Below, in pieces: positions 1 through 32,793 of a DNA stretch of 32,793 nucleotides (position 1 is its first letter; every line of letters starts with the position of its first letter). The stretch comes from Roseivivax isoporae LMG 25204. Its GTDB lineage: Bacteria > Pseudomonadota > Alphaproteobacteria > Rhodobacterales > Rhodobacteraceae. The DNA lies in the NCBI RefSeq assembly GCF_000521865.1, contig NZ_JAME01000043.1:1-32793 (forward strand), written 5' to 3'. Below the pieces are notes generated by a model. It made no database searches and was not told the origin of the DNA. It worked only from the letters and a program-made list of their open reading frames with translations. A program made the translations under genes and the position numbers.

Positions 1-91
1 TCGAAACCGGGGCCAGTTCAGTCTCGCGCCGCGGTTGGAGGGCGCCAAATCAGCGAGCTGTCAATGTTGGATGGTCACTGCTGCGGGACAC

Positions 92-119
92 CTCGCTTGT
101 TTCGTCTGTCACAAGCGAG
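92..119. repeat. Perfect inverted repeat (hairpin 1)
   Basis: The arms CTCGCTTGT (92-100) and ACAAGCGAG (111-119) are perfect 9-base complements around a 10-base loop. It lies in non-coding DNA 21 bases before a second, stronger hairpin. No U-tract follows, so it is not a classical intrinsic terminator. Confidence 0.7.
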
Positions 120-140
120 ATTGGCCGGATGCTCTGGAGG

Positions 141-178
141 CGAAGCATTTTTCCGGGTAGTCAGGAAAAAATGCTTCG
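141..178. repeat. Long inverted repeat (hairpin 2)
   Basis: The left arm CGAAGCATTTTTCC (141-154) pairs with GGAAAAAATGCTTCG (164-178) over 14 base pairs with one bulged A and a 9-base loop. The AT-rich centre and length are exceptional for this window. It could be a terminator-like element, a pair of abutting mobile-element ends or part of a structured RNA; the sequence alone does not decide. Confidence 0.75.
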
Positions 179-268
179 TTCTCGCGGCGTCATCTTTGTC
201 GCGCGCAGCAATGAAAATCTCTAATTCCGGGTGTAAATTGCCGCCCCGATTAGCACTGGAACGACACT

Positions 269-309
269 ATCGTGCACCAGGTATTTAAGGCCAACACCTT
301 AGGCACGAT
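269..309. repeat. Nested inverted repeat (hairpin 3)
   Basis: The outer arms ATCGTGC (269-275) and GCACGAT (303-309) enclose an inner stem TAAGG (286-290) and CCTTA (297-301) with a 6-base loop. The internal loop is asymmetric, 10 bases against 1. Confidence 0.55.
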
Positions 310-462
310 GGTTCAAAAGCCGAACAGCGTAGGTTTGCAGGGTTGAGCGGCTCGCCCCCTGCGCCGTGACCGTAAAGCAAACAAACGGCAACCTCGGAGT
401 GTCAGCAAGCGCGCTTAGACGGGACGGCAAGATTTATTGGCCAAGTTATCAAAGGCGTCATC

Positions 463-507
463 ATGCCAATAGCGGCAAGGTCCAGCAGACTCCCCTTGCA
501 TGGGCAT
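463..507. repeat. Nested inverted repeat (hairpin 4)
   Basis: The outer arms ATGCC (463-467) and GGCAT (503-507) enclose an inner stem GCAAGG (475-480) and CCTTGC (494-499) with a 13-base loop. It is weaker than hairpins 1 and 2 but lies in the same gene-free stretch. Confidence 0.4.
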
Positions 508-1473
508 AGGTGCTGGCGGGTCGGCCGGTTTCCGGAGGAAGCTGAAATTTCCGAGCTGCATTGGCAGCGTAACATTGATCGCGCATGGTCCCTCAGGTGA
601 CCTCTTAGCGCGCGGGCGTTCGCGAACGATGCACGCGACCGATCAGAGCACAGGATTATCTTGAGTTGCATGTGACAACCCGCTTCGCCACAGCGCCAGG
701 CTGTCTTGCAGCGCCATGGAGAGAGCAGGTAGGCCCACCGCGGAAAATGCCCGCTCAACGGTCAAAACAACCAGCCCTGTACTTCATGTCACTCAGTGGG
801 GATAGGACTAAGCCGCTCCATGGCAGCGGCGTCCTTGGGTATCGTTGGTCCGTCAATTCAGTTATTCTATGTGGCCGGGCTTTTTGGGCTGACAGTCGTG
901 CTCTTCCCACCGCCAGCCAAGAGTTCCCATGGGTTCAGGATGGTCAGACCGGTGAAGCGCCTCGCTGACACGGCGCCAGAGTGAGTGAGCTCGTTGCCGG
1001 CATTCCAAGAGAATACTGGAAATATCGGCAGGCTGCGCCCGCGAAGTGAGAGCAGCCTGTCCGATCATTGCCCGCGCGGATTGTGGGGAGGGCCTGACTT
1101 CCAACCGCGGTACGCGAAGAACATGCCGCTGCTACCGCCGCGTGCCGCCAGAGATCATCCTACGAGCCTTTTCCTGCCATGATCCCGGCGGCAAGAACCT
1201 TCAGTTCATCAAAAAATGTGTTCAAACTTTCTCCCGTCCGCTCCGCCATCCGGCCCAAACCCGCTTGTCGAGAATCTGGTCGTGTATCAGAGGCTTACGC
1301 CCGGCGGCCTGGCGATTGCAACCAATGCGAACGGCCCGCGGCGCAGGGCCGGGACCTCTGCGCGGGTCATGTGCCGCAGGTCTCGCTGGATCGATGCCGG
1401 TCGGCCCGGCGCTCGTGATCTCGCACATCGTGACGCCGCTTGTCCGAAGGCCAAGGTCGGTGCTGGCGCCTGT

Positions 1474-1953
1474 CTAGCTCGCTTCGGCGAGGAACGCCGC
1501 CACGTCGAAGTTGTCGTTCCGCATCTTCAGGCTGCCATCGTCTTGCCACGGCCAGTCGTCCCGCGGCTTGTCCCAGTAGATCTCGACACCGTTGCCATCG
1601 GGGTCGTCGAAGTAGAGTGCGAGCGAGACGCCGTGATCGGCATGGCCGTAAATGTCGACACCGGCGTCGAGAACGCGTTTTGCGGCCGCCGCCAATGTTT
1701 GCCGGGTCGGGTAAAGGAGCGCGACGTGAAAGAGGCCGGTGTGGTGCTTTGCGGGTGGTCTCCCGCCGGCGCTGTGCCAGGTGTTCAGCCCGATGTGGTG
1801 ATGGTAGCCGCCCCAGGACATGAACGCCGCCTGGGTGCCGTAGCGTTGCACGAGATCCATGCCCATGACGTCGCGCCAGAACGCGATCGCCCGTTCCAGG
1901 TCGGCGACTTTCAGGTGCGTGTGGCCGATGCAGGGCTTCTGCATGCTGTCCAT
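1474..1953 (-). CDS. VOC-family protein (catechol 2,3-dioxygenase-like)
   Basis: This 159-residue protein belongs to the vicinal oxygen chelate fold (glyoxalase, extradiol dioxygenase, bleomycin resistance). It has two beta-alpha-beta-beta-beta halves. Likely metal ligands are visible: the His of GHTHLKVADL near residue 13, the His of GLFHVALL near 76 and the Glu of NGVEIYWD near 124. The YHHHIGLNTW segment (about 50-59) resembles CatE-type ring-cleavage dioxygenases. The start is supported by GGAGG seven bases upstream. It lies 47 bases downstream of the DUF938 methyltransferase gene on the same strand, so the two may be co-transcribed. The substrate cannot be inferred; glyoxalase-like activity is an alternative. 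The family is clear, the reaction is not. Confidence 0.85.
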   Translation of the reverse strand: MDSMQKPCIGHTHLKVADLERAIAFWRDVMGMDLVQRYGTQAAFMSWGGYHHHIGLNTWHSAGGRPPAKHHTGLFHVALLYPTRQTLAAAAKRVLDAGVDIYGHADHGVSLALYFDDPDGNGVEIYWDKPRDDWPWQDDGSLKMRNDNFDVAAFLAEAS

Positions 1954-2000
1954 GTCGGTTCCTCCATGCGACGCGCAAGCTTAGGTTCGGGTCGGCGAGG

Positions 2001-2675
2001 TCAGCAAGAGCCGGGGCGCCGGTAGGCAAGAAGCAGGTTGTTGGCCGGCATCGAGACCGCGTCTGCCACTTCGAAGCCTTGTGCGATGGCCGCCGCAGTC
2101 AGGGTTTCGCGGTCGCGCAAGCCCCAGTCATGGTTTCGCATCCGAAGATCGGCGTCGAAGGCCGCGTTCCCGGCTCCGTTGAACGTTCCGTTTTCTTTGA
2201 AGGGCCCGTAAACGAGCAGGAGGCCGTTCTCCCCCAACCGGCCCGCGGCGCCCTCGATCAGGCCGAGAGTGGCGGACCATGAAGCGATGTGAGTCAGGTT
2301 CGCTGCGAAGACGGCATCTACCGGGTGACCAGGCCAAGGCAGCCTTCTCGCGTCAATCAATACAGGTGGCAGGACGCGGCCGCAGAGTTCCGGACAGAGA
2401 GCCCGCCAGGCTTCGATGCCCGCGAGGCCCTCGGCCGTAGTTTCGCTCGGGATCCAGGTCACATGGGGCAGAGCACGCGCCATCCAGAGGGCATGCTCAC
2501 CTGAACCCGACGCTATCTCGAGGACTGTGCAGGCGTCCTTCGGGAGCAGGCCTGCCAGGGCATCGGCGATCGGCCTTCGGTTGCGCGCAGTCGCCGGAGC
2601 ATGCCTGAGGCCCGGATGCGAAGCCGCTGTCGCGGCCGGGTCGGCGAGGGGGTCCCATGGCATTCTCGCGGACAT
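2001..2675 (-). CDS. DUF938 class I SAM-dependent methyltransferase
   Basis: This 224-residue cytosolic protein is a probable S-adenosylmethionine-dependent methyltransferase of the DUF938 (UPF0585) family. Motif I is VLEIASGSGEH at about residues 51-61. The DUF938 hallmark is the segment beginning YGPFKENGTFNGAGNAAFD in the C-terminal third, followed by the NHDWGLRD region. The length matches full members of the family. GGGAGAG just upstream supports the start. The natural substrate of the family is not established, as far as I know. It is the promoter-proximal member of a probable two-gene unit with the VOC gene. Confidence 0.85.
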   Translation of the reverse strand: MSARMPWDPLADPAATAASHPGLRHAPATARNRRPIADALAGLLPKDACTVLEIASGSGEHALWMARALPHVTWIPSETTAEGLAGIEAWRALCPELCGRVLPPVLIDARRLPWPGHPVDAVFAANLTHIASWSATLGLIEGAAGRLGENGLLLVYGPFKENGTFNGAGNAAFDADLRMRNHDWGLRDRETLTAAAIAQGFEVADAVSMPANNLLLAYRRPGSC

Positions 2676-3094
2676 CGGGGCTCTCCCTTCATGCGGTCAC
2701 GTCTTGGTATCCTGCAGGTGTCCGCAAGGCGAGCCTGTCGAGAGGACGTCCCGCCGCCTGCGGGTCCCCGACATATCCGATGCGCGCCGACGGAAGACGC
2801 CGCGTTCAACGCGGGACGCCCTGGCGCTCGGGGACGGGCCGGATGGCGACGCGGACTGCGTGCATGCCTGTCCAGGTCGGATCGCGGTCGGCGGCTTTCC
2901 CCGCCTCTCTCGCGGGCCGAAGCCGCGGGGCGTTGTGCGGCGATCCTGGCGCCGGCCTTGACGGTCGCGGTCCGCGTGGTCACTTGAACCGGATATTTCG
3001 GAAATCATCCCGAAGTGAACCGCACCGCGTCGCAGTCGTTGACACCGGACATCGGCCATAGCGACGACGAACCTCCGAACCAGGCGAGATTGAC
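2676..3094. other. Divergent intergenic region
   Basis: This 419-base gap separates the minus-strand methyltransferase from the plus-strand unknown gene. I see no convincing gene in it. It contains an 11-base palindrome, ATTTCGGAAAT (2995-3005), and a consensus-like TTGACA at 3039-3044, about 50 bases before the plus-strand start and without a good -10 at the right spacing. Promoters for both flanking genes are expected here. Confidence 0.4.
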
Positions 3095-4165
3095 ATGTCC
3101 GAACTCGACGACCGCCTCATCCTCCACGTCTTCGGCGAGACCGATTTCACGAGCTTCACCATCCGGCGCGATGCCTTCGAGGGAAAGCCCAGGGTTTTCG
3201 GAACGCCCGAGGGCGATGACTATGTCCAGGTCATCGGGACGCTCTTCGGTGAAGACAACTGGGACCAGCTTCGCACGCGCAGGGCTCAGAACGGCATGAG
3301 CTTCGAGGAGCTCGTTGCAAACTCTCTCGTGCATCTCGTCGCGGATACCGAGCCGGTGAACACTGCCCTGCAATCCGGCCACAACCTGATCGTGCTGGGC
3401 GTCTTCCGCGGCATCCCGAAGGTCAAGGACGTGCCCGTCTACAGCGCGCGGTTCCTCGGCATCTCCTCTACCACCACGACCGACCCGAACGCCCATCTCG
3501 ATCTTGTTCGGCAAGGCATCCGCTACTCGGCCGGGTTCATCCACGACGACATCGAGAAGGGGATGGTCGCTCCGGACAGCGTGGCCGCGCGCATGGTTGA
3601 TCAGGCCCCCGATGATCCGGCGGGGGATGACGAAGAGGAAGAGTTCGAGGAGCTTCCTCAGGCGATCTTCTTTCATGAGATGGTGACGCAGGCAGGGCTC
3701 GAGACCGTTGTCCTCTGCGCCTGCGACAGTGAGCTTGCCCAAGCGGCCGGTGAGGAACCGGACCTGGTCGTCGGCCTGGTGTCCGGCGTGGTTCCGACAC
3801 CGCACGGCAGCGTCGGCTACTGGCTCTGGCAGATCTCTCCGGACACGCCGCATGGCTTCACCCAGGAACATTTCGTCGACCTGCATGCCCTCCCGAACCC
3901 CGCGTACGACCGTCTCAAGAACTCCGAGCACGTCCGGTTTCTCGTCGTGGATTGCGAGACCCACGAGAATACCCGGGCTGTGCTGCTCAAGCGCGACAGC
4001 GTGGGCCTGCAGGAATTCGAGGACATGGCAACGGAGATCGCGGCATCAGAACCCGATGCCGACTTCGAAGCGGCGTGCGAGTACGTCATGAGCACCGTGG
4101 ATCCGGAGCAGTTCCTCAGGCAGGCGCGCAAGCAGGAGCAGACGGGCAAGAGCAACCTGCATTGA
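3095..4165 (+). CDS. Hypothetical acidic cytosolic protein, function unknown
   Basis: I do not recognise this 356-residue protein. It is soluble, has no signal peptide or membrane segment, and is strongly acidic, with an Asp/Glu-rich patch (DDEEEEFEELP) near residues 178-189 that probably forms a linker between two parts. The N-terminal part begins with a beta-rich segment (RLILHVFGETDFTSFTIRR). The C-terminal part contains a hydrophobic strand (HVRFLVVDCETHENTRAVLL) and ends in a basic, Gln-rich tail. Codon use is typical of a real gene, with strong third-position GC. The Shine-Dalgarno is weak (AGGCGA). It stands alone, with a gene on the opposite strand upstream and the SDR gene 271 bases downstream, so context gives no function. 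Confidence 0.75.
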   Translation: MSELDDRLILHVFGETDFTSFTIRRDAFEGKPRVFGTPEGDDYVQVIGTLFGEDNWDQLRTRRAQNGMSFEELVANSLVHLVADTEPVNTALQSGHNLIVLGVFRGIPKVKDVPVYSARFLGISSTTTTDPNAHLDLVRQGIRYSAGFIHDDIEKGMVAPDSVAARMVDQAPDDPAGDDEEEEFEELPQAIFFHEMVTQAGLETVVLCACDSELAQAAGEEPDLVVGLVSGVVPTPHGSVGYWLWQISPDTPHGFTQEHFVDLHALPNPAYDRLKNSEHVRFLVVDCETHENTRAVLLKRDSVGLQEFEDMATEIAASEPDADFEAACEYVMSTVDPEQFLRQARKQEQTGKSNLH

Positions 4166-4329
4166 GAGAGAATGCCGGCGCGAAGGCCTGCGGCGGTGCT
4201 TGACGCCTTTGCCGCGGGGATCCGCCGGGGGGCAGGCGTGCCCGGCGCGCGCAACACGACCGATTGAGGATATTGACCTGCGGGACGGGGGCCCCTACCC
4301 CGGTGCCATCCTGAGAGGAGCGAACGACG

Positions 4330-4350
4330 ATGGATCAGCGTAACCGGTAA
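4330..4350 (+). CDS. Possible hexapeptide leader ORF
   Basis: A strong ribosome binding site (GAGAGGAG, 4313-4320) is followed nine bases later by ATG and a six-codon frame, MDQRNR, ending in TAA. It lies about 90 bases before the SDR start, which itself has no good Shine-Dalgarno. This may be a leader peptide for the SDR-barrel-hydrolase unit, a relic of a lost gene start, or chance. Confidence 0.2.
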
Positions 4351-4436
4351 TCCGGACGTGCCGCCATCCAGGCGGACCAGCGCAGCGGGCACGTGGTGTC
4401 CCGCACTCCATCCGACGCGAACCCATCGGACTTTCA

Positions 4437-5231
4437 ATGCCCAGACTTGAGAACAAGATCGCCCTCGTCACCGGGGGCGCACGCGGCATCGGTGCCGCAA
4501 TCGCCCGAGCCTTTCGTGAAGAGGGCGCGACCGTGATCGTCACGGATATCGACGTGGAGGCGGGTCGCGCCCTGGCCCGCGAGATAGGCGCAACCTTCGC
4601 CCGGCTGGACGTGTCCAGCGAGGAGGATTGGGCGAAGATGGCCGAGCGGTTTCCCGTGCTCGACGTGCTGGTGAACAATGCGGGCGTCACCGGCTTCGAG
4701 GGCGCGGTCGACGGCTTGCCGCCCGCGCACGACCCGGAGAACGGCCGCCTGGCCGACTGGCGGGCCGTTCACGCGGTCAACACCGACGGTACATTCCTCG
4801 GCTGCCGCTATGCCATCCGCGCCATGCGTGCCAGGCGGGCAGGGAGCATCATAAACATCTCGTCGCGCTCCGGGCTCGTCGGCGTGCCGATGGCGGCCGC
4901 CTATGCTGCGTCCAAGGCGGCGATCCGCAACCACACGAAATCCGTCGCGCTCTACTGCGCCGGTCAGGGTCTTGCGATCCGATGCAACTCGATCCACCCG
5001 GCAGCGATCATGACTCCCATGTGGGAACCCATGCTGGGCACCGGACCGGATCGTGCCGAGCGCGAGGCCGCCATGGTCGCGGACACTCCGATGCGCCGTT
5101 TCGGGGACGCAACGGAGGTGGCGGCACTGGCAGTGATGCTGGCCTCGGACGAAGCCGCTTACATGACCGGGGCCGAGCTCACGATTGATGGCGGGCTTCT
5201 TGCCGGATCGGCGGCGACACCCGGCGACTGA
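4437..5231 (+). CDS. Short-chain dehydrogenase/reductase (classical SDR)
   Basis: This 264-residue NAD(P)-dependent oxidoreductase has a complete classical SDR core. The cofactor motif TGGARGIG is at residues 12-19, and an Asp at the end of beta-2 (VTDID, about 36-40) suggests NAD preference. NNAG is at 80-83, the catalytic Ser lies in NISSRSG near 143, and YAASK places Tyr156 and Lys160. The end [13 protein letters not shown] is standard. An insert of about ten residues after NNAG ([14 protein letters not shown]) resembles cyclopentanol/3-alpha-hydroxysteroid-type SDRs. It is the first gene of a plus-strand set with the outer-membrane barrel and the serine hydrolase, which suggests oxidation of an alcohol released by that hydrolase. 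The exact substrate is unknown. Confidence 0.9.
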
Positions 5232-5369
5232 CGTCGGTCGCGGCGGAGGCGCCGCGATGGCTTCCCTCCGCCTCCTCCGTGGCGAGTTCCGGGGCGAGCG
5301 GAAAGAGCTATGCGCTTGACGTTGGTGCGCTTCACGTCAAGCTGGTTCCGTGCAGTGTGGAGCGGTCCG

Positions 5370-6869
5370 ATGCAGAGCGCGATCCTGTTGTCCCGCGGGC
5401 GAGGACGGACCTCCGACCCGGTATCCCCGTGCATTTCTTCCCGTCGCTGGTTTGCCCCGGCGCTCGCGGGTCTCGTCGGGACCTTGGGCGCGCCGGCGGC
5501 GGTGTCAGCGCAGGACCGGGACCCGATGCTGTTCCACGAACGGGGCGGCTTGAGCGTGCGCGGGCATCTCCAGATCGGCCTGAACGCGGTCGCCGAGCGC
5601 AACCTGTTCTGGGATCTCGCCGCAACCACGTCTCCCGGCAGCGGCTTCGATCCCGACACCGGTTGGCTGGAGGGCTACTTGAAGCCCGGCGTCAGCTTCG
5701 AATACCGGCTCGATCCGGGGACGAGGCTTTACGGCAAGCTCTCCGCGGTGTCGTCCTATACGTGGGGTACCGATGCCTTCGACACCGGCGATACCGGCGA
5801 CACCACGCTCGAGGAAGCATATCTGGCGCTCAGCGGTGTCCTCGGCACCGGCCTGTCCTACGACGTCTCGGTCGGCCCGCGTGAACTTGTGCTCGGGACG
5901 GGCATGCTGATCGCGAACGGCGCCACCAGCGGTTTCGAGCGTGGCGCGCTGAAGTTCGGGCCCAGGAAAGCGTGGGAAAGGGCAGCGATCGCGCGGCTTT
6001 CGTTCGGCGGCGTGACCGGTACGGCTTTCTATCTCGATCCGAACGAGCTGCCGTCCGCCGATGGCAGCAACGAACTGGCAGGGCTCGACATCCGGTTCGA
6101 TGATCCCGCGGGCGGCTATCTGGGCGCGACCTACGTCGACGTGCTCGCCTCCGATACGCCCTATCCGCAGGCTGCCCCGGGGGGGACCGGCGCCCCGCGG
6201 GTGACGCCGGGCGCGCGGGAAGGGACGCGGACCCTCGGTCTGTATGGCAGTGCGAACCCTGTCGCGGAAGTGTCGGGAAACTGGTCCTTCACCGGCGAGG
6301 TTGCCGTTCAGTGGAGCGACAGGATCGACCTCGAGGCCTGGGCCGGGCGGGTGACGGCCGGATATGCCTTCGCAACCACGGCATGGTCGCCCAGCCTGAC
6401 GCTCGGCTACCAGAGCTTTTCGGGTGACGATCCCGATACCGCGACGCTCGAGAGGTTCGACCCGCTCTATTACCAGGGAAGTCCGAGCGCCTGGGCGACC
6501 GGATCAAAATCCGCCTCGACCTTCATCAATTCGAACGTCAACGCGCTGACGCTGGCGCTCCGCTTGCAGCCGACGCAGGCCGACACTTGGACGCTCCGCT
6601 ACGCACATATCCGGGCAAACGAGCTGGGCAGCCCGGTGCAGTTCGGTCAGGCCACCCGTGCCGACGTGAACGGCGATGTCGTATCCGGCGTCACGGATGC
6701 GCATCTCGCCGACGATCTGTTCGTCGAATACGCGCGCATCATCAATCCCAACACGTTCCTGACCGCGGGCGTCTCGGTGTCCTTTCCGGGCGGAGGCATC
6801 GAAGACATCGTCGGCCGGGACGCGGACCACTGGGCAGGAGGGTTCGTGAATGTTGTCGTCAACTTCTAG
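5370..6869 (+). CDS. Outer-membrane beta-barrel (alginate-export/porin-like)
   Basis: This is a predicted outer-membrane channel of about 499 residues. After an unusually long basic N-region there is a hydrophobic signal segment (WFAPALAGLVGTLGAPAAVSA), with cleavage likely near residue 47. The mature part alternates short hydrophobic strands and glycine- or aspartate-rich turns, and the protein ends in FVNVVVNF with the terminal Phe typical of BamA-assembled barrels. The strand pattern and length fit the AlgE-like (alginate export) porin superfamily, but I see no specific substrate signature. I chose ATG 5370 because GGAG lies seven bases upstream; ATG 5310 is in frame but has poor spacing. 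The next gene starts inside its last 20 bases, so translation is coupled. Confidence 0.8.
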   Translation: MQSAILLSRGRGRTSDPVSPCISSRRWFAPALAGLVGTLGAPAAVSAQDRDPMLFHERGGLSVRGHLQIGLNAVAERNLFWDLAATTSPGSGFDPDTGWLEGYLKPGVSFEYRLDPGTRLYGKLSAVSSYTWGTDAFDTGDTGDTTLEEAYLALSGVLGTGLSYDVSVGPRELVLGTGMLIANGATSGFERGALKFGPRKAWERAAIARLSFGGVTGTAFYLDPNELPSADGSNELAGLDIRFDDPAGGYLGATYVDVLASDTPYPQAAPGGTGAPRVTPGAREGTRTLGLYGSANPVAEVSGNWSFTGEVAVQWSDRIDLEAWAGRVTAGYAFATTAWSPSLTLGYQSFSGDDPDTATLERFDPLYYQGSPSAWATGSKSASTFINSNVNALTLALRLQPTQADTWTLRYAHIRANELGSPVQFGQATRADVNGDVVSGVTDAHLADDLFVEYARIINPNTFLTAGVSVSFPGGGIEDIVGRDADHWAGGFVNVVVNF

Positions 6870-8193
6870 TCTGGTCGCGCTTGCCGTGGGGCTTTCCGTG
6901 GCGCTCAGCGCATCGACAATGGCCCATGGACAGTCCGAGCCGCTGACGGCGCAGGACTCCGATCCGAATGTCATGGGCTGGATGCAGGGCTTCCCGCCGC
7001 CGCCCGACAAGCTGATCACCCAGCCCGACAGCGTCTATTTCAGCTTTCCAAAGCTTCGCTGGTCTGTCTGCCACCTGCGCGAATTCCTTCCGACCGAGGA
7101 GATCGGTCGCGGCCTCGATGCGCCCGTTCCGCTCGACTATCCCGAGCCGCACGACTTCGCCGATCTGCGCCAGCAGATCGACGCGCTGACCTTCACGCCG
7201 CAGAACCGCGACGCGGAGATGACCTGGGAGGAGAGCCTCCACGCCAACTACACCGACGGCATCCTGATCCTGCATCGCGGCAGGGTCGTCTACGAGCGCT
7301 ACTTCGGATGTCTCGAGGAAACCGGCCAGCACGCCATCATGTCGATGACGAAGTCCATCACGGGACTTCTGGCCGAGATCATGGTGGTCGAGGGCGCGCT
7401 CGACGAGACCGCCCTGGTGCGCGAGATCATACCCGAGATCGGCGACAGCGCCTTTGCGACGGCCACCGTCCGCCAGGTCATGGACATGACCACGGGCGTG
7501 AAGTATTCCGAGGACTACTCCGACCCAACCGCCGACATCTGGCGTTATGCCGCGGCAGCCAGTCCGCTGCCAAAGCCGGAAGGGTACGAGGGACCGGACG
7601 GCTACTGGGAATATCTCCGGCAGGTCGGCCCCGAAGGCGCGCACGGCGACGCGTTCCACTACAAGACCATCAACTCCGACATGTTGGGCTGGATCATCAG
7701 CCGCGTCTCCGGCAAGTCGGTCACCGACCTTGCATCGGAGCGGCTCTGGCGCCCGATGGGGGCGGAGCAGTCCGCCTATCAGACGGTCGACGGCAAGGGC
7801 GTGCCCTTCGCAGGCGGCGGGATCAGCGCCGGCCTGCGCGATCTGGGACGCCTCGGCCAGCTGATGCTGAACATGGGCGAGTTGAACGGCGTGCGCGTGT
7901 TCCCCGCCGAGGTCGTGAAGAACATTCGCGCCGGCGGTGACCGGTCCAAGTTCGGCGACCGCTTCCCCACCATCGGCGCGGGAAGCTATACCAGCCAATG
8001 GTGGGTGTTCCACAACGACCATGGCGCCTACGCCGCGCGCGGGGTCCACGGCCAGACGATCTACGTCGATCCGACGGCCGAGATGGTGCTGGTGCGTCTC
8101 GCGTCCTTCCCGCAAGCCCAGAACGGCCTCATCGACCCCACGTCGCTTCCTGCCTACCAGGCGGTCGCGGAATTCCTCATGTCGCAAGACTGA
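6850..8193 (+). CDS. Periplasmic serine hydrolase, class C beta-lactamase/NylB-like
   Basis: This 447-residue exported enzyme belongs to the beta-lactamase-related serine hydrolases (PF00144 type), close in layout to 6-aminohexanoate-dimer hydrolase (NylB) and related esterases. A signal peptide (VALAVGLSVALSASTMAHG) is followed by the catalytic SMTK tetrad, Ser165-Lys168. Tyr219 in the VKYSEDY segment, the YKTIN element (271-275, in place of YxN) and ARGVHGQTIYVDP near the C-terminus (the third active-site wall) complete the pocket. AGGAGGG eight bases upstream supports ATG 6850, which overlaps the barrel gene by 20 bases. Together with the barrel and the SDR this suggests import and cleavage of an ester or amide. 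True beta-lactam hydrolysis is unlikely. Confidence 0.88.
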   Translation: MLSSTSSLVALAVGLSVALSASTMAHGQSEPLTAQDSDPNVMGWMQGFPPPPDKLITQPDSVYFSFPKLRWSVCHLREFLPTEEIGRGLDAPVPLDYPEPHDFADLRQQIDALTFTPQNRDAEMTWEESLHANYTDGILILHRGRVVYERYFGCLEETGQHAIMSMTKSITGLLAEIMVVEGALDETALVREIIPEIGDSAFATATVRQVMDMTTGVKYSEDYSDPTADIWRYAAAASPLPKPEGYEGPDGYWEYLRQVGPEGAHGDAFHYKTINSDMLGWIISRVSGKSVTDLASERLWRPMGAEQSAYQTVDGKGVPFAGGGISAGLRDLGRLGQLMLNMGELNGVRVFPAEVVKNIRAGGDRSKFGDRFPTIGAGSYTSQWWVFHNDHGAYAARGVHGQTIYVDPTAEMVLVRLASFPQAQNGLIDPTSLPAYQAVAEFLMSQD

Positions 8194-8278
8194 TGCCGGG
8201 GTCCGGAAATGCGCGCTGACGCGGCTTGTGACGGCGATGTGCGCGGAAAGCCGGCGCGGCGCAGGACCCGTCGGTCGC

Positions 8279-8292
8279 CCGCGACGTCGCGG
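8279..8292. repeat. 14-base perfect palindrome between convergent genes
   Basis: CCGCGACGTCGCGG is a perfect palindrome in the 176-base gap between the converging hydrolase and LysR genes. It lies between two copies of GGACCCGTCG (near 8264 and 8320). Loop-free palindromes form poor RNA hairpins, so its role is unclear. Confidence 0.35.
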
Positions 8293-8369
8293 CGCTGACC
8301 GGGGACCCGTCGCGAACGTCGGAAAGGTCCGTCCATGGCCGGCTCGTTCGACCCGTGCCGAAGGTCAGG

Positions 8370-9305
8370 TCACCGGCATTGGCTCGATTGATCGCCACAC
8401 CCGAGTGACCGGTCGGGCCCGTCGATCGCTCGGGCCATCGCCCCCTGTCTGCTGCCAATGTAGTCCATGACGGCCCGCACGCGGGCGGTGTGCCGCAGGT
8501 CGGGATGTGTCAGAAGCCAGAGGTCCACGGAGAGGTCCTCGAGCGCTCCCCCGAGACGTCGAACTGCGGGATCTGACTCCGCCAGGTAGCAGGGGAGCAC
8601 GGCGATCCCGATGCCGGCCCGGACGGCCGCGTGCATGCCGAGCACGCTGTCCATCCGGGACACGCAGGCGCGGTCGCATCCCGCGGTCCGCATCCAGGCG
8701 TGAAGCTGGGGGTAGGGCGTCGAGGCGCTCGGACCGATCCAGGGCAGGGTGGACCAGTCAAGTTCGTCCGTTTCGCTGACAGCGACGGCCTGCGACGCGT
8801 AGATCGCCTGCCGGATGCGTCCGAGCCGTCGACCGACGAGGTGGCCGGGCGGCGCCGTGGCAGGGCGGATCGCGATGTCCGCCTCGCGGAAGGCGAGATC
8901 GGAGATCTCGTTCGACACGGCGACCTCGAGCACGATCCCGGGCTCCAGCTCTCTCAACCGGGCGATCTCCGGGGCCAGGAGACCACTGAACAGCGTGTCG
9001 GTTGTCGCGAGGCGCACGACACCCGACGGCCGAAGGTCCCGCCCGCCGACGCGCCTCTCGGTCTCGTTCGTGAGCTCCTCGATCGCGCGCGCGGTGGCGG
9101 CGACCTCTTCGCCCGCGGCCGTCAGCCGGTAGCCCGTGCGGAAGCGCTCGAAGAGCCGCACGCCGAGCTTTTCCTCCACCGCGTTGATCCGCCGGAACAG
9201 CGTCGGATGGCTCGACCCCATGGCCTGCGCAGCTGCGGACAGCGAACCGGCCTCCGCGATCCGCAGGACGGTCCGGTAATCGTTCCAGTCGAGCGCGTCG
9301 TTCAT
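8370..9305 (-). CDS. LysR-type transcriptional regulator
   Basis: This 311-residue LysR-family regulator has an N-terminal winged helix (YRTVLRIAEAGSLSAAAQAMGSSHPTLFRRI...LGVRLFERF, about residues 7-60) and a LysR substrate-binding domain. I start it at ATG 9305 (MNDALDW), because the extra 27 upstream residues of the longer frame do not look like LysR sequence and would cover the operator region; no clear Shine-Dalgarno is present. The SSHPTLFRR recognition helix differs from the usual QPAVSRQI pattern and resembles the subgroup next to quinone reductases. It diverges from the NQO-type gene at 9400, its likely target. Confidence 0.88.
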   Translation of the reverse strand: MNDALDWNDYRTVLRIAEAGSLSAAAQAMGSSHPTLFRRINAVEEKLGVRLFERFRTGYRLTAAGEEVAATARAIEELTNETERRVGGRDLRPSGVVRLATTDTLFSGLLAPEIARLRELEPGIVLEVAVSNEISDLAFREADIAIRPATAPPGHLVGRRLGRIRQAIYASQAVAVSETDELDWSTLPWIGPSASTPYPQLHAWMRTAGCDRACVSRMDSVLGMHAAVRAGIGIAVLPCYLAESDPAVRRLGGALEDLSVDLWLLTHPDLRHTARVRAVMDYIGSRQGAMARAIDGPDRSLGCGDQSSQCR

Positions 9306-9331
9306 CTGTGAAATGTCCGCTGTCGAAAACG

Positions 9332-9348
9332 TCTGACGACATATCAGA
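9332..9348. promoter_or_regulatory. Candidate LysR operator (T-N11-A)
   Basis: TCTGA-N7-TCAGA is an imperfectly spaced dyad that contains T-N11-A (9334-9346), the LysR-type core. It sits 27 bases upstream of the LysR start and 52 bases upstream of the quinone reductase start. A 20-base imperfect direct repeat (9341-9360 and 9361-9380, 14 of 20 matches) adjoins it, which puts two similar half-sites on the same helix face. Confidence 0.5.
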
Positions 9349-9399
9349 TCCGAAAGGACAATGTCAGGTCCGACGCGACGGATCACGAGGGAACCGAAG

Positions 9400-10128
9400 A
9401 TGCACAGCCATATCGTCCATGCCCATCCTGACCCTGCCTCCTACAACGGCGCCCTCACGCGCGCCGCAGAGCGCACGCTGCGCGACCGGGGCGGAACCGT
9501 GACGGTGAGCGATCTCTACGGGGCCGGGTTCGACCCGGTCGAGAGCGGGCAGCACTACCCGCGCCGCGCGGAGCCCGACCACTTCGCGCCGCTTGCCGAG
9601 CAGCGCCATGCCTGGAAGACCGGCACCGTGCCGGATGATGTGACGACCCAGATCACCCTCCTCGAGGCGGCCGATTTGGTCATCCTGCAGTTTCCGCTCT
9701 GGTGGCACGGTCCGCCGGCCATCCTGAAAGGCTGGATGGACCGCGTGTTCGTGAGCGGCGGCCTCTACACGAGCGGCATGCGCTACGACACGGGCTACTT
9801 CACGGGGCGCCGCGCGCTGGTGTCCGTGACGACCGGCGCGCCCCGCGCCGCGTTCGGGCCGGGGAGCCGCGGCGGAGACTTCGAGACGATGCTCTGGCCG
9901 GTCCAGTACTCGCTGCACTACATGGGTTTCTCGGTCCTGCCGCCCTTCGTCTCCTACGGGGTGCAGGGACATGGCTACAGCTACGAGGGCCGAAACAGCC
10001 TGGAGGAGCGGTTGCGCGGCAACCTCGCTGCATGGGCCTCGCATCTGGCGGGTTTGCACGGCATCGAGCCCCTGCGGTTTCCGGGCTGGGCCGACTGGAA
10101 CGAAGAGGGAAGCGCGCTCCCGCGGTAA
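9400..10128 (+). CDS. NAD(P)H:quinone oxidoreductase family flavoprotein (NQO/MdaB type)
   Basis: This 242-residue flavodoxin-like enzyme is predicted to reduce quinones or related electrophiles by two electrons with NAD(P)H and bound FAD/FMN. The N-terminal HSHIVHAHPDPASYNGALT is the phosphate-binding strand and loop. The segment FPLWWHGPPAILKGWMDRVF (about residues 96-115) is the family hallmark, followed by a GRRALVSVTTGAP strand. I use ATG 9400, preceded by GAGGGA, rather than ATG 9361, which adds 13 unrelated residues inside the operator region. Divergence from the LysR gene suggests induction by a small effector such as a quinone. Confidence 0.9.
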   Translation: MHSHIVHAHPDPASYNGALTRAAERTLRDRGGTVTVSDLYGAGFDPVESGQHYPRRAEPDHFAPLAEQRHAWKTGTVPDDVTTQITLLEAADLVILQFPLWWHGPPAILKGWMDRVFVSGGLYTSGMRYDTGYFTGRRALVSVTTGAPRAAFGPGSRGGDFETMLWPVQYSLHYMGFSVLPPFVSYGVQGHGYSYEGRNSLEERLRGNLAAWASHLAGLHGIEPLRFPGWADWNEEGSALPR

Positions 10129-10476
10129 GGCCGTATGAACCCCGCGCGTTCCGGAGGTCACGTGCAGGCGGCGCCGGGATCCTGGGTCGGTTCTGTCGTC
10201 TTGCGACCTGCAACGGCGCGGACGGAGGCCTGTCGCGGATTGACACCGGCCGATGACCGTTGGACACGGCCCGTCTCGCGCTGTTGCTGCAGGCTCTTGC
10301 CGTCTCGACGACGGCGAGCCGCGTTTCGGCCCTGCCGGACCTTGGCGTGGGACCAAGACCCGCGGATACGGCGCGGTACACGGGAGACTTGATCAGCCGC
10401 CATGATCAGTCATGGTCGGACGGGTCAGGCCAATTGGGCCCTGTCGCCTAAAACAAGAACGGATCGGAGGGGCATT
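10129..10476. other. Upstream region of putP, no gene
   Basis: This 348-base gap holds no convincing gene. Close to putP are two TGATCA hexamers and a dyad (listed separately), then GGCCAATTGGGCC (10429-10441) with the 8-base palindrome CCAATTGG. No adjacent putA or putR regulator gene is present. Confidence 0.45.
10400..10415. promoter_or_regulatory. Candidate operator dyad upstream of putP
   Basis: CCATGA-TCAG-TCATGG is a perfect 6-base dyad with a 4-base centre, 61 bases before the putP start. TGATCA occurs inside it and again nearby at 10390. A transcription-factor site is plausible; the factor is unknown. Confidence 0.35.
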
Positions 10477-11946
10477 ATGTCTTTGGGAGTATTCATCAGC
10501 CTGGCGGCCTATTTCATCCTGATGCTCGGGATCGGCATCTACGCCTACAGGAATGCCACGTCGAGTTCCGAGGAATACATCCTCGGGGGACGCAATCTTC
10601 CTCCTGCCGTCGCCGCGCTGTCCGCCGGGGCGTCGGACATGTCGGGCTGGCTGCTGCTGGGCTTGCCCGGGGCCCTCTACGCCTCGGGTCTCGTCGAGGC
10701 CTGGATCGGCATCGGTCTCTTCATCGGTGCGCTGGTCAACTGGATCGTCGTCGCGCCGCGCCTGAGGGAACAGACGAAACGCTACGACAACTCGCTGACG
10801 ATCCCGGCCTTTCTGGCCAACCGCTTTCCCTCGCAGGGGGGCACGCTGCGCATGGTCTCGGCGGTGATCATCGTGGTCTTCTTTGCCGTCTACACTGCCT
10901 CGGGCCTCGTCGCCGGGGGCAAGCTGTTCCAGAGCGCCTTCGACGGCAGCTACCAGCTCGGCGTCTGGCTGACCCTCGGTGTCGTTCTTGCCTACACGGT
11001 CGTCGGCGGCTTTTTGGCCGTGTCGCTCACCGATTTCTGCCAGGGCCTGATCATGATGCTGGCGCTGATCATCATGCCGGCGATCGTGCTTTATGCCGGT
11101 GAAGGCGGCGGATTCGACCAGGCGCGGGAAACGCTGTCGGAGGTTGAGGGATTCAGCCTCGGTCTTTGGAACTCCGACATGACCGTTATCGGGTTCGTTT
11201 CGCTTCTCGCCTGGGGGCTCGGCTATTTCGGCCAGCCGCACATCATCGTCCGCTTCATGGCGGTGAAGAGCGTCGCGGCGGTATCGACTGCGCGCAACAT
11301 CGGCATGGCATGGATGGGAATTGCCCTGATCGGCGCCGTGGGGGTCGGCATCTTCGGGCGTGCCTATGTCGAGCGGAACGGCGTCTCGATCGGAGACAGC
11401 GAGACCATCTTCATCTATCTCGCCGAGAACCTCTTTCCCGGGCTGATCACCGGCTTCCTTCTGGCGGCTCTCCTGGCCGCGATCATGTCCACGGTGTCGA
11501 GCCAGCTTCTGGTCTCGTCGTCGTCGCTGGCCGAGGATTTCTACAAGCTCGTGCTCAACACGAGCGCCTCCGACACCACCCTCGTCACCGTCGGGCGCAT
11601 TGCCGTGGTCGTGGTCGGGATCGTCGCCGCGCTCATAGCAGGCGACCCCGAGAGCCAGGTCCTGGGCCTCGTCGCCAATGCCTGGGCGGGCTTCGGAGCG
11701 GCGTTCGGGCCCCTGGTGATCCTGTCCCTGACCTGGCCGCGCATGAACGGCGCAGGCGCCGTGGCGGGTCTCGTGGTGGGGGCCGCGACCGTCGGTCTCT
11801 GGATCTTCACCGGCCTGAAGGCCGCAACGGGCCTCTACGAGATGATCCCGGGGTTCGCGCTGTCCTGGCTGGCCATCTACGCGGTCAGCCTCGCCACTGC
11901 CGATCAGGGCGAGTTCAGACCCGCCGAAGCGTCACCGGCGGAATGA
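10477..11946 (+). CDS. putP: Sodium/proline symporter PutP
   Basis: This is an inner-membrane Na+/solute symporter of 489 residues with the many hydrophobic segments of the SSS family (13 transmembrane helices in known PutP). Hallmarks are GASDMSGWLLLGLPGALYASG near residue 55, which holds substrate and sodium ligands, and GYFGQPHIIVRFMA near residue 250. The length matches E. coli PutP (about 502). ATG 10477 is chosen because GGAGG lies six bases upstream; the in-frame ATG at 10402 falls in the operator region. Proline is the likely substrate by similarity, but other SSS substrates cannot be excluded. It is monocistronic, with a hairpin just downstream. Confidence 0.92.
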   Translation: MSLGVFISLAAYFILMLGIGIYAYRNATSSSEEYILGGRNLPPAVAALSAGASDMSGWLLLGLPGALYASGLVEAWIGIGLFIGALVNWIVVAPRLREQTKRYDNSLTIPAFLANRFPSQGGTLRMVSAVIIVVFFAVYTASGLVAGGKLFQSAFDGSYQLGVWLTLGVVLAYTVVGGFLAVSLTDFCQGLIMMLALIIMPAIVLYAGEGGGFDQARETLSEVEGFSLGLWNSDMTVIGFVSLLAWGLGYFGQPHIIVRFMAVKSVAAVSTARNIGMAWMGIALIGAVGVGIFGRAYVERNGVSIGDSETIFIYLAENLFPGLITGFLLAALLAAIMSTVSSQLLVSSSSLAEDFYKLVLNTSASDTTLVTVGRIAVVVVGIVAALIAGDPESQVLGLVANAWAGFGAAFGPLVILSLTWPRMNGAGAVAGLVVGAATVGLWIFTGLKAATGLYEMIPGFALSWLAIYAVSLATADQGEFRPAEASPAE

Positions 11947-11955
11947 GACATGCCT

Positions 11956-11981
11956 GCAGGGGCCGGAGATCCGGCCCCTGC
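11956..11981 (+). terminator. Strong hairpin after putP
   Basis: GCAGGGGCCGG, loop AGAT, CCGGCCCCTGC: a perfect 11-base-pair stem with a 4-base loop, ten bases after the putP stop. There is no U-tract, as is common for terminators in high-GC alphaproteobacteria. Confidence 0.7.
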
Positions 11982-12089
11982 TGTCGAACGGTCGGGATGA
12001 TGTCCACTCTCCTCTCCGCAATCCGGCGTGCCGAACGCGTCCACGGTCCGCATCCATTCAATCACCGAAGCCGTGGATCATGAGATCCG

Positions 12090-12633
12090 ATGCCGGATGA
12101 CCGAGCGTCCGACTGGCCCGATCTTCGCCTTCGGTGTGGCGATCGGATGGTCTTGCGCATCGTCAACGCCTACCGGGTGGCCCTTCTCGACCTGAACCTC
12201 ACCTTCGACCGGGGATCGCTCACCGTCCTCATGGGGCCGTCGGGCTCGGGCAAGACCGCGCTGCAGACCACCATGGGATGTTTGCGCGAGAGTCATTCCG
12301 GCTGAGTAAGGGCCTTGGACCAGGAATCGTTCGCATCCGACGAGGTCAGCCGGATCGACACGCGCGGGCGCCTCGGGTTCATCTTCCGGGCGCACAAACT
12401 GCATGCCAGCGTCACGGCGCAGCAGAACGTGGTGATGGACCTTCAGGTGCATGACTGGGGCGATCCGACACGGCGGCGCTCGAAAAGGTCGGGGGCCTCG
12501 CGGCGCTGCAGCTGTGCATGGACCGCTGCCGCGCCCCGGGGGGACCATAACCGTCATCGTCAGCCACGATCTGCGCATCCTCGACTTGGCAGACCGCGTG
12601 GTCGAGCTGGACGATGGCAGGATCGTCAAGGAT
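12090..12633 (+). pseudogene. Decayed ABC transporter ATPase (DevA/LolD type)
   Basis: This is the wreck of an ABC exporter ATP-binding subunit of the type paired with HlyD-like and FtsX-like DevBC proteins. The first frame carries Walker A (GPSGSGKT, about residues 49-56) and then an in-frame TGA at 12303. The same frame continues after it with GRLGFIFRAHKLHASVTAQQNV, the Q-loop region with the family Gln changed to Arg. A second frame gives ALEKVGGLAALQL, and a third gives TVIVSHDLRILDLADRVVELDDGRI, the H-loop region. The signature motif and Walker B are missing, so an internal deletion of roughly 50-60 codons plus two frame changes and a stop have occurred. No membrane partners remain nearby. 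Confidence 0.85.
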
Positions 12634-12722
12634 CGAAGGGAAAGCCTGCACAGAATGCCATCCCGGGGATCGCGTGACGGCCCAGTCAGAAGGCTGCCTC
12701 GGGCACGGCACGACGTCACCGC

Positions 12723-13631
12723 CTACTTGTGGGGCTTCCTTTCAGCCTCCTGTCTCAGGCACTCGAGGAACAAGGTGAAGGCACGGGTCGGTTGGCGTCG
12801 GCTCGAATAGAAGGCGTGGTAGCCCGGAAAGCGGGGGCACCAGTCGGAGAGGACTTCTTCGAGCAGGCCGTCCCTCAGAGCAGCCGAGGCAAGGTCCTCG
12901 AGCATGTAGGCGAGGCCCATTCCCGCGCACGCCGCGCCGACGAGCGCGTCACCATCGTTGACAACGATAGAAGGAGACACCCGCACACTCTCGGCGTTGC
13001 CGTCCTTTTCGAAGGACCACGGCGACAGGGTGCCGCCGGCGTTTCGAAAGCCGACGCAGCGATGCGCGGACAGGTCGCGCGGTGTGCGCGGTGGGTTGCG
13101 GGTCTCGAGATACTGCGGAGCTCCGACGACGACGGCTCTCAATGGCGGCCCGGCGGGTACGGCGATCATGTCCATGTCCAGGTCTTCGCGCAGCCGTATC
13201 CCGATATCGAACCGCTCGGCGACGATATCGACGTGCCGGTTCTCTATGCTCAGCTCGCCGTCGATTTCGGGATGCGCCGCCATCAGCCGCGAGAAGGCCG
13301 GCCAGACGAGCGTATCGGCGGCGTGTTTCCCGCACGTGATCCGCAGACGCCCGCCCGGTTGCTCACGCAGGCGCGCGAGGTTCTCGATCTCCGCGTCGAC
13401 CTCCGCCATCACCGGGACCAGCGTGGCGAGCAGCCGCTCGCCGGCCGCCGTCGGGGCAAGACTGCGCGTCGAACGGGACAGCAGCCTGATCCCCAGCTCT
13501 TCCTCGAGGCGCTTCACGGTCTGACTGACGGCGGACTGTGTCACTCCGAGGCTGCGAGCCGCGGCGGTGAAGCTGCCCGCGGCGGCGACACGGTGGAAAA
13601 CTGCGAGATCGGAGAAGCTACGCGGGTCCAT
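12723..13631 (-). CDS. LysR-type transcriptional regulator
   Basis: This 302-residue LysR regulator has the classic helix-turn-helix FHRVAAAGSFTAAARSLGVTQSAVSQTVKRLEEELGIRLL at residues 12-50, followed by a CrgA/DmlR-like effector domain. It starts at ATG 13631 with no Shine-Dalgarno: the dyad operator lies three bases upstream, so the message may be leaderless or poorly translated. It diverges from the SDR gene at 13731, its likely target. Its 3' end lies about 90 bases from the 3' end of the ABC ATPase remnant. Confidence 0.9.
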   Translation of the reverse strand: MDPRSFSDLAVFHRVAAAGSFTAAARSLGVTQSAVSQTVKRLEEELGIRLLSRSTRSLAPTAAGERLLATLVPVMAEVDAEIENLARLREQPGGRLRITCGKHAADTLVWPAFSRLMAAHPEIDGELSIENRHVDIVAERFDIGIRLREDLDMDMIAVPAGPPLRAVVVGAPQYLETRNPPRTPRDLSAHRCVGFRNAGGTLSPWSFEKDGNAESVRVSPSIVVNDGDALVGAACAGMGLAYMLEDLASAALRDGLLEEVLSDWCPRFPGYHAFYSSRRQPTRAFTLFLECLRQEAERKPHK

Positions 13632-13651
13632 TCAGTAGATAAACTACTTAA
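13631..13651. promoter_or_regulatory. Operator dyad between LysR and SDR genes
   Basis: AGTAG-ATAAA-CTACT (13634-13648) is a perfect dyad, extendable to eight-base arms with one mismatch (TTCAGTAG/CTACTTAA). It abuts the LysR start codon and sits about 85 bases before the SDR start, an arrangement suited to autorepression and control of the divergent gene. The AT-rich centre stands out from the surrounding GC-rich DNA. Confidence 0.65.
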
Positions 13652-13730
13652 CGCAACAAAATCACAGGGGCTAATGCCGGATCGCATCGCTGGGCTAATA
13701 AGAGGTCGGAACTGCAGGAAGGAGCTGACG

Positions 13731-14549
13731 ATGACGGACAAGGTCTGGTTCATCACCGGAGCGGCCAGAGGATTGGGGTATCTGCTCGCCCGCGACGCCC
13801 TGGCCGCAGGCGACAACGTCGTGGCGACCAGTCGAACGGTCGACGGGCTCGCCGAACGGCTCGCCGCTCCGGAGGACAGCCTACTCGTGGTGCCCGTCGA
13901 CGTTGCCGATGGCAAGGCGGTGTCGGCCGCCCATGACGCTGCCCTCGAGGCATTCGGTCGGATCGACGTGCTGGTCAACAACGCCGGGCGCGCGCAGCTC
14001 GGCTGGTTCGAAACCATCGCGGAGGAGGACGTTCGGCGACAGTTCGAGATCAACCTTTTCGGGGCGATGACCGTTGCGCGCGCGGTACTGCCCACCATGC
14101 GCCGACAGCGATCGGGCCTCGTGATCACCATCTCGTCGGTGAACGGCCTCGTCTCGAATCCCGGCGGATCGGTCTACGCGGCGTCCAAGTTCGCGCTCGA
14201 GGGCTGGATGGAGGGCCTCGCCGAGGAGATCGCACCGCTCGGCATCCGCTCTCTCATCGTCGAGCCGGGGATGATGCGCACGAACTTCCTTGATCCGTCC
14301 ACTGCTCGCCAGGGCAATTCGCACATTCCGGACTATGCCGAGGCGGTGGCCGGTTTCCGAACCTTCATCGCAGAAGCGAACGGGGCGCAGCAGAACGATC
14401 CCGAGGGGCTTTCCGCCCTGATCGTCGCTGAAGCGTCTTCTCCCGCCCCTGCGCGGCGGTTGCTGTTCGGTTCCGATGCGCACGAATGGGCACGCGCCAA
14501 GTGCCGGCAACTCGCAGAGGAGATCGACGCATCGAGCGCGCGCGCCTGA
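13731..14549 (+). CDS. SDR-family oxidoreductase
   Basis: This 272-residue SDR has TGAARGLG (9-16) for cofactor binding, NNAG (83-86), a catalytic Ser in ITISSVNG near 136, and YAASK with Tyr149 and Lys153. Ser34-Arg35 after beta-2 (ATSRTVDGL) favours NADP(H). The C-terminal region (about 190-272), with a Pro-Gly-Met-Met segment and a long helical tail, matches the bacterial SDRs that are often annotated as oxidoreductase or retinol-dehydrogenase-like. ATG 13731 has AGGAAGGAG six bases upstream. The frame is open far upstream, but that part is antisense to the LysR gene. Probable target of the divergent LysR; substrate unknown. Confidence 0.9.
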   Translation: MTDKVWFITGAARGLGYLLARDALAAGDNVVATSRTVDGLAERLAAPEDSLLVVPVDVADGKAVSAAHDAALEAFGRIDVLVNNAGRAQLGWFETIAEEDVRRQFEINLFGAMTVARAVLPTMRRQRSGLVITISSVNGLVSNPGGSVYAASKFALEGWMEGLAEEIAPLGIRSLIVEPGMMRTNFLDPSTARQGNSHIPDYAEAVAGFRTFIAEANGAQQNDPEGLSALIVAEASSPAPARRLLFGSDAHEWARAKCRQLAEEIDASSARA

Positions 14550-14723
14550 GCCCGCACGACGTCGGCCTGCCGGGCGTTTGTCGAGGGCGTGCCGTCCGGA
14601 CAGCGGCCGCCACTCTGCGGATGGGCACCAAACTCCACGTGTCATGCGTCATGGCGCGGCGTTAGCTAATGCATGCCGTCTGCTGCATCGGCCGAGTGGC
14701 GGATACTTGCCGGGCGGTTCCGC

Positions 14724-15401
14724 TCAGAGGACGGAGCGCACGGCGTCGCGGACCTCGGCGTGGAGGATCCAGTTTCCCGGGTCGTCGTCGTTCCGCTGCG
14801 TGCCGCGATAGCCCAGCAGCGTCGCCCCGTCGGGTTCGCTCGGAAGGTTCATCGCGCTGGTTTCGACGGAAAGATAGGTGCCGATCAGCAGGCCGGCGGA
14901 CGCGAAGGCGCGGTTGGCGGATGCGCGGGACTTGTAGCCCGCCGCGCGCGCCAGGCTCGCTTCCGTCAGCCCGCCGGCATCGGCGAAGGCGAGCGCCGTC
15001 AGGAGCGCGCGCTGCGGCCGCGACAGGGCAACCTGGCTCAGGGCCTCGACATATTCCTCGGGGCTGAGGATCGTCGACCCCGTCGCCTCGTCGACCCGGC
15101 GATCCTCGGTCCTGCGGACCTCGCGTGTCTCGAGGACCTGGTGCAGGGCGGCGATCGCGGCCTCTTCCGTGGCGCCTTTCGCCTCGGCAATCAGCCCGCG
15201 GGCGTTGCTCGGCGGTTTGGGGAAGGCGCGCGCCACGTATTCCCCGGACAGCAGCCCGGACTTGATCTGGTACCTGCCGTGTTCTCCCAGCTGGATCGCG
15301 ACCGGCAGGTCGGACGACCGTTCCTCGGCCTTCTCCTTCTTCTTGGGCTGGAAGAGGCTGTGGCCCGCGGCGGTACGCGCTTTGGTGCTGGAAGGCGTCA
15401 T
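14724..15401 (-). CDS. Hypothetical protein with a C-terminal helix-turn-helix-like segment
   Basis: I do not recognise this 225-residue protein with certainty. The start at 15401 is chosen for the GGAG upstream and because the further 56 upstream residues are low-complexity Arg-rich shadow. Residues 1-40 are basic and disordered (LFQPKKKEKAEERSS). The C-terminal half contains LTEASLARAAGYKSRASANRAF near 145-166, which resembles a short DNA-binding-like segment I associate with some HNH/restriction-type proteins (pattern AAGYKxxxAxN), and ends in a WILHAEVRDAVRSVL strand-helix. I see no nuclease motif. The gene stands alone between the SDR and cspA genes, and transcription runs away from cspA. 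Confidence 0.65.
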   Translation of the reverse strand: MTPSSTKARTAAGHSLFQPKKKEKAEERSSDLPVAIQLGEHGRYQIKSGLLSGEYVARAFPKPPSNARGLIAEAKGATEEAAIAALHQVLETREVRRTEDRRVDEATGSTILSPEEYVEALSQVALSRPQRALLTALAFADAGGLTEASLARAAGYKSRASANRAFASAGLLIGTYLSVETSAMNLPSEPDGATLLGYRGTQRNDDDPGNWILHAEVRDAVRSVL

Positions 15402-15782
15402 GTGGCTGTCTCCGAAAGGATGATGGGACCTGCGAAGGCTGGAAGCCCTGCGCGACGCCGGTTCTCGCCGGGGATCGGCCCGCGCGACCGGGCCGGTGCG
15501 CGAGAGACGCGGAACACGTAGGGAAGGCGGCAGGAGGCGCACACCGAGAGACCGGATGGCGGCAGGCATGCCCCCATGGCGGAATGGCGCACGTTACGTT
15601 CGGTAGGATCGACGAACCGGCGCGCCTGTGGCCAAGAACCGGTGGACGTGGCGCGGGCAGGCGTACGCTTGGTGCCCGTTCGGGCCGCGCGCCCCACCGC
15701 GTGCTGCAGACGCGTCCTGGGCGAGGGACCGGGGATCGTTGGTGCGGTCCGGGCGCCCGCGGGGGGCGCCCGGAAAGATCGA
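15402..15782. other. Gap between the HTH-like hypothetical gene and cspA
   Basis: This 381-base gap holds the hairpin downstream of cspA (15749-15773) and presumably the promoter of the minus-strand hypothetical gene. Open frames across it are GC-rich shadows, with no ribosome binding site and no recognisable product. Confidence 0.4.
15749..15773 (-). terminator. GC-rich hairpin downstream of cspA
   Basis: CCGGGCGCC (15749-15757) pairs perfectly with GGCGCCCGG (15765-15773) around a 7-base loop, ten bases past the cspA stop. It has no U-run, but the placement fits a terminator for the cold-shock message. Confidence 0.65.
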
Positions 15783-15989
15783 TCAGGCGAGGGCGAGATT
15801 GATCGCGCTCTCACGGCCGTCACGGCCGGATTCGACGTCGTAGGTCACCTTCTGTGCATCGGCGAGGCCGGTCAGGCCTGCACGCTCGACGGACGAGATG
15901 TGCACGAAGACGTCCTTGCCACCCGATGCGGGCTCGATGAAGCCGAAGCCTTTAGTGGAATTGAACCATTTCACGGTGCCATTGGCCAT
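15783..15989 (-). CDS. cspA: Cold-shock protein (CspA family)
   Basis: This 68-residue single-domain OB-fold RNA/DNA-binding protein acts as an RNA chaperone. Both nucleic-acid motifs are present: RNP1 KGFGFI (13-18) and RNP2 VFVHI (27-31). The rest (MANGTVKWFNSTKG...) is near-canonical for alphaproteobacterial Csp proteins. AGGAGA precedes the ATG by eight bases. The long gene-free stretch upstream would allow the extended 5' leader typical of temperature-controlled csp messages. It diverges from a DEAD-box helicase gene, a partner often induced with it in the cold. It may not be the orthologue of E. coli CspA itself, because genomes carry several paralogues. Confidence 0.95.
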   Translation of the reverse strand: MANGTVKWFNSTKGFGFIEPASGGKDVFVHISSVERAGLTGLADAQKVTYDVESGRDGRESAINLALA

Positions 15990-16440
15990 ATCCGTGGTCT
16001 CCTGTTCAGAGTGCTGCCCGCAGGATGCGGCAGCCCGGCAAAGTCAGACTGAGAGATCTACTGAAGCCGGTTGAACGGAAGCAGAGGGTCGCAGAGAATA
16101 ACGTTGGCTCGACACACATGGGCCCTTGCGGCTCAGAACGCAAGGACAATCGCGCCGCGTGGAAACTTCGCCGCGTCCCGGGCCGTCCGCCATTGACAAA
16201 GCGGCGGACCGGCCCCACCTGCCATCCAGTGTCATCGCTCTGCCGCGTGAGCAGGCGGCCCTCAGCCGCCCCCGGCCGTGACACACCGTTTTCCCACATC
16301 ACGTAGGGGGGACCCCGCTCAGGGCGGGTCTCGACGCAATGCGGTGTCGGGTCCGGCTGCCCCGGGTACACCCCGTCTCGCCTGGCGCCTCACGTGCCGG
16401 GCGGCGACACCGGACCCGCGGGGTCCGGACAAGGATCACC
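15990..16440. promoter_or_regulatory. Divergent cspA/helicase leader region
   Basis: This 451-base region without a supported gene lies between cspA and the helicase gene. It should hold both promoters and the long untranslated leaders expected for cold-regulated messages. A plus-strand TTGACA occurs at 16193-16198, but I see no matching -10. I could not derive a secondary structure by eye that I would defend. Confidence 0.5.
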
Positions 16441-17646
16441 ATGACCTTTCAAGAACTCGGGCTCAGTGCTCGCTTCGTCTCGCGGCTCGACGCCCTGGGA
16501 CTGACGACCCCCACCGCCATACAGACACAGGCCATTCCGCATGCGCTCGCGGGCCGCGACATCCTCGGCATCGCCCAGACCGGCACCGGAAAGACCGCGG
16601 CCTTCGGCATCCCGCTGGTGGTCGCGCTGTCCAAGGCCCAGGAACGGCCCGCGCCGAAATCGGCGCGCGGCCTCATCCTGGCGCCGACGCGCGAGCTGGC
16701 GGGGCAGATCGCCCAGAACCTGCAGGGCCTGACGGACGATCTGCGCATCATGCTCGTGGTCGGCGGCAAGTCGATCTCGGCGCAGGCGCAGAAGCTTTCC
16801 CGCGGCACCGACGTCCTCGTGGCGACGCCGGGACGGTTGATCGACCTGATGGAACGCGGCGACATCCTGCTCGACAGGACACGGTTCCTGGTGCTCGACG
16901 AGGCCGACCAGATGCTCGACATCGGCTTCGTGCACGCGCTGCGCCGGATCGCGCGGATGCTGGGCAAAGAGCGGCAGACCATGATGTTCTCGGCCACGAT
17001 GCCGAAGACGATGGCGGACCTGTCGCGCGACTACCTCGACGATCCCGTCCGCGTCGAGGCCTCGCCGCCGGGCAAGGTCGCGGACAAGGTCGCCCACAGC
17101 GTGCATTTCGTCGCCTCCGAGCAGAAGCAGGACCTGCTGATCGAGCTCCTGGACGGGCATCGCGACGACCGCGCGCTGGTCTTCTCGCGGACCAAGCGCG
17201 GCGCCGAGCGGCTGATGAAGTCGCTCGATCGCGCGGGCTTCGCGGCAACCTCGATCCACGGCAACAAGAGCCAGGGGCAGCGTGACCGGGCCATCACGGC
17301 CTTCCGGGACGGATCGGTGCGGGTGCTTGTCGCGACGGATGTCGCGGCGCGCGGCATCGACATCCCGGGCGTCGGACACGTCTACAACTACGACCTGCCG
17401 AACGTGCCGGAAAACTACGTCCACCGGATCGGCCGCACGGCCCGCGCCGGCACCAGCGGCCGCGCGATCGCGTTCTGCGCCGCCGACGAGGTGTCGGAAC
17501 TCAAGGCGATCGAGAAGGTGCTCGGCATGCGTGTCGAGATTGCCGGCGGCCGCCCCTGGGAGGCGATGACCGGCAGCGCGAAGCCGCGCGACAGGCGGCA
17601 GCCCCGCCGCCGTTCGGGCGGCCGGTCGGTGCGCCTGGCCGCGTGA
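16441..17646 (+). CDS. DEAD-box ATP-dependent RNA helicase (RhlE-like)
   Basis: This 401-residue DEAD-box helicase is likely to remodel RNA in ribosome assembly or decay, particularly in the cold. The motifs are in order: Q motif (FQELGLS...PTAIQTQAIP, 3-33), Walker A AQTGTGKT (45-52), PTRELAGQ (82-89), TPGRL (129-133), DEAD (153-156), SAT (184-186), then the second RecA domain with VATDVAARGIDIP and HRIGRTARAG. The short basic tail (residues about 380-401, RDRRQPRRRSGGRS) would add RNA affinity and fits the RhlE group. ATG 16441 has AAGGA six bases upstream. It is divergent from cspA. Confidence 0.93.
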   Translation: MTFQELGLSARFVSRLDALGLTTPTAIQTQAIPHALAGRDILGIAQTGTGKTAAFGIPLVVALSKAQERPAPKSARGLILAPTRELAGQIAQNLQGLTDDLRIMLVVGGKSISAQAQKLSRGTDVLVATPGRLIDLMERGDILLDRTRFLVLDEADQMLDIGFVHALRRIARMLGKERQTMMFSATMPKTMADLSRDYLDDPVRVEASPPGKVADKVAHSVHFVASEQKQDLLIELLDGHRDDRALVFSRTKRGAERLMKSLDRAGFAATSIHGNKSQGQRDRAITAFRDGSVRVLVATDVAARGIDIPGVGHVYNYDLPNVPENYVHRIGRTARAGTSGRAIAFCAADEVSELKAIEKVLGMRVEIAGGRPWEAMTGSAKPRDRRQPRRRSGGRSVRLAA

Positions 17647-17655
17647 CCCGAGGCG

Positions 17656-17676
17656 CCGGGGGCCCCGTGCCCCCGG
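17656..17676 (+). terminator. Hairpin after the helicase gene
   Basis: CCGGGGGC (17656-17663) and GCCCCCGG (17669-17676) form a perfect 8-base-pair stem with a 5-base loop, ten bases after the stop. There is no U-tract. It separates the helicase gene from the repeat-protein gene. Confidence 0.6.
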
Positions 17677-17764
17677 TGACGGAAAAGGCGCTGTGCCGGC
17701 AGCTCGCTGCGACCCGGGAAGGCTTTCACAGCGACGCGGCGCTTTCTCCGCAGGAGGACGGATC

Positions 17765-18556
17765 ATGTCTACTCCCCGATGGCTGAGGCCCGGCATCCCT
17801 CGCGCCATGCTGGTCGCAGCCGGCATGTTTCCCGGCCTCGCGGCCCCGGTCCTGGCGCAGGATGGCACCGGCCCGGTGCCGGACCACGCCGAGGCCCGGA
17901 GCTACGGCGGCGGGTGGGACTGCGTGCTGGGGTACCGGGTCGACGGGGCGGGCTGCACGGCCGTCGACGTCCCCGAGAACGCCTATGCGACGGGGCGGTC
18001 CTACGGGTCGGGCTGGGCATGCCGGCGCGGATACGAGGACGCGGACGGCACAACCTGCGTCGCGATCGCCGTGCCCGCGAACGCGCATCTGCGCTCGTCG
18101 GGGTTCGACTGGCAATGCGACCGCGGCTACCGCCAGGACGGCGAGACCTGCGTGCCCGTCGTCCTTCCGGAAAACGCCTACCTGACCAGCGACATGGCCG
18201 GCACCGGCTGGGCCTGCGCGCGCGGCTACACCGCGTCGGTCGATGCCTGCGTGCCGATCCCGGTGCCCGAGAACGGCTACCTCACCAACACGGGCTATGG
18301 CGCCGCCTGGGTCTGCGAGAGGGGGTTCTTCGCGGTCGACGGCCGCTGCGATCCCATCACGCTTCCCGCGAATGCCTTCCTCGACCCCGAGGCCTACGGA
18401 CCGGGATGGCGGTGCGAGCGGGGGTTCGAGGCGAGGGACGACACCTGCGTCGCCATCGACGTGCCCGCGAACGCGCATCTCGACCGGTCCGGGAACCGGT
18501 GGAGTTGCGACACCAGCTTTCAACGCTCGGGCGGGGAGTGCGTCCTTGGACGATAG
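17765..18556 (+). CDS. Secreted protein of seven two-cysteine repeats
   Basis: This 263-residue protein has a signal peptide (MLVAAGMFPGLAAPVLAQ, cleavage near 30-32). The rest is almost entirely seven tandem repeats of about 31-33 residues. The pattern is W-x-C-x(3)-[GS]-[YF]-x(5-7)-C-x-x-[IV]-x-[VL]-P-x-N-[AG]-x-[LA]; the last unit stops after its second Cys. Each repeat has two cysteines (14 in all), so one disulfide per repeat is likely in the periplasm or outside the cell. A strong AGGAGG precedes ATG 17765. I recall similar repeats in other alphaproteobacterial hypothetical proteins, without a known function. The transglutaminase-like gene begins at or before its stop, so the pair is probably co-translated. 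Confidence 0.85.
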   Translation: MSTPRWLRPGIPRAMLVAAGMFPGLAAPVLAQDGTGPVPDHAEARSYGGGWDCVLGYRVDGAGCTAVDVPENAYATGRSYGSGWACRRGYEDADGTTCVAIAVPANAHLRSSGFDWQCDRGYRQDGETCVPVVLPENAYLTSDMAGTGWACARGYTASVDACVPIPVPENGYLTNTGYGAAWVCERGFFAVDGRCDPITLPANAFLDPEAYGPGWRCERGFEARDDTCVAIDVPANAHLDRSGNRWSCDTSFQRSGGECVLGR

Positions 18557-18581
18557 ACCGACCACCTCCGAACCGCGCGAC

Positions 18582-19433
18582 ATGCCCGCGTTGCGGATCA
18601 GGCTTGGCTGCCGCCTGCGCTACCGGCTGACCCAGCCGACGCCGCTCATCGCCATCCTGAACGTGCACTATTCGCGTTTCGGCGACCTCGAACGCGCGGA
18701 CTACCTCGTGACCACGCCGAGCGTGCCGCTCGAAAGCTACCGCGACGGCTTCGGCAACTGGTGCACGCGGATGGTGGCGCCGGCGGGCGAGTTCACCCTG
18801 TCGACCGACGGGATCTTCCGCGACGGGGGGCACCCCGATGCCGTGGCGCCCGACGCCCCGCAGCAGGCAGTCCAGGATCTGCCCTTCGAAACGCTGATCT
18901 ACCTCCTGGGCAGCCGCTACTGCGACACCGACCTCCTATCGGAGGAAGCCTGGCGCCTGTTCGAGAACACGCCTCAGGGTTGGGCGCGCGTGCAGGCGAT
19001 CTGCGATTACGTACACACCACCGTCGCGTTCGACTACATGAAGGCCAGCGCGACCCGCACCGCATCCGAAACCCTGTCCGGGCGGCAGGGCGTCTGCCGG
19101 GACTTCACGCATCTCGCGATCGCGTTCTGCCGCTGCATGAACATCCCCGCGCGCTACTGCACGGGCTACCTGAGCGAACTCGGCGAGCCGCCGCCCCACG
19201 CGCCCGACGATTTCGCCGCGTGGATGGAGGTCTTTCTCGGCGGCCGCTGGTGGGTCTTCGATCCGCGGAACAACACGCGACGGGTGGGGCGGATCCTCAT
19301 CGCGCGCGGCCGCGATGCCGCCGATGTGCCCCTGACCCAGACCTTCGGCCCGAATACCCTGACCGGGTTCGAGGTGTGGACGCGGGACGCGCAGGACGAC
19401 TCCGTCGAAACGCCCCCCGCGTCACGCAACTGA
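18582..19433 (+). CDS. Transglutaminase-like cysteine protease-fold protein
   Basis: This protein of about 283 residues has the bacterial transglutaminase-like core. The nucleophile is Cys172 in SGRQGVCRDFTHLAIAF, followed by CTGYLSELGEPP and then DFAAWMEVFLGGRWWVFDP, which supplies Asp227. The N-terminal 110 residues form the beta-rich domain common to this subgroup (QPTPLIAILNVHYSRFGDLE). The usual catalytic His before AW is Ala here (FAAW). ATG 18582 lacks a ribosome binding site; TTG 18546 has GGGGAG upstream and would overlap the repeat-protein gene by 11 bases, and may be the true start. There is no signal peptide. Peptidase, amidase or crosslinking activity cannot be told apart. It converges with the next SDR gene, their stops sharing the palindrome TGAGCTCA. 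Confidence 0.85.
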   Translation: MPALRIRLGCRLRYRLTQPTPLIAILNVHYSRFGDLERADYLVTTPSVPLESYRDGFGNWCTRMVAPAGEFTLSTDGIFRDGGHPDAVAPDAPQQAVQDLPFETLIYLLGSRYCDTDLLSEEAWRLFENTPQGWARVQAICDYVHTTVAFDYMKASATRTASETLSGRQGVCRDFTHLAIAFCRCMNIPARYCTGYLSELGEPPPHAPDDFAAWMEVFLGGRWWVFDPRNNTRRVGRILIARGRDAADVPLTQTFGPNTLTGFEVWTRDAQDDSVETPPASRN

Positions 19434-19435
19434 GC

Positions 19436-20215
19436 TCACGCCGTGGGCACGGTGCCGCCATCGATCACGTATTCGGTGCCCGTGATCGTGCCCGCGCGGT
19501 CGGAGGCGAGAAACGCGACGAGGTTCGCGATCTCCGCGGGCGTCGACGGGCGGCCGATCGGGACCCCTCCCAGCGAGTCCATGATCATCCTGCGGCCCGC
19601 CTCGACGTCGGTGCCGTGCTCGGCCGCCAGCCGTTCCGCCAGCGCCACGGAGGACTCCGTCTCGATCCAGCCCGGCGAGACCCGCACCACTCTGACACCC
19701 TTGGGCGAGACCTCCTTCGATAGGCTCTTGCTGTAGGTGGACAGCGCCGCCTTGGCTGCGGCGTAGGCCGTGGTCGCCTCGGGCAGCGGCAGCTCCCGCT
19801 GGATGGAGGTCACGTGGATCACGACGCCACCGCCCTGCGCCACCATCGCGGGCACCAGCGCGCGGTCGAGACGGACCGCCGGCATCAGGTTCAGGTCGAG
19901 CTCGCGCCGCCATTCCGCGTCGTCGAGCGCCGCGTATCCGCCGGCGGGCGCCGAGGAGCCGCCGAGCATGTGCACGACGATGTCCACGCCGCCCAGCCGC
20001 GTACGCACGGCATCGGCCACCTCGGCGCAGCCCTCGGCCCGCGTGAGATCGGCCGCAACGAATCGCGACGCCGGCAGCTCCGGCGGCCGCGTCCGCGCCG
20101 TGGTCAGCACGTCGGCGCCGAGATCCCGGAACAGCGCCACGGTGGCCGCACCGGCCCCGCGCGTGCCGGAGGTCACGAGCGCCCGCTTTCCCGTCAGGGT
20201 CAGGAAGCCGGTCAT
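19436..20215 (-). CDS. SDR-family oxidoreductase
   Basis: This 259-residue SDR has TSGTRGAG (15-22) for cofactor binding, Ser137 in HVTSIQR, and the YAAAK motif with Tyr151 and Lys155. The usual NNAG is HMLGG (82-86), a change seen in some SDR groups. It ends in the standard [10 protein letters not shown]. Its ATG lies in an ATGA overlap with the stop of the SnoaL-like gene upstream, so the two are translationally coupled and probably handle the same substrate. The pair is divergent from a LysR gene. Substrate unknown. Confidence 0.92.
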
Positions 20216-20541
20216 GGCACGATCTCCAGCTCGGCGATCTTGTCGTCGCGGAGGACAAAGCGGTAGCGCAGGTCCACCGGGCTTCCCGGGAAGGTGCCGA
20301 CGAGGCGGCTGGTCACGACGCTGCGCGCGCCGTCCTCCTCCAGCGCGAAGGGCTCGACGGTGTAGGTGTATTGCGTGGACGCGTTCGCCATCCACTGCCG
20401 GATCGCCTCGCGCCCCGCATAGGTGTTGCCTTCGTCGACGACGACGGCATCGAACGTGAAGCACTCCGAGATCGCCCGGGCGTCGCCCGTCTTGTCGGCC
20501 GAGAAATAGGCGGCGATCACGTCCGGAAGCTCGATAGTCAT
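20212..20541 (-). CDS. SnoaL-like / nuclear transport factor 2-fold protein
   Basis: This 109-residue protein has the NTF2-like cone fold: an N-terminal helix ([24 protein letters not shown]), the [24 protein letters not shown] segment and four beta strands ending in [16 protein letters not shown]. Members are small isomerases, cyclases or ligand carriers; the active residues vary too much to call a reaction. ATG 20541 has AGAGGAGA seven bases upstream; the longer open frame upstream runs into the regulator's promoter. It is first in a two-gene unit with an SDR. Confidence 0.85.
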
Positions 20542-20592
20542 GGTCGGTCTCCTCTTTTCCGCAGTCGATGCTGCGTGAGACGGATTTAGGGC

Positions 20593-20627
20593 TTTGACAT
20601 CGTGCGGATAAGCGGGATGACTCCGCA
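20593..20627. promoter_or_regulatory. Candidate promoter/operator between SnoaL-like and LysR genes
   Basis: TTGACA (20594-20599) is a perfect -35 hexamer on the plus strand, without a good -10. It adjoins the dyad TGCGGA-N13-TCCGCA (20603-20627), whose arms are perfect. Autoregulation by the LysR protein is a plausible role. Confidence 0.35.
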
Positions 20628-20651
20628 TGAGGAATCCTGGTTTTCGGGACA

Positions 20652-21560
20652 ATGACGCGATACAGGCTGGCCGATTTCGACGCCGTTCTGGCGATCGCGC
20701 GCAGGGGGTCGTTCCGCGCGGCCGCGCTCGACGTGGGCATGTCGACGAGCGCCCTCAGCAGCGCGGTCTCGAAGCTCGAGGAACAGCTGGGCGTCCGGCT
20801 CTTCAACCGCACGACGCGCAGCGTCTCGCTGACGGGGGCCGGGCAGATGTTCGTCGACCAGGTCAGCCCGGCCCTCAGGGACATCCACCAAGCGCTCGAC
20901 ACCGCGCGCGCAGAGCAGGAGACGCCGTCCGGCACCCTGCGCATCAACACCTTCGCCACCGCCGGCCGCGAGATCCTCGTACCGCTCGTCCTCGAGTTCC
21001 TGAAACGCTTTCCCGGGGTTCGGATCGATCTCGTGACCGAGGGGGCCCTGACCGACATCGTCGCGGACGGCTTCGATTTCGGGGTGCGCAGCGAACATCT
21101 CGTGCCGAGCGACATGATCGCCATCCCGCTCGGTCCCGCCCGCCGCCACGCGGTGGTCGCAACGCCCGCCTATTTCGACACCCGCGACCCGCCCCGCGTG
21201 CCGTCCGACCTGCGCGCGCATCCCTGCATCCGCACGCGCCTGCCGAACGGCGCGCTGTTCCGCTGGCCGTTCGACGCCGAGGGGCAGCCGGTCCAGGTGG
21301 ACGTCGACGGGCCGATCACGCTCGACGAGGCCAGCCTCGCGCGCCTCGCCGTGCTCGACGGCCTCGGCATCGGCTATTTCATGGAGCACGACGTGCGCGC
21401 GGACATCGAGGCGGGCCGGCTCGTGTCCGTGCTCGAGCCGTGGCTGCCGCCACTTTCGCCGCTCTGCCTCTACTACCCGAGCCGGCGCAACCCGCCCGCG
21501 GCGTTCAAGGTCTTCGTCGACCTCGCCCGCGAACTCGCCCGCGCCGCGCGGACCCGCTGA
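20652..21560 (+). CDS. LysR-type transcriptional regulator
   Basis: This 302-residue LysR regulator has the helix-turn-helix [43 protein letters not shown] (residues 9-51) and a DmlR/CrgA-type effector domain ending in [25 protein letters not shown], the conserved C-terminal strand of that group. The start ATG 20652 has only a weak ribosome binding site. It is divergent from the SnoaL-like/SDR pair 110 bases away, which it probably controls. The [13 protein letters not shown] recognition helix is typical of LysR proteins next to SDR genes. Confidence 0.92.
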
Positions 21561-21607
21561 GGACGCCGGTCGGACGCTCCGGCGCGGGCCCAGCGTGCAG
21601 CCCCGGA

Positions 21608-21629
21608 CACGGCCGCACATGCGGCTGTG
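21608..21629 (+). terminator. Hairpin after the LysR gene
   Basis: CACGGCCGC-ACAT-GCGGCTGTG forms a 9-base-pair stem with one G-U pair and a 4-base loop, 48 bases past the LysR stop. There is no U-tract. Confidence 0.5.
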
Positions 21630-21725
21630 ATCGGCCCGCTGTTGACCCCTCTGCGGCGATCTGGTTTTGCAATTCTGTTACAATCCACCGAGCGATCTGC
21701 GATCTGCCTGAAATGGGGGCCCGGA

Positions 21726-22412
21726 ATGGCTCTTACAGACGTCCCAGTCCGAAAACCCGGGAAGCTGCAACGCCGGATCGCCGCGCGCGTGCCTCACAAG
21801 GTGCTCCGGGATCACGTGAACAAGTGGCGCTTCGGACCCGGTGCGCCGCTCAGCGACGAGTGCATCTACGTCTCTCCGCTCGATGTCCGCCATGTCTATG
21901 TTGAGGACAGGGGCGCGGCGGCGCCGGTGTTCAAGCGCAGGCACAGCGGCGTGGTCGTCGCCGGCGACTGGGACCTGTCGCGCGCCCCGCTCCCCGAAAC
22001 CCGTGCGGCGCGTGTCATCCACGACCATTTCGTTCGCGGCCTGAGCTGGGCCGAGACGGGGATCGTCGACTACCATCTGGCCATCATCGCGGAAAAGGGG
22101 GTCTCCGAGGGATTGCGCACGTCCCGGGACGTGCACGCCCGGTACGAGACCCTCGATCGCGTCTACGAGGAAGCGCTCCGGACCGGGCGGCTCCGGTCCC
22201 AGCGGGAGCTGCCCGAGCATTTCCGTCGCGAACACGGGGGCATCTTCGTGCATGTCGGGCGGGACGGCGCGGCCCTGCGCTCGGGTGGCGGCAGGCATCG
22301 CTTCGCGATCGCACGCATCCTCAAGCTGGCCCGCGTGCCGGCGCAACTGGGCGTCATCCATCCCGACGCCGTGCGGGCCGGGCACCTCGAGCGCCTGCGC
22401 CGCCCTCTCTGA
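21726..22412 (+). CDS. Hypothetical protein with a ParB-like nucleotide-binding motif
   Basis: This is a 228-residue protein of unknown function. The C-terminal part reads IFVHVGRDGAALRSGGGRHR, followed by FAIARILKLARVPAQLGVIHPD (about residues 173-214). This matches the ParB N-terminal/sulfiredoxin-fold pattern (strand, G-x-HR-x-A, helix, IP-x-x strand), which in ParB binds CTP. The N-terminal 100 residues contain a DWDLSRAPLPET segment typical of uncharacterised proteins near glycan genes. There is no helix-turn-helix, so it is not a chromosome-partitioning ParB. I use ATG 21726 rather than 21627: the upstream codons look non-coding, and a TACAAT hexamer (21679-21684) lies within them as a possible -10. 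It converges with the L,D-transpeptidase gene. Confidence 0.75.
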   Translation: MALTDVPVRKPGKLQRRIAARVPHKVLRDHVNKWRFGPGAPLSDECIYVSPLDVRHVYVEDRGAAAPVFKRRHSGVVVAGDWDLSRAPLPETRAARVIHDHFVRGLSWAETGIVDYHLAIIAEKGVSEGLRTSRDVHARYETLDRVYEEALRTGRLRSQRELPEHFRREHGGIFVHVGRDGAALRSGGGRHRFAIARILKLARVPAQLGVIHPDAVRAGHLERLRRPL

Positions 22413-22423
22413 CAGGCCGGAGG

Positions 22424-22445
22424 GCGGGCGCGACGGCGGGCCCGC
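22424..22445. terminator. Possible bidirectional hairpin between convergent genes
   Basis: GCGGGC (22424-22429) and GCCCGC (22440-22445) can pair across a 10-base loop in the 37-base gap between two convergent stops. It is short and GC-only, hence low confidence. Confidence 0.35.
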
Positions 22446-22449
22446 GGCG

Positions 22450-23004
22450 TCAGATCACGCGGACCTGCGTGCCGACGGGGCAGAGCGCGTAAAGCTCCTC
22501 GATCATGTCGTTGTAGAGCCCGATGCAGCCGTCGGACGACCGGCGGCCGATCTTCCGCGTGTCGTGGGTGCCGTGGATGATGTAGGCGGGCCAGCCGAGA
22601 TACATGGCATGCGTGCCGAGCGGGTTCTCGGGGCCCGGGCCGATCGGTTTCCAGTCGGGGTAGCGTTCGAGCTGCGAGGGCGTGGGCGTCCACGAGGGGC
22701 CGACCTTCTTGCGCACGATCTCGGTGTAGCCGCGCTTGGTCAGTTCCTCCGAGATCGGGACCGAGGTCGGGAAGATACGGTAATCGGTGCCGTCGTGATT
22801 CCAGAAGTGCAGCGCGCGCGACGTGGTGTCGGCCACGATCGCCGCCTTGCCGAGCGCATCGAAATGGTCGCGCCAGTCCTGCATCGAAAAGCTCGAGACG
22901 TTGCGGCGGGCGACGTCGGCGTGCAGGCGCGCGGGCGCCGCGAGCCCTGCGGCGGCGGCCAGTCCGAGCGCGAGCGCGCCCCGGCGGGTGATCCGTGTGG
23001 TCAT
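22450..23004 (-). CDS. Tat-exported L,D-transpeptidase (YkuD domain)
   Basis: This 184-residue periplasmic enzyme is predicted to form 3-3 peptidoglycan crosslinks or attach proteins to peptidoglycan through a cysteine thioester. The N-terminus RITRRGALALGLAAAAGLAAPARLHA has a twin-arginine motif and hydrophobic core. The YkuD signature is present: His144 in HGT and Cys160 in SSDGCIGL. The Arg that usually follows GCI is Gly here. A second Cys (175) lies near the end. AAGGAGA seven bases upstream fixes ATG 23004. It is the last gene of the Dsb/L,D-transpeptidase operon, after a 53-base gap. Tat export implies folding before export, unusual for a thiol enzyme of this family. Confidence 0.92.
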   Translation of the reverse strand: MTTRITRRGALALGLAAAAGLAAPARLHADVARRNVSSFSMQDWRDHFDALGKAAIVADTTSRALHFWNHDGTDYRIFPTSVPISEELTKRGYTEIVRKKVGPSWTPTPSQLERYPDWKPIGPGPENPLGTHAMYLGWPAYIIHGTHDTRKIGRRSSDGCIGLYNDMIEELYALCPVGTQVRVI

Positions 23005-23057
23005 CTGGGTCTCCTTCTTGCGGGCCGGCCACGGTCGGCGGACCGGCGGAACGGGGG

Positions 23058-23687
23058 TCAGGTCTCGGCGCGTGCCGTCGAGATCGCGGCGCGAAGCGTC
23101 GCGCGGTCGAGGGCACCGGCATAGAGCGTGGTGCCGATGGCGAAGGCGGGCGTCCCGCGGAAGCCGAGCGCCGTCGCCTGGGCATCGTTGCGGTCTAGGA
23201 GCGCGTCCCAGGTGCCGCGTGCCGCGCGATAGGCGTCCATGGCGCGCCGGACCGGCACGACCGACGCGACGGCCGCGTCGACCTGGCCCGCGTCGAGCCG
23301 GGCCTCGGTGGCCATCAGCGCCCGGTTCACGTCCGGGTAGGCGCCGAGGGCCACCGCGCCGAGGGCAAGCTGGCTCGCGCGGAGCGAGGGCGGCCCGAAG
23401 ATCGGCCAGTCCTTCATCACCAGACGCACGCCGCCGTCCTCGGTCACAACGTCCTCGAGCATGGGGTGCATGCGCTTGCAGAACGGACACTGGTAGTCGA
23501 AGAACTCGACCAGCGTGACATCGCCGCCGGGATTGCCCTGAACCGGGGCGTCGGGATCGTTCAGCACCGCGTCGACGGTGAGCGGCTGCGCGCCGCCCAG
23601 GGCGGGCCAGAGCGCGACGGCACCGGCGCCCGCACCGAGGCCGAGGGCTCCGGCGGCGCTGAGAAGGCTGCGGCGGTTCAGTGTCAT
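23058..23687 (-). CDS. DsbA/DsbG-like thioredoxin-fold protein, Tat-exported
   Basis: This 209-residue periplasmic thiol-disulfide protein has the active site CPFC (Cys67-Cys70) in the motif FFDYQCPFCKRMHP and the cis-proline pair Thr179-Pro180 in FRGTPAFAIG, with the DsbA-type helical insert between them. The N-terminus MTLNRRSLLSAAGALGLGAG carries paired arginines and a Tat-like core. The start is supported by AGGAGA seven bases upstream and overlaps the stop of the lipoprotein transpeptidase gene (ATGA). It might oxidise substrates, or, given the two L,D-transpeptidases and DsbD beside it, act as a DsbG-like reductant that protects single cysteines. Sequence alone does not decide the direction. 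Confidence 0.92.
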   Translation of the reverse strand: MTLNRRSLLSAAGALGLGAGAGAVALWPALGGAQPLTVDAVLNDPDAPVQGNPGGDVTLVEFFDYQCPFCKRMHPMLEDVVTEDGGVRLVMKDWPIFGPPSLRASQLALGAVALGAYPDVNRALMATEARLDAGQVDAAVASVVPVRRAMDAYRAARGTWDALLDRNDAQATALGFRGTPAFAIGTTLYAGALDRATLRAAISTARAET

Positions 23688-24430
23688 GGAAGGTCTCCTG
23701 TCGGTTCGGGACGGGTGGGATCGGCGGATGAGGGAGATGTCCAGCGGCCGCTCTCGCCGCGCGGCAGCACGATGACGCGGGTGCCGCTGTCGACCTCGTC
23801 CGCGAGGTGCATGACGTCCTGGTTGAACATGCGGATGCAGCCCGACGAGGCGTCTTGGCCGATGGTCCACGGGCTCGGCGTGCCATGGATGCGGTAGAGC
23901 GTGTCGCGCCCGTCGCGGAAGAGGTAGAGGGCACGCGCGCCGAGCGGATTGTCGAGGCCGCCCTCGACGCCGCCCGCGAATTGCGCGTACTTCCCGGGCT
24001 CTCGGCGGATCATGTTTTGCGTCGGCGTCCAGCCGGGCCAGTCGCGCGTGTAGGGGACCGTCGCCTCGCCGGAGAACCCGTAGCCGGCCGCGCCCACGGC
24101 GACGGTGTAGCGCATGGCACGGTCGTCCCCAAGCAGCCGGTAGAGCCGCTTCGCGCCCGGGTCGACGACGAGGGTGCCGGGCGGATGCGGTGCGAAATAG
24201 GCCACCTCCTGCCGCTTGCGCGCCTCGGAAAGATAGGCCGGGTCGATGGCGGGCACGGTGCGGCCGCCGTCCTCGACGGCTGCGTACATGGCGCGGGTGG
24301 CGGCGTCGGGCCCGGGCCTGGCCGGCGAGGCGGCCGGGTCCGCGTCGTCCCTTGGGGGTAGCGCCGGCGCGCAGGCGGACAGCAGGAGGACCATCGCGCA
24401 GCAGAGCGCGCGGGCGGACGGGTAGGTCAT
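23684..24430 (-). CDS. Lipoprotein L,D-transpeptidase (YkuD/ErfK domain)
   Basis: This 248-residue predicted lipoprotein has the lipobox LSAC (17-20), a disordered Pro/Ala linker and then an L,D-transpeptidase domain. It starts GTLVVDPGAKRLYRLLGDD and contains HGT (His182) and SSGCIRM (Cys198, Arg200), the full catalytic signature. The segment WPGWTPTQNMI is typical of ErfK/YbiS proteins. The start overlaps the stop of the TlpA-type gene by ATGA, and its own stop overlaps the start of the DsbA-like gene. It differs from the Tat-exported paralogue in export route, lipid anchor and active-site Arg, so the two probably act on different substrates or at different places in the envelope. Confidence 0.93.
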   Translation of the reverse strand: MTYPSARALCCAMVLLLSACAPALPPRDDADPAASPARPGPDAATRAMYAAVEDGGRTVPAIDPAYLSEARKRQEVAYFAPHPPGTLVVDPGAKRLYRLLGDDRAMRYTVAVGAAGYGFSGEATVPYTRDWPGWTPTQNMIRREPGKYAQFAGGVEGGLDNPLGARALYLFRDGRDTLYRIHGTPSPWTIGQDASSGCIRMFNQDVMHLADEVDSGTRVIVLPRGESGRWTSPSSADPTRPEPTGDLP

Positions 24431-25248
24431 TCGGTGTCCTTCACGATGCGGCGCATCCCCGCCGCGAGGGCGGCGCGGGAGATCTCGCCGGTATGGGTGT
24501 CGTGCAGGCGACCGGCGGCGTCGACGAAGACGGTCACCGGCAGCCCCTCGGCGCCGAGCGCGGCCATGAGGCGCGCCTCGCGGTCGAGCGCCACGTCGCG
24601 ACCGGGCAGGCCCGCGGAAGCGAGGAAGCGCGCGACGGTGCCCGCATCCTCGCCCTGGTTCACGAAGAGGAAGCGCGGCGCATCTTCCATCCCTGCCGCG
24701 GCGACCATCATCGGCATCTCGCGCCGGCAGGGCGGGCACCAGCCGGCCCAGAGGTTCAGGACCAGCGGTCCCCCCGCCGCGCCGATCTCGACCGGCGCGC
24801 CCGAGAGGTCGGTCGCGTCGACCCGGGGCAGGAGGGCGCCGCGCGGGTCGGGCAACGCGGCGCTGACCGCAGCGGTCCCGCCGAGCGCGAGGGCGGCAGA
24901 CGCGACGAGGGGCAGGGCGCGCCGAGGCGATCTGCGCACGAGGACGAGGGCCGCGACCCCGCCGCCGACTGCCCCGGCCGCGAGGGAGAACCCGCCCTGC
25001 CAGACCTTCAGCGCGTCGCGCGGCGCGGCGGCGAAGCTCTCCGCATGGGCCGCGACGAAGCCCGCGCGGGCCGCGACGATGCACGCGGCGAGGAGAAGCC
25101 AGGCATGGGGGCCGAGCGCGGCCGTCGTGCCCCGCCGGCCGCCGACGCGGTCCGCGATCTCGACCGCGACGAGGAAGAGGCCGATCCCGACGAGTGCGGC
25201 CGCGCGGTCGCCGTCGAGAACGAGGGGGCCGAGCGACACCGTGTTCAT
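24427..25248 (-). CDS. TlpA-like thioredoxin fused to an Lgt-like membrane module
   Basis: This 273-residue inner-membrane protein has two parts. Residues 1-130 contain several membrane segments and resemble prolipoprotein diacylglyceryl transferase, including the fragment RAGFVAAHAESF...VWQGGFS. The catalytic HGG after GGxSF in true Lgt is AAG here, so transferase activity is unlikely. Residues about 140-273 form a periplasmic thioredoxin domain with WCPPC (Cys171-Cys174) and the cis-Pro loop GLPVT (Pro237), as in TlpA/ResA/CcmG reductases. The natural role would be passing electrons from DsbD to periplasmic thiols. It has ATGA overlaps with dsbD upstream and the lipoprotein transpeptidase gene downstream. 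Confidence 0.88.
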   Translation of the reverse strand: MNTVSLGPLVLDGDRAAALVGIGLFLVAVEIADRVGGRRGTTAALGPHAWLLLAACIVAARAGFVAAHAESFAAAPRDALKVWQGGFSLAAGAVGGGVAALVLVRRSPRRALPLVASAALALGGTAAVSAALPDPRGALLPRVDATDLSGAPVEIGAAGGPLVLNLWAGWCPPCRREMPMMVAAAGMEDAPRFLFVNQGEDAGTVARFLASAGLPGRDVALDREARLMAALGAEGLPVTVFVDAAGRLHDTHTGEISRAALAAGMRRIVKDTE

Positions 25249-26987
25249 CGGGTGGCCTCGGCGATCGAGGCCAGCATCGCGGCGCTGTCGGTATCCCCGA
25301 CGATGCGGCTGCCCGGGGCCTCGGCGCGGTCGGCGTCGAGGAACACCATGGTGGGCGGGCCCGCGGCGCCGAGGAGGTCGAGCACCTCGCGGCTCGCGGC
25401 GCCGGCCTCGGTCACGTCGACCTTGACCGGGGCGAGCCTACCGAGGGCGTCCTGCACCGCGGGGTCGGCAAGCGGTCCGCGCTCGATGGCGCGGCAGGTC
25501 GTGCACCACCCGGCGGTCACGTAGACGAGCGCCGGACGGCTTTCGCCTGCGAGCACGGCCTCGAGCGCGGGCGCGCTCCGCACGGTGGTGAAGGCGGATG
25601 CCTCGTCCGGTGCCCGCCGGGCGTCGCCCGCGAAGGGGGCGAGCGGGCGCAGCGGGTCGTCCCCGCCCACCGCTGCACCCGCGCCCTGCAGCGCGCCCGC
25701 AAGGAGCAGGATCGCGCCGAGGGCCCGGCCCGGACGGCCGGCCCGGCTGCCGCGCGGGCCCGTGGCCAGCAGCGCGCCCGCGCCGATCAGCAGCGCCGAC
25801 CAGAGCGCGAGGGTCACCGTGCCGGGCAGCACGCGGCCCGCGAGCCAGATCGCGAAGCCGAGAAAGACCATGCCGAAGACCCGGCGCGCGCCTTCCATCC
25901 ACGGCCCCGAGCGCGGCAGGATCCGTGGCCCGAACGCCCCCACGGCGAGAAGCGGCAGGCCCTGGCCGAGACCCAGCGCGAAGAGCGCGAGCGCGCCGAG
26001 CATCACGTCCCCCGTCTGCGCGATGTAGAGCAGCGCGCCGGCGAGGGGCGCGGTCACGCACGGCCCGACGATCAGCGCCGAGGTGGCCCCGAGGAGCGCC
26101 GCGCCTCCCAGCGATCCCTGCCGGCCCTGCACGCGCGACAGGCGCGAGGAGAGCGCGCGGGGGACCTGCAGCTCGAAGAGGCCGAACATCGACAGCGCGA
26201 GGAGGACGAAGAGCGCCGCGGCGACCCCGATGGCGGGCGGCGATTGCAGCACGGCCTGGAGGTTCCGCCCAGACCATGCCGCCACGACCCCGAGGAGCGC
26301 GAAGGCCGAGGCCATCGCGATCACGTAGGCGCCCGAGAGCGCGAGGCCGCGCCGCGCGCCCACCTCCGCGCCGCGGCCCGTCACCATGCCGGCGACGATC
26401 GGCACCATGGGAAAGACGCACGGGGTGAAGGCGAGGAGCAGCCCGAAGCCCAGGAAGCCCGCGACCACGAGCCCGGCGCCGCCCCGGGCCGAGAGCCCGT
26501 CGAGGAGCCCCGGATCGGCGGCGAGCACGATATCCCGGTCCCGGGCCGGGGCGACGTCCGGCGCCCGGCCGGTGTCCTCCGCCGCGGCGCCGATGACGCG
26601 CGTCTGCGGCGGGTAGCAGATGCTGTCCTCGAGGCAACCCTGCCAGGTGAGCGTCACGGGTCCCGCGGCCGGGGCGATGCGGGCCTGAAGCCGGTCGCGG
26701 TAGATCTCCGTCTCGCCGAAGGTCGGGTCGTCCTTCCGCGTGCCGGGCGGGGTCTCGACCGCGACCGGGGCGCCGTCGGGGCCCTCGGCGCGCAGGTGGT
26801 CGCGGTAGAGGTAGTAGCCCTCCGCGATCTCCCAGGTTAGGGAAAGACCGGACGCGTCGTCGCGCACCGTGAGCGCGAAGGCCTTCTCGGCCGGCAGCGG
26901 GTCGGGGGCAGGCTGTGCCGCGGCGGCGCCGGCGGACAGCATCAGGAGGGCGGCGAGGGCGGCCCGGGGGAATCGCGGCATCGTCAT
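25245..26987 (-). CDS. dsbD: Thiol:disulfide interchange protein DsbD
   Basis: This 580-residue inner-membrane electron transporter takes electrons from cytosolic thioredoxin to periplasmic thioredoxin-fold proteins. All three modules and their cysteine pairs are visible: the N-terminal domain after a signal peptide (GCLEDSICYPP, Cys118 and Cys124), the membrane domain (FTPCVFPM, Cys190, and VGPCVTAPL, Cys310), and the C-terminal thioredoxin domain (WCTTC, Cys495-Cys498). Length matches E. coli DsbD (565). The start is ATG 26987, with ATG 26981 as a close alternative. It is the first gene of the five-gene thiol/transpeptidase operon and is divergent from a response regulator, with a PmrA-type box between them. 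Confidence 0.95.
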   Translation of the reverse strand: MTMPRFPRAALAALLMLSAGAAAAQPAPDPLPAEKAFALTVRDDASGLSLTWEIAEGYYLYRDHLRAEGPDGAPVAVETPPGTRKDDPTFGETEIYRDRLQARIAPAAGPVTLTWQGCLEDSICYPPQTRVIGAAAEDTGRAPDVAPARDRDIVLAADPGLLDGLSARGGAGLVVAGFLGFGLLLAFTPCVFPMVPIVAGMVTGRGAEVGARRGLALSGAYVIAMASAFALLGVVAAWSGRNLQAVLQSPPAIGVAAALFVLLALSMFGLFELQVPRALSSRLSRVQGRQGSLGGAALLGATSALIVGPCVTAPLAGALLYIAQTGDVMLGALALFALGLGQGLPLLAVGAFGPRILPRSGPWMEGARRVFGMVFLGFAIWLAGRVLPGTVTLALWSALLIGAGALLATGPRGSRAGRPGRALGAILLLAGALQGAGAAVGGDDPLRPLAPFAGDARRAPDEASAFTTVRSAPALEAVLAGESRPALVYVTAGWCTTCRAIERGPLADPAVQDALGRLAPVKVDVTEAGAASREVLDLLGAAGPPTMVFLDADRAEAPGSRIVGDTDSAAMLASIAEATR

Positions 26988-27010
26988 GGTGCCGGGACTG
27001 GACGCCGCAG

Positions 27011-27027
27011 CTTAAGCCAGCCTTAAG
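27011..27027. promoter_or_regulatory. PmrA/QseB-type direct repeat (CTTAAG-N5-CTTAAG)
   Basis: Two perfect CTTAAG hexamers (27011-27016, 27022-27027) with a 5-base spacer lie in the 74-base gap between dsbD and the response regulator gene. The 11-base period places both half-sites on one helix face and matches the PmrA box, (C/T)TTAA(G/T)-N5-(C/T)TTAA(G/T). The site lies 24 bases upstream of dsbD and 35 bases upstream of the regulator gene. The adjacent regulator is OmpR/QseB type, so control of itself and of the operon is likely. Confidence 0.7.
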
Positions 27028-27061
27028 GTTCGCGGGCGAGAGCCCCGGCCATGGAGACGAG

Positions 27062-27745
27062 ATGCGCGTTCTGATCGTGGAGGACGACGAGGTGCTGGCC
27101 GACGGCCTGTCGGTCGGACTGCGCCTGTCGGGGTTCACCGCCGACCGGGTCGAGACGCTCGCGGATGCCCGCGCGGCGCTCGCCACGACCGATTTCGAGG
27201 GGCTGGTGCTCGACATCATGCTGCCAGACGGGCTTGGGCTCGACCTGCTGGCCGAACTGAGGGCGCGGGGCTCGGCGCTGCCGGTCCTCCTCCTGACCGC
27301 GCGCGACCGGGTCAAGGACCGCGTGCGCGGCCTCGATGCCGGCGCGGACGACTATCTCGGCAAGCCCTTCGACCTCGACGAGCTCGCGGCGCGGCTGCGG
27401 GCCATGCTGCGCCGGGGCGAGGGGCGGGCCAGCGCGGGGCTCGCGCACAACGGGCTCTCGATCGATCCGGCCACGCTGACGGGGCGGCGGGGCGACGCCG
27501 CGCTGCGCTTCTCGCGCCGCGAGTTCGCGATCCTGCACGCCCTCATGGAGCGTCCCGGCCACATCCTGTCCCGCGAGGCGCTGGAGGAGCGGCTCTATGG
27601 CTGGCAGGAGGAGATCGAGAGCAACACCGTCGAGGTCCACGTGCACAAGTTGCGCGCCAAGCTCGGCCGCGGTGTCATCGAAACCGTGCGGGGCCTCGGC
27701 TACCGCCTCGCCACCGGGGAGGACGCGCCATCTCGATCCGGCTGA
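27062..27745 (+). CDS. OmpR-family response regulator (QseB/PmrA-like)
   Basis: This 227-residue response regulator has a receiver domain with Asp8-Asp9, the phosphoacceptor Asp51 (LVLDIMLPDGLG), Thr79 and Lys101. The C-terminal winged helix (about residues 130-220) has FSRREFAILHALMERPGHILSR and VEVHVHKLRAKLG, as in the QseB/PmrA/TctD group. ATG 27062 has GGAG upstream. Its last 16 bases overlap the kinase gene, whose ribosome binding site lies inside this gene. Its DNA target is probably the CTTAAG direct repeat just upstream. Confidence 0.93.
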   Translation: MRVLIVEDDEVLADGLSVGLRLSGFTADRVETLADARAALATTDFEGLVLDIMLPDGLGLDLLAELRARGSALPVLLLTARDRVKDRVRGLDAGADDYLGKPFDLDELAARLRAMLRRGEGRASAGLAHNGLSIDPATLTGRRGDAALRFSRREFAILHALMERPGHILSREALEERLYGWQEEIESNTVEVHVHKLRAKLGRGVIETVRGLGYRLATGEDAPSRSG

Positions 27746-29085
27746 GACTGTTCGCGATCCTCGCGCTCGCCACCGGGGCCGTCTGGCTGTCGGCGGCGCT
27801 GTGGATCCAGAACTCCACCCGTGCCGAGGTCGAGCGCGTGCTCGACGCGCGGCTCGCCGAGGCCGCGACCATGGTGTCCTCGCTCATCTCCGACCACCGC
27901 ATCGAGGTCGCCCGCGCCGGCGGCGCGCCGGTCCCGGTGCCGATGCCCGCGCCCTCGGGATATTCGCGGCAGCTCTCCTGCCAGATCTGGTCGCTCGACG
28001 GCACGATGGTGGGCCGCTCGGGCGGCGCGCCCGAGGCGGAACTGACCGGGTCCGGGCAGGAGGGCTACTCGGTATCGATCGTCGATGGCGAGCCTTGGCG
28101 CGTCTACACGGTGGTCAATCCCGAGCTCGGCGTGCGCGTGATGGTGGGCGACAGTCTCGCCGTGCGCGACCGGCTGGTGCGCGACGTGCTCGAGGGCCTG
28201 CTCCTGCCCGCGGCGGTGATCCTGCCGATCCTCGCGGCGCTCATCTGGATCAGCGTGGCGCGCGGCCTCGCGCCGCTCGACCGGTTGGCCGAGGCACTGC
28301 GCGCCCGCGCGCCCGCGGACCTCAGCCCGCTGCCCGCCGGGCCTGCCCCGCGCGAGATCCGCCCCGTACGCCGGGCGCTCGACACGCTCTTCGCCCGGGT
28401 GGCGGCGGCGCGCGACGTCGAGCGCGACTTCACCACCTATGCCGCGCACGAGCTCAAGACGCCGCTCGCGGGGCTCCGGACGCAGGCGCAGGTGCTGCGC
28501 ATGGCGGAGGACCCCGCGACCCGCGACGGCGCCCTGCGGGCGATCGAGATCTCGGTCGACCGCACCGACCGCATGGTGCGCCAGCTGCTCGAGCTTGCCG
28601 CGGTCGAACGGACCGAGGACGCGATCGAGCCCACCGACACGGCCGAGCTCGTGGCCGGGACGCTCGACGACCTCGACATGCTCGCGCGCGGACGGGACGT
28701 GACGCTCGCATTGACCCGAAAGGATATCGGGCACCCGTTCGAGACCAACCCCTTCCTCTTGCGCGCGGCGCTGCGCAACGTGGTCGAGAACGCCATCCTC
28801 GCCTCGCCGCCCGGGGGCCGGGTCACGGTGTCGCCGCTGTGCGACGACCGGCTCCTCACGATCGTCGTGCGCGACGAGGGGCAAGGCATCCCGCCCGAGC
28901 TGCGCGACAGGGTGACCGAGCGTTTCGCGCGCGGTCGCACGAGCGGGCCGCAGGGCAGCGGGCTCGGCCTCTCGATCGTGGCGAGCGCGATGGAACGTCT
29001 GGGCGGCACGGTCGTCTTCGACGCCAGCTCCGGCCAGAGCCAGGTGGTGCGGCTGGTCCTGCCCGCGCGGCCCCCGGCAGCCTAG
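27730..29085 (+). CDS. Sensor histidine kinase (QseC/PmrB-like) with apparent AUC start
   Basis: This membrane sensor kinase has about 451 residues if read from 27730. The reading frame starts (I/M)SIRLRLFAILALATGAV, a typical kinase N-terminus and first membrane helix, directly after GGGGAGGA with six-base spacing; but the codon is ATC, not ATG. The next usual codon, GTG 27838, would remove the first 36 residues and the first membrane helix. From there on: a periplasmic region, a second membrane segment (LLLPAAVILPILAALIWISV), HAMP, the H box HELKTP (His240), the N box (Asn354) and G1/G2 boxes DEGQG and GSGLGLS. Its gene overlaps the regulator by 16 bases and ends in CTAG shared with the converging kinase gene. 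Confidence 0.88.
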   Translation: MSIRLRLFAILALATGAVWLSAALWIQNSTRAEVERVLDARLAEAATMVSSLISDHRIEVARAGGAPVPVPMPAPSGYSRQLSCQIWSLDGTMVGRSGGAPEAELTGSGQEGYSVSIVDGEPWRVYTVVNPELGVRVMVGDSLAVRDRLVRDVLEGLLLPAAVILPILAALIWISVARGLAPLDRLAEALRARAPADLSPLPAGPAPREIRPVRRALDTLFARVAAARDVERDFTTYAAHELKTPLAGLRTQAQVLRMAEDPATRDGALRAIEISVDRTDRMVRQLLELAAVERTEDAIEPTDTAELVAGTLDDLDMLARGRDVTLALTRKDIGHPFETNPFLLRAALRNVVENAILASPPGGRVTVSPLCDDRLLTIVVRDEGQGIPPELRDRVTERFARGRTSGPQGSGLGLSIVASAMERLGGTVVFDASSGQSQVVRLVLPARPPAA

Positions 29086-30371
29086 CCCCGCGCGGGCAGG
29101 GTCACGCGCGCAAGAAGCCCGCCGAGGTCGGCCCGGTCGAGCACCAGCGTCCCGCCATAGGCGCGCACCCGGTCCGCCGCGATCGCCAGGCCGAGCCCGT
29201 GGCCCTGCGTGCTCTCGTCGAGCCGCGCGCCGCGCGCGAGCAGGCGGTCGCGGTCCGGGGCGGGGATGCCGGGGCCGTCATCGGCGACGTCGATCACGAG
29301 GCCGCCCGCGCCCGCCGCGGCGGTGATGCGCACGCGGGCCGCCGCCCAGGCGACGGCGTTCTCGGCCAGGGTCCCCACGATCTCGATCAGGTCCTCCGCA
29401 TCGCCGCGGAAATCCGGCGCGCCCTCGGCGCGGACGTCGAGCGCGATGCCTTGTCGCCGCGCCCCGGGGGCGAGCACCAGCGCCACGTCCTGCAGCGCGG
29501 GCGCGACGGCGCAATGGGCCGCCGGATCGAGCCCCGCCGCCGAGGCGCGTGCGCGGTCGAGATGCCAGCGGATGATGCGGTCCATGCGCGCGATCAGCGC
29601 GGCCTCCTCGGGGCCTGCGCGGTTCGACAGGACCGCGAGCGGCGTCTTGAGCGCGTGGGCGAGGTCGCCCGCATGCGCGCGCGCCCGCTCGACCTGCGCC
29701 GCCCGTGCGGCGATCAGGCGGTCGAGTTCGTCGGCGAGCGGGCGCAACTCTGCGGCGGCGGGGCGTGGGACGGTGCCCGTCGTTCCGTCGCGGACCTGCG
29801 CCACCGACCGCGCGAAGCGCGTGAGGTCGCGAAGCCCCGCCCGCACCGCCACGACCTGCGCGACGAGCAGGCCCGCGCCGAGGACCGCCAGCGCCACGAG
29901 AAGCGGGCGGCGCACGGTGGCGAGCTCCGCCGCCGCCTCGGCCGCGGGCAGCGTGACGGCGACGGTCAGCGTCCGCCCGTCGCCCGGCGCGGTGAACCGC
30001 GCGCGGTGCGCGATGAGCGCGGCGCCGTCGGGGCCGATCCCGCGCGCGCCGTCGGGTCCGAGATCGCCGGTGACGAGCGACGGCGCCCGGGCGAGGACCT
30101 CGGTGCCATCGCTCACCTGCCAGTACCAGCCCGAGAGCGGCCGCTCGAACCGGGGATCGGCCGGTGCCGGGATCACGTCGAAACGCCCGGCCGCGTCCCA
30201 TTCCGCCGCCGCCATGACCGCCCGCGCGCCGGCTGCCAGTTCCGCCTCGAGCCGGCGCGTCACGAAGTCCGACAGGACCGCCGACAGCGCGATCCAGGCG
30301 AGCACGAGGGCCGCCGCGGTCAACGCGCCCGACCAGAAGAGGAGCCGGCCGCGGATCGAGCCTGCGCTCAT
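29082..30371 (-). CDS. Sensor histidine kinase (PhoQ/FeuQ-like)
   Basis: This 429-residue membrane sensor kinase has a first membrane helix (LLFWSGALTAAALVLAWIAL), a periplasmic domain of about 115 residues with the PhoQ-like element RFERPLSGWYWQV, a second membrane helix (LLVALAVLGAGLLVAQVVAV), a HAMP-like linker and the H box DLAHALKTPLAVL (His239). N box ENAVAWA (Asn338), DDGPGIP and GHGLGLAIA follow. The DLAHALKTP form of the H box is characteristic of PhoQ/FeuQ kinases, known to respond to envelope or osmotic conditions. It overlaps its regulator's gene by ATGA. Confidence 0.92.
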   Translation of the reverse strand: MSAGSIRGRLLFWSGALTAAALVLAWIALSAVLSDFVTRRLEAELAAGARAVMAAAEWDAAGRFDVIPAPADPRFERPLSGWYWQVSDGTEVLARAPSLVTGDLGPDGARGIGPDGAALIAHRARFTAPGDGRTLTVAVTLPAAEAAAELATVRRPLLVALAVLGAGLLVAQVVAVRAGLRDLTRFARSVAQVRDGTTGTVPRPAAAELRPLADELDRLIAARAAQVERARAHAGDLAHALKTPLAVLSNRAGPEEAALIARMDRIIRWHLDRARASAAGLDPAAHCAVAPALQDVALVLAPGARRQGIALDVRAEGAPDFRGDAEDLIEIVGTLAENAVAWAAARVRITAAAGAGGLVIDVADDGPGIPAPDRDRLLARGARLDESTQGHGLGLAIAADRVRAYGGTLVLDRADLGGLLARVTLPARG

Positions 30372-31039
30372 TGCCCGGGATCTGCGGGCAGGAGCCGGTA
30401 CCCCTCGCCGCGGCGGGTCTCGATCCGCGCCTCGCCGATCTTCCGGCGCAGACGACCGATCACCACCTCCATCGAACGGAAGTCGCGGTCGGAGTCGCGG
30501 TCGTACATGTGTTCGGAAAGCTCGGCCCGGCTGACCACGCGGCCCTTCTGCAGCAGGAGAAAGCGCAGGAGCTTGCCCTCGAACGCGGTGAGCCGCACCG
30601 GCATCCCGTCGAGCGTCACGAGCCCCGTCGCCATGTCGAGGACGAGCGCGCCGGCGGAGAGTTCCGAGGTCGCGTGGCCTGCCGCGCGCCGCACCAGCGT
30701 GCCGAGCCGCAGCACCACCTCCTCCATCCGGAAAGGTTTGAGCACGTAGTCGTCGGCCCCGGCGCGGAAGCCCGCGACCTTGTCCGACCAGGCGTCGCGC
30801 GCGGTCAGGATGAGGACGGGAAAATCGTGCCCCGCGCCGCGCCAGCGCCGCAGCACCTCGATTCCGTCGAGACCGGGCAGGCCGAGATCCAGCACTGCGG
30901 CGCCGATCGTCTCGGTCGCGCCCAGGAACTCGCCCGCCTCGCCGTCATGCGCGGTCTCGACCGTGTAGCCGGCCTCGGTCAGCGCCGTGCCGATCTGCGC
31001 CGCGAGGTCGCGCTCGTCCTCGACCACGAGCACCTTCAC
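30368..31039 (-). CDS. OmpR-family response regulator (PhoP/FeuP-like)
   Basis: This 223-residue response regulator has phosphoacceptor Asp51 (AVLDLGLPGLDG), Thr79, Lys101 and a C-terminal winged helix with LTAFEGKLLRFLLLQKGRVVSRAELSEHMYD and the FRSMEVVIGRLRRKIG recognition region. It begins at GTG (31037-31039) in a GTGA overlap with the stop of the upstream PepSY-like gene, and its stop overlaps the kinase start by ATGA, so the three genes are translationally coupled. Group placement with PhoP/FeuP rests on kinase partner and motif style. Confidence 0.92.
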   Translation of the reverse strand: MKVLVVEDERDLAAQIGTALTEAGYTVETAHDGEAGEFLGATETIGAAVLDLGLPGLDGIEVLRRWRGAGHDFPVLILTARDAWSDKVAGFRAGADDYVLKPFRMEEVVLRLGTLVRRAAGHATSELSAGALVLDMATGLVTLDGMPVRLTAFEGKLLRFLLLQKGRVVSRAELSEHMYDRDSDRDFRSMEVVIGRLRRKIGEARIETRRGEGYRLLPADPGQ

Positions 31040-31344
31040 CGCTGGCCGCCCGGCAGGATGCGCGCCTCGGACTGGCCCACGCCCTTGACCTCGAGAAAGC
31101 GGCAGCCGGGGCCGGTCAGCTCGATCTGCAGGACGTTGCCCGCGGGCGTGAGCCAGCGCAGCTCCTGCACCAGCCCGTCCTCGTCGTCGCGCAGGCGCAG
31201 CGCCTCGCCGCGATAGCGCGCGGCCGCGCAGTCGAGCGCGGCGGCGGGACCGATCGGCACGGCGTCGCGCGGCGGGTCGCCGGCGGCCGCGGTCGCGCCG
31301 AGCGAAAGGCAGAGGCAGAGCAGGGGCAGGGCGGACAATCGCAT
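31036..31344 (-). CDS. Small periplasmic PepSY-like protein
   Basis: This 102-residue exported protein has a signal peptide (MRLSALPLLCLCLSLGATAAAG, cleavage near residue 22). The rest is a single PepSY-like repeat: helix around CAAARYRGEAL, then ELRWLTPAGNVLQIEL and the final strand. Two cysteines (39 and 81) of the mature part could form a disulfide. The start at 31344 is chosen because the 37 upstream residues of the longer frame are not coding in style. Gene order PepSY-regulator-kinase resembles FeuN-FeuP-FeuQ of rhizobia, where FeuN is a periplasmic inhibitor of the kinase; that role here is an inference. Confidence 0.8.
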   Translation of the reverse strand: MRLSALPLLCLCLSLGATAAAGDPPRDAVPIGPAAALDCAAARYRGEALRLRDDEDGLVQELRWLTPAGNVLQIELTGPGCRFLEVKGVGQSEARILPGGQR

Positions 31345-31457
31345 GGCTTCCGATATAGTGCGCGGATGCTCAACGGAACCCAAACGGCGCGGTTGCGGCT
31401 GCATTCGGGACGAATCGGCCATGGTGCCCGCATCTTGGAACCCGAAGGAGACCAACC
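31345..31457. promoter_or_regulatory. Divergent promoter region with ATTCG-GGA-CGAAT dyad
   Basis: This 113-base gap between the two divergent PepSY-like genes contains the perfect dyad ATTCG-GGA-CGAAT (31403-31415) and, next to the minus-strand start, TATATC as a possible -10. The FeuP-like regulator may bind here; no PhoP-type direct repeat was seen. Confidence 0.4.
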
Positions 31458-32294
31458 ATGAGACGCACCCTTGCCGCCACCATCGCCGCGATCGCCCTGT
31501 CCGCGCCGTTCGGCGCGCCGCTCGCCGCGCAGGACGCGCAGCTGTCGGGATCGGTCGCCGACCGCTTCGGCGACCAGGTCGTGGTCGCCACGCCCGAGGG
31601 GCGCATCCTCGTGACGCTGCCCGACGGTGTCGAGGCGCCCGAGGCCGGCGCGCAGGTCACGCTCGAGGGCACGCGCACCGGCAACACCTTCGCCGCGACG
31701 GCGCTCGAGGTCGGCGCGGCACCGGCAGAGGACGGCAGCGTGGCCGGCCTGCCGCAGGCCCTGCAGGGCCTCGGCCTGACCGAGGTGCGCAGCCGGCCCG
31801 ACGATGACGGCGAGACCTACATCTATGCCCGCCTGCCGGAGGGCGGCTGGCTCCGGGCCGAGGCACGGGGGGATCGGCTGCTCGAGGTCCAGAGCGACGG
31901 CGCGGGTCTGCCCGACGCGCTGGTGACGGCGCTGCTGCCCGAGGCCACGCGCGCGGAGCCGCGCCTCGCCGACCTCGGCCGGCTGACCGAGATCGAGCGC
32001 GACGACGACGAGATCTCGGTCGAGGGCTACGCGCAGGACGGCATGCGCATCGAGATGGAATTCGGCCGGGACGGCACGCTGCGCGACTACGAGCGCGAAC
32101 GCGACGACCGCCGGTCGCTGACCCGCGACGCCGCGCGCGAACGGCTCGAGGCGCTGGGCTATACCGGGATCGGCTTCGTCGAACGCGGCGGCCGCCACGT
32201 GGCGGCGCTGGCCGTGAACCCCTATGGCGACCAGGTGGAGGTCCGCCTCGACGAGAGCGGCCGCGTCGAGCGCGAGCGCCTCTGGACGGAATGA
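31458..32294 (+). CDS. Periplasmic PepSY-domain protein
   Basis: This 278-residue exported protein has a signal peptide (TLAATIAAIALSAPFGAPLAAQ). The N-terminal part (25-90) is a small beta-rich OB-like domain (SVADRFGDQVVVATPEGRIL...VTLEGTRTGNTFAATALEV). The rest has PepSY-like repeats, the last beginning SLTRDAARERLEALGYTGIG and ending in VEVRLDESGRVERERLW. AAGGAGA before ATG 31458 supports the start. It diverges from the small PepSY-like gene of the FeuPQ-like operon. A modulator or target of that system is plausible, but PepSY domains occur in many contexts. Confidence 0.82.
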   Translation: MRRTLAATIAAIALSAPFGAPLAAQDAQLSGSVADRFGDQVVVATPEGRILVTLPDGVEAPEAGAQVTLEGTRTGNTFAATALEVGAAPAEDGSVAGLPQALQGLGLTEVRSRPDDDGETYIYARLPEGGWLRAEARGDRLLEVQSDGAGLPDALVTALLPEATRAEPRLADLGRLTEIERDDDEISVEGYAQDGMRIEMEFGRDGTLRDYERERDDRRSLTRDAARERLEALGYTGIGFVERGGRHVAALAVNPYGDQVEVRLDESGRVERERLWTE

Positions 32295-32344
32295 CCGCAG
32301 GCGACGGGGCCGGCGCGCGCAGGCGCGGGCCCCGTCGGGCCGCG

Positions 32345-32730
32345 GTCCAGCCGATTTCGGGCAGGACGACCTCCGGCGGCAGGCCGAAGCGGACGGCTGC
32401 GATGGAACGGCCGAGCCCGCCCGACACGACGAGGTGGCCATAGGCGAAGCGGTTGCCGTGGCGGGACGGCACCATCGGCGGATGGCCAAACATCCGCACC
32501 TGGCCGCCATGGGGATGCCCCGAGAGTGTCGGCGCGACCGGTCGGGCGGCCTTCGTCACGTCGGGAAAGATGTCCGGCTCGCGCCCCACCAGGAACACCG
32601 GCGCCTCGTCCGTGACCGCCACGAGCGTCGCGGGCAGGTCGTCGACGCCCTGCCAGCCACGCCGTACGGACTTGCTCCGTGGACACCACCGCCCCGAGAC
32701 CGAGCGTTCGCAGGACCCGGCGGCGGTGGG
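32345..32730 (-). pseudogene. Degraded metallophosphoesterase
   Basis: The C-terminal half of a YkuE/YaeI-type metallophosphoesterase is recognisable: VDDLPATLVAVTDEAPVFLV, then FPDV..., LSGHPHGGQV with the metal-binding GHxH, and a C-terminal FGLPPEVVLPEIG. It is damaged. The GHDPD-type motif reads GREPD. A frame change near 32665 joins RTLGLGAVVSTEQV to VDDLPATL. The DLxxG segment before LPATL and several residues before SGGLGRSI appear lost. No stop follows the natural C-terminus; the frame runs on into antisense of the PepSY gene. The 5' end continues towards the window edge and cannot be judged. Confidence 0.7.
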
Positions 32731-32772
32731 TCGGCGGCGCTGGCGCACGGGATGTCGCGGACGGGAAAGCTG

Positions 32773-32791
32773 GTAGGCCCGGCAGGCCTAC
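32773..32791. repeat. Perfect hairpin at the window edge
   Basis: GTAGGCC-CGGCA-GGCCTAC is a perfect inverted repeat with 7-base arms and a 5-base loop, two bases from the end of the window. Its neighbours are out of view, so its role is unknown. Confidence 0.4.
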
Positions 32792-32793
32792 GG

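Follow-up and report, generated by a model that had tools for sequence, protein, structure and literature searches.

L,D-transpeptidase genes alongside a DsbRS-like regulator pair and dsbD in Roseivivax isoporae, a probable variant of the copper-sensing DsbRS-dsbDEG locus

The locus analyzed here, carried on a 32,793-nucleotide stretch of the Roseivivax isoporae LMG 25204 genome (the window), is probably an alphaproteobacterial form of a known copper-sensing locus, DsbRS-dsbDEG, with L,D-transpeptidases (Ldts) added to the regulon. A sequence-only reading had presented it as a self-contained operon. In fact, the known DsbRS-dsbDEG arrangement already contains the regulator pair, the box in the common promoter and the dsbD-tlpA core, and it is the coupling of a DsbRS-type circuit to Ldts that appears to be undescribed. 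Co-regulation of Ldt and dsb genes is, as far as gene positions and promoter boxes can tell, well supported.

Genes of the window and their regulator pair

The five same-strand genes, joined by an ATGA at three junctions (25245-25248, 24427-24430 and 23684-23687) and with a 53-base gap before ldtB, were found on re-reading to be as previously described, with complete catalytic motifs in all five. The earlier description nevertheless left out the divergent two-component pair (27062-29085), and the functional unit, which includes this pair, is larger than five genes (Table 1). A single terminator-like site was found in 22300-27300, located within dsbD and at no junction.

Table 1 Features of the locus in the window
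Feature	Position	Strand	Description
dsbD	25245-26987	minus	580 aa; DsbD_N, DsbD_TM and C-terminal thioredoxin domain (alpha, TM, gamma); membrane thiol electron importer
TlpA fusion (DsbE/TlpA-like)	24427-25248	minus	273 aa; thioredoxin plus membrane anchor like the first half of Lgt
LdtA, lipoprotein YkuD L,D-transpeptidase	23684-24430	minus	248 aa; catalytic Cys198, lipobox Cys20
ScsC-like CPFC periplasmic thiol oxidoreductase	23058-23687	minus	209 aa; GTP (Thr-Pro) loop, twin-Arg leader
LdtB, Tat-type YkuD L,D-transpeptidase	22450-23004	minus	184 aa; catalytic Cys160, second Cys175
Putative DsbR box CTTAAG-N5-CTTAAG	27011-27027	no strand	inside the 74-base divergent promoter
DsbR-like OmpR-family response regulator (PmrA/QseB type)	27062-27745	plus	Pfam/NCBIfam matches; identity to Pseudomonas/Stutzerimonas regulators
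DsbS-like sensor kinase	27730-29085	plus	conserved periplasmic Cys (SCQIW); start codon provisional

Gene 1 is a DsbD by NCBIfam (471.9 bits against a cut-off of 330), with the Pfam domains DsbD_N and DsbD_TM and all six cysteines in place (Cys118/124, 190/310 and 495/498). The second protein shows Redoxin/ResA/TlpA matches, a TlpA/ResA/CcmG-like fold and a WCPPC motif (Cys171/174). Its LGT Pfam match (residues 26-114; 25.7 bits, cut-off 24.9) covers the first half of the model only, and none of the 16 aligned TlpA-fusion sequences has a His at the catalytic position of Lgt, making acyltransferase activity unlikely; a role as lipoprotein acyltransferase was therefore rejected.

The CPFC protein (Cys67/70, with a GTP motif placing Thr before the presumed cis-Pro) matches Thioredoxin_4/DSBA in Pfam, and the CxxC motif is kept in all 29 aligned relatives. 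Among solved structures its best match is chain 3gyk, followed by Caulobacter ScsC 7rgv (E 8e-24) and four further ScsC-type chains, so that five of the best six are of the ScsC type, and Caulobacter, Proteus and Salmonella ScsC are all among the nearest structures. Chains 6nen and 6mhh are ScsC-type by molecule name. The identification of 7rgv, 4xvw/5id4 and 4gxz as ScsC-type follows PMC8900818. In terms of sequence the “DsbA” of the earlier reading is ScsC-like, and Caulobacter ScsC binds Cu(I) according to the title of the paper describing it.

Both LdtA and LdtB contain a YkuD domain scoring above the Pfam cut-off and the HG...SxGC motif, which reads SSGCIR around Cys198 of LdtA and SDGCIG around Cys160 of LdtB; all 22 LdtA-type proteins in the alignment have the catalytic Cys, as do all nine aligned with LdtB. 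Cys175 of LdtB, absent from the earlier account, makes a weak candidate for a conserved redox switch, as only six of the nine aligned proteins carry a second Cys. It had also been proposed that the operon encodes “the” crosslinking enzymes, which is difficult to maintain when the host genome encodes 11 YkuD proteins and the LdtB family is found in 365 of 394 Rhodobacteraceae genomes, a distribution that also rules out an operon-specific Ldt family. LdtA and LdtB may form 3-3 crosslinks, and 1,3 crosslinking or protein tethering is equally possible, as Ldts are also reported to make 1,3 crosslinks or to tether proteins to the wall (PMC12729407).

The DsbR-like regulator is 51-52% identical to the dsbD-divergent regulators of Pseudomonas (L141) and Stutzerimonas (L178). 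A Cys in the sensor domain of the kinase is present in 43 of 44 aligned rows, the exception coming from a split gene of which row 44 covers the C-terminal half. Of the 21 kinase matches of the genome search, 20 have this Cys, and the weakest (G036) lacks it. The numbering of this residue follows the chosen start codon (82 in L133 and L178, 81 in L141 and L158), and it matches the copper-ligand cysteine of DsbS, Cys82. The putative box in the shared promoter, which fits the DsbR consensus (TTA-N8-TTAA), is the sole match in the window and has no mismatches, where shuffled sequence gives a mean of 0.05 matches at ≤2 mismatches; the looser form TTA-N8-TTAA is found in 36 of 37 regulator-divergent promoters. 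P. aeruginosa DsbRS is reported to be copper-responsive, DsbS to be copper-binding, and the pair to be the copper sensor controlling dsbDEG in Pseudomonas (PMC10141476, PMC11195947, PMC13101516).

By kinship, copper is likely to be the signal in the Roseivivax circuit as well, although a copper experiment on an alphaproteobacterial member was not found. The same circuit could instead respond to oxidative or thiol stress (e.g. hypochlorite), as a reactive cysteine is able to sense oxidants. A copper-efflux neighbourhood was not seen either: copper-resistance or efflux families were absent from the 25 commonest of 112 neighbour families (90 of 172 called neighbours, the other 82, mostly very short or very long, having been left out by hand) and from nine further proteins. 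We nevertheless find a signal other than copper unlikely, considering the reported copper binding by P. aeruginosa DsbS and the conservation of its copper-ligand Cys.

Linkage of transpeptidases to dsb loci

The exact five-gene order is repeated in L083, L084 and L104 (Paracoccus indicus), with variants at other loci, which speaks against a chance arrangement. It is clear that Dsb-type reductants are linked to Ldts far beyond the Roseivivax genome, so that the condition under which the sequence-only reading would have been refuted, a gene order confined to this genome, does not hold.

Counting within fetched loci, not whole genomes, we found a YkuD gene in every one of the 13 Rhodobacterales/Rhizobiales loci that combine dsbD with the regulator; of these, L083 was joined by hand to an initial 12 of 12 because its regulator splits into two pieces under the threshold. 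The corresponding figure for beta/gamma loci is 0 of 26 by our own reading of the matches, obtained with Ldt profiles built from alphaproteobacterial proteins and a motif regular expression as a safeguard for other Ldts; since the loci share ancestry, Fisher values exaggerate their independence. Out-of-frame noise, as judged by eye, accounts for matches of the regular expression in L145 and L105 and for the additional ones in L084 and L106. Of 63 beta/gamma/other loci, 26 combine kinase, regulator and dsbD-tlpA, and in the other 37 dsbD, the regulator or both are missing from the fetched stretch. An Ldt is present in three of the eight Rhodobacterales/Rhizobiales loci that have dsbD without a nearby regulator, and L096, L102 and L105 have the regulator and no Ldt in the locus.

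The many loci in which reductants adjoin Ldts fit the idea of a dedicated redox guard, where the TlpA fusion and the ScsC-like protein would act directly on LdtA and LdtB and return their oxidised catalytic cysteines to the reduced state, in the manner of E. coli DsbG with YbiS-type enzymes. The Thr-Pro loop and the ScsC kinship fit a reductase or isomerase, and H. pylori HP0231 is reported to have reduced the putative Ldt HP0518 in vitro, a result that its authors describe as needing clarification (PMC3463561). On the other hand, L086, L091, L103, L113 and L116 carry Dsb genes and no Ldt within the fetched stretch, L116 beginning at a contig end; the genomes of L086 and L091 (G237 and G353) have a boxed Ldt elsewhere. 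Direct reduction by TlpA or ScsC is in our view possible, with chances somewhat below even.

Distribution of the promoter box

Box totals per genome are not clearly above a reversed-pattern control, and there is no genome-wide excess (9 in the R. isoporae genome versus 7 in the control); it is solely the positions of the boxes that carry information. The 20 kinase-positive genomes have 42 tight boxes, 23 of them no further than 700 bp from the start of a regulator, dsbD, tlpA or Ldt gene, and 20 genomes lacking a kinase match have 12, none of which is so placed. The remaining 19 of the 42 have no such target, and three of these precede an oxidase gene, in three genomes. A box no more than 400 bp upstream of an Ldt occurs in 14 of 38 cases in the fetched dsb-type loci versus 1 of 52 elsewhere. 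LdtB in the window has no box of its own, and the unlinked LdtB genes of G083 and G120 (G083:C5:114136 and G120:C8:3412) are boxed though far from the kinase.

If the Dsb genes of the locus served cytochrome maturation and the Ldts had come along by chance, the boxes before oxidase genes and the TlpA/ResA/CcmG-like fold of gene 2 would be accounted for. This is very improbable, as the Ldts vary in position, have their own boxes and come from different subfamilies, with trees suggesting several separate recruitments into such loci. Furthermore, 6 of the 42 tight boxes have an Ldt no more than 150 bp away, against a rough expectation of 0.015 if each genome is taken to have 11 YkuD genes in 4.5 Mb.

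Ldts and dsbD are found in separate predicted transcripts, each boxed, in several genomes (e.g. G123, G237, G320 and G353), so packaging as one transcript, part of the earlier proposal, is not what is conserved. Such separate boxing favors plain replacement or wall strengthening with no thiol exchange, where DsbR would raise Ldt levels against copper inhibition or reinforce the wall or its outer-membrane attachment, the Dsb genes serving other substrates. Copper(II) is reported to inhibit Ldt-family enzymes, and E. coli Cpx, with copper among its cues, is described as raising LdtD and DAP-DAP crosslinks (PMC6737893). Four kinase-positive genomes (G083, G120, G247 and G266) have a boxed Ldt, no TlpA fusion found at E≤1e-25 and no tight box adjoining a dsbD (dsbD being judged from boxes only), which speaks against the redox guard. 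Replacement, for its part, leaves unexplained why Ldt and Dsb genes share a single operon in many loci, including the ATGA overlaps of the window, and we put its chances, like those of direct reduction, somewhat below even.

In 17 of the 20 Rhodobacteraceae genomes with a DsbS-type kinase, a box precedes either an Ldt itself or the operon that contains one, whereas a boxed dsbD is present in 13 of the 20. The three exceptions, judged by the tight pattern, are G170, G363 and G416; counting the unlinked LdtB of G363, which has a looser box 61 bp upstream, gives 18 of 20. From these counts it could be argued, with about equal weight for and against, that DsbRS has been rewired in Rhodobacteraceae, with Ldts as a main output, no less constant than the Dsb reductases, and with copper sensing directed to upkeep of the wall or its outer-membrane links when copper disables Ldts.

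Proposed circuit and comparison with known systems

Returning to the proposed copper-responsive variant of DsbRS-dsbDEG, the DsbS-like kinase, by its kinship, is likely to sense periplasmic copper through the conserved Cys. Active DsbR would very probably bind CTTAAG-N5-CTTAAG and drive both the regulator pair and dsbD-tlpA-ldtA-scsC-ldtB, as the conserved box leads us to expect. From what is known of its family, there is a high probability that DsbD passes electrons from cytosolic thioredoxin to the membrane-fixed TlpA/DsbE and the soluble ScsC-like protein, and these two may reverse copper-catalysed damage to periplasmic cysteines. Since Ldts are inhibited by copper at the catalytic cysteine, active enzyme would have to be renewed and kept reduced, and this would be why LdtA and LdtB are produced along with the reductants. 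This suggests that protecting or replacing copper-sensitive Ldts is part of the copper response.

The locus offers a conserved genetic connection from a probable copper-sensing circuit to the Ldts, which copper reportedly inhibits. It joins two separate findings, copper inhibition of Ldts and DsbG-type protection of Ldt cysteines, in one testable circuit with a predicted DsbR site and unlinked predicted target genes. In the literature passages searched we found no prior work on such a copper-Ldt circuit in Rhodobacteraceae, a large environmental family.

The closest known system is DsbRS-dsbDEG of P. aeruginosa, reportedly studied by Yu et al. (2022, Science Bulletin 67:198). Shared with it are a PmrA/QseB-type regulator and kinase divergent from dsbD-dsbE (a layout also seen in beta/gamma loci), a sensor Cys at the place of Cys82 in DsbS, a shared-promoter box fitting the DsbR consensus, and a dsbE that is TlpA-like on an Lgt-like anchor, a homologous fusion being seen in the fetched Pseudomonas loci. 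Where Pseudomonas L141 has a downstream DsbG with the DsbC_N dimerisation domain, the window has the ScsC-like protein without DsbC_N, and it adds Ldts, in the operon here and also under the same box in related genomes. The Scs system (ScsB-ScsC-ScsD) likewise combines a DsbD-type importer, a ScsC-like soluble protein and a TlpA-like membrane protein, the last being ScsD. By its NCBIfam score the window importer is more probably a DsbD than a ScsB. Trimeric ScsC has a long N-terminal region that is missing from the CPFC protein, and the window further differs from Scs in its Ldts and its DsbRS-type pair. E. coli DsbG, fed by DsbD, is reported to rescue YbiS-type Ldts (Depuydt et al. 2009), which resembles the window in its DsbD-fed periplasmic reductant and its Ldts with a catalytic Cys. 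The E. coli genes are not known to form a single operon, whereas the link in the window is a genetic and regulatory one, with reduction of the Ldts as a possible further step. Finally, E. coli Cpx is also a copper-responsive envelope two-component system that raises an Ldt (PMC6737893), but its regulator is a different one; in the loci described here the pair is of the DsbRS type, and its promoter also serves dsbD or an Ldt.

Operon genes and the divergent regulator pair

Re-reading the window bore out the five genes of the sequence-only reading, together with their three ATGA overlaps and 53-base gap. The whole unit is larger than these five, and includes a PmrA/QseB-type regulator and kinase pair divergent from dsbD, at a distance of 74 bases. 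The earlier gene names agree with our domain searches except in two places: the match of the "Lgt-like" anchor of the TlpA fusion covers no more than the first half of the Pfam Lgt model, and the CPFC protein, formerly "DsbA-like", has ScsC proteins as its nearest relatives. The solved chain it matches best is 3gyk, presumably from Silicibacter; the second is Caulobacter ScsC 7rgv (E 8e-24), and four more follow. PMC8900818 lists 7rgv, 5id4 and 4gxz as ScsC structures, and the other two of these near chains are presumably of ScsC type, going by molecule name. LdtB has a second cysteine 15 residues past the catalytic one, found in 6 of 9 LdtB proteins from Dsb loci.

The second kinase-regulator pair of the window matches PhoQ and PmrA best, below the cut-off. 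Both two-component systems and the operon lie in the G+C-rich stretch, which is possibly of different origin. Neither of the two rightmost frames matched a Pfam family at E<=0.001.

Coordinates of features (L, fetched locus; G, Rhodobacteraceae genome, G000 being the window's own; C, contig)
Feature	Location	Strand	Remark
Operon dsbD-tlpA-ldtA-scsC-ldtB	22450-26987	minus	
LdtB Cys175	22480-22482		second cysteine
LdtB Cys160	22525-22527		catalytic
CTTAAG-N5-CTTAAG	27011-27027		putative DsbR box
DsbR-like regulator, DsbS-like kinase	27062-29085		divergent from operon
Second kinase-regulator pair	29082-31039	opposite to DsbS-like kinase	directly after that kinase
Frame	31039-31455	minus	
Frame	31458-32291	plus	
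Left half	1-16000		G+C 60-69%
G+C-rich stretch	22001-32000		G+C 71-77%
TlpA fusions of G014	L088:7515-8321, 10435-11226		
LdtA after TlpA-fusion fragment	L097:4926-5785 (G001:C12)		same genus
Second LdtA of window genome	L099:8612-9283 (G000:C17)		73% identical to operon LdtA
Boxes before COX1-family oxidase frame	L087:14609 (G417), L251:16833 (G034), L273:1501 (G170)		CTTAAG-N5-CTTAAG, 37-63 bp before

Distribution of the regulator pair and the Ldts

TlpA-fusion loci were sampled as the best 80 of 567 confirmed (named organisms) plus those of the 15 Rhodobacteraceae genomes, out of 394, in which a fusion was found at E<=1e-25. Kinase, regulator and dsbD-tlpA occurred together in 26 of the 63 beta/gamma/other loci sampled, among them Pseudomonas, Stutzerimonas, Lysobacter, Acinetobacter, Polaromonas and Pseudacidovorax, and the pair was divergent in all except L172, where it shares the strand of dsbD. 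This layout is the DsbRS-dsbDEG arrangement; in Pseudomonas locus L141 a DsbC_N-type DsbG follows tlpA. The identity was tested on two features, the promoter box described below and a single cysteine of the sensor domain. Of 44 aligned kinase rows, 43 carry this cysteine; the remaining row covers just the C-terminal part of a split gene, and the N-terminal part of that gene contains the residue. Its number is 82 in L133 and L178 but 81 in L141 and L158, depending on the start codon chosen. The original P. aeruginosa study reportedly gave Cys82 in DsbS and TTA-N8-TTAA as the DsbR consensus.

We present L,D-TRANSPEPTIDASES (Ldts) as part of the predicted DsbR regulon. The gene order proposed as a test of conservation recurs exactly in L083, L084 and L104, with many variants elsewhere. 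A YkuD gene was found in 12/12 Rhodobacterales/Rhizobiales loci having dsbD and regulator (13/13 on adding L083, which has a fragmented regulator), in 0/26 such beta/gamma/other loci by profile, and in 3/8 Rhodobacterales/Rhizobiales loci with dsbD lacking a nearby regulator. A regulator without any Ldt was seen in L096, of another family, and in L102 and L105, presumably Sphingomonadales. These counts leave out L097-L099, which had been retrieved for a different purpose. A regex match to the Ldt motif in L145, of the beta/gamma/other set, was judged noise by eye.

One of the two G014 fusions follows dsbD, and the other leads a separate boxed series tlpA-scsC-ldtB-ldtA. In L097, the stretch preceding LdtA matches no more of the TlpA fusion than its final 52 residues, an apparent remnant of a lost operon.

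Trees built by a quick method held 59 LdtA-type rows (25 from these loci) and 36 LdtB-type rows (16). Each requires 8 label changes between these-loci and other Ldts; well-supported branches alone require at least 5 (LdtA) and at least 2 (LdtB, poorly resolved with 18 of 33 branches open). Since the label was clustered more than in shuffles, part of the association is inheritance. The LdtA distribution needs more than one event, be it gain or loss, which suggests that Ldts were recruited into these loci repeatedly.

Position of the predicted DsbR box

CTTAAG-N5-CTTAAG matches once across the window (0.05 expected), within the regulator/dsbD promoter, and of 37 regulator-divergent promoters, many of them from close Pseudomonas relatives, 36 contain TTA-N8-TTAA; L102 is the only exception. 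A kinase search of 394 Rhodobacteraceae genomes (E<=1e-60) gave 21 matches, 20 of them with the sensor cysteine; the weakest, G036, lacks it and was dropped. Searching TTAAG-N5-CTTAA genome-wide gave 42 boxes in the 21 (none in G036) versus 12 in 20 genomes without a kinase match, and 23/42 versus 0/12 had the start of a regulator, dsbD, tlpA or Ldt gene no more than 700 bp away. Because per-genome totals showed no clear excess over a reversed-pattern control, the argument rests on position.

A box lay at most 400 bp upstream of 14/38 Ldt genes of these loci versus 1/52 elsewhere (Fisher p 1e-5, kinship not corrected for). The 52 include five from the window's own genome; 13 loci had been removed from this second set as repeats of Dsb/kinase loci or as lying within kinase-positive genomes, the latter including L052 (no box) and L200 (G363; looser box 61 bp before LdtB). 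By hand list, an Ldt stands behind a box or inside a boxed operon in 17 of 20 kinase-positive genomes, G266 being a weak case (367 bp); the exceptions are G170, G416 and G363, which would count if the looser box were accepted. The same reading gave boxed dsbD in 13/20. The box lies between regulator and Ldt in G247, G320, G353 and G294 (376 bp from LdtB), before LdtA in G237, before LdtB in G034, and separately before each in G123. The boxed LdtB is on a different contig from the kinase in G120, and about 390 kb from it in G083. Boxed Ldts apart from dsbD favour a response that makes more Ldt; overlapped operons, such as that of the window, favour one that keeps Ldt reduced.

The window genome's second LdtA has no box and no Dsb-gene match within the fetched 18 kb. 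In three kinase-positive genomes, boxes also precede COX1-family oxidase frames, adjoined by FixO in G034; a terminal oxidase may be a further DsbR target.

Proposed mechanism and known systems

The sequences show the order of the genes, where the box lies and how far it is conserved, the sensor cysteine and the domain families. In the proposed working, copper would be the signal of the pair, DsbR would bind the box, electrons would pass from DsbD to TlpA or the ScsC-like protein, and the Ldts would benefit. Copper(II) inhibits Ldt-family enzymes, according to PMC8630537 (citing Peters 2018). The DsbRS-dsbDEG core is already known. P. aeruginosa DsbRS is reported in PMC10141476, PMC11195947 and PMC13101516 to respond to copper and to activate dsbDEG. 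Coupling of such a circuit to Ldts was not found in the literature searched, whose coverage excludes most subscription journals. One of the defining features of DsbRS-dsbDEG, its DsbG gene, is missing from the window, and we therefore file the window system as a variant rather than a plain member. The copper-responsive Cpx system of E. coli, which according to PMC6737893 also raises an Ldt, is a functional parallel with another regulator.
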